Notes: generated by a model from the sequence alone, not told the origin. A stretch of 64,000 bases of DNA from an uncultured Pelagibacteraceae bacterium (GCA_902560565.1 CACEMG010000001.1:1-64000); one strand, 5' to 3'. Counted from the first letter of the stretch, positions 1-64,000 are shown. Made by a program: numbers and translations.

Positions 1-1
1 T

Positions 2-1225
2 AATGCACCAGATAAATTAGGTTATTGGACTAATAAAAAAACTGGTGAAAAATATGGAGGGCAGTACATAAGTCCTCTTTTAATTCCTAATCTTAAAAAA
101 GTTGAGACAGGATTTAAAAAAGCAATGAAAAACAAGAAATTCTTAGCTGACCTTGAAGAACAGCTTGTTAATCATATTGGTATTGTGACACCAATTCTGA
201 GAAGTAAAGAACTTGAGGAAATAGCTGGAGGAGAGAAAAAAATAGGAAAAATTTTTCTTAAAAGAACTGATCTTCATCATGACAGTTCTCATAAACCTGT
301 AAGTGCTTTTAGTTCAGTTTTTTTTGCTAAACATATTCTTAAAGCCAAGAAAATAATTACTGAAACCGGTGCCTCTATGAACGCTAGAGCTGTTGCCTCA
401 GCATGTGCCAAACTAAATCTTGCTTGCGAAGTACACATCGGTGCACTCGATGCGGAAAAGGTTTCCTTAAATAAAGATATAACTGAACTTTACGGTGCAG
501 ATATTAAAGTATGTCACGATTCTACAAAGTCGCTTTTGCCAGCGATGGCCGCAGCTCTTCGTAGTTGGCAAAGTGACCCTACCGCAATGTACGTTGTAGG
601 TTCAGTATGTGGGCCTCACCCATATCCATTAATGGTTAGAACTTTTGCAAGTATAATTGGTAGAATTGCAAAAAAACAAATGAAAGATCTAATAGGTAAA
701 TCACCTTCAACTGTATTTGCAGTATGTGGAGGAGGATCGAATTTATCAGCAATAAGCTATCCTTTTTACAATGAGAGAAATGTTGATATTTTTGGAATAG
801 AGTCGGCTGGAAAGGGAATTGCATCAGGAGCTCACGCGGCAACAATAACAAGTAAAGCTCCTATTGGAATTTTATTAGGTGCACGATCAAACGTTTTAAT
901 GGACGCAGACGGTCAAGTAGACCCTTCTGAAACAGAAGCCAGTGGGCTTGACTTCAGTGGAACAGGACCAGAAATATGTTACATGGCAAGTACAGGCAGA
1001 ATAAAATTTAGAGCAACAACTGATAAAGAAGCGCAAGAAACTTTTTTAATAATGTGTAAGAAAACAGGTATACTTCCAGCTATTGAAGCATGTTATGTAA
1101 TACATGCTGCAATTAAAGAAATAAAAAGAAGAAAAAACCCAAGAGAAAATCATTTAATTCACCTTTGCGGATCTGGTGAGTCTAATGTTGGAAGAATGCT
1201 AAAATATAAACGAAATAATGAATAA
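2..1225 (+). CDS. trpB: Divergent tryptophan synthase beta chain-like protein (TrpB-like), 5' truncated by window
   Basis: The reading frame is open from base 2, so the true start lies upstream of the window; the track's Met at 125 is internal. The scaffold is a fold-type II PLP enzyme of the TrpB family: HK with the presumed Schiff-base lysine (K57 in track numbering), a retained E in ETGAS (E80), the phosphate loop GGGSN (202-206) and GPHPYPLMVR. Several TrpB signatures are changed. The usual ETGAGQHG substrate-carboxylate loop reads ETGASMNA, HKxNN reads HKPVS, and the C-terminal LSGRGDKD reads LCGSGESN. The frame overlaps the trpA-like start by 8 nt. Position in trpB-trpA-accD-folC makes orthology by position certain; ordinary tryptophan synthase activity is not. 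It could be a neofunctionalised copy or the only, fast-evolving copy. Confidence 0.8.
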   Translation, partial: NAPDKLGYWTNKKTGEKYGGQYISPLLIPNLKKVETGFKKAMKNKKFLADLEEQLVNHIGIVTPILRSKELEEIAGGEKKIGKIFLKRTDLHHDSSHKPVSAFSSVFFAKHILKAKKIITETGASMNARAVASACAKLNLACEVHIGALDAEKVSLNKDITELYGADIKVCHDSTKSLLPAMAAALRSWQSDPTAMYVVGSVCGPHPYPLMVRTFASIIGRIAKKQMKDLIGKSPSTVFAVCGGGSNLSAISYPFYNERNVDIFGIESAGKGIASGAHAATITSKAPIGILLGARSNVLMDADGQVDPSETEASGLDFSGTGPEICYMASTGRIKFRATTDKEAQETFLIMCKKTGILPAIEACYVIHAAIKEIKRRKNPRENHLIHLCGSGESNVGRMLKYKRNNE

Positions 1226-2039
1226 AACTTTTGAAAAAATATTTGCGAAAGCAAAGTCAGAAAATAGGTCTTGTTTTGTTGCTTTTGTTACAGGTATGGA
1301 TCCAGACTATGAAAGCTCCAAACAAATTTTGATAGAATTATCAAAATATTGTGACTGTATTGAAATAGGGGTAAGTTTCAATACGAGCACATCAGATTCA
1401 TCCATCATTATGGGTGCTAATGACCGTGCGATAAAATCTGGGGCTAAAACAAAAAAAATTTTTAAACTCATTAAACAGGTTAAAAAAAATATTGAAAGTG
1501 ATACTGCATTTGTGACTATGGGATATTTAAATCAGATCCATGTATATGGAATTGATAGATATATAAATGATTGTAAAAAAAGTGGTGTTGATGGATGTAT
1601 AGTGGTTGATAGTAACAATGAAGCACCTGAGGACGATAAAATTTTTAAAGGACTTACTAATAATAATATGGCTTTTATAAAATTAATTGCTCCAACAAAT
1701 GATAGTAATTATATAAAACAAAGTTTGAAAAAGAGTTCATCTTGGTTGTACATTGTTTCTTACGCTGGAGTTACAGGATCAAAAAAGGTAAATATAAACA
1801 ATGTAAAAAAATTGACCAAATTGATAAGGAAACAATCAAAAATTCCTATAGGAGTTGGTTTTGGCATTAAAAATTATAATGATGTTAAAAATGTTTCGAA
1901 ACTTGCTGATCTAGTCGTATGTGGAAGCTCGATTGTAGAGAAAATTAAAGAAGGAAACAAAAAAGGATTAACAAATCAAAATTTAGCCCAATTTGTTGGT
2001 AAATATGTTAAAAGATTATCACAAGGAGTAAAACATTGA
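1218..2039 (+). CDS. trpA: Divergent tryptophan synthase alpha chain-like protein (TrpA-like)
   Basis: TIM-barrel protein of normal TrpA length (273 aa). TrpA cleaves indole-3-glycerol phosphate and channels indole to TrpB. The two catalytic acids fall at the same numbers as in the enteric enzyme, E49 in IEIG and D60, and the phosphate-site motifs GVTGS, GFGI and GSSIV are kept. The normally near-invariant PFSDPLADGP segment around D60 instead reads SFNTSTSDSS, and the DLPxEE segment reads DSNNEA. This pattern suggests a barrel still binding a phosphorylated ligand but with a remodelled active-site loop. ATG overlaps the end of the trpB-like gene and the stop overlaps the accD-like TTG start (TTGA), so the genes are translationally coupled. 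Family call is firm; activity is uncertain. Confidence 0.8.
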   Translation: MNKTFEKIFAKAKSENRSCFVAFVTGMDPDYESSKQILIELSKYCDCIEIGVSFNTSTSDSSIIMGANDRAIKSGAKTKKIFKLIKQVKKNIESDTAFVTMGYLNQIHVYGIDRYINDCKKSGVDGCIVVDSNNEAPEDDKIFKGLTNNNMAFIKLIAPTNDSNYIKQSLKKSSSWLYIVSYAGVTGSKKVNINNVKKLTKLIRKQSKIPIGVGFGIKNYNDVKNVSKLADLVVCGSSIVEKIKEGNKKGLTNQNLAQFVGKYVKRLSQGVKH

Positions 2040-2980
2040 ACTGGATAACCCGATTTATATCTATTGGTGACAAGATAAAGAAATTTTTAAAAAAAAGACC
2101 TACTGTTGAAGAACTCGAACACAGCTCTTGGGCTCCATTAAATTGTTGCAACAGTGGCCCCCTTCAAAAGTCTGAATTAGACAATAATATGTATGTATGT
2201 CCGAGATGTAATTTTCATCATCCAATTGACCCTGTAACGCGTTTTAATTATACGTTTGGTGAGAATAATTGGGAGGAAATTAAACCAAATTATAATTATC
2301 CAGACGATCCCCTTAAATTTGTAGATACAAAAAAATACACAGCACGTCTTAAAGAAGCAAGAAAAAAGACTAAACAAGATTGTGCGGCAATGTCATGTGT
2401 AGGAAAATTAAATGGTATCGAAATAGTTATGACTGCAATGAACTTTTCGTTTATGGGATCATCTATCGCTCAAAATGAGACTAATAATATTTTAACTGCT
2501 GTAAATTCAGCAATTGAAAGAAAATGTTCTTACGTATTTGCCAGCGCCTCGGGGGGCATGAGAATGCAAGAAGCAGGTCTTTCATTAATGTGCATGCCGA
2601 AGCTAACTATTGCAATCAACGAACTTAAAAAAAATAAGCTCCCTTTTATAAATTTATACTGTTCGCCTGCAACTGCAGGAGGAACTCAGGCAAGTATAAG
2701 CTCTCTCTCAGACCTTGCCATAGCAGAAAAAAATGTAACCATAGCCTTCAGTGGTCGTAGAGTTATTGAGGCAACTGTTCGTGAAAAGTTAGATGAAAAT
2801 ATACAAAAATCAGGGTGGGTTTTAGAAAAAGGATTTTTAGATTTAGAATTAGAAAGAAAGGAAATTTCTTCTGTAATATATAATTTATTATCAATCTTGC
2901 TTAACAACAATTCTGAGGTAAATTCTACTTCAGAAAATGAAACTCCAGAAAATAATAAATCGCTTTCAAAAACTGCATAA
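2036..2980 (+). CDS. accD: Divergent acetyl-CoA carboxylase carboxyltransferase beta subunit-like protein (AccD-like)
   Basis: Crotonase-fold carboxyltransferase beta chain, 314 aa, TTG start in a 4-nt overlap with the trpA-like gene. AccD with AccA transfers carboxyl from biotin to acetyl-CoA. The N-terminal zinc ribbon is altered: the first CxxC is replaced by CC (37-38) while the second pair CPRC (55-58) is intact. FMGGSMGSVVGE reads FMGSSIAQNETN, SGGARMQE reads SGGMRMQE, and GGVSASFA reads GGTQASIS. REKL and the E-K-G near the C terminus are conserved. The C-terminal tail is rich in Ser, Asn and Glu. AccD is normally essential, so either this copy tolerates the changes or a standard accD exists elsewhere. 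The gene overlaps the folC-like gene by 44 nt. Confidence 0.75.
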   Translation: MNWITRFISIGDKIKKFLKKRPTVEELEHSSWAPLNCCNSGPLQKSELDNNMYVCPRCNFHHPIDPVTRFNYTFGENNWEEIKPNYNYPDDPLKFVDTKKYTARLKEARKKTKQDCAAMSCVGKLNGIEIVMTAMNFSFMGSSIAQNETNNILTAVNSAIERKCSYVFASASGGMRMQEAGLSLMCMPKLTIAINELKKNKLPFINLYCSPATAGGTQASISSLSDLAIAEKNVTIAFSGRRVIEATVREKLDENIQKSGWVLEKGFLDLELERKEISSVIYNLLSILLNNNSEVNSTSENETPENNKSLSKTA

Positions 2981-4202
2981 ACGCGAAATTGATTTAAAAT
3001 TAGATAGAATCAAGTCCCTTTGTCAAAGACTTGGAAATCCTCAAGATAAGATTAAAGCTATAACTGTTGTTGGAACAAATGGTAAATTTTCGACTATAGC
3101 TGGAATGTTTTCTATACTGAAAGAATCTAATATTAATTGTAATGTTTTCTCAAGCCCACATATTTTAAAAATTAATGAACGATTTATATTTAATAATGAA
3201 GAATTGAAAGATGATGAGCTTGCTGAACTTTTTGAAGAGGTTGAAAAAATTAATGATAACCAAACTATAACTCTGTTCGAAATTTTAGCTGCCTGCTTCT
3301 TCTATAAAGCAGCACAATACCCAGATAATATAAATCTAATCGAGGCTGGTTTATTTCATAGATTCGACGCATCAAATGTTCTAAAAGAAAATCTTGCTAG
3401 TGTTTGCTGTGCTATTTCAAGAGATCATGAGGATTGGTTGCCAGAAAATGATAGAACTGTTGAAAGAATAATCTTTGAGAAAACCTCGTCTCTTTTAAAT
3501 TCAAATATCATTGTTGCTAAACAAAGAGATAAAAAAACAATGGAGTGTATTAAAAAAACTATATCAAACAACCAATCAAATAAGTACTATTTTGGGAAAG
3601 ATTTTAGTTATTCAATTGGTAAAAATAATTCATTTTACTATAAGGATAAATTTGGTGAATTAGACCTACCAATGCCTAATGTTTTAGGTGAATATCAACT
3701 AGAAAATATTTCAACGGCTATTGCAACTCTAAGAAATTTAAATTTAGTAGTTAATGATGATCATATTAAAAGAGGTATTACTAAAATAAAAAATATTGCT
3801 AGACTTCAGGAAATTAGCTCAGGTAGATTGAAAAATTTAGTTAAAAACAATAAACTTATTATTGATGGTTCTCACAATGAGCATGGCGCACAAGTTTTAA
3901 ATCAATATCTTCAAACACTTGGTTGCAACAAACACATAATATGTGGGATGATGTGTAATAAAAATCATAAAAAATATATTAGTTATTTTAAAGATATAAG
4001 TTCGATGACTGTAATAGATATACCTGGCAATCCGAATGCAATAAAGGGTAAAGATTTAAAAGAAAAATTCAAAGATATTTCTAATGTAACTTATAAAGAA
4101 AATATAGAAACTGCAATTAAATCTCTACCTATTAAGAAAAATGATATCGTAGTTATCACTGGAAGTTTATACTTAGCTTCTGAAATGCTTAAACTTAATT
4201 AA
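2937..4202 (+). CDS. folC: Divergent folylpolyglutamate/dihydrofolate synthase-like protein (FolC-like, Mur ligase superfamily)
   Basis: FolC adds Glu to dihydropteroate or folate using ATP. The start at 2937 is chosen because the typical N-terminal LHKREIDLKLDRI segment must be included; this gives a 44-nt overlap with accD. Family landmarks are SSPHILKINERF, TLFEILAA, EAGL (E136), DHEDWL, the EK with the modifiable lysine (K182), DGSHN and ITGSLYLA. Key glycine positions are changed. The P-loop GTNGKGS reads GTNGKFS (46-52), the GLGGRLDATN loop reads GLFHRFDASN, DHxxxLG reads DHEDWLP, and HNP reads HNE. A bulky Phe in the ATP loop is unusual for a Mur-type ligase. Family placement is sure; normal FolC function is doubtful. 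Confidence 0.75.
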   Translation: MKLQKIINRFQKLHKREIDLKLDRIKSLCQRLGNPQDKIKAITVVGTNGKFSTIAGMFSILKESNINCNVFSSPHILKINERFIFNNEELKDDELAELFEEVEKINDNQTITLFEILAACFFYKAAQYPDNINLIEAGLFHRFDASNVLKENLASVCCAISRDHEDWLPENDRTVERIIFEKTSSLLNSNIIVAKQRDKKTMECIKKTISNNQSNKYYFGKDFSYSIGKNNSFYYKDKFGELDLPMPNVLGEYQLENISTAIATLRNLNLVVNDDHIKRGITKIKNIARLQEISSGRLKNLVKNNKLIIDGSHNEHGAQVLNQYLQTLGCNKHIICGMMCNKNHKKYISYFKDISSMTVIDIPGNPNAIKGKDLKEKFKDISNVTYKENIETAIKSLPIKKNDIVVITGSLYLASEMLKLN

Positions 4203-4516
4203 GCACTATGTTCTGTAAGCCAAGCTCGTAAATTCTGCTCTGAGTCTCCACCAACTTTTCGACTAGTTTCAACACCTTTACGGTAAATAACAATTGTGGG
4301 AACGCCACGAATTGCGGCATGTGATGCTGTGTTAATGGCATCTTCATCAATGTCTGCGTAAAAAAATTTCATATTTTTAAATTCGTGGGAAAGTTTTTCC
4401 ATTATTGGTTTTTGAGCACGGCACGGTGCGCACCAGCTAGCTGAAAATTGTATTATAGAAATTTCCTCATTTGCTACTTTGGTTTCGAAATCAGAATCTT
4501 TAAAACTAATAAGCAT
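4199..4516 (-). CDS. trxA: Thioredoxin
   Basis: Short thioredoxin-fold protein (105 aa) with the redox motif WCAPC in place of the common WCGPC, followed by the typical GVPTIVIYRKG cis-Pro region. It would reduce cytoplasmic protein disulfides. It sits tail-to-tail with the folC-like gene, overlapping by 4 nt, which is the position seen in related genomes. No signal peptide is visible. Gly to Ala in the active site is a mild change found in some thioredoxins and should shift redox potential only modestly. Confidence 0.9.
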   Translation of the reverse strand: MLISFKDSDFETKVANEEISIIQFSASWCAPCRAQKPIMEKLSHEFKNMKFFYADIDEDAINTASHAAIRGVPTIVIYRKGVETSRKVGGDSEQNLRAWLTEHSA

Positions 4517-4618
4517 AAGATTTTTTAAATAATTAGTTAATAATTGTCAATTTATCATTTTGTACATTTCAACAATTATAAAACTATTATTTTCCTAATA
4601 TTGTATTATTATAAATTT

Positions 4619-5383
4619 ATGGATAAAGATTACCCGTGGTCATTTAAATATTTTCCAAATAGTAAAAATCCCTTTATAATCAGTAGATCAAAAATAGATT
4701 TATTCTTAAGGTGTAAAAGATGTGCATATCTTGACATGCGTCTAGGCATTAAGGGTCCAAAACCATTTCCATACAATTTAAACTCGAGAATTGATACACT
4801 GCTGAAAAATGAATTTGATGTTGCAAGAGACAAAAAAGAACAGACGATTTATCAAAAAAAAGCAGGCATAAGTTCTATTCCTTATTATCATCCAGAACTT
4901 CATATATGGCGCGAACCCTTTAAAGCGGCAAGATTTCATCACCAAGAAACTAATATTACAGTTTGTGGGTCAGTTGATGATTTATGGCAAGATACAAATA
5001 GTAAAAAAATATCAGTGGTAGATTATAAATCAACTTTTAATGAAAATTTTGAGAAACTCAAAAAATTTGATGCACCGTATCTTATTGGATATAAACGGCA
5101 AGCAGAAATATATTTATGGATTTTATCAAATTTAGGTTTAGATATGAATACAACAAGTTATTTTTTTTATGTTAATGCAAAAAAAGAGCAAGCAATATTT
5201 GAAAATAAACTGGAATTTGAATGGGCAATTATTCCTTACCGTACTGAAGATTACAAATGGGTAGATAAGACTATAATTGATATTAAAAATCTTTTGGAAA
5301 CAAATAAAATACCTGCTTCAACAGCAGAATGTGATTTATGTAAATATATGAGTAAATTTTTTGATTTTATTAAAAAAAAATAA
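4619..5383 (+). CDS. PD-(D/E)XK superfamily nuclease (RecB/AddB-C-terminus or Cas4-like)
   Basis: The track start at 4544 includes a hydrophobic leader that looks like upstream DNA; ATG at 4619 (MDKDYPWSF) fits better and gives 254 aa. The protein carries an SRSKIDLFLRCKRCAYLD N-terminal segment typical of RecB-like nucleases. It also has the catalytic series GSVDDLW then VVDYKS (D...D-x-K), a QAEIYLWIL helix (the Q-x3-Y motif) and a late CDLC pair. The cysteines resemble, but do not complete, a four-Cys iron-sulfur site: C56 and C59 region plus the C-terminal CDLC could be the four ligands. It ends 3 nt from the convergent nuclease-helicase gene. A DNA repair or end-processing role is inferred. 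Confidence 0.75.
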   Translation: MDKDYPWSFKYFPNSKNPFIISRSKIDLFLRCKRCAYLDMRLGIKGPKPFPYNLNSRIDTLLKNEFDVARDKKEQTIYQKKAGISSIPYYHPELHIWREPFKAARFHHQETNITVCGSVDDLWQDTNSKKISVVDYKSTFNENFEKLKKFDAPYLIGYKRQAEIYLWILSNLGLDMNTTSYFFYVNAKKEQAIFENKLEFEWAIIPYRTEDYKWVDKTIIDIKNLLETNKIPASTAECDLCKYMSKFFDFIKKK

Positions 5384-5385
5384 AA

Positions 5386-8300
5386 TCAATTTATTTTATA
5401 TTTTTGTAGTTTATAAAAATTATTAAGCATTTTCATTTCTTCATAGTCAGCAGGAGCAGTGTCTAATAGTCTTGGATTAAATAATATAATTGATGCGGAC
5501 TGGGCTCGACTGATCGCAACATTCAAGCGGTTACGATTAAAAAAAAATGATTTATGTCTAGGAAGATTTTCTGTATCTGATGAAGTCATACTAATAATAG
5601 TAATAGGCGCCTCTTGTCCTTGAAATTTATCAATTGTCCCACATTTTGTACCTTTTTCTAAACGTGATAAAAGATAATTAACTTGGGCATTATAAGGGCT
5701 TATAATTAAGAAGTCTGATAGTTCTAACTTCCTGGTTTTGCCATTAAATGTAAATTTTGACCCAACAAGTTGTTTCATTAATTTGTCTATAACTTTATAT
5801 TCTTCTAAACATGTTTGAGACCTCTCTTGATGATCCATTGCAATAAAATGTATTCCTTCAGATTTAATTAAGCTATTACTACTAAAATCAATTTGTCTTT
5901 GACAAGTAATTTCATCTGTCAGTAATCTACCATCATAAAATGATTCTGAAATAAAAGAGTTTATTTTGGGATGGAGTCTGAAAGTTCGATCTAACAAAAT
6001 TCCTTTTTCTGGAGCAATAGTATTTTGCTCACATAATAAATAATCAAGTACACTTTGTCCTGATTGACCAGGATGATTACCTTGAATGGGTTGGCCTAAT
6101 TGCATCTGATCTCCAACAAGAATAATATTTTTCGCAATTCCACCTAAAGCAATTAAATCTGCTAAACTAATTTGTCCTGCTTCATCAATAATTAGATAGT
6201 CAAATTTATTATAACAATAACCTCTTGAAAGATGGAATTTTGTTCCAGCATATACAGATGTTGAATTATCGTTTATCGCATTAATCCAAATTTTGTCGTT
6301 ATTATTAGTTTTAATAAACTTTCCATCATAATAACTATAATCATTCTTGTCCGATTTGCCGGCTTTAATTCCTTTAAAAGATATGTTTTTTTTATTAGCT
6401 AGAACTTCTATTCTATCAAGAAGATTATGGATAACTGGATGGGAATTTGCAGTAATTGCTATTTTTTTTTTCTTCTTTATTAATTCAAGTATTGTAGCTG
6501 CACAGGTGGAGGACTTGCCTGTGCCAGGGGGACCCTGAAGATATAAATAACTATTTTTCAGATTTGATATAATATTTGGTATTTCTAAATAAAAATTATT
6601 AGTTTTTATAATATTATCACCTTTTTTAATACCATTGATCGAAGGAAGATCTCTGTTTAAAAAACTTATTAAGGCTTGATAGTTTTTTTTATTTTCTAAA
6701 ATACTATCGATAAATTTATAAATGTTATTATTTAAATTTTTGAAAATGTCATTAGACATTATTTGATTAGCAATAGATAGTGTATTTGGAAGTTGAGGTG
6801 AGTCAATTGTGGTTTTTTTTTTTAATTTTATTGTTTTATTAATTTGATCTAAAAAAACAATTGTTCCGGCATAATCTTTTATTTTATCAGAGTTGATGTT
6901 ATTCGCAATTACAACCCTATCGTTCTTTCGAAACTTATATTCCTGATCACTAAAAATATAAGTGTAAATAACAGACTGTTTTTCTGGATGAGAAGAAACA
7001 AGTTTCATATTTCCAATACAATTTTTATCTTCAATTAATTCCTCATCTGAAAAATCTCGTCTATCAAAATGTTCTCGCCATTCTGGTTTTTGTTCCCTGT
7101 TATAAAAACCTACAATATCCAACATTAATTTAGGAATATTATTATTTTTAATTTTTGAATTTTCTATTTTATTTCTATATTCAATAATTTTCTCCTCAAA
7201 AGGACGAGTTTCAATTTCTTCTTTATCGGGAATAAACCATGAAGTACCCTCTGGTTTTATATCTAATAACCATTCTCTTAATTTGAAAGTAGAATGACAA
7301 TCTTCTTTATTATAATATTCGATTTCATCTAATAATTTTTGCTTTTTTGTTTCCACCCACTCAATATAAAATTCCTCAGACTGTTCACCTTTTTTAACGT
7401 CTCCAGTCCTTTCAAATTTATAAAATTTTTCCAAAGCCTTTATAGAATAACTATTTTCTGAGATAAGAATTGCCTGTTTAGCAACTCTGAATAAATCAAC
7501 AAATTTATTTAAATGTAAATAGTGATCATACTCGACATGCTTAACTTTATGTAAAGATGTTAATCTTTCTAAGGCATTTACTTCATATGCTGCGTAATGA
7601 TAAATTTTAGAATCTGGGTACTTTTTAAAATGATTTTTTGTAAAATCAAAAAATTTTATTAAGTTTTTTTTCTCATCTTCTTTATTGTGGGCCCAAAGAG
7701 GTAAATAATTTTGCTTTCCATTTTCCTCGTAATAAATACCAAATAGATATTCCAATTTTTCATCATAAGCCCACATTGAGCTTTCGAGATCAAAAAATAA
7801 ATCACATTGTGAAGGTTTTGGTAATAAATTAAAACCTTTCCTAATAAATAAATTTTCCTTTACAGTTTTAAATATTGGTTTACCAGTTTTTTCATATTCT
7901 ATTTGTAATTTAGCCTGTTCAATTCTTTTATTTTTTATTACATCTCTTAAACCCTCAATTTTTGTTTTAGGATTCAATTTTGCTAATTGATCTATTGTTT
8001 TAATACCACTTTTATTAAATCTTTTAATGTTTATTTTATTATTTCCACCGACTTGATTTAGGTGCCTTTTTTTTTTCCATTCTTTTTCACACACTTCAGA
8101 CCAATCACAAAATGCACAAAAAGAACATTTTTCAGGTTTTGTTTTGTCTATTTCATTTTTAAGAAATTGTTCATATTTTTCTTTGTGGGAATTAAATACA
8201 TCATAAATCTGATTTAGCTTTACTTTTTGCTTAGTCCCATCCTTTAATAAAATATATAAATTTTCTGAAGCTACTCCTTGAGATTTTTTTAAAAGATCAA

Positions 8301-8751
8301 AATAGATTCCCACTTGATAGATATGATCACCTCGAATTTTCTTTGAGTTCTTTGTATCTATCACTTCATAAAAATAGTCTCCAAAGTTCGATTTTTTGCT
8401 TTTATTAATTTCAAGAAAATCAGCTTCTCCACTCCATTTGCCATCAGAAAGCCAACCACCATAAATAATCTCATATCCTTGTTCCATGGCATTTAGAGTT
8501 TCTTTAAATTTATCTACATTTTTTAGTTTCTTTATATTTTTAATCTTTGAATATTTTTTTTTTAACTTTTCAAAATATTTTGCTTCGTGAATATTCCCTT
8601 TATCAAATCTTAATTGATCAATATTGGAATGAGGTTTTCTTTTAAGTTTAAGATGATTTTCATTTTTTTCATTAAATATAATATACCCGCAGCTTAAATA
8701 CTTTTTAAGCATGGACGGAGAAAAAAAATTTTTTTCTCTTAATTGTGCCAT
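5386..8751 (-). CDS. TM0106-type RecB-like nuclease / RNase H-like / superfamily 1 helicase fusion
   Basis: A 1121-aa multidomain protein. The N-terminal RecB-like nuclease region starts FSPSMLKKYLSC, has GEADFLEI and VIDTKN acidic/lysine motifs, and then a cysteine cluster CSFCAFCDWSEVC. The middle region resembles the YprB-type RNase H fold (FFDLESSMW ... YYNKEDCHST). The C-terminal half is a UPF1/DNA2-like SF1 helicase with Walker A GPPGTGKSS, Walker B YLIIDEAGQ, GDQMQLGQP, DRTFRLHP, DKFQGQE and NVAISRA. This order matches the TM0106 family of putative nuclease-helicases. Substrate is unknown; a role in DNA repair or RNA-DNA processing is inferred. All helicase motifs look intact. Confidence 0.85.
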   Translation of the reverse strand: MAQLREKNFFSPSMLKKYLSCGYIIFNEKNENHLKLKRKPHSNIDQLRFDKGNIHEAKYFEKLKKKYSKIKNIKKLKNVDKFKETLNAMEQGYEIIYGGWLSDGKWSGEADFLEINKSKKSNFGDYFYEVIDTKNSKKIRGDHIYQVGIYFDLLKKSQGVASENLYILLKDGTKQKVKLNQIYDVFNSHKEKYEQFLKNEIDKTKPEKCSFCAFCDWSEVCEKEWKKKRHLNQVGGNNKINIKRFNKSGIKTIDQLAKLNPKTKIEGLRDVIKNKRIEQAKLQIEYEKTGKPIFKTVKENLFIRKGFNLLPKPSQCDLFFDLESSMWAYDEKLEYLFGIYYEENGKQNYLPLWAHNKEDEKKNLIKFFDFTKNHFKKYPDSKIYHYAAYEVNALERLTSLHKVKHVEYDHYLHLNKFVDLFRVAKQAILISENSYSIKALEKFYKFERTGDVKKGEQSEEFYIEWVETKKQKLLDEIEYYNKEDCHSTFKLREWLLDIKPEGTSWFIPDKEEIETRPFEEKIIEYRNKIENSKIKNNNIPKLMLDIVGFYNREQKPEWREHFDRRDFSDEELIEDKNCIGNMKLVSSHPEKQSVIYTYIFSDQEYKFRKNDRVVIANNINSDKIKDYAGTIVFLDQINKTIKLKKKTTIDSPQLPNTLSIANQIMSNDIFKNLNNNIYKFIDSILENKKNYQALISFLNRDLPSINGIKKGDNIIKTNNFYLEIPNIISNLKNSYLYLQGPPGTGKSSTCAATILELIKKKKKIAITANSHPVIHNLLDRIEVLANKKNISFKGIKAGKSDKNDYSYYDGKFIKTNNNDKIWINAINDNSTSVYAGTKFHLSRGYCYNKFDYLIIDEAGQISLADLIALGGIAKNIILVGDQMQLGQPIQGNHPGQSGQSVLDYLLCEQNTIAPEKGILLDRTFRLHPKINSFISESFYDGRLLTDEITCQRQIDFSSNSLIKSEGIHFIAMDHQERSQTCLEEYKVIDKLMKQLVGSKFTFNGKTRKLELSDFLIISPYNAQVNYLLSRLEKGTKCGTIDKFQGQEAPITIISMTSSDTENLPRHKSFFFNRNRLNVAISRAQSASIILFNPRLLDTAPADYEEMKMLNNFYKLQKYKIN

Positions 8752-8763
8752 ATAATACTTGAT

Positions 8764-9369
8764 TTAATCTCTTTTAATAAGTTTATCTTGTTGTGAAGAT
8801 CTTTTTGAGTCTAAAACACTTGCTACCAATTTTCTATTACAGGATACATTTAATAGTTCAGCTACTTTTTTTGCAATTGATGTTTTTGAATGACATTTGT
8901 TTTTTTTTTCAGTTTGAATTTCTTTAATTTTCTTAATATCGAGTTTTTTCTCTTTTGCATCTTTTATTCTTTTATCATAATCAGCAGCAGATGGGATCGA
9001 GTCAAATATTTCTAAAATTTTATCCTTTTTTTTCTTTAAAATTTTTCTTCCCAAAATCGAATTATTATTATTTTTTAAAGAATCAATAATTTTTTGTATC
9101 TGAGATACTGTTGGCTGTTTATAAGCATATGGTGTTGCTCCAAATTTACCTTCTCGTTTAATTTTAACCATTGAAATTCCATTGTTATTACAAAATCTTG
9201 CTAGATTATCATCTCTTTCAAAATCAATTTTTTTCGTATTTAAATAATCTATAAACTCTTCAGATGTTAAATATCCTGAAGGAATTTCTTCATGTAAATA
9301 ACCTTTTAATTTACCTTTTTCTGACTTCAGCTTTAGATTATATGGGTTTTTTTCTCTTTTGCTTATCAT
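8764..9369 (-). CDS. Unrecognised lysine-rich protein
   Basis: I do not recognise this 201-aa protein. It is basic and Lys-rich, with a predicted mostly helical middle and no membrane segment. The N-terminal half includes LTSEEFIDYLN and ATPYAYKQPTVSQIQKII, which could be a small DNA-binding module. The C-terminal part, SIAKKVAELLNVSCNRKLVASVLD, has the spacing of a helix-turn-helix. Its ATG overlaps the rmuC stop by 4 nt, so it is co-translated with rmuC and lies 12 nt before the nuclease-helicase gene. Nucleic-acid binding is a guess from charge and context. Confidence 0.6.
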   Translation of the reverse strand: MISKREKNPYNLKLKSEKGKLKGYLHEEIPSGYLTSEEFIDYLNTKKIDFERDDNLARFCNNNGISMVKIKREGKFGATPYAYKQPTVSQIQKIIDSLKNNNNSILGRKILKKKKDKILEIFDSIPSAADYDKRIKDAKEKKLDIKKIKEIQTEKKNKCHSKTSIAKKVAELLNVSCNRKLVASVLDSKRSSQQDKLIKRD

Positions 9370-10508
9370 TCTTTTATATTAACAATTTTTGGTTTCTCAG
9401 GATCTTCAACATAATCCAAGTTTACATCATTTTCAGTAGTATTTGGTAATTCTTTTGTTTGTCCTAAACCTCCAGTTTTTTTTAGTTTTACTAACTTATC
9501 TTCTAATGATTGATTTGAACCATAAGCTGCATTTATTACTTGCTTAAGAGAATTTGTGTGCGCTTTATGACTATCAATTGTCTTTTTTAAATTTTTTTTC
9601 AAAAAAGTGTATTTGTCATAAATTGCCGTTGCTTCCTTTACAATTTTGGAAACTAAAGATTTATTTTTTTTCTCATTTTTAATGCTTGTAGCAGTTGCAA
9701 TTAAACTCATAATACTAATAGGACCAGCAAGAAGTATTTTTTTTTCATAACACAAATCCAATAAGCTACTATTTTCTTTTTCGAGCACTGAAAGATAACA
9801 GGCGTCAAATGGCATAAACATAACAACATATTGCATGTTTTCAAGTTGGTAAAGTTTTGAATAATTTTTAAATCCAAGGTCAGTTATATGTTTTTTCACA
9901 GACTCTATATGTTTGTTTAGATTTTCTTCTCTCATATCTTTATCTTTTGAATTAACAAAGTCCTCAAAATTTTTAAGGGAAACTTTGCAATCGATAACAA
10001 TTTTTTGATTATCTTGAAGGTTTAATATAAAATCAGGTTTTATTATTTTTTCTTCCCCTGTTTCAGGATCAGAAATTTTTTTTTCCTTTCCTACATCAAA
10101 ATCTCCATCCTCTTCTTTTAGTCCGTGTCTTTCTAAAATATTTCTTAAAGTTCTTTCATTAAATTTTCCTTGATATTTAACATCACCAACTAATTTTTCA
10201 TGAAAATTTTTATATTCTGAAATAACAGATTTATATTCTGAAAATGATCTATTGCTTATTTCTTTAAATGTATCTACGTCATTTTTATTACTTATGAGCT
10301 GTTCTTTATCTTTTTTTAATTCTTTAATATAATTTTCTACTAAGTCTGTTTTATCTATTTGTTTATCTAGTTCATTCTGAAGTTTTAAATATTCCGGATT
10401 ATTTTTATCAATATTTTTAGAACTTTTAATTTGATTTAGTATATATAAAAACAAAAAAACAATTGTTACGCTTAATATGAGAACTGTAATTGATAAAGTT
10501 GCTATCAT
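9366..10508 (-). CDS. rmuC: RmuC family DNA recombination protein
   Basis: Begins with one hydrophobic segment (residues about 3-27), then a long coiled-coil rich in Lys and Glu, then the RmuC core. The core carries KPDFILNL, VIDCKVSLKNFEDF, YVVMFMPFDACYLS and ILLAGPISIMSLI. The acidic/Lys residues form a PD-(D/E)XK-like restriction-fold core. RmuC limits inversions and rearrangements at short inverted repeats in E. coli. It is the best understood member of this accessory block and fits its DNA-processing theme. Length 380 aa is normal to slightly short. The downstream gene overlaps its end by 4 nt. Confidence 0.88.
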   Translation of the reverse strand: MIATLSITVLILSVTIVFLFLYILNQIKSSKNIDKNNPEYLKLQNELDKQIDKTDLVENYIKELKKDKEQLISNKNDVDTFKEISNRSFSEYKSVISEYKNFHEKLVGDVKYQGKFNERTLRNILERHGLKEEDGDFDVGKEKKISDPETGEEKIIKPDFILNLQDNQKIVIDCKVSLKNFEDFVNSKDKDMREENLNKHIESVKKHITDLGFKNYSKLYQLENMQYVVMFMPFDACYLSVLEKENSSLLDLCYEKKILLAGPISIMSLIATATSIKNEKKNKSLVSKIVKEATAIYDKYTFLKKNLKKTIDSHKAHTNSLKQVINAAYGSNQSLEDKLVKLKKTGGLGQTKELPNTTENDVNLDYVEDPEKPKIVNIKE

Positions 10509-10522
10509 ACCTATATAATATA

Positions 10523-12112
10523 TTAATTTATTAATTTACTCCACTCTTTAGAATATTTTTGAATTGATTTATTATTTTCAATACATTTTTCTAATAAAAC
10601 TGTAAGACAGTCACTGAAACTTCTATCACCATCATAACCACCAAGACAATGGGACAATTCATGAAGCGCTACAGAGCAGAAGACACTAAATTTTTGTTTG
10701 AATAAAGACTTATGTAAATAAATTACTTTATGGTTATAATCATATTTATCCTTCATTTGCCCAAGTAGTTCCTTGCATGTTATAGTTTTAAATTTCACAT
10801 CGTACATAGGATCATCATGTCCATCAGCTACGAATAATTTAGCAAAACCAGGTGAAATACTTTTGACTGCTTCAAATAAAAAATCGATCGATTTTTGTTC
10901 TTTATATGTCAAATTTTTTGTTTTTTTGTTCTTAATCCTAGATTCGCTATTTTTTTTATTTCGAATGAAACTTTCAAGTGCACTCATTACTCCAAAATTA
11001 GTAAAATACGACGGGAGAATAATTTTTTTTTTCTTTTCCTTGTTTGTCCTGTTACGAATGTAATTTTGGACACCTGTGTTAAACCACTCATTATAAGTAA
11101 TTTCTCGAGAATAGGTATATCTAGACTCTGCAAAGTAATCATTTCCAAATAATTCTTTTAAATTTTTGTCGTCTTTTAACCATCCATAAGAATTAGTAGC
11201 TATAGCACTTAAAAGTAAATGCCCCTTTTCCCAAATTTTTTTACTCGATTTTAAAATATATTTTATAGCCACATTTCCAACCATATCTCTATAATAAAAA
11301 CCACTACGAGCTAGTATTGAAAAGAATGTTGCTTGAAGTTTAGAATCAAAAGCTTTTCGGTCACGGTCCATGCGAACCTTCTTATCAAGTGCAGCATATG
11401 ACTTGTTAATGTGTATAATTACAGGGATCCCAATGATATCTATCCTTCTCAAATTCTTATAAAAACCCACCCCGTTTGGCTCAGTTGATTTAAATATGCT
11501 TATTCCATTATGGTCATGTAAAATTTCACCTATTATTTTATTACCACTATAAAAAAAATTTTTCATTCCATACTGGTAAGCTTTCTTTAGTTTTTTACTT
11601 ATAGTTTTTATTATAAAATAATTACCTTTAAGTTTGTTTATTTTGAAATAGTTATAGATTAATGGACGCAATCCATCGGTATTCGGAATTTCATTTCCTA
11701 CTGATACGATAAGAGCTTTGTTGCCAGAAATTAATATAGGATTAAAGACACCCATTCTAGCAAGATCTGAAAACACTTTCTTACCACCTTCCCCATGGGA
11801 GCCACAGAATTGTACTTCTGATTCAGATTTAGTAGATCCAATATAATAAAGCTTTTCTAAGTTAAATTCATTAGGAGCGTAAATTCTTACAGTATCACTT
11901 TCGATAGAAATTTTAATATCTGTTATTGGCAGCTTGTTTTCCAAGCAGCCATCATAAAAATTTTGCAGCGTATCTCTAGCAATCATATCTTCAGTCCATA
12001 TTTCTTCAGACCAACTTGTAGTGATTGCAGATGGAACTGATTTTAAGTGCTCTGTTGAAGTAATTTCAGGTACTTCTAAAAGCAAGTCTTTAAATTTTTT
12101 TATATCATTCAT
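10523..12112 (-). CDS. GHKL-like ATPase fused to an HExxH metallopeptidase-like domain
   Basis: A 529-aa protein. The N-terminal part has features of a GHKL ATPase: RDTLQNFYDG resembles the N box, and GSHGEGGKK followed by VFSDLARMG resembles the glycine-rich ATP-lid motif. A clear DxGxG box is not visible. The C-terminal end contains ALHELSHCLGGYDGD, a zinc peptidase-type HExxH (484-488) followed by further acidic residues that could supply a third ligand. The two parts in one chain suggest an ATP-gated protease or peptidase-controlled machine. I know no named family with certainty. It lies between rmuC and a set of small genes, all on the minus strand, with short spacing. Confidence 0.6.
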   Translation of the reverse strand: MNDIKKFKDLLLEVPEITSTEHLKSVPSAITTSWSEEIWTEDMIARDTLQNFYDGCLENKLPITDIKISIESDTVRIYAPNEFNLEKLYYIGSTKSESEVQFCGSHGEGGKKVFSDLARMGVFNPILISGNKALIVSVGNEIPNTDGLRPLIYNYFKINKLKGNYFIIKTISKKLKKAYQYGMKNFFYSGNKIIGEILHDHNGISIFKSTEPNGVGFYKNLRRIDIIGIPVIIHINKSYAALDKKVRMDRDRKAFDSKLQATFFSILARSGFYYRDMVGNVAIKYILKSSKKIWEKGHLLLSAIATNSYGWLKDDKNLKELFGNDYFAESRYTYSREITYNEWFNTGVQNYIRNRTNKEKKKKIILPSYFTNFGVMSALESFIRNKKNSESRIKNKKTKNLTYKEQKSIDFLFEAVKSISPGFAKLFVADGHDDPMYDVKFKTITCKELLGQMKDKYDYNHKVIYLHKSLFKQKFSVFCSVALHELSHCLGGYDGDRSFSDCLTVLLEKCIENNKSIQKYSKEWSKLIN

Positions 12113-12120
12113 TTTTCCCT

Positions 12121-12411
12121 CTATATTTTATTATTAGTAATTTCATCTTTTAATTCTTCTTTAAGAACATCTATATTTATTAATACTCTATGATATATAT
12201 GTTGGGCTCTTTTTTTCTTTAAATATTTATAAAGATTAAGAGGTATAAAATAAAAGTTTATAATTAATCCAAAAAATTTTTTATTTTCATAAAATCTGAT
12301 TTTAGCCTTTTCGTTTATTTCTTGATGCTTAAACCAATCCTGAAAATCTGATTTCCACTCGAGATAATATTCTAGACGTTGTTTCAATAAATTTTGGTAA
12401 TTCTTTTTCAT
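12121..12411 (-). CDS. Small unrecognised protein
   Basis: Hypothetical protein of 96 aa, basic, with aromatic-rich NH2-terminal part (YYLEWKSDFQDWF) and a short hydrophobic stretch FFGLIINFYFIPLNLY that may associate with membrane or form a buried helix. No family recognised. It lies 8 nt before the ATPase-peptidase gene and 3 nt after the WGR gene, so it belongs to the same minus-strand transcription unit. The tight spacing and lack of a competing frame support a real gene. Confidence 0.5.
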   Translation of the reverse strand: MKKNYQNLLKQRLEYYLEWKSDFQDWFKHQEINEKAKIRFYENKKFFGLIINFYFIPLNLYKYLKKKRAQHIYHRVLINIDVLKEELKDEITNNKI

Positions 12412-12414
12412 ATT

Positions 12415-12645
12415 TTATTTTATCTCCACGTATCCTTTACCAATTTTTTCTCTTATTTTTTTTTCAGCATATTTTTTTGCAGCTTCCTCTGAACTAAATT
12501 GATTTTCCTTTTCTGCTGGGTTATGAATACCAATACGTCCGTATTTTGTTATAACCTTTTTTTTTGCATCAATTTTAATTTCCCAGAATTTAAACGAATT
12601 TTTAATGTGGTTTTTATATTCTAGTCTCATTTTATTTCCTTTCAT
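12415..12645 (-). CDS. WGR domain protein
   Basis: A single small domain, 76 aa. The pattern FWEIKIDAKKKVITKYGRIG, then SSEEAAKKYAEKKIREKIGKGY, is that of the WGR domain found alone or fused to PARP and to MolR-like proteins; the central WGR is YGR here. WGR domains are thought to bind nucleic acid, for example DNA ends in PARP. Initiation could also be at MRLEYK (residue 6). It sits directly between two hypothetical genes in the minus-strand set. Bacterial stand-alone WGR proteins often occur in accessory or defence-like regions. Confidence 0.75.
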   Translation of the reverse strand: MKGNKMRLEYKNHIKNSFKFWEIKIDAKKKVITKYGRIGIHNPAEKENQFSSEEAAKKYAEKKIREKIGKGYVEIK

Positions 12646-13062
12646 TTAGTGTAGCGTTTTATCTTTAATTTTTTTTTTTCTTCCAAAAAGATCTTCTTCA
12701 TCAGCTTGATTACTAGTCCATTCATCTAAAGAATTCATAAAATCCTTATTGTGCTGTAGAAGTTGATTCTTTGTAAAAGTTGTATAGTATTTGAACTTTG
12801 GATAAGACATTTCTAGCATTAAAGATTGCATTACTCGGTAATAGAAAATGTAAAAACACTCATCTTTATCTAGAGCTTCTTTTGCAGCCTTTTGTTTAAA
12901 GGCATCAACTAAATTTTTTGCAAAAATATCTATTCTTTCCCAGATTTCATTCCTCGTCTCTATTTTCTGCTCTTTCAAAGATTTAGTTTTAAAAGGAACA
13001 ATATTCGTTTTTTTTGAACTTTTTCCTTTCAAAGGTTTTTTTTTGTCTTTTTCCTTGCTCAT
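12646..13062 (-). CDS. Unrecognised charged protein, first gene of the minus-strand accessory unit
   Basis: A 138-aa protein with a very basic N-terminal tail (KKPLKGKSSKKTN), a helical middle and a mixed-charge C-terminal tail with DLFGRKKK. No motif recognised. It is the first gene of the minus-strand unit that runs through the WGR protein and the ATPase-peptidase to rmuC, and it faces away from the 409-aa gene across a roughly 105-bp AT-rich promoter region. Because it leads the unit, a regulatory or structural role is possible, but nothing in the sequence proves it. Confidence 0.5.
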   Translation of the reverse strand: MSKEKDKKKPLKGKSSKKTNIVPFKTKSLKEQKIETRNEIWERIDIFAKNLVDAFKQKAAKEALDKDECFYIFYYRVMQSLMLEMSYPKFKYYTTFTKNQLLQHNKDFMNSLDEWTSNQADEEDLFGRKKKIKDKTLH

Positions 13063-13167
13063 AAGGTTTTAATAACAAATATATTTTGCTGTGTCAAGAC
13101 TGTATTTATAAATATTTTTGTATTGATTCATTATATTTATACTGTATATATATAAAGAGTAAATAAT
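13063..13167. promoter_or_regulatory. Divergent promoter region of the accessory block
   Basis: A 105-bp AT-rich spacer between two divergently transcribed genes. On the plus strand TTGATT (13123-13128) is followed 16-18 nt later by TATATA (within 13145-13152), a plausible sigma70-type promoter for the 409-aa gene at 13168. A minus-strand promoter for the 138-aa gene must lie here too but I cannot fix it. Several near-repeats of TTATAAATAT/TTATATTTAT might be operators. Confidence 0.35.
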
Positions 13168-14397
13168 ATGATTCGAAAAAAAAGTAACAAAATAAGTAAG
13201 CCAGGTGCAATTTTATGGGAATTACTTAGTGAATCTGGGATTTCCCAGGCCATAGCTTCGAAAAATATGGGGCAATATGAAAATTATTTAACCAATTATA
13301 TCTACAAATATAAAGAAAACATATTCCCAAGGTCATTTTGTTATAATTTTTTGTCGTCGGTTTATCACTCAATAAAAAGGGATAAAATTAATAAGAACCA
13401 ATCTTTCATATCAATATTAAGTAGGGTAATTAATAAAAATTTAGATGTAATAAAAATTTTAATCCTCCCTGCTCTTGATCATCATATTGCAGCGTTGCTT
13501 AAATTAGAAAATATTGATTTTATTGAAACCTCAAATTTATTAGAAAGATATATTGCTGAAGTAGTCACTAAAGAAAAATATAACGAGTATAAATCATTTT
13601 TAAGTGAGATGGATAGTGAAGACGAGGGTTTTGATAATCTAAATAATATTCGTTTGAAAGGAGACCCAATTCTGGATGAAGAACGATTTAAAAAAAATAT
13701 TGAATTTGAAAATTTAGTAAAATCAATCAAAGATTTCTATTATCTATGTGAGCAACTTACATTAATCTTCGTTCCAAATTTTTATTCACCAACAAACTAT
13801 CAAAAAATAAAAATGGACAAAGTTAGCAAAGGAACTTTTTTAGTGAAAAAAAGATTTATCAAACAATTGAAACGATCGAATAAAATTGGTGGAGAGTTTA
13901 GCTGGAATTCTGGAAAATTTTCTTTTAGTGAAAATTCTGGTAATAATTATGAAACTTCAGAATTTTTATCAAAAGATGAATCTAAAAAAATTAAAATTAA
14001 AGAAAATCTTTCTGGATTGCCCTTTGTGGATATTCCTTTAACAAAGGAACAAAAAAAAGAAATAGATGATGTAATGGCTAAAGGAGGTAAAACATCATTA
14101 TTAAATGTAGATGAATTAGTTAATAAGTATCGAGGTTCATATTACTTGGAACTAGCTTTCAAAAATAATCCATATATGAAAAAACTTGGAATAGAAGATG
14201 TTTCAGGAGTTTTTGAAGAAGCTAGGCTTATTGCATTGAATAAAAAGCTAAATTATTTTTTAGGTTCAAACAAGCAACATGATTCTCTTTGGGATACTAG
14301 AGCAACTGCAGAGAAAATTTCTAAAGAGGAGTCTTCCGTTAGCCTATTTGATGATTTAATTTTCCCTAAGATTAAAGAAGGGAAAAAAATAGCGTAA
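13168..14397 (+). CDS. Unrecognised 409-aa protein with possible N-terminal HTH and an ExoIII-like C-terminal motif
   Basis: No family recognised. Residues around 15-45 (ELLSESGISQAIASKNMGQYENYL) have the look of a helix-turn-helix of the repressor type, which would suit its place next to a divergent promoter. The middle is helical and acidic. Near the C terminus is HDSLWDTRAT, the same ten residues found in the ExoIII motif of the next gene, encoded by an identical 27-bp stretch. The rest of an exonuclease domain is absent here, so this short tract is probably a copied fragment. A regulator of the block is possible; the function is unknown. Confidence 0.55.
   Translation: MIRKKSNKISKPGAILWELLSESGISQAIASKNMGQYENYLTNYIYKYKENIFPRSFCYNFLSSVYHSIKRDKINKNQSFISILSRVINKNLDVIKILILPALDHHIAALLKLENIDFIETSNLLERYIAEVVTKEKYNEYKSFLSEMDSEDEGFDNLNNIRLKGDPILDEERFKKNIEFENLVKSIKDFYYLCEQLTLIFVPNFYSPTNYQKIKMDKVSKGTFLVKKRFIKQLKRSNKIGGEFSWNSGKFSFSENSGNNYETSEFLSKDESKKIKIKENLSGLPFVDIPLTKEQKKEIDDVMAKGGKTSLLNVDELVNKYRGSYYLELAFKNNPYMKKLGIEDVSGVFEEARLIALNKKLNYFLGSNKQHDSLWDTRATAEKISKEESSVSLFDDLIFPKIKEGKKIA
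14281..14307 (+). repeat. Copy 1 of a 27-bp identical coding repeat
   Basis: GATTCTCTTTGGGATACTAG plus seven more bases match 14940-14966 exactly. Both copies are read in the same frame and, with the preceding His codon (CAT here, CAC there), encode HDSLWDTRAT. Flanks differ on both sides. Confidence 0.9.
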
Positions 14398-14420
14398 CTT
14401 TTTTTAAATAATCAAATAAT

Positions 14421-15875
14421 ATGAAAAAAACTTTTACATTCTATGACATGGAAGCTGATAGTGGATCAGCAATAAAAGCTACCTGCTTAAGTTGTAGTTA
14501 TGTAACTGTAGACTCAAATTTCAAAACTATTGAAGAAGGTACATTTAATTCAAGATTAAGAAAATCTAGGGCTTTCGAAGTTGATGCTATGCTTGCCCAT
14601 TCAATCCCATTAAAAAAGATTCAAAGTGAAAAATTATCTAATGGAGAGCTAGTAGAAAAGCTAGAAGCCAAATTTATTGAACTTGCAAAAAAAGGAACAA
14701 TTTTTGTTGGATACAATTCAAGTGGGTATGATCAAATTCTTTTAAATCATATGTTACATTTAAATTTAAAGTGGCCCTATATAACAAGTAAAGAACAGTT
14801 TGATTTGCTACCAGCAGTCAGAACTGCATCTGTGTTTGAGCCAAAGGCATTAAATTATTTAACTAATTTTAAAGGAAACACTTCATACAAATTGCAGGAC
14901 ATGATCAAAGCAAATAATATAAAATCAGAAATAGCTCACGATTCTCTTTGGGATACTAGAGCAACTAAGGATCTTGGCCACCTTTTGTATAAAAATGCTC
15001 CAGAAGTATTTAATGCTTCAATTGCATTAAGAAAGAAGGAGGATGTGATATCCCGAATAAAAGATGATATATTTTGCTGGAATGAATTCTTTTTTGCGCG
15101 TGCCAAAATTTTTTGTGGTTGTTATATAGGAAGCACCATTTATCCTAATTGGCATTACCTTTTTGATTTGCGCCAATCACCTGAGGAAATTATCTCAATA
15201 ATGAATAATAGAGAAGAATTGAAAAAAAAAGTTGAAAGTAGTCCCCGATTTATAAGAATTTGTAAAGGGAATCGCTCTCCAATTATTATGAAAAAAGAAA
15301 ATGCATTTAAAAATGATGAGGAATATAAAACTTTAGGAATTAAAGAAATTGAAAGAAGATATTATTTTTTAAGAAAACACCGAGAAGAATTGTCAGTAAG
15401 ATTAAGAGATCTAGCTAATGAAAAAATAGAGGAAAAAAATCAGTTTGAACAAGAAAAGAAACAACCTGAAGAAAATTTATATGGATTGAAAATTAGTAAT
15501 GACGAGAGAAAAATAATGCTAAATTTTAATCAAGCAAAAGAAATTTCAGACAAAAAGAAGGAGTTTATGCAATTTAAACATCAAGATATAAAACTGCTTG
15601 CTGAAATGAAACTGTATGAAGATTTATCTGAAGATGATTTTTGTAAAGTTCTCTCTAAAAAAGATTTAAATAAAGTAAAAAGTAGGATTGCGAACTATTT
15701 GTTAGATAAATCAAATAAAAGTCTTCCATTTACTAAAATTCCTGAGCAGTTAGCAAGATTGGATACGCTTAAACTTAATGCTGAAAATGATAAAGACGAT
15801 AATAAAGCAAAACAATTACAAGACTTGGATGATTATTTGGTTGGTAAGATGAATGAGTTTGAAAAATATTTATAA
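14421..15875 (+). CDS. sbcB: Exonuclease I-like DEDD exonuclease (SbcB family)
   Basis: A 484-aa protein with the DnaQ-fold exonuclease motifs in order. ExoI is FYDMEAD (D and E), ExoII is GYNSSGYDQ, and ExoIII is AHDSLWDTRAT with the catalytic His and Asp. A further region, FIRICKGNRSPIIM with downstream LGI, parallels the SH3-like and helical parts of E. coli exonuclease I. ExoI degrades single-stranded DNA 3' to 5'. The length is close to that of the family (about 475 aa), and the active site looks complete. It is downstream of the 409-aa gene by 23 nt and likely cotranscribed. The C-terminal third is charged and diverged. Confidence 0.8.
   Translation: MKKTFTFYDMEADSGSAIKATCLSCSYVTVDSNFKTIEEGTFNSRLRKSRAFEVDAMLAHSIPLKKIQSEKLSNGELVEKLEAKFIELAKKGTIFVGYNSSGYDQILLNHMLHLNLKWPYITSKEQFDLLPAVRTASVFEPKALNYLTNFKGNTSYKLQDMIKANNIKSEIAHDSLWDTRATKDLGHLLYKNAPEVFNASIALRKKEDVISRIKDDIFCWNEFFFARAKIFCGCYIGSTIYPNWHYLFDLRQSPEEIISIMNNREELKKKVESSPRFIRICKGNRSPIIMKKENAFKNDEEYKTLGIKEIERRYYFLRKHREELSVRLRDLANEKIEEKNQFEQEKKQPEENLYGLKISNDERKIMLNFNQAKEISDKKKEFMQFKHQDIKLLAEMKLYEDLSEDDFCKVLSKKDLNKVKSRIANYLLDKSNKSLPFTKIPEQLARLDTLKLNAENDKDDNKAKQLQDLDDYLVGKMNEFEKYL
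14940..14966 (+). repeat. Copy 2 of the 27-bp identical coding repeat
   Basis: Exact match to 14281-14307, here encoding the ExoIII catalytic motif of the SbcB-like exonuclease. This copy is in its expected domain context, so it is the likely donor. Confidence 0.9.
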
Positions 15876-15890
15876 AAAAAAACTTAAATT

Positions 15891-16451
15891 ATGACAAACT
15901 TGAACAAAGATAATATCAAAAAAATATTTTTTACTTATTTTCAGCCAACTTATAAAGGTAAATTAAAAGATACAAATATAATATTAAAAATTTTAAATGA
16001 ACTTCAAAAAGAACCACCGCCAACATCAACTTTAGTTATTAAAAAAATAAACTCATATACACAAAATAAAATAAAACTAAATGTTAGTAATATTAAAAGA
16101 ATAAAAAAAATTGCTCAAAAGAACGGTTTGATAAAAACTCAAAAACTAAACCGCAAGATTACAAAATCAAAAGAAAAATATTTAAAAATACTAAAAGTAA
16201 ACATATTTAACTTTCCTCCATATGCAAGGGGTGGTCAAAAAGCTGCATCTATAAATGATAGATATAGTATTGATTTTAAAAATCCAAAAGGAAAAACAAA
16301 AATACCAGAGCACTTACGTGGAGTACAATTTTACAAAACAAAAAATGATGCTAAAAAAGCAATTGAAGAAAAACAACAGTTTACAGAAATTTTTTTTAAA
16401 AAAGCAGATGAAAGATTTAAAAAAAATTTAAAAATATGGAAACTATATTAA
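15891..16451 (+). CDS. Unrecognised basic protein
   Basis: A 186-aa Lys- and Asn-rich protein, strongly basic, no membrane segment. Residues 60-110 look helical and could bind nucleic acid; the tract NFPPYARGGQKAASINDRYSI is the most distinctive part and I do not recognise it. It is the last full gene of the plus-strand accessory unit, 15 nt after the exonuclease. No homologous function can be given. Confidence 0.5.
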   Translation: MTNLNKDNIKKIFFTYFQPTYKGKLKDTNIILKILNELQKEPPPTSTLVIKKINSYTQNKIKLNVSNIKRIKKIAQKNGLIKTQKLNRKITKSKEKYLKILKVNIFNFPPYARGGQKAASINDRYSIDFKNPKGKTKIPEHLRGVQFYKTKNDAKKAIEEKQQFTEIFFKKADERFKKNLKIWKLY

Positions 16452-16552
16452 TTTTTATACTATTAATAATGGTTACTGTTTTGATATTTAAAAATTTTGA
16501 TATTTTAAAAATTATTCTTAATTATATTAAAGACTTAATGTTTGGAAAGTAA
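16436..16552 (+). CDS. Possible small single-span membrane protein
   Basis: A 38-codon frame not in the track: METILIFILLIMVTVLIF then KNFDILKII and a short basic end. The first 18 residues would make one membrane helix. It overlaps the end of the 186-aa gene by 16 nt and the end of hisG on the other strand by 18 nt. AT-rich DNA produces such hydrophobic frames by chance, so support is weak. Confidence 0.3.
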   Translation: METILIFILLIMVTVLIFKNFDILKIILNYIKDLMFGK

Positions 16553-17227
16553 TTTTAATAATTTTTTTACATCCGGTCTTTTAAAGGATTTCTTTGAAAC
16601 TAATAATGCTGCAGATGACTTCAAAATATAGCCGTCTTTTAAAGGCCTCAGACCATTCGCAGCGGCTGTTGAACCACTGGAAAATATTTCTCCTATTATA
16701 GAACTTTGAGAAATTCTTGGCATAACCTCAGTTGCTCCCATGCTGTCAGTAACCTCAACATTTTTAACATTCTTTTCCTCTAAGAAGTTTTGCACTAAAC
16801 TTTTGTACTTTGTTGAACATTTCATAGGTTGTTTATTTTTTTTCAACATTTCTGTTGCTATCTCTGAAACGTCAAGCATTGTTTGGCAATCAATCCAAGA
16901 ATTCATACAAAAAATGGCTAGTGTGGCGTGTCCAAAATTTAATCGTTTATAAATATTAATTTTTTTTTGAATCTCTACATCTGAATTTAGTAACAAATCA
17001 ATTCCTGATATAGCTATGTCTGAATTATTATTGGCAATAGATACAATAGACTCTCTAGCGTGTTGAAAAATGCAAACAATATCAAATTTATTATGATTTA
17101 TTTTACCAATTAAATCTCTGTCTCCTTTTTCAAATTTAATATTTAGATTTTTTTTTTTGAATATTCTTAAAGTTTCAAAACGCAATCGTCCCTTGCTGGG
17201 CAAAGATATTATAATTTCTTTTTTCAT
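16535..17227 (-). CDS. hisG: ATP phosphoribosyltransferase catalytic subunit, short form
   Basis: First enzyme of histidine synthesis, joining ATP and PRPP. The 230-aa length marks the short form, which needs HisZ; hisZ is directly upstream and overlaps by one base (TAATG). Recognisable segments are LPSKGRLR, DIAISGIDLL, GATEVMPR and SSGSTAAANGL. The PRPP-binding tract, usually DxVxTGxTLxANxL, is GEIFSSGSTAAANGL here, so one acid and the Thr-Gly are changed. The enzyme probably remains functional given the intact hisZ and hisS context, but the PRPP loop is unusual. The gene is the last of hisS-hisZ-hisG. Confidence 0.85.
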   Translation of the reverse strand: MKKEIIISLPSKGRLRFETLRIFKKKNLNIKFEKGDRDLIGKINHNKFDIVCIFQHARESIVSIANNNSDIAISGIDLLLNSDVEIQKKINIYKRLNFGHATLAIFCMNSWIDCQTMLDVSEIATEMLKKNKQPMKCSTKYKSLVQNFLEEKNVKNVEVTDSMGATEVMPRISQSSIIGEIFSSGSTAAANGLRPLKDGYILKSSAALLVSKKSFKRPDVKKLLKLLSKH

Positions 17228-18249
17228 TAACTAAGATTTATAGCAGCTCCCACTGCGTTAATTTTTCTTAATCCTATTGATTGACTTAAAGAGTTAAATC
17301 TTCCACCTACGATGGATTGTTTATTAATGTTTGAACCAATTGGTTTTATAGAAAATAACATATTATCATAAATTTCAACAGCAGGTAATTCATTGCTATT
17401 AAAATATACTTTCAAATTACCTATTTTATTTTTTTTTACAGGAAAAAAATCACTTGAAACATTTATATTTAATTTATTTGTTTTAAAAAAATTATTTAGA
17501 ATTAAAGGAGCTTTTTGAATTGGGCATTTTATCTTTAGGAAGTTTTTGATAATTTTAACTATTCTTTTACCTTCTGCTGGTCTGGGTTGAATATAAATCT
17601 TTTGTTCAAAACGTTGAAGAATATCTTTGACTTTTCTATTGGCAATAATTTTATTAGGATTTACTTTTTTCATTCTAAAATATAGTTTTTTATCTAATTC
17701 TATATTTCTTTCATCAAGATATTTGTTGGTTTCAAGTCGTTTTAATATTTCGTTAAGATATCTTGTATTATTTCTCAAATATAAAATTCTTGATTTCCAT
17801 CTTTTTGGTAAATCAAGTTGTCTTAAAACAGATTCGAATAATTTAACATTATTGATATTTATTTGACCCCTTTTTCCAATTTCTTTTTGAAATATTTTGG
17901 CGCTATTTAAAATTATCTCATGATCATCATTTTGTTTGTTAGAATTATAAATTTCGAAACCAATTTGTGAATTTATTTTTTGATTTTTCCTATAAGACTC
18001 TCCTGAATAATATATTTTACTTTTTTTGTTACTCATTTTTTTAGAAAACTCTATTAGACTCATTAAGCTTAGATCTGGTCTTAAAGCAAAAGTCTTATTT
18101 TTTTTATTATCTGTAAAGGTAAAAAGGTATTTCTTTAGTTTTTCATCTCTAATGTATTTAATATCCACGACAGAACTTAAGCTGAGTTCTTTATAACCTT
18201 CATTTTTTATAAATTTAGTTATTTTTTGGTAAAATTTTTCTGACTTCAT
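17227..18249 (-). CDS. hisZ: ATP phosphoribosyltransferase regulatory subunit
   Basis: HisZ is a catalytically inactive paralogue of histidyl-tRNA synthetase that activates short-form HisG and senses histidine. The sequence has class II synthetase-like features (ALRPDLSLMSLIEF, GESYRKNQK) but lacks the full HisS active-site set. It lies between hisS and hisG and overlaps hisS by 35 nt if the first Met is used. Length 340 aa is slightly short. The middle part is very Lys- and Asn-rich. Identification rests on both sequence and the diagnostic neighbours. Confidence 0.85.
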   Translation of the reverse strand: MKSEKFYQKITKFIKNEGYKELSLSSVVDIKYIRDEKLKKYLFTFTDNKKNKTFALRPDLSLMSLIEFSKKMSNKKSKIYYSGESYRKNQKINSQIGFEIYNSNKQNDDHEIILNSAKIFQKEIGKRGQININNVKLFESVLRQLDLPKRWKSRILYLRNNTRYLNEILKRLETNKYLDERNIELDKKLYFRMKKVNPNKIIANRKVKDILQRFEQKIYIQPRPAEGKRIVKIIKNFLKIKCPIQKAPLILNNFFKTNKLNINVSSDFFPVKKNKIGNLKVYFNSNELPAVEIYDNMLFSIKPIGSNINKQSIVGGRFNSLSQSIGLRKINAVGAAINLS

Positions 18250-19618
18250 TTATTAAGTTATCTTTTGAAATTGTAGTTTGTTGATTTAAATCCCCTTTTT
18301 CAGATAATAAATTTTTTAAAGTAATTGTATTATTATTAAACTCATTTTCGCCACATATAACAGCAACTGGACACCCTCTTTTATTTGCATATTTCATCTG
18401 TTTAACCATATTTTTTCCTGTATCTAAAAAAATTTCAGAATTTATATTGTTTGATCTTAAATTTTCTAAAATTTCATAATAATTTTGAAGATACTTTTCT
18501 TGCATAACACACACTAATACTGGCTTGGGTTCGTTTGCTGTCATATTAATTGCTTCGCACGCCGACATTACTCTTTCAATGCCAAAACTAATACCAACTC
18601 CAGGTACATCCACATTTTTAAATCTTGATATTAAGTTTCCATATTCTCCACCACTAACTGGGGAGATTCCTGCCCAATTAGCTAAATTTAATTCTGTTTC
18701 AACTGTCCATCCAGTATAGTAAAAAATTCCGCGCACTTTAGCCAGCGAGAGCTTAACCTGATTTGCATATTTTCCATAACTTAAAACTTCTAATAATTTT
18801 TTCATTTCTTCTATACCTTCTTTTGACCTAGAATTTTTTATATTTGAAGAGATTTCATCTAGATTTTTAAATTCTAGAAAACTCATGATTTCATTAATCT
18901 GACTTTCGGAAAGATCGGCTCCCATTTGAACAGCGCCAGAGCTATCAATTCTTTTCTCACCTAATAAATCTCTTACTCCATTTTTCCCAATATTAGGATT
19001 TCCTAACTTATCAAGAGCCCTGAAAATACTCATTTTCTTTTTTTCATCGCTAATTTTTAAATCATTGATAAATCCCTCTATGATTTTTCTGTTACTTATA
19101 CAAATTTTAAACTGAGAACTCTCAAACCCCAACTTGAAAAAAGTGTCCGCTATAAGATTTATTAACTCTGAATTAGCTTGGCACTTATTTACCACTCCAA
19201 CTATATCCGCATCGGCTTGGGTGAAAGATTTTAATTTGATTTTTTTAGAGTCAAATTTTTCATTTCTAGCTACTCTATCTATTTGATAGCGACGAAAAAT
19301 CGATGGCAATTCACGATAGCGTTCTGCATAAAAACGAGCAAGGGGTGCAGAATTATCGTATTTAATTGTTAATTTATCATTCCCATCTTGAAATGAATAA
19401 ACATCACTCATAGGGTTGTTAGAATCAGATGCCAAAAAACTTCCAATATTTTCACTAATCTCAGCAAATGGTGTTTCTAGAGCTGAAAATCCAAAATTGA
19501 TAAAATTATCCTCAATAATTTTAATAATTTTTTTTTTTCTTGCTAAAGAAGATCCCGTCGTATCAATCCAACCTTTTGGAAGTTTTGCTATAAGTTTATC
19601 TTTTTTCATTTGTTTCAC
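18215..19618 (-). CDS. hisS: Histidyl-tRNA synthetase
   Basis: Class II aminoacyl-tRNA synthetase charging tRNA-His. Visible features are LPKGWIDTTGSSLARK at the N terminus, motif 2 with FRRYQIDRVAR, the histidine-binding GGEYGNLISRF and the motif 3 region GVGISFGIERV, then an anticodon-binding domain near the C terminus (PVAVICGENEF). Length 467 aa is normal to slightly long. It heads the hisS-hisZ-hisG unit and is preceded by a structured leader-like segment (see 19651-19732). Confidence 0.93.
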   Translation of the reverse strand: MKQMKKDKLIAKLPKGWIDTTGSSLARKKKIIKIIEDNFINFGFSALETPFAEISENIGSFLASDSNNPMSDVYSFQDGNDKLTIKYDNSAPLARFYAERYRELPSIFRRYQIDRVARNEKFDSKKIKLKSFTQADADIVGVVNKCQANSELINLIADTFFKLGFESSQFKICISNRKIIEGFINDLKISDEKKKMSIFRALDKLGNPNIGKNGVRDLLGEKRIDSSGAVQMGADLSESQINEIMSFLEFKNLDEISSNIKNSRSKEGIEEMKKLLEVLSYGKYANQVKLSLAKVRGIFYYTGWTVETELNLANWAGISPVSGGEYGNLISRFKNVDVPGVGISFGIERVMSACEAINMTANEPKPVLVCVMQEKYLQNYYEILENLRSNNINSEIFLDTGKNMVKQMKYANKRGCPVAVICGENEFNNNTITLKNLLSEKGDLNQQTTISKDNLINEVRKILPKNN

Positions 19619-19650
19619 CTATTGTCCACGTCTTGAATTTCATTTTGGTA

Positions 19651-19732
19651 CCCGATTCCTTATTCGCAAAGGACCCTTTTCTTTCACAGAGAAATATGCT
19701 TCTACTACACCAATCGGGCATCATGACGATTG
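19651..19732 (-). ncRNA. Candidate structured leader of hisS with alternative pairings
   Basis: In the 375-bp gap between cspA and hisS, both minus strand, CCCGATT (19651-19657) can pair perfectly with AATCGGG (19712-19718). The same bases, as CAATCG (19711-19716), can instead pair with CGATTG (19727-19732) to make a local hairpin. These two pairings exclude each other, as in a switching leader. Smaller hairpins such as CCTT/AAGG lie inside the long-range stem. The 3' side lies about 30 nt before the hisS start. I do not recognise it as a known riboswitch. The rest of the gap is AT-rich with no convincing gene. Confidence 0.4.
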
Positions 19733-19931
19733 CACAAATATTTACTTACAATTTAACCTTTCGTAATTTTATATTATTTTTGTCTAAAATTAAATTTTTA
19801 TATTGAATAATAGCTAGCCTTAGCCAGCATGTAGAGAATGATGATGGTTTTTTTTTGATGCGTAAATTTTTAATATACTTTTCATATGTAGGTTGTTTAT
19901 CACGTATATTAAAATTTACAAGTTATTTTGT

Positions 19932-19967
19932 ATAGGGGCTATAGCAAACCTATAGCATGTCCCTACA
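19932..19967. other. Hairpin downstream of cspA
   Basis: GCTATAG-CAAAC-CTATAGC is a perfect 7-bp stem, extended outside by TAGGG and CCCTA with unequal bulges. It is 25-60 bp past the cspA stop. There is no strong U-tract on either strand, so it may be an RNA-stabilising 3' structure or a non-canonical terminator. Confidence 0.4.
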
Positions 19968-19993
19968 CAAATTTCATATCTGAGGATTATTTA

Positions 19994-20215
19994 TTATACC
20001 TTAGAAATGTTAATACAACTTGGTCCTTTTTCGGATTGCTCCACTGTATATTTGATACGATCGTTTTCTTGCAGGTATCTTATCCCAGCGCTACGTAATG
20101 CACTAGCGTGGATGAAAATATCTTTAGAACCATCGTCCGGCGCGACGAACCCATAACCTTTTTTTGAGTTGTACCACTTGACAACGCCTTGACCCTCAGT
20201 TTTTTCTTCACTCAT
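19994..20215 (-). CDS. Cold shock domain protein
   Basis: A 73-aa single cold shock domain that binds single-stranded RNA or DNA. It has the core GVVKWYNSKKGYGFV with the RNP1-type KGYGFV, and the RNP2-type IFIHAS, followed by the closing GPSCINISKV strand. A short acidic extension precedes the domain. Its own unit has AT-rich flanks, a tRNA-Phe gene upstream and a hairpin downstream. It is one of the CspA family; which paralogue cannot be said. Confidence 0.92.
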   Translation of the reverse strand: MSEEKTEGQGVVKWYNSKKGYGFVAPDDGSKDIFIHASALRSAGIRYLQENDRIKYTVEQSEKGPSCINISKV

Positions 20216-20365
20216 ATTTACTCTTTCTTCTTTAATTGTTAACTTGCGAACATTAATAGTTCACAAAACGAATACATATACATTCAAATATTTAATGCAA
20301 GTACTATTTTTTTGAAATTAGAGCTTAATTTTAATTTTTATAAATAAACATTAATTAAATTGGTA

Positions 20366-20438
20366 TGCGAACCCACAGAATCGAACTGTATCCTGACGCT
20401 TTTCAGGCGTCCGTGCCGACCACGTACACCAGGTTCGC
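20366..20438 (-). tRNA. tRNA-Phe (GAA)
   Basis: Minus-strand cloverleaf: acceptor GCGAACC/GGTTCGC, D arm GTG/CAC, anticodon stem GACGC/GCGTC with loop CTGAAAA giving anticodon GAA, and a T arm with loop TTCGATT. The discriminator is A; CCA is not encoded. Confidence 0.93.
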
Positions 20439-20471
20439 ATATTTACTTATTAATATCTTATCACAATATGC

Positions 20472-20687
20472 TTAATAACGATAAGATATACGACCGCGAC
20501 TCAAGTCGTACCCACTTAATTCAACTTTTACACGGTCACCTTGAAGGACTCTAATTCTGTTTTTCCTTAATTTTCCACTCGCCGTGCATATCACTTTAGC
20601 TTTATTATCTAACATTACTTCAAAGGTTGCTGACGGCATAAGATTTGTCACAACGCCATCAAAAATTAATAACTCCTCTTTTGGCAA
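20472..20687 (-). CDS. infA: Translation initiation factor IF-1
   Basis: A 71-aa S1/OB-fold protein aligned over its full length with bacterial IF-1: EELLIFDGVVTNLMPSATF, KLRKNRIRVLQGDRVKVEL and YDLSRGRISYRY. It binds the 30S A site during initiation. The start codon is TTG, with a good ribosome site AGGAG located in the end of hisD just upstream, so translation is probably coupled to hisD. Orthologues of this length are the norm. Confidence 0.95.
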   Translation of the reverse strand: MPKEELLIFDGVVTNLMPSATFEVMLDNKAKVICTASGKLRKNRIRVLQGDRVKVELSGYDLSRGRISYRY

Positions 20688-20688
20688 T

Positions 20689-21984
20689 TTAATTTCTCCT
20701 CATTACTTTGGATTTAATAGATAGGCTGTGTGCTTTAAGGTTTTCTTCATTTGCGAGTATGTATCCAGATTTTGATAAAAATTTCAACCCCTTTGAAGAT
20801 AATTCATTAATACTTATTTGTTTAGTAAAATCAGCAACTTTTAAACCTCCAGAATATCTAGACGTCATGGAGGTCGGTAAGCTGTGCTGGGTGGGACCAT
20901 AATCGCTAAGCGCCATTGATGAATTAGGTCCAGCTGCTATTGATCCTATATTGCTTAATTTATTATCGAGTTTGTATAAATATTTTTTATAGTTTTTAAT
21001 TGACAATTCTAAATGTTCAGGACTTAAGTACTCTATTAAATCTAAAATATCCTTATCTGTCTTGCAATATATTAATGCACCATACTTTCTTAAGCTTTTG
21101 GATATTATTTTTTTTCTTGGAAGATTTTTAATATTTATTTCAATTTTAGATTTAACTTTTTTTATTAAATTTAAATCTTTAGATATCATCACAGCCATAA
21201 CTCCTTCAGAGTGCTCTGCCTGTGCTAATAAACTATAGCTAATTTGATCTGCTGTTATACTGTTATCAGCCCAACAAACTATTTCGGACTCACCCGCAAA
21301 CATTCTTTCTTGAGCAATCAAGTTATTTGAAGATAAAATTCTTTTAGCTGAGGCAACGTAACTTGAACCTGGTCCAACTACAAGGTCCACTGGTTTAATT
21401 TTTTTTGTTCCATATGCTAATGCTGCTATTGCTCCTGCTCCTGAAATATTAATTATTTCTTTAACTCCACAAAGTCTGGCTGCATACATTACAGCACTAT
21501 TTAATTTTCCACTAATTGCTGGGGTTGCAAGCACTATTCTTTTCACTCCTGCAATACTAGCTGGTATACAATTCATTAAAGCAGAGCTGGGAAGGTTATA
21601 TGGGCAATAACAGGCAACATTTTTTATTGGCTTAGTTATATATGAAAATTTATTACCATACGTATCTTTATAAGTTATATTTTTTACTTTTTGAAACTTA
21701 TGCCATTTAAAAATTCTTTTGTATGTATAAAAAATTTCTTTTTTAATTTTTGAATCTAAAGATTTAATAGATTTTTCAATATCTTTATTTGAGGGAATAA
21801 TTTTACTATTATCGTTAAATTTTTTTTCATAATAAATAAGTGATTTATCACCATTTTTTTTTACATTATTAATTATATTTCTTACTGTTTTATTTAATTT
21901 ATCATCAATTTTTGATCTTTTTTGAATGATTTTTTTAAATTTATTCAAACTTTTTTTTTTTGTACTGTTAATTATTTTTATCAT
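20689..21984 (-). CDS. hisD: Histidinol dehydrogenase
   Basis: Last enzyme of histidine synthesis, oxidising L-histidinol to histidine with NAD and zinc. Landmarks include YCPYNLPSSALMNCIPA, VGPGSSYVASAKR, LLAQAEHSEG with the Q and H zinc/substrate residues, SPEHLEL with E and H, and ALSDYGP with the zinc Asp. The segment usually written AGPSEVLVIAD is AGESEIVCWAD, a mild change. Length 431 aa is normal. It overlaps the DUF2948 gene by 17 nt and runs into infA. Confidence 0.92.
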   Translation of the reverse strand: MIKIINSTKKKSLNKFKKIIQKRSKIDDKLNKTVRNIINNVKKNGDKSLIYYEKKFNDNSKIIPSNKDIEKSIKSLDSKIKKEIFYTYKRIFKWHKFQKVKNITYKDTYGNKFSYITKPIKNVACYCPYNLPSSALMNCIPASIAGVKRIVLATPAISGKLNSAVMYAARLCGVKEIINISGAGAIAALAYGTKKIKPVDLVVGPGSSYVASAKRILSSNNLIAQERMFAGESEIVCWADNSITADQISYSLLAQAEHSEGVMAVMISKDLNLIKKVKSKIEINIKNLPRKKIISKSLRKYGALIYCKTDKDILDLIEYLSPEHLELSIKNYKKYLYKLDNKLSNIGSIAAGPNSSMALSDYGPTQHSLPTSMTSRYSGGLKVADFTKQISINELSSKGLKFLSKSGYILANEENLKAHSLSIKSKVMRRN

Positions 21985-22372
21985 TTGTAAATTTTTGGTC
22001 CTCTAAAGTAATCTCTATAATTTCAGCGTCGATTGTTATAATTGCTTTTTTATTAAAATAAAAGGAAATCATATATTTTTTATCAATTTTATGTGAATCT
22101 ATTGCAAATAAATCTAAAACTTTTTCCTTATGTGTTTGCATTATTTTTTTTGATTTTACGTTATTTACATATTCGCATTTAATAATACTTTGTATATTTT
22201 TAGAATTATTTTCCTCATTTAGCTTTCTCTCTAGCATAAGCATAAATATTTTATTCTCTTTTAAAAATTTAATTTGATCTACTTCTACTTTCGAATTCTC
22301 ACATAATGCGCTAATGACTCTTAGATCTGGCTCTGACCGAGCGATAATTTTTTTAAAAAATCTTTTTGACAT
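21968..22372 (-). CDS. DUF2948 family protein
   Basis: A 134-aa protein found in alphaproteobacteria between murA and hisD, the same position as here. The sequence includes ARSEPDLRVISALCENSKVEVDQIKF, fitting that family. Its function is not known. It starts one base before the end of murA (22372) and overlaps hisD, so it is coupled to both. The call rests mostly on position plus the N-terminal pattern. Confidence 0.65.
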   Translation of the reverse strand: MSKRFFKKIIARSEPDLRVISALCENSKVEVDQIKFLKENKIFMLMLERKLNEENNSKNIQSIIKCEYVNNVKSKKIMQTHKEKVLDLFAIDSHKIDKKYMISFYFNKKAIITIDAEIIEITLEDQKFTNDKNN

Positions 22373-23646
22373 TAAACAGATTGAGATTTGATGTTTATTC
22401 CTAATTTTTTTAATTTATTCAATAAATCAAAATATCCTCTAGAAGCATGATAAACTCTTGAAACATATCCATTTCCATTTGCCATAATTAATCCTAAAAT
22501 AATTGAAAAGGTTGTTCTTAAATCCGATGACATGCATTCTGCGCTTGATAAAGATTTACACCCATATACTTTTGCCTGATTGCCTATAATCTCTATTTTT
22601 GCCCCCATTCTTTTAAGTTCTGGCACACATTGAAATCTATGTGCCCCAAATACATTTTCCTTTATATGACTTATACCTGGTATGAGTGTCAAAACAGCCA
22701 ATAAAGGAGGCATGTTGTCTGTTGCAAACTTAGGCCATGGTCCGGTATTTATTTGAACTGCCTTTAATTTTTTTTTTGTTGAAATACCTATTGTAGAATT
22801 TTGAATTTTAAGAGTGTACCCAATTTTTTTTAAAATTTTAATTTCTGATTTTAAAAAATTTGGATTTATATTTTTTACTTTTACAGATCCCCTAGTAATT
22901 GCTCCAACACATAAATAACTAAAAGCCTCTATTCTGTCTGGAATAATTTTATAATGCTCTCCGTATAACTTCTTAACCCCTTGAATGTGAATTTTTCTTT
23001 GTCCTTCAAATTTTATATTTGCACCAGATTGATTTAAAAAATTTACTAAATCAACAACTTCGGGTTCTCGACTCACGTTATAAAGTTTCGTTAACCCCTT
23101 CGCTTTTACTGCCGCCATTATCAAATTGCTGGTACCTGTTACTGTTACTTTTGGAAATTTATATTTATTTCCAATTAATCCTTTTTTTGTTGAGAGATTT
23201 ACATAACCTTTACTTAAATTTATATTTGCTCCTAGCGCTTTAAAACCAGATAAATGAAAATTTATTTCGCGGTTTCCTAATGCACAACCGCCACCTTGTG
23301 CAACTTTTATGTTTTTATTTTGATTTTTTCCTAAAAGAGAACCCATTAGAAGACAGCCACCTCTCATAGTGGATATAAGTTGGTACGGCACAATACATTT
23401 ATTTGTTCTGGAGTTATTTATTATTAAGGTTTTGTTTCTTTTTGAAATTTTAACACTCGATCCTAAAGCATTTAGAAGTTTACACATTGTAATAATGTCT
23501 TCTACAAGAGGAACATTTTTTAAAGTTACTGTCCCATCAATTAGAACAGTACTTGCCATTAAAGCAAGACAGCTATTTTTAGCCCCTTCTATATTAATTG
23601 TGCCTTTAGCACCTTTATTAGGTCCCTTAATAAAATATCTTATCAT
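22372..23646 (-). CDS. murA: UDP-N-acetylglucosamine 1-carboxyvinyltransferase
   Basis: First committed step of peptidoglycan synthesis: transfer of enolpyruvyl from PEP to UDP-GlcNAc in the cytoplasm. EPT-fold motifs are present: EGAKNSCLALM with the Lys-Asn pair, and the catalytic cysteine in GGGCALGNRE. DRIEAFSYL and DLRTTFSIILGL are also present. The Cys indicates the fosfomycin-sensitive type. Length 424 aa is normal. It stands in the order murA-DUF2948-hisD-infA with dcd upstream by 5 nt. Confidence 0.93.
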   Translation of the reverse strand: MIRYFIKGPNKGAKGTINIEGAKNSCLALMASTVLIDGTVTLKNVPLVEDIITMCKLLNALGSSVKISKRNKTLIINNSRTNKCIVPYQLISTMRGGCLLMGSLLGKNQNKNIKVAQGGGCALGNREINFHLSGFKALGANINLSKGYVNLSTKKGLIGNKYKFPKVTVTGTSNLIMAAVKAKGLTKLYNVSREPEVVDLVNFLNQSGANIKFEGQRKIHIQGVKKLYGEHYKIIPDRIEAFSYLCVGAITRGSVKVKNINPNFLKSEIKILKKIGYTLKIQNSTIGISTKKKLKAVQINTGPWPKFATDNMPPLLAVLTLIPGISHIKENVFGAHRFQCVPELKRMGAKIEIIGNQAKVYGCKSLSSAECMSSDLRTTFSIILGLIMANGNGYVSRVYHASRGYFDLLNKLKKLGINIKSQSV

Positions 23647-23651
23647 TGAAA

Positions 23652-24218
23652 TTATTTTGCTTTTGCAAATGTTATTTTTTGATCCCCTTGGCCTTGATTT
23701 TGATACTTACCTTTTTTGTCAGCATAAGAGATTGCAGCTTCTTCTCCTTTAAAAAAAAGTATTTGGCTGATTCCAGTGTTAGAATATACCCTGACAGGAT
23801 TACTTGAATGATTGACCAGCTCGAGCACCAACACACCACTCCAACCTGCCTCTAGAACACTAGGTGGATGTCCAAGACCCACCCTACAGTATGTTGATTT
23901 GAGTGTTACAAGACCAGTTATGTCTCTTGGCATAGAAAATTGTTCTAATGAGTGACATAAAGCAAATGAATTTGGAGGAATTAAAATTGATTCATTATTT
24001 TTTACAGTCACAAAGTTGTCTTCAGAAAAATTTTTAGGATCTGCAACCACATTTCCTTTTATATTAGTAAAGATTTTGAATTCAGACCCTGCACGAATAT
24101 CATATCCATAACTCTGTTGGCCGTGGCTTATACCTGTTGAAACTGATTTATCTATATATGGACTAATCATATTATGTTCTTCTACAAGTTTTTTGATTTG
24201 CTTATCGTTTAGAATCAT
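23652..24218 (-). CDS. dcd: dCTP deaminase
   Basis: Converts dCTP to dUTP, feeding dTMP synthesis. A trimeric dUTPase-fold protein of 188 aa with SYGYDIRAG, PPNSFALCHSLE, LKSTYCRVGL (catalytic Ser and Arg) and EAGWSGVLVLELVNHS with the catalytic Glu, ending in a QNQGQ nucleotide-lid motif. This is the monofunctional dCTP deaminase pattern. It overlaps a small upstream frame (24202-24327) by 17 nt, which suggests coupling. Confidence 0.93.
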   Translation of the reverse strand: MILNDKQIKKLVEEHNMISPYIDKSVSTGISHGQQSYGYDIRAGSEFKIFTNIKGNVVADPKNFSEDNFVTVKNNESILIPPNSFALCHSLEQFSMPRDITGLVTLKSTYCRVGLGHPPSVLEAGWSGVLVLELVNHSSNPVRVYSNTGISQILFFKGEEAAISYADKKGKYQNQGQGDQKITFAKAK

Positions 24219-24327
24219 TTTTAGATTTTTTTATAAGTTTTGATTTAAAAACTTTCCTTTTTTGCAAATTTTTTCTTAATGCAAAACTTAACTCAGTGTT
24301 CTTTTCAAACTGGGTTTTTTTTTTCAT
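24202..24327 (-). CDS. Small basic protein, 41 aa, not in ORF track
   Basis: Frame MKKKTQFEKNTELSFALRKN, then LQKRKVFKSKLIKKSKNDSKR and a stop. Its ATG overlaps the previous gene's stop as TAATG, and its end overlaps the dcd start by 17 nt, the sort of packing seen for real genes here. The content is basic and helical, similar in style to small alphaproteobacterial NLRKNLxRRK proteins of unknown role. Chance cannot be excluded. Confidence 0.55.
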   Translation of the reverse strand: MKKKTQFEKNTELSFALRKNLQKRKVFKSKLIKKSKNDSKR

Positions 24328-24614
24328 TATTTTTTATTAGGGTCAGTAATGTCTGAGAGGGTAATTATTTGATCAACAGGTATCATTTTTTCATCGTCTT
24401 TTTTAACCTCAACATTATTTTTAAGAGCTCTTTTTGCTTTACGTTCAGCTAAACGTTTTTCCCTTTCAGCCTTTTTTTTCATTGCCTTAGCCCCGCGGGT
24501 TGATTTATAATCATAATGTATCCCTGCGAGACTCAAGGCGCCTTGGTAGAAAAAGCTATCCTCGAAAATTACATTGTTGTTTTTATCAAATATAATTTTT
24601 TTATAAATTTTCAT
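24327..24614 (-). CDS. Small conserved-looking hypothetical protein
   Basis: A 95-aa protein: N-terminal MKIYKKIIFDKNNNVIFEDSFFYQG strand-rich segment, a highly basic helical centre (KKKAEREKRLAERKAKRA) and an acidic end. No known domain recognised. The first in a unit with the 41-aa frame and dcd, joined by TAATG. The start is supported by distance to the upstream AT-rich spacer. Confidence 0.6.
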   Translation of the reverse strand: MKIYKKIIFDKNNNVIFEDSFFYQGALSLAGIHYDYKSTRGAKAMKKKAEREKRLAERKAKRALKNNVEVKKDDEKMIPVDQIITLSDITDPNKK

Positions 24615-24703
24615 AAATTACCCTTGAAATAGTATAACTGATTTTAATAAAAATTAAGGCAATTATTTGAAAAATTTTATTTTATACACTAGAATTATTT
24701 TTT

Positions 24704-24777
24704 GCCCTTGTCGATTAACTGGTTAAATCAGGCCCTTGGTAAGGGTCAGCTAGTGGGTTCAAGTCCCCTCGAGGGCA
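24704..24777 (+). tRNA. tRNA-Thr (GGT)
   Basis: Plus-strand cloverleaf: acceptor GCCCTTG/CGAGGGC (one G-T pair), D arm GAT/ATC, anticodon stem GGCCC/GGGTC with loop TTGGTAA giving anticodon GGT, and T loop TTCAAGT. The T stem has one T-C mismatch. Discriminator A, no encoded CCA. Confidence 0.85.
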
Positions 24778-24786
24778 TAAAATTTA

Positions 24787-25506
24787 TTATTTATAAAATT
24801 TTTTTCTAAAAAAAATAGTCGTAATAACTAAGAAAATAAAAATAACTAATGGTACATATATATCAGGAGATATAATAATATCTTTAATTCCTGGTGCCGT
24901 TAAATTTTCATTAATGACTTTTTCAAGACCACTTCCTATAGATACAATCAAAAAAACTTGGGGCATAATTCCAACTAATGTTGCGAAAAAAAAATTTTTT
25001 GTACTTACATTAAATAAAGTTGGTAAAATACATGAAAGCTGCCAAGGTATTCCGCCTATTGCACGGTAAGCCAATAAATAAAGAAATTCCGACTTTTTAA
25101 ATTTATTTTCTAGATTTTGAAATTTATTCAAAAATTTTTCTCTAATAATATCTTTTAAAAAATAATTACCAAAAATGTACAAAAAAGTTGCTCCAATACT
25201 TAAGCCTAGAACAACAATTAATGATCCTGTCCATTTACCTAATATAAATCCCCCTAATAATCCAATTGGTGAACCAAACCCTAAAAAGGGGAATACCCAT
25301 AAGATAGTAAATACAAGAAACATTAAAGAAAGGAGTATTAAATTGGATTTTTTAAATTGTGAAAAGTAATTTACATTGTCTTTAATAAATTCATAAGATG
25401 ATAATTGTTCTAAAGTAAATTTCGAAAATAAGTAATATAAAAATACCCCTACTATTACTAGGTAAGATAAACCAATAAACAATTTAATTTTTTTGGTTTT
25501 TTCCAT
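24787..25506 (-). CDS. TVP38/TMEM64 family (VTT domain) membrane protein
   Basis: A 239-aa integral membrane protein of the VTT/DedA-like group. It has an N-terminal hydrophobic helix, then FPFLGFGSPIGLLGGFILGKWTGSL, a re-entrant-like glycine-rich segment, and LAYRAIGGIPWQLSCILP followed by GIMPQVFLIVSIGSG, the usual pattern. It ends in one more membrane helix. Related proteins act in lipid scrambling or envelope homeostasis; the substrate here is unknown. It is monocistronic, between tRNA-Thr and rpmH. Confidence 0.85.
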   Translation of the reverse strand: MEKTKKIKLFIGLSYLVIVGVFLYYLFSKFTLEQLSSYEFIKDNVNYFSQFKKSNLILLSLMFLVFTILWVFPFLGFGSPIGLLGGFILGKWTGSLIVVLGLSIGATFLYIFGNYFLKDIIREKFLNKFQNLENKFKKSEFLYLLAYRAIGGIPWQLSCILPTLFNVSTKNFFFATLVGIMPQVFLIVSIGSGLEKVINENLTAPGIKDIIISPDIYVPLVIFIFLVITTIFFRKKFYK

Positions 25507-25599
25507 AGATATTAATTCTATTAATAAAATCTAATATTTGCTATTTATATATTTTGTTATTATAAAAGGCGAAATTTTGATAAAATTAAAGATTAATTT

Positions 25600-25734
25600 A
25601 TGAAAAGAACATATCAACCTAGCAGGTTAGTAAGATCCAGGCGCCACGGATTTCGATCTAAAATGAAAACTAAAGGTGGAAGAAATTTACTTGCCAGAAG
25701 GCGGCAAAAAGAGAGAAAGAAACTTACAGTTTAA
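25600..25734 (+). CDS. rpmH: Ribosomal protein bL34
   Basis: A 44-aa gene missed by the ORF track because of its length: [20 protein letters not shown], then [24 protein letters not shown]. It matches bL34 end to end. It is followed two bases later by rnpA, the universal order rpmH-rnpA-yidD-yidC. This is usually the first gene of the operon. Confidence 0.97.
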
Positions 25735-25736
25735 TA

Positions 25737-26078
25737 ATGAAGTTAAGAATTATCTCATTATCTAAAAATGAGGATTTCAGATCTATTCTTAATGGAAAAA
25801 AATTAAACAACAAATATTCTACAATTTTTTTTAAAAAGTTAGACCATTTAAATTCAAAAAAATTAAATTTGAGTGTTATTGCAAAGAAAAAATTAGGTAA
25901 TGCAATCATTAGGAATAAAATAAAAAGAAGAATTAAGAATATTATGCGCTATGTAGCTCAAAATATAAAAATAAACAGTGAATATTCTTACTTAATTATT
26001 GCAAAAAAAAATGTTTTTAATGATAGATTTGAAGATATAAAGACTGAGTTATTTTTAAATTTTAAAAAAATTAAATAA
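25737..26078 (+). CDS. rnpA: Ribonuclease P protein component
   Basis: A small basic protein (113 aa) that supports the RNase P RNA in 5' processing of tRNA. The diagnostic RNR-like motif is present as NAIIRNKIKRRIKNIMR, preceded by VIAKKKLG. N-terminal part is diverged and Asn/Lys-rich. It sits between rpmH and yidD; the stop overlaps the yidD start (TAATG). Confidence 0.92.
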   Translation: MKLRIISLSKNEDFRSILNGKKLNNKYSTIFFKKLDHLNSKKLNLSVIAKKKLGNAIIRNKIKRRIKNIMRYVAQNIKINSEYSYLIIAKKNVFNDRFEDIKTELFLNFKKIK

Positions 26079-26308
26079 TGAAATTATTAAATTTACCTTT
26101 TATTTATATAATTAAATTTTATAAATATTTTATAAGCCCTTTTTTTTACGGTTCTTGTAAATTTGAACCAAGTTGTAGCAACTACGCACTTGAATGTTTT
26201 AAAAATTATAATTTGTTTAAAGCAATTTATAAAAGTGTAGTAAGAATAGTTAAGTGTAATCCTTGGTTTGACACAGGTGGACACGATCCAATTAAGAAAG
26301 AAAGATAA
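26078..26308 (+). CDS. yidD: YidD membrane protein insertion efficiency factor
   Basis: A 76-aa protein with the family pattern: FYKYFISPFFYGSCKFEPSCSNYALECF and NPWFDTGGHDPI at the end. It has an N-terminal amphipathic helix and three conserved cysteines. YidD assists insertion of membrane proteins with YidC, which is encoded next. The TAATG overlap with rnpA suggests coupled translation. Confidence 0.94.
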   Translation: MKLLNLPFIYIIKFYKYFISPFFYGSCKFEPSCSNYALECFKNYNLFKAIYKSVVRIVKCNPWFDTGGHDPIKKER

Positions 26309-26311
26309 AGA

Positions 26312-28003
26312 ATGGATAATATAAAAAATGTGATTGCTGCAATAAGCTTATCACTTGCTGTGATTGTCTTCTATACTCTTTTCTTTAGTCCAAACCAAGA
26401 AACAAATAATTCTAAAAAGAATAAAAGTAAAACCCAGATTGAGAGTTCTGAAACTCCAACAATTGAAGAAAAAGTTGAGATAAAAAAAGTTTCAAGAGAT
26501 GAAGCTATGAAAGATTCGGCAAGGATTTTTTTCGAAAATAAATTTATCAAGGGATCAATAAATTTGAAAGGAGGAGAGATAGATGATTTTGAGTTTAAAT
26601 ATTATAATGAGACCTTAAATAGCAAAGATAAAATAAAATTATTAAATCCAATGTCTACCGAGGAAGGTTACGCAATATATACTGGTTGGACAACAAATTC
26701 TGGTATTTCATTGCCAGATATAAATAGTATTTGGAAAGTTGAAGGTAATAATAACTTAACTCCAAACAATCCAATTAAAATAACTTACAAAAATGATTCT
26801 GGCATTAAGTTTGAGAGATTAATTTCTATTGATGAAAAATATTTATTTAACATTAAACAAACACTAGTTAATAACTCTTCAAATAATTATAAGTTTTATC
26901 CATACGCCATAATTAAAAGAAATAATCTTCCAAATGATTTAACAGATTTTTACATTTTACATGAAGGCTATAGCATTATTGATGGGAATGATTTGGACGA
27001 AATAGATTATTCTGACGTAAGAGAAAAAAAATTCTCGAAAGAAGCTGATAATGCAGTGCTTGTTCAAGGGGATAAATATTGGATGACATCTATTATTCCT
27101 GAAAAGGGACGCCCAGTTAGATTTGATATAAATTACAATAAAAAATATACGGCAAGTTATATCGACATGAAGGGTTATGAATCTAGACCTAATACAGTAA
27201 TTGAAAACAATATACAGTCTTTAATTGGCGCTAAAGAGATTGAATTGATCAATAAGTATCAAGAGGATCTTAAAATAGAAAAGCTAGATCTAATTGTAAA
27301 TTTTGGAAATCTTTATTTTGTTGTAAAGCCAATGTGGTTTATTTTGAGTTATATTTATAAATCAGTTGGAAATTATGGATATGCAATAATTTTAATGACA
27401 ATACTAGTAAGATTAGTTTTTTTTCCATTGAATCAATATTCAATGAAATCGATGGGAAAGATGCGCAAATTAGGTCCCGAGATAGAAAATATTAAGGCTA
27501 AGTACAAAGATGATAAGCAACAACAACAAAAAGAGATGATGAAGCTCTATAAGGTAAATAAAATTAATCCTGCAAGCTCGTGCTTTCCGATACTCGTGCA
27601 GATCCCAATTTTTTTTTCAATTTATAAACTTTTGCTTTTAGATGTAGACATGCGTCACTCAAATTTTATTTGGATTTGGGAAGATTTGAGTGATAAGGAC
27701 CCGACTAGTTTTGTGAATTTATTTGGATTATTGAATTTTCAAGTTCCAAGTTTTTTAGAAGTGGGAATACTTCCTATACTAATGGGGGGATCGATGTGGC
27801 TACAGATGAAGCTATCACCACAGCCTTCAGGAAGCGATGAAATGCAAAAAGTTCAAAAAAAGATTTTTGCTTTTCTACCATTATTTTTGACTTTTATTTT
27901 AGCACCCTTCGCTGCTGGGTTGGTTTTATATTGGTGCTTTTCAAATATTTTAACGATAATCCAACAGTGGGTAATCAACCGTACTATAAATACTAAAATA
28001 TAG
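26312..28003 (+). CDS. yidC: Membrane protein insertase YidC
   Basis: A 563-aa Oxa1/YidC family insertase of the Gram-negative type. It has an N-terminal membrane helix (AAISLSLAVIVFYTLFF), a large periplasmic beta domain of about 300 residues and a C-terminal core of five helices. The core includes NYGYAIILMTILVRLVFFPL with the conserved groove Arg, PILVQIPIFFSIYKLL, and a charged C-terminal tail. It inserts proteins alone or with SecYEG. In many alphaproteobacteria engB follows; here argB follows directly. Confidence 0.95.
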   Translation: MDNIKNVIAAISLSLAVIVFYTLFFSPNQETNNSKKNKSKTQIESSETPTIEEKVEIKKVSRDEAMKDSARIFFENKFIKGSINLKGGEIDDFEFKYYNETLNSKDKIKLLNPMSTEEGYAIYTGWTTNSGISLPDINSIWKVEGNNNLTPNNPIKITYKNDSGIKFERLISIDEKYLFNIKQTLVNNSSNNYKFYPYAIIKRNNLPNDLTDFYILHEGYSIIDGNDLDEIDYSDVREKKFSKEADNAVLVQGDKYWMTSIIPEKGRPVRFDINYNKKYTASYIDMKGYESRPNTVIENNIQSLIGAKEIELINKYQEDLKIEKLDLIVNFGNLYFVVKPMWFILSYIYKSVGNYGYAIILMTILVRLVFFPLNQYSMKSMGKMRKLGPEIENIKAKYKDDKQQQQKEMMKLYKVNKINPASSCFPILVQIPIFFSIYKLLLLDVDMRHSNFIWIWEDLSDKDPTSFVNLFGLLNFQVPSFLEVGILPILMGGSMWLQMKLSPQPSGSDEMQKVQKKIFAFLPLFLTFILAPFAAGLVLYWCFSNILTIIQQWVINRTINTKI

Positions 28004-28005
28004 TT

Positions 28006-28863
28006 ATGAACAAAGAAGAATTGGAAAAAATTCTTCCAATAGATGGTCCTAATCTAGAGGAAGTTCAGAAATACATAAATAAGTATAAAAATGAACTCAT
28101 AGTTGTTAAATATGGTGGTAATGTTTTTATAGATCGTCAAATCTTCAATAATTTTATAACGGATTTAACTATATTATTTCAATTGGGTCTTTCTGTAGTG
28201 GTTGTACATGGAGGAGGACCCAGAATAAAAAGAGAATTAGATAAATCAAATATAAAATCAAAATTTATCAGAGGATTAAGAGTTACCGATGAGAAAATTA
28301 TTGATATTGTAGAAAAAGTATTGATAGAGTTTAATGAAGATATTGTTTCATCTTTGAAAGAAAAAGGAATTAACGGAATATCTTTGAATACAAAAAAAAA
28401 TAATGTAATAGAGGTAATCCCAGAAGCAGAAGAACTGGGATTTGTTGGAATACCTACTAAAATAGATGTTGATATTATCAAAGACAAAATTGATAAAAAA
28501 TTAATTCCAATTATATCACCGCTTGGAATCGGAAAAAATAATCAAACATTTAATATAAATGGAGATTCAGCAGCCGGCTTTATAGCTAAATCTCTTAAAT
28601 CTAGAAGACTTCTTTTAATGACCAACGTTGAAGGAGTATTAGACAAAAATAGCAAATTAGTACAAGAAATCTCTTCATCTGAAATTTTAAAGATGATCAA
28701 AGATGAAACTATCACTAAAGGAATGATACCTAAAATTAATACGTGTCTAGACGCTATTAATAATGGAGTAACTGCTGTAGCTATTATAGATGGAAGGAAA
28801 AAACATTCTGTACTTTTTGAAATTTTCTCAGACAAGGGATCTGGAACTTTAATTAGAAAATAA
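28006..28863 (+). CDS. argB: Acetylglutamate kinase
   Basis: Second step of arginine synthesis, phosphorylating N-acetylglutamate. Amino acid kinase fold with VVKYGGNVFID, VVHGGGPRIKRELD and FNINGDSAAGFIAKSL, plus LMTNVEGVLDKN and KGMIPKINTCLDAI. The 285-aa length and an N-terminal extension of about 30 residues fit the hexameric, arginine-inhibited type, but inhibition cannot be proven from sequence. It starts two bases after yidC. Confidence 0.94.
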   Translation: MNKEELEKILPIDGPNLEEVQKYINKYKNELIVVKYGGNVFIDRQIFNNFITDLTILFQLGLSVVVVHGGGPRIKRELDKSNIKSKFIRGLRVTDEKIIDIVEKVLIEFNEDIVSSLKEKGINGISLNTKKNNVIEVIPEAEELGFVGIPTKIDVDIIKDKIDKKLIPIISPLGIGKNNQTFNINGDSAAGFIAKSLKSRRLLLMTNVEGVLDKNSKLVQEISSSEILKMIKDETITKGMIPKINTCLDAINNGVTAVAIIDGRKKHSVLFEIFSDKGSGTLIRK

Positions 28864-28868
28864 TTTAA

Positions 28869-29540
28869 ATGAATGAACTAAAAAACAAAGAAAATTTATT
28901 ATTAGATTTAGATGGAACGGTTTACCAAGATCTTGATGCGGTATTTGGACAAGTCAGCAAATTAATGACTAAATATATATCTGAAAAGTTAAAAGTTGAC
29001 CTAATAAAAGCTAAAGAGTTACAAACTAAATATTTTTACGAACATTCGACCTCATTAAATGGATTAATGGTACACCATGATATACCGCCTGAGGAGTTTC
29101 TAAAATATGTACATGATATAGATCTTTCATTTATGAAAAAAGATCAAGTTTTAAGAGAGCAGCTAGAAAATTTAGATATGAGAAAGTTAATTTTTACAAA
29201 TGGAAGCACTGATCATGCAAAAAATGTGCTTAGCCATTTAGGCATTGAAGATTTATTTGAGGGAATATTTGATATAAAGGATGCAGGGTATACCCCTAAA
29301 CCTGAGGCAAAAGCATTTGATTTAATGGTAAAAAAATTTGGGATAGATCCAAATAACACAATTTATGTAGAAGATATTGCTAAAAATTTATCAATAGGCA
29401 AAGAAAGAGGTTGCACAACTGTTTGGTTAATAAATGATGAACAGTGGGGTAAAATGGAGTCCGATAAGGATTACATTGATTATAAAATTGAAAATCTATC
29501 TTTATTTTTAAAAAAAATAAGGTTATTAAAAGAACAATAA
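28869..29540 (+). CDS. HAD family pyrimidine 5'-nucleotidase
   Basis: A 223-aa haloacid dehalogenase-fold phosphatase. The nucleophile motif is LLLDLDGTVY (D-x-D), motif II is FTNGS and motif III/IV is KPEAKAFD followed by YVEDIAKNL. It resembles the Sdt1/pyrimidine 5'-nucleotidase group, which is found between argB and dapD in alphaproteobacteria. Substrate is likely a pyrimidine nucleotide, inferred from family and position. Confidence 0.85.
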   Translation: MNELKNKENLLLDLDGTVYQDLDAVFGQVSKLMTKYISEKLKVDLIKAKELQTKYFYEHSTSLNGLMVHHDIPPEEFLKYVHDIDLSFMKKDQVLREQLENLDMRKLIFTNGSTDHAKNVLSHLGIEDLFEGIFDIKDAGYTPKPEAKAFDLMVKKFGIDPNNTIYVEDIAKNLSIGKERGCTTVWLINDEQWGKMESDKDYIDYKIENLSLFLKKIRLLKEQ

Positions 29541-29544
29541 AATT

Positions 29545-30378
29545 ATGAGCGATATAGAAAAAATTATAAATAATGCATGGGAAAATAGAAAAAATATATC
29601 TCCTACATCTGATAAAAAAATTATTGATGCAGTGAGTGAAACAATTAATCTTTTAGATAAAGGGAAAATTAAGGTATCTGAAAAACAAAAAGATGGAAGT
29701 TATAAAGTAAATGAATGGATTAAAAAGGGTATCATGCTTTACTTTAGAACAAATGGTAAAGAAATTATCAAAGGACCATACAATTATTGGTTAGATATTC
29801 AAGGACTTCCTGGAAAGACAGTTGGTTGGACTGAAGATGATTACAAGAAAGCGGGATTTCGCGCAATTCCAAATTGTGTTATTAGACGAGGTAGTTGGGT
29901 AGGTCGTAACTCCGTTATAATGCCAAATAGTTTTATCAACATTGGTGCAAGACTCGGTGAAAATTGTATGTTAGACACGGGAGCTCGTTTGGGCAGTGCT
30001 TGTAGTGTTGGTGACAATGTTCATGTAAGCGCAGGTTTTGGAGTCGGGGGGGTATTGGAACCACCTCAGGCAAGACCAACTATAATTGAGGATGGAGTTT
30101 TTTTAGGAGCTATGGGAGAGTGTTTGGAAGGAATAATTGTTAGAGAAGGAGCGGTACTTGCAAGTGGTTGCATAATTTCTCAAAGTACAAAAATTGTAGA
30201 TCGTAATACAGGTCAAATAACTTATGGTGAAATTCCTCCTTTTAGTGTTTGTGTGCCTGGTACTCTTCCTGATAAAAATAACCCAATGAATCCCTCACTA
30301 AATTGCATAGTCATAATAAAAAAAGTTGATAAGCGTGTCAGAGAAAAAACTTCTCTGAATGAACTTCTTAGAGACTGA
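29545..30378 (+). CDS. dapD: Tetrahydrodipicolinate N-succinyltransferase
   Basis: Lysine/meso-diaminopimelate branch: succinylates tetrahydrodipicolinate with succinyl-CoA. A left-handed beta-helix hexapeptide protein of 277 aa, with GIMLYFR, RRGSWVGRNSVIMPNSFINI, GARLGENCMLDTGARLGSAC and GGVLEPPQARPTIIED. All typical motifs are visible. It is followed 2 bases later by dapE. Confidence 0.96.
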   Translation: MSDIEKIINNAWENRKNISPTSDKKIIDAVSETINLLDKGKIKVSEKQKDGSYKVNEWIKKGIMLYFRTNGKEIIKGPYNYWLDIQGLPGKTVGWTEDDYKKAGFRAIPNCVIRRGSWVGRNSVIMPNSFINIGARLGENCMLDTGARLGSACSVGDNVHVSAGFGVGGVLEPPQARPTIIEDGVFLGAMGECLEGIIVREGAVLASGCIISQSTKIVDRNTGQITYGEIPPFSVCVPGTLPDKNNPMNPSLNCIVIIKKVDKRVREKTSLNELLRD

Positions 30379-30380
30379 AC

Positions 30381-31538
30381 ATGAAAACTTATAATGAAAT
30401 AAAATTAGCTCAAGAGCTGATCAGATTTCCATCAATAACACCAGTTGACGCTGGGATAATGAAATTTTTAGAAAAAAAATTGAAAAAACTTGGTTTCAAA
30501 ACAAAAATATTAGAATTTAAAGAAAAAGGATTTAAACCTGTAAAAAACTTATATGCCAGATTTGGTTCTAAAACGCCCAACTTCATGTTTGCCGGACATG
30601 TTGATATTGTTCCTCCAGGAAATATAAAAGACTGGACTGTAAATCCATTTAAACCATCTATTAAAAATGGTCACCTAATTGGGAGGGGTGCAAATGATAT
30701 GAAAAGTTCTATTGCAGCTTTTGTTACTGCTGTAAGCACTTTTTTATCAAAAAATAAAAAATTTAATGGATCAATTAGCTTATTGATTACAGGTGATGAA
30801 GAAGGTGATGCAGTGAATGGCACAAAAAAAGTTGTAGAATATTTAAAAAAAAGAAAAGAGAGAATTAATTTTTGCCTTGTTGGTGAGCCCACAAATCCAA
30901 ATAAACTAGGCGAAATGATTAAAATTGGCCGAAGAGGTAGTTTAACTGGAAAGCTGACAGTTCTTGGTGTTCAAGGACATGTTGCCTATCCACAAAGAGC
31001 TAACAATCCCTCTACAACATTAATTAAAATTTTAGATGAATTAAAAAATATCAAATTTGACAAAGGGACAAAAACTTTTCAACCATCAAACCTAGAAGTT
31101 ACAAAAATAAATGTAGATAATAATGCTGATAATGTTATTCCAAAATCTGCTGAGGCAACCTTTAATATTAGATATAACGATAAACATTCGTCGAGTTCTT
31201 TAAAGAAAAAACTTAATAAAGTATTTAGTAAAATTAGTAAAAAAAATAAATCTAAATTTAAAATACAATATAGAGTATCTGGTGAAGCATTTTTAACTAA
31301 ACCAAATGCAACAACATTTATGATTCAAAATATTGTAAAAAAAATAACTAAAATAAAACCAAAACTTTCTACGACTGGTGGAACTTCAGATGCAAGATTC
31401 ATAAAAAATATATCTCCATGTTTAGAGTTTGGATTAGTTGGTAAAACTATGCACCAAGTGGATGAAGCAGTATCTTTAAGTGATCTAAAAAAATTAACAA
31501 AAATTTATTCTTTGATTTTAAATAAGTATTTTTCGTGA
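30381..31538 (+). CDS. dapE: Succinyl-diaminopimelate desuccinylase
   Basis: M20 zinc peptidase-like enzyme forming LL-diaminopimelate. It has FAGHVDIVPPG (first metal His), GRGANDMKSSIAAF (bridging Asp), TGDEEGDAVNGT (catalytic Glu pair), FCLVGEPT and a C-terminal EFGLVGKTMHQVDE. The 385-aa length is normal. The stop overlaps the GTG start of the next gene, so that gene is translationally coupled to dapE. Confidence 0.95.
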   Translation: MKTYNEIKLAQELIRFPSITPVDAGIMKFLEKKLKKLGFKTKILEFKEKGFKPVKNLYARFGSKTPNFMFAGHVDIVPPGNIKDWTVNPFKPSIKNGHLIGRGANDMKSSIAAFVTAVSTFLSKNKKFNGSISLLITGDEEGDAVNGTKKVVEYLKKRKERINFCLVGEPTNPNKLGEMIKIGRRGSLTGKLTVLGVQGHVAYPQRANNPSTTLIKILDELKNIKFDKGTKTFQPSNLEVTKINVDNNADNVIPKSAEATFNIRYNDKHSSSSLKKKLNKVFSKISKKNKSKFKIQYRVSGEAFLTKPNATTFMIQNIVKKITKIKPKLSTTGGTSDARFIKNISPCLEFGLVGKTMHQVDEAVSLSDLKKLTKIYSLILNKYFS

Positions 31539-32505
31539 AAACTGCAATAATTTCATCAGACACATCTATAAATCATTTAACTGGTGATTGTCATCCAGAA
31601 CAGCCAAAAAGAGTTGTTGCTATTACTGAAAAACTAAAAAAACAAAAAAATTTAATTTGGGATAAGCCAAGCACTTTTGATCATAAAATTTTAAAAAAAG
31701 CTCATGATGAAAATTATATAAACATGGTTCAAAAAAGTTTTCCAAATGAAGGAATAAAATTTTTAGATGGGGATACAATTATTTCGCCAGGAAGCAAGGA
31801 TGCAACAATAGATGCTGTTGGTTCTGTGATAAAAGCTATTGACGGGGTTGAAAGTAAAAAATTTAAAAATGCATTTTGTGCAGTTAGACCGCCTGGGGAC
31901 TAGCGCCTTCCTTCTAAGGGAGGCGCTAGTCAATATTTGGACATCATGCAGAAAAAAATAAAGCGATGGGTTTTTGTATTTATAATAATTGTGCAGTTGC
32001 AGCTCATTATCTCATAGAAAAATATAGTTACAAAAAAGTAGCTATATTTGATCCAGATGTTCATCATGGAAACGGTACGCAGGACATATTTTACGATAAT
32101 GAAAACGTTTTATACCTATCAACCCATCAGTATCCATTTTATCCTGGGACTGGAAGTGATAAAGAAAAGGGAAATCATAATAATATTTTTAATGTACCAC
32201 TACCAGCAGGAACAAATACTGAGAAATACATGAACGCATTAGATAAAGTTTTAGATAAATTAATTGAATTTAAGCCTGAATTTTTAATCTTTAGTATGGG
32301 TTTTGATGCAAATATAGCAGATCCACTTGCACAATTTGAACTACAGTCTAAGGATTTTTACGAAATAACAAAGAGAACCCTCAAAGCAACTAATGAGTTT
32401 ACCAAAGGTAAAGTTATATCTGTACTGGAAGGTGGATATGACCTTAATGCTCTTGCGGAAAGTGCCTTTAATCATGTAAACGCCTTAACTGAAAATAAAA
32501 AATGA
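31535..32505 (+). CDS. HDAC/AcuC-family deacetylase gene interrupted by a 44-nt hairpin-bearing insert
   Basis: GTG start in GTGA with the dapE stop. The first frame ends as FCAVRPPGD then TAG at 31901. The rest of the family's signature, HHAEKNKAMGFC, resumes at 31942 in another frame and continues to 32505 with VHHGNGTQDIFY, GFDANIADPLA and EGGYDLNALA. Removing exactly 44 nt (for example 31898-31941) restores a 308-aa deacetylase with no residue lost. The frames on both sides look undegraded, and the catalytic HH pair follows the gap directly. The family removes acetyl groups from lysines or small amides using zinc. It is either a bypassed or otherwise rescued gene, or a very recent disruption. 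The downstream SET gene overlaps its end (ATGA). Confidence 0.85.
31898..31931 (+). repeat. GC-rich hairpin inside the deacetylase gene
   Basis: GACTAGCGCCT pairs perfectly with AGGCGCTAGTC; the stem extends to 14 bp with one T-G pair around a TTCTAA loop. 20 of 34 bases are G or C in a very AT-rich region. The hairpin starts directly after the GGG codon (31895-31897) and contains TAG at 31901. Its 3' arm holds GGGAGG (31918-31923), a strong ribosome-binding sequence, upstream of the GGA at 31939. TGG flanks both ends of the 44-nt unit, which is also what a 3-bp target duplication would look like. Confidence 0.9.
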
Positions 32506-32972
32506 AGTTATATAAAATAAAAAAATCAAATATCGATAAAAAAGGTCTTTACGCTGCAAAAGATATTAAAGTCGGTACTAGAATAATTCAATATAAAGGA
32601 AAAATTATTACTAATAGTGAAGTTGAGCGAAATCCTAAATATGATAATGATAAGGATATATACTTATTTGATATTAATAAAAGATATTCATTAGACGGTG
32701 ATTTTTCGTGGAATGTAGCAAAAAATATAAATCATAGTTGTGATCCAAATTGCGAGGTTGATGGCACAGGATATAAAATTTACATAACTGCAATAAAAGA
32801 TATTAGAAAAAATGAAGAACTTACATACGATTACGGATTTTCGTATGATGAAGATTATAAACAGTTCCCATGTAAATGTCGTGCAAAAAATTGTTGTGGT
32901 TATATAGTTCGATCAGAAAGTCGATGGAGAATTAGTAAAAAATTTAGAAAAACCCCCAGAATTAATAAATAA
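32502..32972 (+). CDS. SET domain protein, putative protein lysine methyltransferase
   Basis: A 156-aa SET protein with a KGLYAAKDIKVGTRII start, NINHSCDPNC (the SET NHSC motif), EELTYDYGF and a complete post-SET-like cysteine set CKCRAKNCCGYI. SET enzymes methylate lysines with SAM; the bacterial substrates are mostly unknown. The ATG overlaps the stop of the deacetylase gene by 4 nt, so a lysine deacetylase and a lysine methyltransferase form a coupled pair. It converges on truA with an 11-nt overlap. Confidence 0.88.
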   Translation: MKLYKIKKSNIDKKGLYAAKDIKVGTRIIQYKGKIITNSEVERNPKYDNDKDIYLFDINKRYSLDGDFSWNVAKNINHSCDPNCEVDGTGYKIYITAIKDIRKNEELTYDYGFSYDEDYKQFPCKCRAKNCCGYIVRSESRWRISKKFRKTPRINK

Positions 32973-33705
32973 CTTTCTTAAGAAATAAACCATAAGGTGG
33001 TGCCGGTGGTGCACATAATATTCTTTTTTTTGATAAAGTTACATCTTTGAATTTTTTAAAATTCCATTTCCCCTCACCCAAATATTTTAAACAACCAACC
33101 ATTGATCTAACCTGGGTTTGAAGAAATGATCTTGATCTAAATTCAATAGATATTTGATTTCTTGTTTTTAATATATTCACTTTTTCTAAAGTCTTTATCG
33201 GACTTTTTGCTGAGCATGTTGAGGCCCTAAAAGTCGAAAAATCTCTTTTTCCAATTAAAAATTTTGCACCTTTTTTAATATTTTCTAAATTAATTTTTTT
33301 TTTTATATGCCAACCTCTATTTTTATTTATAGTTGGAACACTTTCTCTATTAAAAATTATATATTGATAAATTCTTGCTTTAGCTGAGTATCTAGAATGG
33401 AATTTTTCATTTCTTTTTTTTATGCTTAAAATAGAGATAAACTTTTTATTTAACAAATAATTTAATCTTTTAAGGAATTTATTAATATTTAAAATTTCAT
33501 ACTTAGTATCAAAGTGAGCAGACTGTGAAATTGCATGAACACCAGCGTCTAATCTTCCTTGACCTACTACTGACGTTTTCTCTTGTAGGATTCTTTTTAT
33601 TGAATTTTCAATAGTTTTTTGAACTGATTTGCCTTTTGGTTGAGATTGCCATCCAATAAAACCTGTTCCTACATATTCAATTAGAATCTGATACCTAAAA
33701 ATCAT
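32962..33705 (-). CDS. truA: tRNA pseudouridine(38-40) synthase
   Basis: Modifies the tRNA anticodon arm. The catalytic motif GRLDAGVHAISQSAHFD contains the essential Asp. YVGTGFIGWQSQP at the N terminus and FRSRSFLQTQVRSMVG near the end are typical. Length 247 aa is normal. It overlaps the end of fmt by 11 nt and the SET gene tail to tail. Confidence 0.94.
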   Translation of the reverse strand: MIFRYQILIEYVGTGFIGWQSQPKGKSVQKTIENSIKRILQEKTSVVGQGRLDAGVHAISQSAHFDTKYEILNINKFLKRLNYLLNKKFISILSIKKRNEKFHSRYSAKARIYQYIIFNRESVPTINKNRGWHIKKKINLENIKKGAKFLIGKRDFSTFRASTCSAKSPIKTLEKVNILKTRNQISIEFRSRSFLQTQVRSMVGCLKYLGEGKWNFKKFKDVTLSKKRILCAPPAPPYGLFLKKVIY

Positions 33706-34624
33706 TTAGATTTGAACCTTTTATAATTTTGGATCCAAGTAAAAATTCTCCCGATTTTTGAATTTTTTTTCCCTCTCTTTGAATTTCAATTATTTTTAGG
33801 GATTTTTCATTACATCCTATCTCTAGATTTTCGCTTAAAACGACTCCTGGTTCTCCACTAGCATTACTTACTTCTGCTTTTAGAATTTTATGTCTCTCGC
33901 CTTTGTATATAAACCAGGCTCCTGGTTTAGGGTATAAACCATTGATTAAACCTAATATTTCATCTGCTTTATTGTTCCAATTTATCTTACCTTCAGCTTT
34001 TTCAATCTTTCTAGCATAGGTCGCTTTTTTATTATCTTGTTCAATAAAATTTGCTTTTCCATCTACTATGGAGTCAATTTCTTCAAGTATTTTTTCAGAG
34101 GCTAACATTGAAAGTTTTTCGGATATTGTTTCTGCATTATCTTGTTTTTTAATATCAACTTCATACGTGTTACATATTGGGCCAGCATCTAATTTATTGT
34201 TGATTTTCATTATGCTTATTCCAGTTTTATTATCCAGGTTCATTATTGCTCTTTGTATTGGTGCGGCACCTCTCCAAGATGGCAAGATTGATGCATGAAT
34301 GTTTATAAAGCCTTTTTTTGTAAGGGGTAAAAAATTTTCAGGCAATATTTTCCCATAAGCGACAACTATTGCGAGGTCAGCGTTAAGTTCTTCTAGAAAG
34401 TTGTACTCTCCTAAATTCCCTTTTAGATTTTCAGGAGTTCTTACATCTATATTTAAAGTCTCAGCCATGTTATGCACTGGTGATTTTTGAGTCTTCATTC
34501 CTCTACTGGATTTTTTTGGGGGCTGTGTATAAACAACTGAAACTGGATATCCATTTTGATATAAAGATTTAAGTATGGGAACAGCAAAAATTGGTGATCC
34601 CATAAATATAATTTTTTTTAACAT
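33695..34624 (-). CDS. fmt: Methionyl-tRNA formyltransferase
   Basis: Formylates Met-tRNAi using 10-formyl-THF. IIFMGSPIFAVPIL, the catalytic NIHASILPSWRGAAPIQRAI (Asn and His), and GISIMKINNKLDAGPI with the Asp form the formyltransferase core. A C-terminal OB-like domain begins near PGAWFIYKGERHKI. The 309-aa length is normal. It works in sequence with def, located 0-1 nt upstream. Confidence 0.95.
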   Translation of the reverse strand: MLKKIIFMGSPIFAVPILKSLYQNGYPVSVVYTQPPKKSSRGMKTQKSPVHNMAETLNIDVRTPENLKGNLGEYNFLEELNADLAIVVAYGKILPENFLPLTKKGFINIHASILPSWRGAAPIQRAIMNLDNKTGISIMKINNKLDAGPICNTYEVDIKKQDNAETISEKLSMLASEKILEEIDSIVDGKANFIEQDNKKATYARKIEKAEGKINWNNKADEILGLINGLYPKPGAWFIYKGERHKILKAEVSNASGEPGVVLSENLEIGCNEKSLKIIEIQREGKKIQKSGEFLLGSKIIKGSNLNDF

Positions 34625-35149
34625 TTACACTAAGATTCTATCTGTATTTTTTTTTGTTTTAGAAAGTTTTTTTATAATAAGATCCTTTTTTAATTTAGAT
34701 AAGAAATCTATAATTAATTTACCATCTAGATGATTTATTTCATGCTGAATACATGTAGATAAAAGACCATCGCATTTCATATTTTTTTTTTTTCCATCAA
34801 TATCAACATATTCAACAACACAAGTTTTTGGTCGCTCTATTTCTATATATGTATTTGGTATAGATAGACAACCTTCTTCGTATTTGGATTTTTTATTACT
34901 TAGATTTTTAATTACCGGATTAATAAAACATAATGGATTTTTTTTTTCATCTTTTTGTAATACATCCAAAACTATAATTTTTTTTGGTATACCCACTTGA
35001 ATAGCAGCCAATCCAATTCCCTTATGATAATACATTGTTTCAAATAAATCTTTGACTAATTTTTTTTCATCATCACTTACTTTTTCAATATTTTGCGATT
35101 TTTTTCGAAGGGTTTCATCAGGTACTGTTATTAGTTTTTTGACTGTCAT
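34625..35149 (-). CDS. def: Peptide deformylase
   Basis: Metalloprotease removing the formyl group from new proteins. The three motifs are GIGLAAIQVG, EEGCLSIP with the metal Cys, and QHEINHLDGKLIID with HExxH. Length 174 aa is normal. It abuts fmt, and together they handle N-terminal formylation and deformylation. Confidence 0.95.
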   Translation of the reverse strand: MTVKKLITVPDETLRKKSQNIEKVSDDEKKLVKDLFETMYYHKGIGLAAIQVGIPKKIIVLDVLQKDEKKNPLCFINPVIKNLSNKKSKYEEGCLSIPNTYIEIERPKTCVVEYVDIDGKKKNMKCDGLLSTCIQHEINHLDGKLIIDFLSKLKKDLIIKKLSKTKKNTDRILV

Positions 35150-35161
35150 GTTTCTAAATTA

Positions 35162-36916
35162 TTATACTTTTATAGGAATAACTTGAAGAATAATATCATT
35201 TCTAATTTTATCAATGTTAAGCTTATTTAAAGTGGTAACTATGAAATAAAGAGTTTCTGTACCAAGGTCTTTCAAATTATCTTCTCCGATTATTTCCACC
35301 AATCTTAGTAAAATCATTGCAATTTCTCCATCATTTATCATTACTTCAATATCTGTTGGTATATTGGATTTATTTAATTCAAGTATGCTTTCATATTTTT
35401 CAGAAATTTTTATCCCATCTGAGATTAAAGACTCAATTATGATATTATCTTTAGTTGAAAAATAGTATTTTTTATTTTTTTTTATCTTTTTTAACATTTT
35501 ATCCAAGTCTTTTTCAATTTTTTCTTTAGAGATGTTTCCACTAAAGTAATTAATTAATTTTGATTGGTGTAAAATTTTATTGTTGTACTTAATTTTAAGT
35601 TCTTCATTCCCAAGTCTAGATAATTGTAATTGATAAAATTTTGAGTTTTCAGAGGAAATTTTATCTCCATCTATAGTTTGGATCAATTTTAAGAGCTCTT
35701 TATCAAAAGCTTTGCCCAGATTATCGTCATCGAATTCTTTTTTAAGTAATTCCAGTAAATTAATTTTTGTATCTGGATCTTTTGAAACTAAAAACGCTTG
35801 ATATAACAAAGCCCTTGACTCATAATTTGGTAAAAGCTTATATGCGTCAAAAACTGAAATAATTTGATAAATATTAAATTGAAATCTTGTGTATAAATCT
35901 AATAAATCTGTCTCTTTATAATTACCATCATTAGTAGCCTTTTCGAATGATTTAATTTTTTCTCTATCATCTAAATCAATATCATTAACTTTTGTTAAAA
36001 GGTTGTTAGATGATAAATATTGCCATATAATTTTTTTTGTATTTTGATTTGGTTCGTAGGAAAAATCTTTTACAGTTAAATAAGACAAGTGGAAATTTAA
36101 CAAGCTTTTTTCAGATATATTAGCTTCACTATTATTAGTATATCCCATTAAAATGTTAAAACTTTTATCGAAAAAATTATCTTTAAAACCAGTTTCTTTT
36201 ATAAGATCATATTGAAGTTGAGCAATTTCTTTTTGATCATTGTGTATTAGGCAATATATTTTATACTTTAAAATATAATCACTTTCTGGTTGACTTTTTA
36301 TCAATGAAAATAATTCACAAGTATTATCTAATTTCCCTAAGGATAAATTTTTATCTAAGTAATAATTTATAAGTTCATTATTAAAATTTTGTTGGTCATT
36401 TTTAATAATAAACTCTTTGATAAGATTTAAATCATCATTTTTAATTAACCATTTAATTTTTAAATCAGTAAATTGTTCAAAATTTATATTATTTTCAGGG
36501 GGAAAAGCATTAGTTAAAATAAGTTTTTCGTAAATATTTTTTGCATCATTTGATAATTTAATTTTTTGAATTTTTTCAACGAGCTTAATTATTTTTTCTC
36601 CATCAGAAAGTTCCCACATATTAAGATTAAGATCATTTTCGTCTGGATCATATAATCCAACTAATTTTAATTCATTAGAATTTCCTTTCTCATCTTCCTC
36701 AATATAAATTATACTTGACTCATCTAAATTAATATTTGAGCCTATATCATTATTCACTATATCTGAATTATTTTCTAACTTTGAATTATTTTTCTTTTTA
36801 GAATTTTCAATGTCCCAAATATCAATCGGCTCATTTGAATTTAAATAATTGCAGATAAAGAATATTGGTATAAATAAAAAAAAAAATTTCTTATTTAATA
36901 ACTTTGAAAGTATCAT
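35162..36916 (-). CDS. Unrecognised exported or envelope protein
   Basis: A 584-aa protein starting with a signal-peptide-like segment KKFFFLFIPIFFICNYLNS. The cysteine could be read as a lipobox only loosely. A low-complexity Asn/Ser/Asp region (residues about 35-75) follows, then a mostly helical body with possible TPR-like repeats. It is very Lys, Asn and Ile rich and acidic overall. I recognise no domain. Upstream it overlaps the 61-aa membrane protein by 26 nt, and downstream lies def. Periplasmic localisation is inferred from the leader. Confidence 0.6.
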   Translation of the reverse strand: MILSKLLNKKFFFLFIPIFFICNYLNSNEPIDIWDIENSKKKNNSKLENNSDIVNNDIGSNINLDESSIIYIEEDEKGNSNELKLVGLYDPDENDLNLNMWELSDGEKIIKLVEKIQKIKLSNDAKNIYEKLILTNAFPPENNINFEQFTDLKIKWLIKNDDLNLIKEFIIKNDQQNFNNELINYYLDKNLSLGKLDNTCELFSLIKSQPESDYILKYKIYCLIHNDQKEIAQLQYDLIKETGFKDNFFDKSFNILMGYTNNSEANISEKSLLNFHLSYLTVKDFSYEPNQNTKKIIWQYLSSNNLLTKVNDIDLDDREKIKSFEKATNDGNYKETDLLDLYTRFQFNIYQIISVFDAYKLLPNYESRALLYQAFLVSKDPDTKINLLELLKKEFDDDNLGKAFDKELLKLIQTIDGDKISSENSKFYQLQLSRLGNEELKIKYNNKILHQSKLINYFSGNISKEKIEKDLDKMLKKIKKNKKYYFSTKDNIIIESLISDGIKISEKYESILELNKSNIPTDIEVMINDGEIAMILLRLVEIIGEDNLKDLGTETLYFIVTTLNKLNIDKIRNDIILQVIPIKV

Positions 36917-37076
36917 TGGGTATTAATTTTTCAATTTTTTTGTTGGGTGCAGGAAAATTAATTTGATCAAGCATCATTAATAATGCAATAAAAAGAAAAA
37001 AAATTAAAATTAATTTAATTATTAATTTTATATAATTATTTGATTTACCTATACTTGTTTTTTTATAAAAATGCAT
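36891..37076 (-). CDS. Small membrane protein
   Basis: A 61-aa protein with one membrane helix (YIKLIIKLILIFFLFIALLMML) and short basic ends. It overlaps the beginning of the 584-aa gene, so the two are probably translated together. The region upstream is the divergent spacer to aroK. No family recognised. Since AT-rich DNA favours hydrophobic frames, confidence is moderate. Confidence 0.45.
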   Translation of the reverse strand: MHFYKKTSIGKSNNYIKLIIKLILIFFLFIALLMMLDQINFPAPNKKIEKLIPNDTFKVIK

Positions 37077-37137
37077 ATAACGTTTAATAATTTCAAATTA
37101 AGACAAATTTGTGTTTTTTCAACACTGAAATTATAAT

Positions 37138-37644
37138 ATGAATAAAAACCTAGTATTAATAGGAATGATGGGTTCTGGGAAGTCAACAATTGGAAAAGAA
37201 ATTTCAAAAAAAAGTAGTCTTAAATTCAAAGATATAGACCAATTAATTGAAAATTCCGAAAAAATGAAAGTTAGAGATATTTTCGATCAAAGAGGTGAGG
37301 ATTTTTTTAGAGTTGTGGAAGAAAAAATAGTTTTAAAAACGATTAAATTACCTGGCCAAGTAATAGCACTAGGCGGAGGCTCTTTTCTAAATAAAAAAAT
37401 AAGATTTGAAGTTTTAAAAAATAGTATTTCATTTTGGCTTAATTGGAAAAATGATGTAATTTTAGATAGAATATCAAATAGTAGAAAAAGACCTAAATTA
37501 GATTTTTTAAATAAGAAAGATATTATCAATTTAATTAATTTAAGATCAAAAATGTATTTGAAAGCGGATTATAAAATTAATTGTGATAGTTTGAACAAAA
37601 TCCAAATTACAAAAAAAATTTTAAAAATTTATGAAAACCAGTAA
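37138..37644 (+). CDS. aroK: Shikimate kinase
   Basis: Phosphorylates shikimate in aromatic amino-acid synthesis. NMP-kinase-like fold of 168 aa with Walker A GMMGSGKST, FKDIDQLIE (shikimate-binding Asp), FRVVEEKIV and GGGSFLN with the Gly-rich binding site, and the LID Arg in KRPKLDF. The end overlaps aroB by 14 nt, an arrangement typical of alphaproteobacteria. Confidence 0.94.
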   Translation: MNKNLVLIGMMGSGKSTIGKEISKKSSLKFKDIDQLIENSEKMKVRDIFDQRGEDFFRVVEEKIVLKTIKLPGQVIALGGGSFLNKKIRFEVLKNSISFWLNWKNDVILDRISNSRKRPKLDFLNKKDIINLINLRSKMYLKADYKINCDSLNKIQITKKILKIYENQ

Positions 37645-38737
37645 AATTTTAATTAATACTTCTGATGGCAAATACCCAATTTTAATTGGTAACAATTTAA
37701 GTCTTAAATTGGGGAATTTATTAAAAAAAAATAATATTTTATCAACGAAAATATTGTTAGTTATAGACACTAAAGTTCCAAGAAAAATTGTACAAAAAAT
37801 TAAAAATAAATTAAAAAAAAAAATTTTTCTAATTTATATAAATTCCAATGAGAAAAATAAATCGCAGAATACAGTGGATAAAATTATCAATATTTTATTA
37901 AAAAATAATTTTAATAGAAATGATTGTCTTATATCTATTGGAGGTGGAATTATTGGTGATTTATCAGCATTTGCCGCAAGTATATTTAAAAGAGGACTTT
38001 TCTATGTAAATATTCCAACTACTTTACTTGCTCAGGTAGACTCTTCAATAGGTGGAAAAACTGGCATCAACTCGAAATACGGTAAAAATCTAATTGGATC
38101 TTTTTATCAACCAAAATTTGTTATATCAGATATTTCCTTTTTAAAGTCTTTACCTAAAAGAGAGATTCTGTGTGGGTATGCAGAAATTTTTAAGCATTCA
38201 CTTATTTCTGATAAAGTCTTTTTTAGTTTTTTAGATAAAAATATTAAAAAAATTCTAGATTTAAAAAGTAGTTATATTAAAAAAGCAATTTATAAGAGCT
38301 GTATTATTAAAAAAAATATAGTTGAAAAAGACTTTAAAGAAAAAAATCTTAGGAAGGTTTTAAATTTTGGTCATACTTTTGGACATGCATACGAAGCTTC
38401 TTTAAAGTATTCATCTAAACTTAACCATGGTGAAGCTGTTATATTGGGAATATCTAGTGCGGCTAAATTTAGTCAATATAATAATATTATTAATATTAAT
38501 GAATATAAATTAATATTTAATCATATTAAAAAAATAAATAAAAAATTAGTTTTAAAAAATTTTTTTAAAAAAAATTCAATAAAAAAAATAATTAAATTTA
38601 TGTCTACGGATAAGAAAAATTCAGATAATAATATTAATCTTATTTTAATTAAAAAAATAGGAAAGGTAAATTTTAATTATAAATTCAACGTAAAAAAAAT
38701 AGAGAAATTTCTGTTAGACTATTTTAATATAATTTGA
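37631..38737 (+). CDS. aroB: 3-Dehydroquinate synthase
   Basis: Converts DAHP to dehydroquinate with NAD and zinc. SIGGGIIGDLSAFAASIFKRG, PTTLLAQVDSSIGGKTGIN, YAEIFKHSLI and LNFGHTFGHAYEA with the metal histidines are all present, plus LNHGEAVILG. The 368-aa length is normal. C-terminal part is strongly Lys/Asn rich. It overlaps bolA tail to tail by 19 nt. Confidence 0.95.
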   Translation: MKTSKILINTSDGKYPILIGNNLSLKLGNLLKKNNILSTKILLVIDTKVPRKIVQKIKNKLKKKIFLIYINSNEKNKSQNTVDKIINILLKNNFNRNDCLISIGGGIIGDLSAFAASIFKRGLFYVNIPTTLLAQVDSSIGGKTGINSKYGKNLIGSFYQPKFVISDISFLKSLPKREILCGYAEIFKHSLISDKVFFSFLDKNIKKILDLKSSYIKKAIYKSCIIKKNIVEKDFKEKNLRKVLNFGHTFGHAYEASLKYSSKLNHGEAVILGISSAAKFSQYNNIININEYKLIFNHIKKINKKLVLKNFFKKNSIKKIIKFMSTDKKNSDNNINLILIKKIGKVNFNYKFNVKKIEKFLLDYFNII

Positions 38738-38979
38738 ATCGAATGGATATAATTTTTTAGCTCGAAATCTAAAATTGAATAAATTTTTTTAGTAGAGCTA
38801 ATTTTGGTCATATTAGAAAGTTCATTGGACTTAATTAAAATTTTTAAATGAAATTTGTTTTTTTGAAAATTTTTATGTTTAAAATGTAAATATGTTTTAT
38901 CTTCAATGAAAATTTCCTCAATATTTAATTGATTAGATAATTTTTTTTTAATTGTGGCATTTAAATCATTTATATTCAT
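38719..38979 (-). CDS. BolA family protein
   Basis: An 86-aa KH-like protein of the BolA family, recognised from the order of its parts: I..KL...L.IEEIFIEDKTYLHF, then HLKILIKS and IYSILDFELKNYIHSIQIIL. BolA proteins work with monothiol glutaredoxins in iron-sulfur metabolism or act as regulators. The usual histidine in the centre (SxxHxGH) is largely replaced (HFKHKNF). The position between aroB and a DnaJ-cobS-cobT unit is typical. Confidence 0.8.
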   Translation of the reverse strand: MNINDLNATIKKKLSNQLNIEEIFIEDKTYLHFKHKNFQKNKFHLKILIKSNELSNMTKISSTKKIYSILDFELKNYIHSIQIILK

Positions 38980-39003
38980 AAAAAATATATGTATTATTAT
39001 AGC

Positions 39004-39531
39004 ATGAAAGTCATTTGTGATTGGAATAATTGTTTCGAAGCTGGAGAATATCGAGCCCCAATAGAAAAAGATAATTCAAAAAATTATAGGCTTCTTTGTT
39101 TAAAGCATGTAAAAGAATTTAATAGAAACTGGAATTATTTTGCTGGAATGTCTGATTCTCAAGTAATTGATTTCTTAAAATCTGATATGACTTGGCATAA
39201 AAAAACTCAAAGTTTTAGTTCGTCTGATAATTTTTTTAAGGTTCTTTGGAATAATGTTTTAAATGATGGTAGCGAGGATAAAAATTTAAGAGAAAAATTT
39301 ATTAAAAATAATAATATAAATTTTACTCAAAATGATATTAAAGCTTTTGGTATTTTAGGAGTCAAAGTTGGTTTAAAATGGGATAAAATTCAAGAAAAGT
39401 TTAAAAAACTTGTAAAGAAATTTCACCCTGATATTAATGCTGGTGATAAAAGTTTTGAGGAAAAATTAAAAGTAATTACTCTGGCTTACACGCAACTTAA
39501 AAATACATATAGGCAAAAAATTGGAAAATAA
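39004..39531 (+). CDS. DnaJ-domain protein upstream of cobST
   Basis: The track begins at 38989 (MYYYSMK); MKVICDWNNC at 39004 matches the family N terminus better, giving 175 aa. The N-terminal part has CDWNNC and CLKH, possibly a small zinc site. The C-terminal J domain has ILGVKVGLKWDKIQEKFKKLVKKFHPDIN with the HPD tripeptide. Such proteins occur just before cobS in alphaproteobacteria and probably act as cochaperone. The cobS start overlaps its end by 11 nt. Confidence 0.85.
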   Translation: MKVICDWNNCFEAGEYRAPIEKDNSKNYRLLCLKHVKEFNRNWNYFAGMSDSQVIDFLKSDMTWHKKTQSFSSSDNFFKVLWNNVLNDGSEDKNLREKFIKNNNINFTQNDIKAFGILGVKVGLKWDKIQEKFKKLVKKFHPDINAGDKSFEEKLKVITLAYTQLKNTYRQKIGK

Positions 39532-40495
39532 CTTAAACATAAAACCAGACATAAAAATATCAGTAAACCAAACGTTTGGCATTGATAGCGATATGGAAAT
39601 AGAGGCTTATTCAAAAAAAAATGAATATGTCCCTGAGATAGATAAAAATTATATTTTTGATAGAGACACTACTTTGGCAATTTTATCTGGATTCGCTTTC
39701 AATAAGCGTGTTTTAATCCAAGGTTACCATGGAACCGGAAAGTCTACTCATATAGAACAAATAGCTGCTAGATTGAATTGGCCATGCGTAAGAATAAATT
39801 TAGATAGTCATGTAAGTAGAATTGATCTAATTGGAAAAGATGCGATCACTCTAAAAGATGGAAAGCAAGTCACAGAATTTAAAGAGGGAATTTTGCCATG
39901 GGCGATACAAAACTCTATTGCTTTAGTATTTGACGAATATGATGCAGGTAGGCCGGATGTAATGTTTGTAATTCAAAGAGTTTTAGAGGCAGACGGAAAT
40001 TTTACATTACTTGATAAAAATAAAGTTATTAAACAAAATAGATATTTTAGACTTTTTGCGACTACAAATACTGTTGGCTTGGGTGATACTACAGGTCTAT
40101 ACCATGGTACTCAGCAAATTAACCAAGGTCAAATGGATAGATGGAATATTGTAAGCACACTGAATTATTTAAGTTTAGAAAAAGAGATGGAAATAGTTTT
40201 AGCTAAAAATAAGAATCTAAACAATAGTAAGGGTAAAGAAAAAGTATCCAACATGATAAAAGTAGCATCACTCACCAGAAAAGGTTTTATTGCTGGGGAT
40301 ATTTCAACAGTAATGAGCCCAAGAACTGTTTTACATTGGGTTGAAAATTCTGATATTTTTAAAGATATTGGTTATGCGTTTAGAGTAACATTTCTTAACA
40401 AATGTGATGAAGTTGAAAAAAATATAATATCTGAGTATTACCAGAGATGCTTTGGGGAGGAACTACCTGAGTCAATGGTCAATATTCAGACTTAA
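39521..40495 (+). CDS. cobS: CobS-like AAA+ ATPase
   Basis: AAA+ protein of 324 aa in the CobS family, the ATPase partner of CobT in aerobic cobaltochelatase. TTG start, followed by [17 protein letters not shown], Walker [16 protein letters not shown], Walker [14 protein letters not shown] and a sensor region [12 protein letters not shown]. It overlaps both neighbours. There is no cobN or other cobalamin synthesis gene in the window, so a role other than cobalt insertion is likely. Confidence 0.92.
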
Positions 40496-42294
40496 TGAGT
40501 AAAGAAAATAATATAAAAGAAAAATTTAAAATTGCATTAGTATCAACGGAAAAAGCAATTTCTGGTGATTTATTAGAAAAAAACCCTAAAAATAAAAAAA
40601 ATATAAAAGATTTAAATTATTTTGACATTGATTCACTCAACTCGAGAGAAGAATTCGTTAAATATAGAGCCGAAAGTGATTCTAGAGCATTGCTTAAAAA
40701 GTTTTCTAATGAAAGTATTTTTAAATCAAATTATCCTAAAAATAATGCATGTAAATCGCTTTATGAATTTTCAGAAAAAGTTAGATGTGAACTGCTTGGT
40801 TCAGAAATGCTTAAAGGTACAAAAATAAATTTTTTAGAAAATTACAAAAATACGATATCAAAAATAAAGATCGAGCAAATTAGAAATAAAGAAGATGTAA
40901 AAATATCTGAAGCTTTTGAAATTTATATGTTAAAAAATTTTTTTAAAATTAATTTAAATAAAGACTGTGAAAAAATTTTAAGTTTTTGGCATGATGAGTT
41001 TAAATTAGCATTTGACGGTTATATTCAATTTTTCAAAGATAATTTACAAAATCAAAAAGAATATAACTCAAAAGTTTCAGAAATTCTAAAAGATATGGAT
41101 TTATTTGAAAATAATGATGAAACGCAGAATAATAATGAAAATGAGGATAATGATAAAAAATCTGATGATAATCAGGAAAATCAAGAGGAAAATCAAGATC
41201 AGGATGAAAGCTCAAAAGAAGCCTCGGACCAAAACCAAGGAATAGATACTGATTATGATTTTACCGAACACCAACTTGAAGAAAATTTAGTAGATACCGA
41301 TAGCGAGAAAGAAAATGCTGAAAATTTGATGCAGAAAATTAAAAATGATTCCTCAGAGCTAGAATATAAAGTTTATACAACAGAGTTCGATGAAGTTGCA
41401 AAAGCAGAAAATTTGGAAGGTTTAGATGAAATTGTTAAATTGAGAAAAAACCTTGACCAACAGTTGGTAAGTTTTCAGGATTTAATTACCAAATTAGCAA
41501 ATAAACTTCAAAGGCAACTTCTAGCCAGTCAAAAAAGAGCTTGGGAATTCGACTTAGAAGAGGGATTATTGGACACCTCAAAACTTACAAGAGTGATAAT
41601 AGATCCCTATAGCTCTTTATCTTTTAAAAAAGAAAAGGACTATGAATTTAAAGATACGGTAGTAACATTACTTATCGATAACTCTGGATCGATGAGGGGA
41701 AGACCAATTACTATCGCAGCTATTTGTGCAGATATTTTATCTAGAACACTCGAAAGATGTTCGGTAAAAGTTGAAATTTTAGGTTTTACAACAAAGAATT
41801 GGAAAGGTGGTCAATCACGAGAAAATTGGAATAAAAATAGTAAACCAAAATCACCAGGAAGATTAAATGATCTTAGACATATAATTTATAAAAGCGCTGA
41901 TACACAGTGGAGAATTAGCAAAAATAATTTAGGACTTATGTTAAAAGAAGGTTTGCTTAAAGAAAATATAGATGGTGAGGCAATAAATTGGGCTTTTAAT
42001 AGGTTAAAAAAAAGAAAAGAAGAAAGAAAAATATTAATGGTGATTTCTGATGGTGCGCCAGTTGATGATTCAACTTTGTCAGTAAATTCGGGAGATTTTC
42101 TAGAAAAACATTTAAAAAAAACAGTTAAATATATTGAAAATAAAAGTGATATAGAGATTCTTGCAATAGGAATTGGTCATGATGTTTCCAGATATTATTC
42201 TAAAGCAATTAAGATAACAGATGTACAGGAGCTAGGAGATGTAATGATTGAGCAATTAAGTGGATTATTTGTAAATAAAAAAAAATTAAATTAA
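40495..42294 (+). CDS. cobT: CobT-like VWA protein
   Basis: A 599-aa CobT family protein. The N-terminal region is helical; residues about 205-245 form a very acidic, Asn/Gln/Asp/Glu-rich linker. The C-terminal von Willebrand A domain has the MIDAS motif [14 protein letters not shown] and [12 protein letters not shown]. Together with CobS it makes a Mg-chelatase-like or MoxR-VWA-like motor. The start overlaps the cobS stop (TAATG). No CobN partner is seen nearby. Confidence 0.92.
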
Positions 42295-43581
42295 TCAAAT
42301 CTTCTTAAGATCTTTATTCTCCCATTCTATAATTACTTCAGCGCCGTCTCCTATATTTGAATTTGCAAATTTGACTATTGCATAATTTTTTTCAAGTAAA
42401 GTTTTCCCAATAAATGTTCCTAATCCCAAACCTTGTTTAGAACTATCTATATTGTCAAAAGTTCTAATGTAAGGTTCGCCAAGTTTTTCGCTATTTATCA
42501 AACTTTTCGGAAATCCATTTCCATCATCAATAATTTTTATAACCGTATTATTTTTTATATTCTCTATACATATTTCAACTTTTTTTTTACTAAATTTGTT
42601 TGCGTTACCAATAAAGTTTCTTAGCCCATAAATAATTTCAGATGACTTTCCAATATTTATTTTATTCGTAAAATTATCTGTATTAACGATAAATTCTTTT
42701 TTGCTTATTTCTTCGTAGGTTCTTACTATTTCACTAACGTAATCACTTAAGTTGAGATTGGTATTTAAAAATTCGTCATCAATTTTTGGATTTAAAGAGA
42801 GTTTTTTTAATATTTCCTTACATCTGTTGCTTTGAGATACAAGCAAATCTAGGTCTTTTTTAAGTTTTTTGTCATTTTTAAAATCTTTTTGTAATTCTTT
42901 TACCGTTAAAAGAATCGTCGATAAAGGTGTGCCTAAAGAATGTGCTGCAGCAGCAGCCTGACCACCCAAAGAAAGTAATTCATTTTCTTTTGCCATAATT
43001 TCCTGAATTTTATCAAAAGCTTTCTTTCTTTTTCTATTTTGTTCCCCAAACTGAACTGCAAAATAAACTAAAAATAATAAACCAATTAAAATTGATAGTG
43101 GAATGGCAAATAAATAATAGTTTGGAACATGAAAATGTAATTCTTCTGGGTGGGGAAGTTCATAATAAAAAAAAGTTAGAATAACCAAAATTGAAACTGT
43201 AATAAAAACTAAAATTACTGAACTTTGAATTGATAGATATTGTGAGGAAAACACAGCTGGAATAATTAATAAAAAAATGAAAGGATTGGTTATTCCCCCT
43301 GTGAAAAAAAATAATATACCAAGTTGAAAAATATCATAAACTAAGTAGAATAAAGAAGAAGAGTTATTAATTTGGTTTTCTTTGGTTTTAAATTGTAGGT
43401 ATATATTTGTTAACACACCAAAAAAGATGATACCTAGGCAGGGGAGATAATTAAATTTAAAATTTAAAATAAATTCAACTATAAAAATCGATATGATTTG
43501 ACCTATAAATGCTATCCATCTTAAATTTACATAAGTTGATCTATTTAAACTATAAAGTTCTGAGTATTTAACAGATCTCAT
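42295..43581 (-). CDS. regB: RegB/PrrB-like redox sensor histidine kinase with altered H box
   Basis: A 428-aa membrane histidine kinase with about six N-terminal membrane helices. Residues 95-101 are GGITNPF, the RegB quinone-site heptad. The H box reads AAAAHSLGTP with His214; RegB has HELGTP, so the residue after His is Ser instead of Glu. A cysteine (C254, NRCKEIL) is exactly 40 residues after the His, as is the redox Cys of RegB. ATP-lid motifs NANKFS and DDGNGFP/GLGLGTFI follow. RegA is not adjacent. Activity is expected but may differ. Confidence 0.85.
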   Translation of the reverse strand: MRSVKYSELYSLNRSTYVNLRWIAFIGQIISIFIVEFILNFKFNYLPCLGIIFFGVLTNIYLQFKTKENQINNSSSLFYLVYDIFQLGILFFFTGGITNPFIFLLIIPAVFSSQYLSIQSSVILVFITVSILVILTFFYYELPHPEELHFHVPNYYLFAIPLSILIGLLFLVYFAVQFGEQNRKRKKAFDKIQEIMAKENELLSLGGQAAAAAHSLGTPLSTILLTVKELQKDFKNDKKLKKDLDLLVSQSNRCKEILKKLSLNPKIDDEFLNTNLNLSDYVSEIVRTYEEISKKEFIVNTDNFTNKINIGKSSEIIYGLRNFIGNANKFSKKKVEICIENIKNNTVIKIIDDGNGFPKSLINSEKLGEPYIRTFDNIDSSKQGLGLGTFIGKTLLEKNYAIVKFANSNIGDGAEVIIEWENKDLKKI

Positions 43582-43583
43582 TA

Positions 43584-45662
<2,079 letters not shown>

Positions 45663-45785
45663 TTATACCATTTTTTATAAATTAAATAAAACGGTCATGA
45701 TCATAATGGTTAAATTAGGGTCTATTTATAAAGCTTATTTTAGTAAAACCTTTTTTTTTTCTTATAATGGATTTTTGGTGATGAT

Positions 45786-46967
45786 TTAAATTAATTTCAC
45801 CTTTGGAACATGTATTAAAAACTTTCCACCCGCTTTTTTAAATTTTTTTTCCTTTTTTAAGATTTCTTTTTTAAAGTTCCAAGCACCTAGGAAAACAACA
45901 TCAGCATCTTTTTTTGAAAGTTTTCTATATTTTTTAATTTTTATCTTACTTCCAGGTAAATATTTATTTATTTTATCTGGAGTTGTATCCAAAAAATATC
46001 TTATATATTTATCGTTTATTTTACAATAATTTAAGACAGTGCAAGATTTAGCTGTTGCTCCGTAACCAATAATTTTTTTATTATCTTTTCTCAATTTTTT
46101 CAAGATGTTTATTAATTCTTCTTTTGATTTATTAACCCTTTTAGAAAACGATAAGTAAGTTTCAAATTTGTGTAACCCAAATTTTTTTTCTTTGGAAATT
46201 TCTTTTTGTACTTTTTTTTTGATTTTATATTTTTTATTATATTTTTTTTTTATAAAATATCTAGTTGAGCCACCATGTGTATTTAAAATATTCAAATCAA
46301 AAATTTCTAAATTAAAATTCTTTAAAATTTCATTCAATGCTATAGTTGAAAAAACATAAATATGTTCACAATAAAATTGATCATAAATGTTATTTTTAAT
46401 ACAGGGCAAAAGAGCAGGACCCTCCAATATTAACACTCCGTTTTTTGAAAGTGCCAAATTTATTGCTCCAAATGTTTCTTTTAAATTTTCTATATGGCTA
46501 AGAGTATTAGCTGAATAAATTAAATCACAATTATTATTTTTTGTAAGAGATCTTGCAAGATTTTTTGTCCAATACTTATCGATTGTTTTATATTTTTTTT
46601 GTTTTGTTATTGTTGCTACATTTTTACATGGCTCAATTCCAATTATATTTTTTTTATTAAAATTAAATAGAAATGCGCCATCGTTACTCCCAATTTCAAT
46701 TATAAACTTGGGATTAAATTTTTTTTTAATTGTACTTGAAATATTTTTAAAAGATTTCACCATTGTTTTTGATAATGAAGATCTATACGGATAATCTGAG
46801 TTGAACATTTCTTTTGTGGGGATTTTTTTATTTATAGAAACAAGAAAATTTTTATCATTAAAAACTATTTCTAATTTAAATTTTTTTTCTTTTTTATTAA
46901 TTTGTTTTTCTCGTAAGTATGAATTTGCTAGAGGTTGATATCCTAAATTTAAAAATTTTTTAATCAT
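45786..46967 (-). CDS. SAM-dependent sugar C-methyltransferase-like protein without the zinc cysteines
   Basis: A 393-aa protein of the NDP-sugar C-methyltransferase type (TylC3-like). The N terminus FLNLGYQPLANSYL is typical, followed by the SAM site IIEIGSNDGAFL and a C-terminal domain with GYGATAKSCTVLNYC. Normally the first 60 residues carry four zinc cysteines; here the first CxxC is absent and FxxNC positions are FNDKN, so the metal site is lost. It overlaps the glycosyltransferase at 46964 by 4 nt. Probable role: methylation or related modification of a surface sugar. Confidence 0.7.
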   Translation of the reverse strand: MIKKFLNLGYQPLANSYLREKQINKKEKKFKLEIVFNDKNFLVSINKKIPTKEMFNSDYPYRSSLSKTMVKSFKNISSTIKKKFNPKFIIEIGSNDGAFLFNFNKKNIIGIEPCKNVATITKQKKYKTIDKYWTKNLARSLTKNNNCDLIYSANTLSHIENLKETFGAINLALSKNGVLILEGPALLPCIKNNIYDQFYCEHIYVFSTIALNEILKNFNLEIFDLNILNTHGGSTRYFIKKKYNKKYKIKKKVQKEISKEKKFGLHKFETYLSFSKRVNKSKEELINILKKLRKDNKKIIGYGATAKSCTVLNYCKINDKYIRYFLDTTPDKINKYLPGSKIKIKKYRKLSKKDADVVFLGAWNFKKEILKKEKKFKKAGGKFLIHVPKVKLI

Positions 46968-47752
46968 TTTCTTAAATAATAAATTATAAACTTAATTATT
47001 CCAAAGGTGTAGGCAATGTTTTTTATAGCAAAGTTTTTGTTTAGAGACAAACTGCTTAAAATGAAATAAAAGATGCTTTGAAGAAGTTGTCTAACCAATT
47101 TAATAAATCTAAATTTTTTGATTTTAAAATCGTATAAATATTCTCCATATTTGAAATTTAAATTTCTTACAAATTGAACTTTGCTGTTATTAACTGTTGA
47201 GGCTCCAGAAGAATGTTTTGCAATCGCATTTTTGCATAAAAGCATTTTAAATTTACTCCTACTAATCTTTCTCATTAAAAAGACATCTTCCCAATATAAA
47301 AAGAAATCCTCATCAAAAAAACCAATTTTTTTAGTTTTATTTGTGTCACATAACATGCATGCTGCGTTAAGAATACTTTTGATTTTAAATCCTTTTTCTC
47401 TTTTATTTTTAAAAGAAGGTCCAGTAAAAATTATGTCATCTTTATACTTAAATGAATTTTTTAAATATTGAATAGATTTTTCATTTATAAGAATATCAGC
47501 TTGAGTAAATAGAAAGTATTTCGTTTTTACTTTTGATATAAGATAGTTTGTTGCCTTCGGTAATCCAATATTATCTTTTGAAAAGTAATATCTAAAATTG
47601 ATAAGAGAATTTTTTTTAATTATATTTTGATAATGCTTGTTTGCTTCTTGGGCAAAAATAATAACTTTGTAATTTTTATACTGATTTAAATCCTTTAGCC
47701 TTTTTAATGGAGTCTTATAGAGAGTAATTATTACAGTAATATCTTTTTTCAT
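46964..47752 (-). CDS. Family 2 glycosyltransferase
   Basis: GT-A fold transferase of 262 aa. DITVIITLYKTPLKRL at the N terminus, FSKDNIGLPKATNYLI, the metal-binding-like FTQADILIN and FDEDFFLYWEDVFLMRK near the acceptor site fit rhamnosyl-type GT2 enzymes. A hydrophobic end (residues 225-260) may anchor it to membrane. It is coupled to the methyltransferase gene and lies next to tRNA-Ser, in a polysaccharide gene group. Confidence 0.82.
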   Translation of the reverse strand: MKKDITVIITLYKTPLKRLKDLNQYKNYKVIIFAQEANKHYQNIIKKNSLINFRYYFSKDNIGLPKATNYLISKVKTKYFLFTQADILINEKSIQYLKNSFKYKDDIIFTGPSFKNKREKGFKIKSILNAACMLCDTNKTKKIGFFDEDFFLYWEDVFLMRKISRSKFKMLLCKNAIAKHSSGASTVNNSKVQFVRNLNFKYGEYLYDFKIKKFRFIKLVRQLLQSIFYFILSSLSLNKNFAIKNIAYTFGIIKFIIYYLRK

Positions 47753-47813
47753 ATGTGAAAATAAATAATACTAATATAGCCCTAAATAAATAGTTTTTAA
47801 TTTTTATATTTTG

Positions 47814-47903
47814 TGGCGGAGAGAGTGGGATTCGAACCCACGAAAGAGTTTCCCCTTAACACGCTTTCCAAGCGTGCGCCTTAAACCGCTCGGCCATCTC
47901 TCC
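47814..47903 (-). tRNA. tRNA-Ser (GGA)
   Basis: Minus-strand, about 90 nt with a long variable arm. Acceptor GGAGAGA/TCTCTCC, anticodon stem CACGC/GCGTG with loop TTGGAAA giving anticodon GGA, T loop TTCGAAT, and an encoded CCA. It lies between the divergent surface-sugar genes and may be a recombination point for this variable set. Confidence 0.95.
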
Positions 47904-47972
47904 AAATTGACATAAAGGTTTAATTTACATATTAGTTTATATTCAGTAATAAAAATATAATATAAGCAATTT

Positions 47973-49178
47973 ATGAAAAAAATTTTTTACGGTAGGGCTG
48001 TATATGATTACAAAGAAATTAATGCAGTCAATAAAGTGCTTAAAAAAGAAAGCTTAACTTTAATAGATGGAAAAAATGTAAAGAAACTGGAAAATATTAT
48101 AGCTAAAATTTTTGGTAAAAAATATGGACTAATGGTAAATTCTGGCTCTTCAGCAAATTTACTAGCCTTAAGTTCTTTGAAATTAAAAAAAGGCAGTGAA
48201 GTGATAACTCCTACTCTTACATTTTCAACTACTGTAGCTCCAATTTACCAATTAGGTTTAATTGCAAATTTTGTTGGAGTTTTAAATAACAAATTTATTG
48301 CCGATCCTGAACAAATTAAAAAAGTTATCAATAAAAAAACCTCAGCAATAATGATACCAAACCTATTAGGTAATATTGCTGACTGGAAGGTAATTTACGA
48401 TATAGCCAGGAAAAAAAAAATTCCAGTAATTGAAGACTCGGCAGATACAATTGGTTATAAATATAAAAATGGTAATACTGGTAAATTTTCAGATATCGTT
48501 ACAAATAGTTTTTATGCTTCGCATATAATCTCTGGTGCTGGATTTGGAGGCATAGTTTGCTTCAATGATTATGAAAAATATAAGTTTGCAAAATTACTTC
48601 GTGGCTGGGGCAGGTCATCTGCGACTTTTAATGAATCCGAAAGCTCAAAAAAAAGATTTAATATAAAAATTTCGGGAATTGATTACGATAAAAAATATAT
48701 TTTTAAAGAATTTGGCTATAATTTTTTACCATCTGAAATCTCTGCTGCGTTTGCACTAGAACAAGTTAAAAAATTGAAAAATAATATTCAAGTAAGAGAA
48801 AAAAATTTTAATTATTTAAAAAAATTTTTTTCTAATTACAATGGATATTTTAAACTTCCTGAAAGTTATAAATTTGTAAAAACACCATGGTTAGCATTTC
48901 CATTGGTTATAATTCCAAATAAAAAATTTAAAAGAAAACAATTACAAATTTATTTTGAAGACAATAATATCCAAACTAGAACTATATTTACTGGAAATAT
49001 TCTTAAGCAACCAGTCATGTACAAAAAGAAATACAAGAAAAGTAAGGATTCTGAAAATATTGCAAACGATGTGATGAAAAATGGAATATTAATTGGCTGT
49101 CATCAAGGCTTAAAAAAAAATGATCTTGATTATATTTTTTACATATTCAAAAAGTTCGTAAAAAAATACCAATTATAA
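47973..49178 (+). CDS. DegT/DnrJ/EryC1-type sugar dehydratase/aminotransferase with His for Lys
   Basis: Fold-type I PLP protein of 401 aa. The substrate and cofactor segments are VNSGSSANLLAL, TPTLTFSTTVAP, VIEDSADTIGYKY and SFYASHIISGAGFGG. The position of the Schiff-base Lys in this family (SFxxxK) is His184 here, as in RfbH/ColD-type 3-dehydratases, which use PMP. This suggests synthesis of a 3-deoxy or 3,6-dideoxy sugar rather than an aminosugar. It stands alone on the plus strand after tRNA-Ser. RfbH-type function is inferred. Confidence 0.78.
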   Translation: MKKIFYGRAVYDYKEINAVNKVLKKESLTLIDGKNVKKLENIIAKIFGKKYGLMVNSGSSANLLALSSLKLKKGSEVITPTLTFSTTVAPIYQLGLIANFVGVLNNKFIADPEQIKKVINKKTSAIMIPNLLGNIADWKVIYDIARKKKIPVIEDSADTIGYKYKNGNTGKFSDIVTNSFYASHIISGAGFGGIVCFNDYEKYKFAKLLRGWGRSSATFNESESSKKRFNIKISGIDYDKKYIFKEFGYNFLPSEISAAFALEQVKKLKNNIQVREKNFNYLKKFFSNYNGYFKLPESYKFVKTPWLAFPLVIIPNKKFKRKQLQIYFEDNNIQTRTIFTGNILKQPVMYKKKYKKSKDSENIANDVMKNGILIGCHQGLKKNDLDYIFYIFKKFVKKYQL

Positions 49179-49180
49179 TA

Positions 49181-49984
49181 TTAAATTTCAAAATGCTTTA
49201 TATGTAATTTGTAGAAATTTGAATTTTTTTTAAACCAATAACTTAAAAATCTTTCTGCTAAAAAAGCATAAATCCTTATTTGACCATAATCTTTTTTTGC
49301 ATCAAATCCAAACTCAGTTTCACATTTCTCAAGCCATTTGAATACAGTTTTATAATAATCATCCAAAAGTTTATAAGATTGGCAGATAAACATGTTAAAA
49401 GGGTTAAATGAGCCTTCGGTCTCGACAAAATTCCTAAAATCATTTTTGTCATTTACTTCCAAAAGTTCAATTGCTTTATCTAAATTTCCAAAACCATGGT
49501 ACATGTCAAAATGCACTTTAATTGTCATTGTTTTCCTTGAGAAAAAAACAAAAGGATTTTTAATTAATTGTTTTCTACCGTGTTTAATAATTTTACTTAT
49601 TTTTGTTTGATTAACAAAATACTCATTTCCAAGAATTACATCATAATTGTTCCATTCATTGGGTATTTCTTGAATTATGTTTGATTTTAAATCTTTAAAA
49701 TTGGATATTTTCGGGTCTTTTACCCAAAACCTCCTATAATGACAAAAACCTAACCATTTTTCCTTAAAACATTCTTTTAAATGATTTTTCCATATCCAAT
49801 AATGAAAAGTATTCTCACCATAAAATTTATTTTTATGTGAAATGTTATTACCGCTATTGTCCCTAGTCCATTCCATATCAAATTTATCTGTACCTAATCC
49901 AACTGGAATGTAATTCATTTTTTTAATTGTATTCAAATGAGAGTTATTCAAAGATAAACAGTACATTTTCATATTTTTAAGCAA
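49181..49984 (-). CDS. DUF4422 family glycosyltransferase-like protein
   Basis: A 267-aa protein matching the DUF4422 pattern: KFYGENTFHYWIWKNHL, then GFCHYRRFW and a later DVILGNEY segment. These proteins occur in capsule and LPS gene clusters and are thought to be glycosyltransferases. It runs from the 3' end of the GT17 gene (overlap of 8 nt if the first Met is used). The true start could be the internal Met at KMYCLSLN. Confidence 0.75.
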   Translation of the reverse strand: MLKNMKMYCLSLNNSHLNTIKKMNYIPVGLGTDKFDMEWTRDNSGNNISHKNKFYGENTFHYWIWKNHLKECFKEKWLGFCHYRRFWVKDPKISNFKDLKSNIIQEIPNEWNNYDVILGNEYFVNQTKISKIIKHGRKQLIKNPFVFFSRKTMTIKVHFDMYHGFGNLDKAIELLEVNDKNDFRNFVETEGSFNPFNMFICQSYKLLDDYYKTVFKWLEKCETEFGFDAKKDYGQIRIYAFLAERFLSYWFKKNSNFYKLHIKHFEI

Positions 49985-50765
49985 TCCATTCTTTGTATTT
50001 ATCCATATTTTCTAAAATTATTTTAGGAAAAGTTTTATCAAAATTTACTTTTTGGTATTTTTGGTCCCTATTAAATAAATCAATACCTGAAGAAATTTTT
50101 TTCTTTATTTCATTTATCTCAAGAAACTCACTTTTATTAAATTCATCATGTGCAAATGATTTAATTTTACTTATGATTTGATGAGGATTCATGAGAAACG
50201 AAAAATGCCATCCTCCGTTTTGAACGATATTCCATTTAATTTTATAAAATTCAAAAAAGAAACGTTTTTTTACTTTTTGATTTCTCAACCATTGAGGAGA
50301 TTTCAAGTATTTTTTTTTGCATAACTTTGAACCATACCAATTTGGAAAGGTCATATTTTTCATATTAAATTTAAAACAAAAATTTGATTGCTGAAATACT
50401 GTAAATTTAAATTTTTCAGAATACTTATAATTACGAAGGTTTGGAATTTCATCAACATCAGAAATAATTATATAATCATCATCTAACAAGTTTTCGGTTG
50501 CATTGCTTATAAAATTTCTTTGAAAATTTTCTCTTTCCCATGTTCCCTTTAATGTTTCTGGAAAACTTTCGATCTTAAGGTGAATGATTTTATCTTTATA
50601 TTTTTTAAAGTTCTCAATTTGAAATGAATTTTTTTTAGCATTACCTTGGTGATCTACTAAGGATTCAACTAAAATAAACTTTTTAATATATTTGGATAAT
50701 ATACTTAGCCTTATATCTAACAATAATTCCTCATTGTTATACATAAAACAGTCAAAAAAATTCAT
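49977..50765 (-). CDS. GT17-family glycosyltransferase
   Basis: The track's ORF starts inside lepA at 50828; the start at 50765 (MNFFDCFMYNNEELLLDIR) is just after the lepA stop and fits the family N terminus, giving 262 aa. GT17 features are FDCFMYNNE, FILVESLVDHQG, DDDYIIISDVDEIP with the DxD, and NGGWHFSFL. The family transfers N-acetylglucosamine to mannose in eukaryotes; bacterial members are in polysaccharide loci. It ends the lepA-side unit. Confidence 0.82.
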   Translation of the reverse strand: MNFFDCFMYNNEELLLDIRLSILSKYIKKFILVESLVDHQGNAKKNSFQIENFKKYKDKIIHLKIESFPETLKGTWERENFQRNFISNATENLLDDDYIIISDVDEIPNLRNYKYSEKFKFTVFQQSNFCFKFNMKNMTFPNWYGSKLCKKKYLKSPQWLRNQKVKKRFFFEFYKIKWNIVQNGGWHFSFLMNPHQIISKIKSFAHDEFNKSEFLEINEIKKKISSGIDLFNRDQKYQKVNFDKTFPKIILENMDKYKEWIA

Positions 50766-50766
50766 T

Positions 50767-52572
50767 TCAATTTTTATTAATTTTAAGCACACCAATAAAA
50801 GCTTCTTGGGGTATTTCCACTTTTCCAAATTGTTTTGCTTTAGCCTTCCCTTTTTTTTGTTTTTCTAGCAATTTTCTTTTTCGATCTAACGCCCCACCAC
50901 CATGTATTTTTGTAAGTACATCTTTTTTAAAACCCTTTATAGTTTCTCTTGCTATTATTTTACCACCTATAGCAGCTTGAACAGGTATCATAAAATTATG
51001 TCTTGGTATTAAATCTTTCAATTTCTCACAAACCTCTCTTCCTATTGTTTGAGCAAAATCCTTATGTACCATCATTGCTAAGGCATCTACTGGCTCTGTG
51101 TTAACAAGAATACCAAGCTTAACCAAATTTCCTTCTTTATGACCTGTGATTTCATAATCAAAGCTTGCGTATCCACTGGTCATAGATTTTAGACGATCAT
51201 TGAAATCAAAAACTACTTCATTTAGAGGTATATCGTAATTTAAAACAGCTCTATTACCTGAATAACTTAAATTTGTTTGAATACCTCTTTTGTTTTGGCA
51301 AAGCTTGATTATTGATCCTAGATATTGGTCTGGTGTAATAATAGTAGCTTTGATCCAGGGTTCCTCAATTAATTTTATCAAAGTTGGATCTGGTAGGCTT
51401 GATGGATTTTGAAGATCAAAAATTTTACCGTCATTTAAATGTATCTTGTAAACTACGCCTGGGGTTGTTGTTAAAAGATTAATATCAAACTCTCTTTCAA
51501 GTCTTTCTGTTACAATTTCCAAGTGGAGCAGTCCTAAAAATCCACATCTAAATCCTAGCCCTAATGCTGATGATGACTCTGGTTCATAAGAAAAACTGGA
51601 GTCATTCAATTTTAGTTTGGCTAATCCATCTTTTAATTTTTGATATTCAGAACTATCGACAGGGAACAGTCCACAAAATACTACTGGTTTACTAGGTTTA
51701 AAACCAGGTAAAGCTTTTTGTATAGGTTTATTTGCATCACAAATAGTATCTCCTACTTTAGTTTCAGATAAATTTTTTATACCAGTAATTATAAAACCAA
51801 TTTCTCCAGAATTTAGTTCACTTATATCTTTTGGTTTAGGTGTAAAAACTCCAACTTTTTCAATAATATATTCCTGATTTGTTGACATCATTTTAATTTT
51901 CATGTTCTTTTTTAATTTTCCATCAATTACTCTGACAAGAATTATTACTCCAAGGTATGAGTCGTACCAGCTATCAACAAGCAAACATTTTAATAATTCC
52001 TCTTTTTTTCCTTCAGGTGGTGGTAAATTTGCAATTATTTGCTCTAAAATTTCATCAATACCTTCTCCTGTTTTACCAGAACAGGGAACCGCAAGAGAAG
52101 TGTCAATACCAATAACATCTTCGATTTGTTTTTTTGTTCTATCAATATCAGAAGCTGGTAAATCTATTTTATTTAGTACAGGTACAATTTCATGGTTTGT
52201 ATCTAATGCTTGATAAACGTTAGCGAGTGTTTGAGCCTCTACACCTTGAGTGCTATCAACAATCAGAATTGATCCCTCACAAGCATACAAAGATCTACTT
52301 ACCTCATAACTGAAATCTACATGACCAGGAGTATCGATAATATTTAATATGTACTCTTTTCCATCTTTAGATTTGTAATTTAATTTTACAGTTTGAGCTT
52401 TGATTGTTATTCCTCTTTCTCTCTCTATATCCATTGAATCTAATACTTGCTCTTTCATTTCCCTTTCTGTAAGACCACCACATCGATGGATTATTCTATC
52501 TGCAATTGTTGATTTACCGTGATCTATATGAGCGATAATTGCGAAATTTCTGATATTATCTAGATTTGACAT
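50767..52572 (-). CDS. lepA: Elongation factor 4
   Basis: A ribosomal back-translocation GTPase of 601 aa. Translation-factor GTPase motifs are intact: [18 protein letters not shown] and NKIDLP. The LepA-specific C-terminal domain contains [20 protein letters not shown]. Position after pheS-pheT is usual in related genomes, and the glycosyltransferase gene GT17 begins right after it. Confidence 0.95.
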
Positions 52573-54981
52573 CTATGATCTTAATTTTGCACCAGTTTTA
52601 TTTTCAACATTAGAAATAATCAACTTATTTAAATTATTTAAATCATCATCAGTAAGCGATTTATTTGATGATTGAATAGTTACATTTAACGCAACTGATT
52701 TTTTTTCTTTATCTATATTATCTCCCTCGTATACATCAAAGACTCTTATAGATTTAATGAGATCTTCATCTACATCAGAAATAATTTTTATAAGTTCTTG
52801 TACTTCAAAATTTTTATCTATAACAAACGCAAAGTCTCTTTCGGATTTTTGAAAATCAGAATATTGAAATTTTGATTTTAAGTCTTTAAGTTTATCTTCT
52901 CCAATTTTTATCCTTTCTAAAAAAATCTCAAATACAATGAGCGCATCTGTTTTTAGATCTGCTTTGAGGAGTATATTTGGATGTATTTCTCCAAAATAGG
53001 CTATTGGAAGTTTATCTATAGAATTTTGGTAAATAGCACCTGATTTTCCAGGATGATAATAATTAGGAGTTTTACTATTAATATTGATTTTAACAGGATC
53101 TAAACCTATTTCATGCAGAGTTTGGATTACATCTCTTTTAGAGTCAAATACATCGAGCTTTCTCTCTTTTTCTATCCAATTTAATCTTGAAGCTAATCCC
53201 GATTTTAAACCTGCTAAAACAATTTCCTGGTCCCCAGGTTTATTGCCAATAAAAATTGGCCCAATTTCAAACATTGAAATGTCTTTAAAATCTCTTTCTA
53301 AATTCTTTTTTAAATAAAAGATAAGATTAGAGAAAATTGAACTTCTTAAAACGTTTAAGTCGGAGCTTATAGGGTTGACTATTTCAATTTCTTTTTTATC
53401 TTCTTTAAATAAATCATTAATTTTCGAATCTGTAAACGACCAAGTAACTGTTTCAAAATATCCTTTGGATGCTACTGATCTTTGCAAGAAATGGAATAAT
53501 TTTTGCTGTTTATTAAGAGTTGGTTTAATTCTTACCTTTTCTGGTAATTTTGTTTCAATTTTATCGTAGCCAATTATTCTTGCAATTTCCTCCACAATAT
53601 CAATTTCTTGTTCTATATCTGGTCTCCATGAAGGAACTATCAAATCCAAAACGTTTTTTTTCTTCGTTACTTTAAATCCAAGACCGTCTAGAATTTTACC
53701 GATCTCTTTTTCTGGAACTTTAAAGCCAGTAATACTTTGAAGTTTTGCAATTGGAAAAATAATTTTGCGTTGTTTAAATCTTTTATTTATCTGGATATCT
53801 TTTTTGCTTATTGTTCCACCACATAATTTTTGTATTAGTCCCGCAGCAACCAATAAACCTTCTTCGATTGAATTAGGATCTATACCTCTTTCAAATCGAT
53901 GTTTTGCGTCAGTATCTATACTTAATAACCGTGAGGTCTTCCTTATTGATTTTGGATGAAAGTATGCGGACTCTAACAAAATATTTTTTGTTCCAAGCTC
54001 TGTAGCTGATCTTGTCCCGCCTATTATGCCTCCTAAACCCAAAATGCCCGACTTATCAGTAATTACACACATATTTTCCTCTAGGACATATTTTTTATTA
54101 TCTAATGCTTCAAAACTTTCACCTTTTTTAGAATTTCTTACTACAATTTCTGTATCAATTTTGTCTGAATCGTATGCATGTAAAGGTCGATTTAGATCAA
54201 GCATGACATAATTTGTTATATCAACAATTGCTGAAATTGGTTTCTGACCGATAGATAATAATTTATCTTTGAGCCATTTAGGACTCTCTTTATTTTTAAC
54301 ACCTTTGATTAAATAACTTCCAAATGCTGCACATCCTTGGTATTTCTCATTCATTATTTTTACTTTTAAGTTTTGCTGACCCGAGGATTTTATTTTGGGG
54401 AAGTTTTTTTTCCTTAATTTACCTGATCCAGCTGCTGCTAAATCTCGCGCAATACCTCTTACACCAAGACAGTCAGCCCGGTTTGGAGTAATTGATAAGT
54501 CAATAATTTTTGGGGTGTTATTTAAAAAATAATTTTTGCCAATTTTACTTTTATATTTATTTGTAGATAATTCAGTTATACCCTCGCTTTCATTAGAAAG
54601 CTTCAATTCTGCCTCGGAGCACAACATACCATAAGATGTAACTCCCCTTATTTTACTTACTGATAATTTCATTTGATTTTTTGGAATAACTGCTCCAGGC
54701 GGTGCATAAACTGTTATTAAATTTTTTTTTGCATTGGGCGCTCCACAAACAACTTTTACATTTTCATTTCTTCCAATATCAACCTCACATACTTTCAATC
54801 TATCAGCATTTGGATGTTTTTCAGAGCTAACTATTTTTGCAACAAGAAAATGATCTAATTCTGACTGTTGACTTTGAAAACTTTCTACCTCTAAACCTAT
54901 ATTTGTCAGTTTATCTATTATTTTTTCATCATTTAATTTTGAATCAAAATGATCTTTTAACCAATCTATGGTGAATTTCAT
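52573..54981 (-). CDS. pheT: Phenylalanyl-tRNA synthetase beta subunit
   Basis: An 802-aa beta chain, full bacterial length. It has the N-terminal EMAP/tRNA-binding-like domain with [19 protein letters not shown] and VVCGAPN, the B3/B4 editing region, the B5 motif, the LFEIGPIF catalytic-like domain and the C-terminal FDX-ACB domain. The start overlaps the pheS stop (ATGA), as expected for coupled synthesis of the two subunits. Confidence 0.95.
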
Positions 54982-56045
54982 CGACTTAAACCTCTGTAAC
55001 TAGATGGAACGTCTAAAGGATCAAATCCAAAATGACTTAGCCATCTATAATCTGACTCAAAAAAAGCTCTTAAATCGTTAATTCCATATTTCAACATTGC
55101 TAATCTATCTATACCTATACCGAAAGCGTAACCCTGATACTTAGAAGGGTTAACTTTAACATTTTTTAGAACGTTAGGATGGACCATTCCGCATCCTAAA
55201 ATCTCAAGCCATTTATTTCCTTCTCCAATTATTATTTTGCCATCTTTTAACTCATAGCCAATGTCGACTTCTGCGGAAGGTTCAGTAAATGGAAAATGAC
55301 TTGGTCTAAATCTCATCTTAATTTTATCAACTTCAAAAAATTCTCTTATAAAATAATTTAAGCAGCCTTTTAAGTGACCCATGTTAATATTCTTATCTAC
55401 ATGAAGACCTTCAACTTGATGAAACATAGGTGCGTGAGTTTGATCACTGTCAGATCTATAGGTTCTTCCTGGGGCAATTATTTTGAAAGGTGGCTTGCCA
55501 TTTAACATGGTCCTTACTTGCACAGGAGAAGTATGTGTCCTGAGCAAAAACTTTTTATTTTTATCTAAGTAGAAAGTATCATGCATATCTCTTGCTGGAT
55601 GATTTTCGGGTGTATTTAAAGCAGTAAAGTTATTATATTCATTCTCAACATCTGGCCCTTCCTCGACAGAAAAACCTATTTCAGAAAAGATTGAAGAAAT
55701 TTCATCAATAACTTGCGAGACAGGATGAATTTTTCCCCTATTAAAAGTTCTTTCGGGTAAGGTAACATCAACTCTTTCATTTTTAAGTTTTAAGTTAATT
55801 TCGTTTATTTCGAGATCATTTATTTTTTTTTCAATTAGGTTATGTAATTCATTTTTTGCATCATTTAATTGAGATGAAATAGTTTTTCTTTCTTCAGGAT
55901 TTATAGACCCTATCTTCTTAAATTCATTTGATATTTTCCCGCTCTTTCCAAATAATTCAGACTTTAATTGGTTTATTTCTTTAAGATCAGAAATTTCTTT
56001 AAGCTTATTAAGATACTCTTCTTTTATTTTTATAATATCTGACAT
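54978..56045 (-). CDS. pheS: Phenylalanyl-tRNA synthetase alpha subunit
   Basis: A class II synthetase catalytic subunit, 355 aa. N-terminal coiled coil, motif 1 with [10 protein letters not shown], motif 2 with [19 protein letters not shown], and motif 3 [18 protein letters not shown]. The Gly of the Phe-binding pocket region is typical. It follows rplT and precedes pheT in the usual order. Confidence 0.96.
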
Positions 56046-56088
56046 ATCTGCAGATTATTTCTTAGTTTAAATAAAACAATAGTGAAGA

Positions 56089-56445
56089 TTAATTTAACGC
56101 TGATTGTGCTTTTTTGACAATCGTTTTAAAGGCTTCTGGGTTATCGTATGCTATTTCTGCTAGAATCTTTCTATCTAACTTAATACCTGATTTGTTTAAA
56201 CCATGAATGAATCTAGAGTAAGTAAGTCCCTCTGATCTAACACCGGCATTTATCCTTTGTATCCAAAGCGATTTGAATTCTCTTTTTTTATTTCTACGGT
56301 CTCTGTAAGCATATTGCATTGCTTTTTCCATAGCTTGTCTTGCCACTCTAATAGTGTTTTTTCTTCTGCCCCATTGACCCTTCACAGCCTTTAAAACTTT
56401 TTTATGTTTTGCTCTACTTGTTACACCTCTTTTAACCCTAGCCAT
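56089..56445 (-). CDS. rplT: Ribosomal protein bL20
   Basis: A 118-aa basic protein: [19 protein letters not shown], then [12 protein letters not shown]-like [20 protein letters not shown] and [24 protein letters not shown]. It matches bL20 over its full length, in the infC-rpmI-rplT operon, where bL20 often controls its own synthesis. Confidence 0.97.
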
Positions 56446-56446
56446 T

Positions 56447-56653
56447 TTATCCTCTTAAATTATATGGCATATACGATTTAACAATTTTTCCATCCTGCTT
56501 TGCCATAATTGTGGTTCCTCTTTGCTTTCTTATCTGTGAATTAGTTCTTTTGATCATGCCATGTCTCTTTCCTGCTTGAGGCATAACAACTTTTCCTCTT
56601 GCGGTGATTTTAAATCTTTTTTTTGCTGAGCTTTTAGTTTTTAATTTTGGCAT
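56447..56653 (-). CDS. rpmI: Ribosomal protein bL35
   Basis: A 68-aa basic protein, [20 protein letters not shown], then [20 protein letters not shown]. It is a full-length bL35, one base before rplT. Confidence 0.96.
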
Positions 56654-56706
56654 ACGTGGCAGGATTTATACAAATATTAGAATTAATTTACAACCTTAAT
56701 TATTGC

Positions 56707-57252
56707 TTATAATGGCTGTATTACCATTATCATCTGTTTTCCATCAAATTTCGGTTGAAGCTCAATTTTACCAACTGAGGACATATCAGTTTTGATTTTT
56801 TCCATCAACTCATTTCCAAGATGTGTGTGTTGAAGTTCTCTACCTTTAAATCTAATAGTAAATTTTACCTTGTCTCCTTTAGTAAGAAATTTTTGAGCAT
56901 TTTTAATTTTAAAAGAATAATCGTGCACTTCAGTAACTGGTCTTAATTTAATTTCTTTTAGATCAATTTTTTTTTGTTTCTTCTTAGCTTTATTTGCTTT
57001 TTTTTGTGCGTCGTATTTAAATTTACCCATATCCATAATTTTACATACTGGAGGTTTGGCATTTGGAGAAATTTCTATAAGATCTAAACCCTCTTCTCGA
57101 GCAATTGAAATTGCTTCATTTGTATTTAAAATTCCTAAATTTTCACCAGCACTTGAAATTACTTGGACCTCTGGAGAATAGATTCTATTGTTGGCCCTTG
57201 GACCTTTATCCTTAGTTCTTCTTTGAAAATAATTTTTTTTATGATCTGCCAC
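56707..57252 (-). CDS. infC: Translation initiation factor IF-3
   Basis: A 181-aa two-domain factor that controls initiator selection. It starts with GTG directly after the thrS stop codon (TAAGTG), not with the AUU used by E. coli infC; no in-frame ATT lies nearby. Visible are EGLDLIEISPNAKPPVCKIMDMGKFKYDAQKK, the Lys-rich linker, and VKFTIRFKGRELQHTHLG. It leads into rpmI-rplT after a 53-bp spacer. Confidence 0.95.
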   Translation of the reverse strand: MADHKKNYFQRRTKDKGPRANNRIYSPEVQVISSAGENLGILNTNEAISIAREEGLDLIEISPNAKPPVCKIMDMGKFKYDAQKKANKAKKKQKKIDLKEIKLRPVTEVHDYSFKIKNAQKFLTKGDKVKFTIRFKGRELQHTHLGNELMEKIKTDMSSVGKIELQPKFDGKQMIMVIQPL

Positions 57253-59172
57253 TTAATTGAGGGATGCTTGATTTAGAGCAGTGTACTTTTTGATAAAATC
57301 TTTAAGCTTCATATTTTCTTGTTTTTTATTATCCAATTCTCTAATAGTTACACTATCACTGTCAACTTCTTTTTTACCACAAATTAGTAAAACTGGTACT
57401 TTAGATAGTGAATGTTCTCTTATTTTGTAATTCAAATTGTGATTTTTTAAATCAACTTCACAATTTAATCCAATATTTCTAAGTTTATCAGCTACTTGTG
57501 TAGCATATTTATCAAATTCATCTGAGACAGGGATGACAACTATTTGAAGTGGACTAATCCAAAATGGAAGCTTGCCTGCGTAGTTTTCAATGAGAATTCC
57601 AATAAATCTTTCTAATGATCCAAATAGAGCTCTATGAAGCATTACTGGTACTTTTTTTGATCCATCTTTATCAACAAATGTTGCACCTAATCTTTCAGGA
57701 AGATTTAAATCTACTTGCAGGGTTCCACATTGCCAATCTCGTCCTATTGCATCTCTTAAAACAAATTCAATTTTCGGTCCATAAAATGCACCTTCACCTT
57801 TATTAATGGTATATTCTAATTTTGTTGCTTTCACTGCTTCTAATAATGCAGCTTCAGATTTATCCCAAACTTTATCGTCTCCAACTCTTATCTCAGGTCG
57901 GTCAGAATATTTTAATATTACATTTTTAAAGCCTAAATCTTTATAAATATCTAATATTAAATTTGTTACGCTTAAGGACTCTTCTGTAATTTGTTCCTCT
58001 GTACAAAAAATATGAGCATCATCTTGGGTAAATGCTCTTACTCTCATAAGACCATGTAAAGCTCCTGAAGGTTCATATCTGTGGACTTTTCCAAATTCAG
58101 ACATTTTTAAGGGTAAATCTCTATAACTTTTTAGTCCCTGATTAAAAACTTGTACACATCCTGGACAATTCATTGGTTTAATTGCAAATACTTTTTCATC
58201 AGGAGTGGTAGATGTATACATGTGTTCTCCAAATTTATCCCAATGACCAGATTTTTCCCAAAGAGACCTGTCTAGAATTTCTGGTGTATTTATCTCTTTA
58301 TAACCCGCTTTTTTTTGCCTATCTCTCATGTAATCAACAAGTTTTTGAAAAAGACTCCATCCTTTTTCATGCCAGAAAACTGACCCTGGACTTTCTTCTC
58401 TAAAATGAAACAGATCCATTTCTTTTCCAAGCTTTCTATGATCTCTTTTTTCAGCCTCTTCTATTCTTTTTAAATAAGTATCTAAATCTTTTTGATTAGC
58501 CCAACCAGTACCATAAATCCTTTGAAGCATTTCATTTTTCGAGTCTCCACGCCAATATGCTCCTGAGACTTTTGTTAATTTAAAAGCTTTGCCAATTTTT
58601 CCTGAAGATTCCAAATGAGGACCTCTACACAAATCATGCCAAGTTTCACCATGATGATAAATTGAAAGTTCTTCATTTTTTGGAATGCTCTCAATTATTT
58701 CGGCTTTATACTTTTCACCAATCTTTTTAAAATGGTTTATAGCCTTTTCTCTCTCCCAAACTTCTCTTTTTGTTTTGACGTCTTTATCGACAATCTCTGA
58801 CATTCTTTTTTCAATTTTATTCAGATCTTCATTTGTAAAAGGCTCCTTTCTTGCAAAATCATAATAAAAACCATTTTCGATAACTGGACCTATGGTGACC
58901 TGTGTTCCCGGATATAATTCCTGAACTGCCATAGCCATTATGTGAGCAGCATCATGTCTAATAACTTCTAATCCTTCTGGATCTTTAGCAGTAAAAATTT
59001 TTACAGAACTATCTTCTTTAATTATATGATATAAATCTTTAAGTTCTCCATTTACACTCATAATTAAAGCTTGCTTTGCTAAGGATTTGCTAATTTTTTC
59101 AGCAACTTCTGAGCCAGTTACGGGTTTTTCAAACTTAATTATCTTTCCATCAGGGAGTGTAATATTTGTCAT
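57253..59172 (-). CDS. thrS: Threonyl-tRNA synthetase
   Basis: A 639-aa class II synthetase. TGS domain at the N terminus (ITLPDGKIIKF), editing domain with HDAAHIMAMAVQELYP, catalytic domain with MRVRAFTQDDAHIFC and MNCPGCVQVFN (zinc Cys), and an anticodon-binding end. It overlaps the upstream glycosyltransferase by 4 nt and touches infC. Confidence 0.96.
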   Translation of the reverse strand: MTNITLPDGKIIKFEKPVTGSEVAEKISKSLAKQALIMSVNGELKDLYHIIKEDSSVKIFTAKDPEGLEVIRHDAAHIMAMAVQELYPGTQVTIGPVIENGFYYDFARKEPFTNEDLNKIEKRMSEIVDKDVKTKREVWEREKAINHFKKIGEKYKAEIIESIPKNEELSIYHHGETWHDLCRGPHLESSGKIGKAFKLTKVSGAYWRGDSKNEMLQRIYGTGWANQKDLDTYLKRIEEAEKRDHRKLGKEMDLFHFREESPGSVFWHEKGWSLFQKLVDYMRDRQKKAGYKEINTPEILDRSLWEKSGHWDKFGEHMYTSTTPDEKVFAIKPMNCPGCVQVFNQGLKSYRDLPLKMSEFGKVHRYEPSGALHGLMRVRAFTQDDAHIFCTEEQITEESLSVTNLILDIYKDLGFKNVILKYSDRPEIRVGDDKVWDKSEAALLEAVKATKLEYTINKGEGAFYGPKIEFVLRDAIGRDWQCGTLQVDLNLPERLGATFVDKDGSKKVPVMLHRALFGSLERFIGILIENYAGKLPFWISPLQIVVIPVSDEFDKYATQVADKLRNIGLNCEVDLKNHNLNYKIREHSLSKVPVLLICGKKEVDSDSVTIRELDNKKQENMKLKDFIKKYTALNQASLN

Positions 59173-60326
59173 TGGTTAAATAATTTTTTGTATTCTGAAT
59201 AAGTGTTTAGACACATTTTTTCAATATTAAATCTATTTATAACATTCTTTCTACCTTCTTTACCCATTAATTCCAGGGTTAAAGTATCAAGATTTATAAC
59301 CTCGTCAATTTTTTTTGATAAAGAATCTGCATTACCACTTTCAAATAAAATACCACTTTTATTATCAATTATAGTTTCATTTGAGCCGCCAATGTTACTA
59401 GCAATGATAGGTTTTCTCATTGATTGCGCCTCTACCGAAACTCTACCAAAAGCTTCTGGCTCAATTGAGGACGAAACTATAATATCTGATAACATATAAG
59501 CGGCCGGCATATATTCACATTTCTCAATGAACCTAAAATTATTTGTTAAATCGTATTGTTCAACTAATCTTTCAAGTTTTTTTTTATAAACAGTTCTTCC
59601 TTGATCACTGCCTAAAACTACAGCTACGAAGTCTACATCGGAATTTAATTTTTTGAATTTGTTAATTGCCTCAATAAATAATTCTTGTCCTTTCCATGAT
59701 GTTAGTCTGCCTGGTAAAAGAATTACTTTACTATTTTCTTCTATTTGCCAAAGAGTTTTTAATTTACTAACACTATTTTTCTTTAAGTTATCTGGATCAA
59801 AATATTCTGTATTTATACCTCTGAAGATGACTAGAAATTTTTTTTTTGGATTTAAATATTTTGGATAATTATCGTTTATATGTGAAAAAATAAAATTTGA
59901 TCCAGCAATTAATAAATCTGACTTTACCATTACAGAATTATAAAATTTTTTAATATTTGAGCTAAAGTTGTAAGTTCCATGAAAAGTTGTAACGAATTTT
60001 CTGAAAGTGAGCTTTGTTGCAATTAGACAAGACCAGGCAGGCGACCTACTTCTTGCATGAACAATATTGATATTGAGAAATAAAATTATGAAAGCTAGAC
60101 AAATACTGTTTAATAATATTAGAAGTGGATTTTTTGAGTGTATAGGTAACTTTATTATCTTCACTTTTTTTTTATCCACGTACTTTAAAAGTTCTCCACC
60201 ACTTGTAGCTATATAAGACTTACAATTTTGTTCATGAAGGTAGTGTGCTAAGTCGTAACATCCAGTTTCAGCACCACCATAGCCCAATTTTGGTATAACT
60301 TGTAAAACTTTTATTTTAGATGACAT
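59169..60326 (-). CDS. Family 4 glycosyltransferase
   Basis: GT-B fold enzyme of 385 aa, glycosyltransferase family 4. The N-terminal domain has VIPKLGYGGAETGCYDLAHYL; the C-terminal donor domain has LLPGRLTSWKGQELFIEA and SSSIEPEAFGRVSVEAQSMRKPIIAS, the family E-x7-E pattern. It would transfer a hexose to a lipid- or polysaccharide-linked acceptor. It ends in an overlap with thrS, unusual for a sugar enzyme beside translation genes. Confidence 0.88.
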   Translation of the reverse strand: MSSKIKVLQVIPKLGYGGAETGCYDLAHYLHEQNCKSYIATSGGELLKYVDKKKVKIIKLPIHSKNPLLILLNSICLAFIILFLNINIVHARSRSPAWSCLIATKLTFRKFVTTFHGTYNFSSNIKKFYNSVMVKSDLLIAGSNFIFSHINDNYPKYLNPKKKFLVIFRGINTEYFDPDNLKKNSVSKLKTLWQIEENSKVILLPGRLTSWKGQELFIEAINKFKKLNSDVDFVAVVLGSDQGRTVYKKKLERLVEQYDLTNNFRFIEKCEYMPAAYMLSDIIVSSSIEPEAFGRVSVEAQSMRKPIIASNIGGSNETIIDNKSGILFESGNADSLSKKIDEVINLDTLTLELMGKEGRKNVINRFNIEKMCLNTYSEYKKLFNQ

Positions 60327-60368
60327 TCTCTAATGTTATATATTAAGAAATTACTCTAATAAACTTTT

Positions 60369-61133
60369 ATGACAAAATTTAAATACCTTAAAATAAAGAA
60401 TAATCAAAAAATAAGATATTTAAGTAATAACTATACAAAAAACCTTTATGTTGTTTTTCTGCATGGATTTATGTCTGATGTTGAGGGAGAGAAACCTAAA
60501 ACTTTTTTAAGTTTCTGCAAAGAGAATAAAATTGGATTTTTAGCAGTTGAATATTCTGGGCATGGAAAATCGTCAGGTGAGTTTACGAAAGGAAATATTA
60601 GCAAATGGACTAGTGATACTAAGTTGGCTATCAAAAAATTAGTCAAAAAAAACGATTTTATATTAATCGGTTCTAGTATGGGTTCTTGGATATCTACAAA
60701 CCAATTTAAATTTTTTTCAAAACAAATAAAAGGATTTATTGGTATTGGTTCCGCGCCTGAGTTTTTAGAAAAAGTCATGTGGAAAAAATTTTCTAAGAAA
60801 ATGAAAAGAGAGACCATCAAAAATGGGGTTTATCATTTAAAACACGGCGAATATGAGTATCCTATTACTTTTCAACTCATAAAGGATGGAAGGAAAAACA
60901 AGGTATTGCATAAAAGAATAGATTTAAAAATACCGGTTACATTATTTCATGGTAAAAAAGATGATACGGTTCCAGTAGTTTATTCACGAAAACTCCTTAA
61001 AATTTTTAAGTTTGCACAAAAAAAAATAATTGTAATAAAAAATGGCGATCATAGCCTATTTAAAAAGCAGTTTAAGTTAAAAATTTTAAAAGAGTTAAAA
61101 ATAATTATTAATAATTACAAAGATTCTAATTAA
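60369..61133 (+). CDS. Alpha/beta hydrolase
   Basis: A 254-aa alpha/beta hydrolase with VVFLHGFMSDVEGEKPKTFL, the nucleophile elbow GSSMGSWIS, the acidic residue in FHGKKDDTVPVVYS and the catalytic His in NGDHSLF. This makes a complete Ser-Asp-His triad. It resembles the ABHD10-type acyl hydrolases. It converges with the SDR gene with an 8-nt overlap. Substrate is unknown. Confidence 0.85.
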   Translation: MTKFKYLKIKNNQKIRYLSNNYTKNLYVVFLHGFMSDVEGEKPKTFLSFCKENKIGFLAVEYSGHGKSSGEFTKGNISKWTSDTKLAIKKLVKKNDFILIGSSMGSWISTNQFKFFSKQIKGFIGIGSAPEFLEKVMWKKFSKKMKRETIKNGVYHLKHGEYEYPITFQLIKDGRKNKVLHKRIDLKIPVTLFHGKKDDTVPVVYSRKLLKIFKFAQKKIIVIKNGDHSLFKKQFKLKILKELKIIINNYKDSN

Positions 61134-62004
61134 GTAATTTTTTATTAATATAGTTTAAACCTTCAATATATGTAGGATATTTAAAGTTATACCTAAAAAA
61201 TTCTTTTGCTTTTTTGTTGCTTACCTTTTTGGAGTCATTGTAGAAAGCTTTTAACATTTCGCTTTCAATTTGATCTAGCTTTATTTCTTTGGGCTCAGGT
61301 AAATTCAGAATTTTAGCGCCATATTGCATCACATCTTCAGAAGATGCGGGCTTATCATCTGAGACATTGTAAACTTCACCTTTTTTAAATTTATTAAGTG
61401 ATATAAATAATATGTTTGCAATATCTTCCACATGTACTCTTGAAAAAAATTGATTTTTTTTTCTTATGATACTTGCGTTACCAGATTTTATTCTCTCTAA
61501 CACATTATTTATATTTGAGTAGATTCCTGACAATCTAAAAATTTGAATCGGTATTTTATGTTCTTCATACATTTTAAGCCAACCATTCTCTACTGCTAAT
61601 CTTTCAATGCCGCTTTTCGATTTTGGTAAAGTTTTGCTTTTTTCATCTACCCACTCTCCCTTGTGATCTCCATAAACACTTGTTGCAGATAAATATGTTA
61701 TCCACTTAATATTTTGATTGAGAAGTTCTTTTGAAAAATACTTCAAAACTAAATCTATTTTATCTTTTGGAGGTATAGATATAAGTATGTGGTCAGAATT
61801 ATTTAATTTATTTTGAATATTTTTATCTATTTTTTCGTTGTTAAATTCAAAATTTGAAACTTTTTGACCTAAGAATTCGATTTCACCACTTGCTTGTCTT
61901 GTAGTTATTGAGATATTTAATTTGTACTCCTCTGAAAGAAGTTTTTTAATAAATTCTTTAGCAACTTGTCCAAAGCCAAAAAAAAAAATATTGAGTTCTT
62001 TCAA
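61126..62004 (-). CDS. NAD(P)-binding SDR-like (YeeZ-type) protein
   Basis: A 292-aa Rossmann protein. The N-terminal nucleotide loop is FFFGFGQVAKEFIKKL, followed by ISIPPKDK, LSATSVYGDHKGEWVDE and a YNVSDDKPASSEDV segment. The catalytic Tyr-x3-Lys of epimerases is not evident; the region is KSKSGIERLAVE. It is thus an atypical SDR, similar to E. coli YeeZ, of unknown reaction. It lies 1 base after gltB. Confidence 0.75.
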   Translation of the reverse strand: MKELNIFFFGFGQVAKEFIKKLLSEEYKLNISITTRQASGEIEFLGQKVSNFEFNNEKIDKNIQNKLNNSDHILISIPPKDKIDLVLKYFSKELLNQNIKWITYLSATSVYGDHKGEWVDEKSKTLPKSKSGIERLAVENGWLKMYEEHKIPIQIFRLSGIYSNINNVLERIKSGNASIIRKKNQFFSRVHVEDIANILFISLNKFKKGEVYNVSDDKPASSEDVMQYGAKILNLPEPKEIKLDQIESEMLKAFYNDSKKVSNKKAKEFFRYNFKYPTYIEGLNYINKKLLN

Positions 62005-62005
62005 T

Positions 62006-64000
62006 TTAACTTACTTCTTTTACCATTGATTTTGTAGAGATAGGATTTTCTAGTTTATCCAACATTTCTTTAGGACAAACTTGTAGAAAATTATTTAATT
62101 CATTTTCGAAATTATTCAAAATATTTTTAGAAATTTCAGATCCAGTATATTTGACATGTTCTTTTATTAGGGATTTTAGATAATCTTTCCAGTAATCCGT
62201 TTCTGGAATTTGCCATACTACTGTTTCTGAATTAACTTTTTTGCTAAATAATTTATTTTTATCATAAACAAAACCCATTCCTCCTGTCATCCCTGCAGCA
62301 AAGTTATCACCGACGTCACCTAAAATTACAACAGTTCCACCGGTCATATACTCACAACCATTTGAGTCACATCCTTCAATTACAGAAATGGCTCCAGAGT
62401 TTCTAACTGCAAACCTTTCTCCTGCCTTACCGGAAGCATATAGTCTACCAGAAGTAGCTCCATATAATACTGTATTTCCTATAATAGTATTTTCAGGAGA
62501 ATTTAAGTTACTTTCTTCAGAGAGTTTAATTGAAACTATTGCTCCTGATAGACCCTTGCCAACATAATCATTCGCATCACCTTTCAAATTTAAAGATAGA
62601 CCTTTTCCTCCAAATGCACCAAAAGATTGCCCGGCTGATCCAACAAAATTTAGATTTAAAAAATTATCCTCTAACTTTTCATAACCAAATTTTTTATATA
62701 AATTATGTGAAATTCTTGTACCCACAGCCCTATGGGTATTTTTGATTTCAAATACTTCATCTATTTTCTCATTATTGTCGATTTTTTTTTCAATTGCCGG
62801 CCATATTTCTTGATCAAGAGTATCAGGAACAAAATTTATTGATTGGTTCTCACAATAACGTTTATTTTTTCCACTATCTGCTTGAACAAATAAAGGATTT
62901 AAATCTAAATCGTCCAAATTTGGTGAGCCTTTACTTACTTGTCTCAATAAGTCAGTCCTTCCAATTATTTCATTAATCGATTTAAAGCCTAATTCGGCTA
63001 ATATCTCTCGAACTTCGTTAGCTATAAAAGTAAACAAATTTACTACCTTGTCAGGCGTGCCACTAAATTTTTCTCTTAATTTATCATCCTGAGTACAAAC
63101 ACCTACCGGACAAGTGTTAGAATGACATTGACGTACCATAATACAGCCCATTGCTACCAACGCAGTAGTTGCTACGCCATATTCCTCGGCTCCCATCATG
63201 GCTGCAATTACAACATCTCTTCCAGTTTTAATTCCACCATCAGTTCTAAGTGTTACAGAGTCTCTCAAATTATTAAGTGTTAAAACTTGATTAGCTTCAG
63301 TTAATCCCATTTCCCATGGTATTCCAACGTATTTAACACTTGTTTGTGGAGATGCACCAGTACCTCCATTGTGACCAGAAATTAAAATAATATCAGCTTT
63401 TGCTTTTGCTACACCAGCAGCGATTGTTCCTATTCCTGATGAGGCTACGAGTTTTACTCCAACTCTTGCTTTAGGATTAATTTGTTTTAAATCATAAATT
63501 AATTGTGCAAGATCTTCTATTGAATAAATATCATGGTGTGGTGGGGGAGAAATCAAGGTCACACCTGGAGTCGAATGTCTTAATTTAGCGATTTCCTCTG
63601 AAACTTTGAACCCTGGTAATTGACCACCTTCTCCAGGTTTAGCGCCCTGTGCAATTTTGATCTCAATTTCGTTACAATTGTTCAAGTAATTTATTGTTAC
63701 ACCAAATCTTGCAGAGGCTATTTGTTTAACTCTTGAGTTTGCGCTGTCTCCATTATCCATTTTTTTAAACCTTACTTCATCTTCACCACCCTCACCACTA
63801 CATGAAGCACCTTTAATACGATTCATTCCTATTGCTAACGTTTCATGCGCTTCTTTAGACAAGGCTCCATGAGACATGCTTCCACTTCCAAATCTTTTAA
63901 GTATGTTTTCTACTGGTTCAACTTCTGAAATATCTATTGGTTTGTTTAAGTATCTTTGTCTAAAATCAATAAGATCTCTTAGATTTATTGGTGGCAAATT
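62006..64000 (-). CDS. gltB: Glutamate synthase large subunit, 3' part (5' cut by window edge)
   Basis: The open frame continues past the window end (the track's first Met is an internal TTG). It covers the C-terminal half of the alpha chain: SGSMSHGALSKEAHETLAIGMNRI with the synthase start, the FMN/2-oxoglutarate site LVASSGIGTIAAGVAKAKAD and GGTGASP, the 3Fe-4S cluster cysteines in CIMVRQCHSNTC, and the GXG beta-helix end. It makes glutamate from glutamine and 2-oxoglutarate. gltD is not adjacent downstream. Confidence 0.95.
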   Translation of the reverse strand, partial: NLPPINLRDLIDFRQRYLNKPIDISEVEPVENILKRFGSGSMSHGALSKEAHETLAIGMNRIKGASCSGEGGEDEVRFKKMDNGDSANSRVKQIASARFGVTINYLNNCNEIEIKIAQGAKPGEGGQLPGFKVSEEIAKLRHSTPGVTLISPPPHHDIYSIEDLAQLIYDLKQINPKARVGVKLVASSGIGTIAAGVAKAKADIILISGHNGGTGASPQTSVKYVGIPWEMGLTEANQVLTLNNLRDSVTLRTDGGIKTGRDVVIAAMMGAEEYGVATTALVAMGCIMVRQCHSNTCPVGVCTQDDKLREKFSGTPDKVVNLFTFIANEVREILAELGFKSINEIIGRTDLLRQVSKGSPNLDDLDLNPLFVQADSGKNKRYCENQSINFVPDTLDQEIWPAIEKKIDNNEKIDEVFEIKNTHRAVGTRISHNLYKKFGYEKLEDNFLNLNFVGSAGQSFGAFGGKGLSLNLKGDANDYVGKGLSGAIVSIKLSEESNLNSPENTIIGNTVLYGATSGRLYASGKAGERFAVRNSGAISVIEGCDSNGCEYMTGGTVVILGDVGDNFAAGMTGGMGFVYDKNKLFSKKVNSETVVWQIPETDYWKDYLKSLIKEHVKYTGSEISKNILNNFENELNNFLQVCPKEMLDKLENPISTKSMVKEVS

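Follow-up and report, generated by a model that had tools for sequence, protein, structure and literature searches.

The stretch of DNA analysed here (the window, 64,000 nucleotides) comprises the opening 64 kb of contig 1 from an uncultured Pelagibacteraceae bacterium whose assembled genome measures 1.09 Mb at 82% completeness; the genomes most closely related to it are single-cell genomes of Pelagibacteraceae. It opens with four overlapping forward-strand genes: trpB (tryptophan synthase beta, 2..1225, its 5′-end truncated by the contig start; trpB of relatives starts about 10 codons earlier), trpA (tryptophan synthase alpha, 1218..2039), both of the allelic type that we call type A, accD (acetyl-CoA carboxylase carboxyltransferase beta, 2036..2980) and folC (folylpolyglutamate/dihydrofolate synthase, 2937..4202). 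A reverse-strand thioredoxin gene, trx (4199..4516; PF00085, WCAPC), hypervariable among relatives, follows and borders a variable island of nuclease and defence genes (4544..16451). Beyond the island the right flank, all on the reverse strand, carries hisG (16535..17227; PF01634), a hisZ-like gene with a HisRS-like domain (17227..18249; PF13393), hisS (18215..19618) and hisD (20689..21984), all hypervariable here, and then a UPF-family gene, murA and dcd (21968..24218; murA and dcd named from protein sequence), where identity to relatives starts to recover. Elsewhere in the window, a histone-deacetylase-like gene (31535–32505) appears as two open reading frames (122 and 179 aa) in place of the single 309-aa frame of G012, possibly due to a frameshift or sequencing error; and glycosyltransferase-, methyltransferase- and aminotransferase-like genes surround a tRNA-Ser (47814–47903) between gyrB and lepA (45786–50828), possibly another variable patch.

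The island encodes PD-(D/E)XK/Cas4-like, RecB-like nuclease-helicase, RmuC-like and SbcB-like exonuclease proteins, and is about 12 kb long in the window and 3.4–35 kb among relatives. Six stretches (8764–9369, 10523–12112, 12121–12411, 12646–13062, 13168–14397 and 15891–16451) encode proteins without a known family. In one relative (G012; L098, G012:C1:1092001-1112000) the space between the trp and his flanks holds DndA-E-like DNA phosphorothioation genes, recognised by eye. Judged by gene content, the island is probably equivalent to the hypervariable region HVR3 of Wilhelm and colleagues (SAR11_1162-1173 in HTCC1062), in which an exonuclease gene, a RecB-like gene and a strain-specific insertion of 31 genes were described (PMC2217521).

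The first-pass annotation singled out the four leading genes for changed active-site motifs in intact frames, and both parts of that description hold: the genes overlap at the positions given above without internal stops, and the motifs ETGASMNA and LCGSGESN (TrpB), SFNTSTSDSS (TrpA), CC and GSSIAQNETN (AccD), and GTNGKFS and GLFHR (FolC) are present letter for letter. The changes are not attributable to chance or error, because, of the 138 positions that do not vary among 30 alphaproteobacterial TrpBs, the window differs at 58, and the same TrpB and TrpA residues recur in other genomes. One of the motifs has less meaning than was given to it: the FolC change from GTNGKGS to GTNGKFS is not diagnostic of altered function, since the sister family f2 has GTNGKFS as well, among others in a genome whose TrpB is canonical (L094). 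Nor is the unusual state confined to the four genes, as thioredoxin, hisG, hisZ, hisS, hisD, murA and dcd are likewise divergent; the genes between 16535 and 24218 are mostly 36–58% identical to those of relatives, which is as divergent as the trp operon.

The catalytic residues are kept in spite of these changes. The window TrpB retains the PLP lysine, the GGGS phosphate loop and the catalytic Glu of ETGA, with lysine and loop present in all 65 aligned SAR11 TrpBs; TrpA retains Glu49 and Asp60 (aligned to PDB 5ey5_A); and FolC retains the P-loop Lys-x-Ser and the EK lysine (aligned to PDB 1o5z). AccD has both GG motifs and four cysteines, C37, C38, C55 and C58, as putative zinc ligands, the first pair being CC rather than CxxC. 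Close relatives differ in this first pair, which is CC, CH or CxC in the zinc ribbons of AccDs from L033-L036 and L037-L040, and the CxxC of the second pair is constant. The predicted AccD structure (pLDDT 80) has a crotonase-type fold and matches E. coli AccD (2f9y_B) with a target-normalised TM of 0.92 at 36% identity in the fold comparison; the AlphaFold model of TrpB finds TrpB as its best fold match, at a mean pLDDT of 53 that is too low for active-site geometry.

Could these genes nevertheless be a duplicated, neofunctionalised operon forming a new pathway, as was first proposed? The altered family motifs speak for it, as do the scores of TrpB (314 bits against TIGR00263, cut-off 392) and AccD (234 bits against TIGR00515, cut-off 317), which fall below the curated thresholds, although TrpA (177 bits against TIGR00262, cut-off 102) and FolC (241 bits against TIGR01499, cut-off 163) lie above theirs. 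However, the TIGR00263 cut-off is unsuited to Pelagibacter, because only 4 of 20 near-complete genomes pass it and congeners with other trpB types likewise score below or near it, and the TIGR00515 cut-off is passed by only 6 of 14 control genomes. A search with the TrpB family found one trpB per genome, and no second copy, in all 13 genomes carrying or neighbouring the operon, with extra matches of only 19–34 bits, most plausibly to other PLP enzymes; exactly one trpB is present in each of 20 further Pelagibacter genomes (at least 95% complete). The same 13 genomes have one accD each and no second one, a single accA above its cut-off, and, in eight cases including the window's genome, trpC (indole-glycerol-phosphate synthase), these genomes being incomplete. 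With no standard second copies of trpB and accD found in these genomes, relatives sharing the same residues and the catalytic residues retained, a new pathway is highly improbable.

Gene order is instead the ancestral, native one (upstream gene names were read from sequence), and it agrees with that described for HTCC1062 (PMC2395257); single copies and this shared order together indicate a native operon. Type A is single-copy, under purifying selection (see below) and keeps its catalytic residues, which makes working enzymes the simplest inference. The window most likely encodes a functional tryptophan synthase, carboxyltransferase beta and folylpolyglutamate synthase, and TrpB would make tryptophan from indole and serine, to judge by its single copy, its TrpA partner and the presence of trpC. 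That trpB-trpA-accD-folC is the native single-copy locus of a Pelagibacter (SAR11) genome, encoding working enzymes, appears very probable.

The unusual TrpB belongs to one of several deeply separated types. Type A was found in 12 aligned genomes, 87–99% identical to the window, and its diagnostic residues are identical in the 11 type-A genomes whose motifs were compared. Identity between SAR11 types A, B and C is 28–35% (about 28% between A and B), against a median of 73% within a canonical cluster that joins 30 alphaproteobacterial families and one SAR11 genome; congeneric strains can thus be further apart in tryptophan synthase than entire families of related bacteria. Type B, presumed to be the HTCC1062 type, is the commonest SAR11 TrpB type in this set. 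The other Pelagibacter TrpBs examined have 45–61 of the 138 class-invariant residues changed, in a type-specific pattern, and AccD and FolC also split into types. A further TrpB type, with CHGDSHK, DTGAGMAG and VCGTLSKD, occurs in a genome of family f2 (G031; L016/L169).

Relaxed selection, with decay toward gene loss, might be suspected from so many altered class-invariant residues, but frames are intact in all genomes, the altered motifs are identical across the compared type-A genomes, and dN/dS within type A, which the first-pass annotation had suggested computing, is 0.044 for trpB and 0.060 for trpA. Type A is under strong purifying selection; the low dN/dS and intact frames contradict decay, and we give it practically no weight. 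The other first-pass suggestion, extreme lineage-specific drift, came nearer the mark, except that the ‘lineage’ is not that of a species but an allelic type with a scattered distribution among SAR11 genomes, and is strongly constrained rather than decaying. A phage origin of type A was also considered and rejected: no type-A TrpB relative was found on the viral contigs searched, and phage TrpA matches were at most 35% identical.

The divergence is centred on the island. We profiled median identity against distance from the trx–hisG island in nine f1 genomes, with G045 and G046 placed by similarity rather than by kinship label. Medians are 32–53% for trpB, trpA, accD, folC, trx, hisG, hisZ, hisS, hisD and the UPF-family gene (within-genus medians are 47% for AccD, 38% for FolC, 49–53% for thioredoxin, 46% for hisG and 48% for hisZ), mostly 57–63% at 5.5–10 kb and mostly 56–80% farther out, with an lptA/C-like gene as an outlier at 31%; baselines are 80% for gyrB, 72% for accA and 86% for the distant hisD paralog. 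The Spearman correlation of identity with distance is 0.68, with gene-specific rates not fully normalised. Ten of 12 genes within 5.5 kb of the island have medians of 53% or less, compared with 1 of 36 beyond, the limits being set post hoc and the linked genes being non-independent, such that p-values overstate certainty. Excess diversity decays on both sides of the island and haplotypes are mosaic, the pattern expected of a hitchhiking zone, and trpBA is deeper than its distance predicts. Family f2 offers a replicate: between G031 and G025 about half of the residues differ from trpF to trx, whereas rpsA and ihfB are 82–87% identical, and nuclease-like and methyltransferase-like genes, read by eye, lie beside the trp-accD-folC-trx segment.

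The his genes allow position to be separated from function. The hisS of the window genome scores below its curated cut-off, and the island-adjacent hisS and hisD copies of f1 genomes are widely spread in score and identity, yet hisS is conserved where it is located elsewhere: the f2 genes for HisS and HisD, which are not within the operon region fetched for that family, are 96% and 95% identical and have near-uniform family scores. As f2 is a closer-knit group, part of this uniformity is not positional, and a cleaner control comes from the hisD paralog of f1. In the genome that contains the window, this second HisD-like gene, conserved away from the island, lies at G000:C19:7074-8264 (L294; about 430 bits, 82–100% identical within the genus). 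The his comparison supports position rather than function as what drives his-gene divergence.

Position dependence alone would also be expected from local hypermutation without allele exchange, but the boundaries of similarity speak against it. Window and L038 DNA are 95–100% identical over trpBA (about 97%) and fall to about 57% just past the trpA/accD overlap, while identity between L031 and L038 climbs from about 60% to 95% where trpB begins; these edges coincide with the gene ends, and trpBA therefore moves as a two-gene cassette. In f1 genomes TrpA and TrpB types are always matched and accD, folC and trx types are freely reshuffled. Gene and genome relationships are uncoupled in both directions: G009 and the window share 94% identity in gyrB and only 28–30% in TrpB, and G047 and G049, at 72% and 69% in gyrB, carry TrpBs 87–88% identical to it. 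The L038 edge and the recurrence of type A in genomes of only 69–72% gyrB identity require exchange, leaving hypermutation very improbable. SAR11 recombination is reported to be unusually promiscuous, for which loss of mismatch-repair genes has been suggested as the reason (PMC12374537).

We consider it likely that, through recombination and allele exchange in a zone around the defence island, enzyme versions of ancient origin and equivalent function stay in circulation. Homologous recombination with distant SAR11 could repeatedly import the flanking genes, with or without island DNA; long-term frequency-dependent (balancing) selection on the island may maintain ancient haplotypes; and weaker purifying selection on each haplotype would let second-shell active-site residues turn over while the catalytic ones stay. 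That linked selection via the island is the driver is a tentative proposal, to which we give somewhat less than an even chance. No tight linkage was seen between trpBA type and a particular island type, and trpBA is the most divergent pair even though it is farther from the island than accD, folC and trx; island linkage alone is thus insufficient for the depth of trpBA.

How deep the trpBA split runs is what this reading chiefly fails to explain, and direct selection on the enzymes may therefore play a part, whereby phages, toxins or competitor inhibitors that target or use TrpBA, AccD, FolC or thioredoxin would favour rare versions, and old alleles would persist regardless of the island. Such direct diversifying selection would account for a trpBA divergence beyond that predicted from island distance, for a pair that moves alone as an exact two-gene cassette and for types common to deep lineages, and the antimicrobial moiramide B is known to act on AccD (PDB 5kdr). 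But the divergent genes lie on both sides of the island and share position, not function, spanning tryptophan, fatty-acid, folate, redox and histidine metabolism; hisD is hypervariable at the island and its paralog elsewhere 86% identical; and synonymous sites are saturated between types. We regard direct selection as unlikely on balance. A related proposal, an MHC-like trans-species polymorphism in SAR11 primary metabolism, in which deeply split but interchangeable versions of TrpBA, AccD, FolC and thioredoxin would be retained by frequency-dependent selection on them as phage or inhibitor targets and would travel between SAR11 lineages as cassettes, is one we hold only as a fairly doubtful candidate. 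Linked and direct selection become distinguishable, as they are testable via allele swaps.

SAR11 is an abundant ocean bacterium, and TrpB, AccD and histidyl-tRNA synthetase are normally slow-evolving. Their identity of roughly 30–50% within one genus, as opposed to the normal conservation of a his gene located elsewhere, suggests that a place on the chromosome next to a defence island can be the overriding influence on how a protein evolves. The finding also yields natural collections of strongly divergent enzymes that probably work, and cautions that curated cut-offs may mislead auxotrophy calls in SAR11.

Two elements of this picture are already known, a divergent SAR11 trpB cluster and HVR3. 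The former was described from the Sargasso Sea metagenome as a distinct cluster 64–87% identical to HTCC1062 (PMC2395257); it differs from our observations in being one cluster only, whereas identity between window type A and type B is about 28%, and the text consulted does not contain coexisting types, cassette exchange or an island-centred valley. HVR3 resembles the present locus in being a variable island that includes exonuclease and RecB-like genes, but the paper reports variable gene content (PMC2217521), and here it is the flanking essential genes that are hypervariable. In Methylophilaceae, streamlined aquatic bacteria, defence replacement islands that act in phage defence similarly occupy a conserved site, although hypervariable essential genes in their flanks are not described in the text consulted (PMC10872708). 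A literature search, with subscription journals largely outside its scope, turned up neither coexisting ancient types of essential enzymes nor their cassette edges nor the position effect. A further parallel is gnd beside the O-antigen cluster of E. coli, where diversity hitchhikes next to a hypervariable locus: in both cases core genes beside an often-exchanged island carry excess, mosaic diversity, but here the versions are about 30–50% identical, active-site surroundings are altered and deep SAR11 lineages are crossed.
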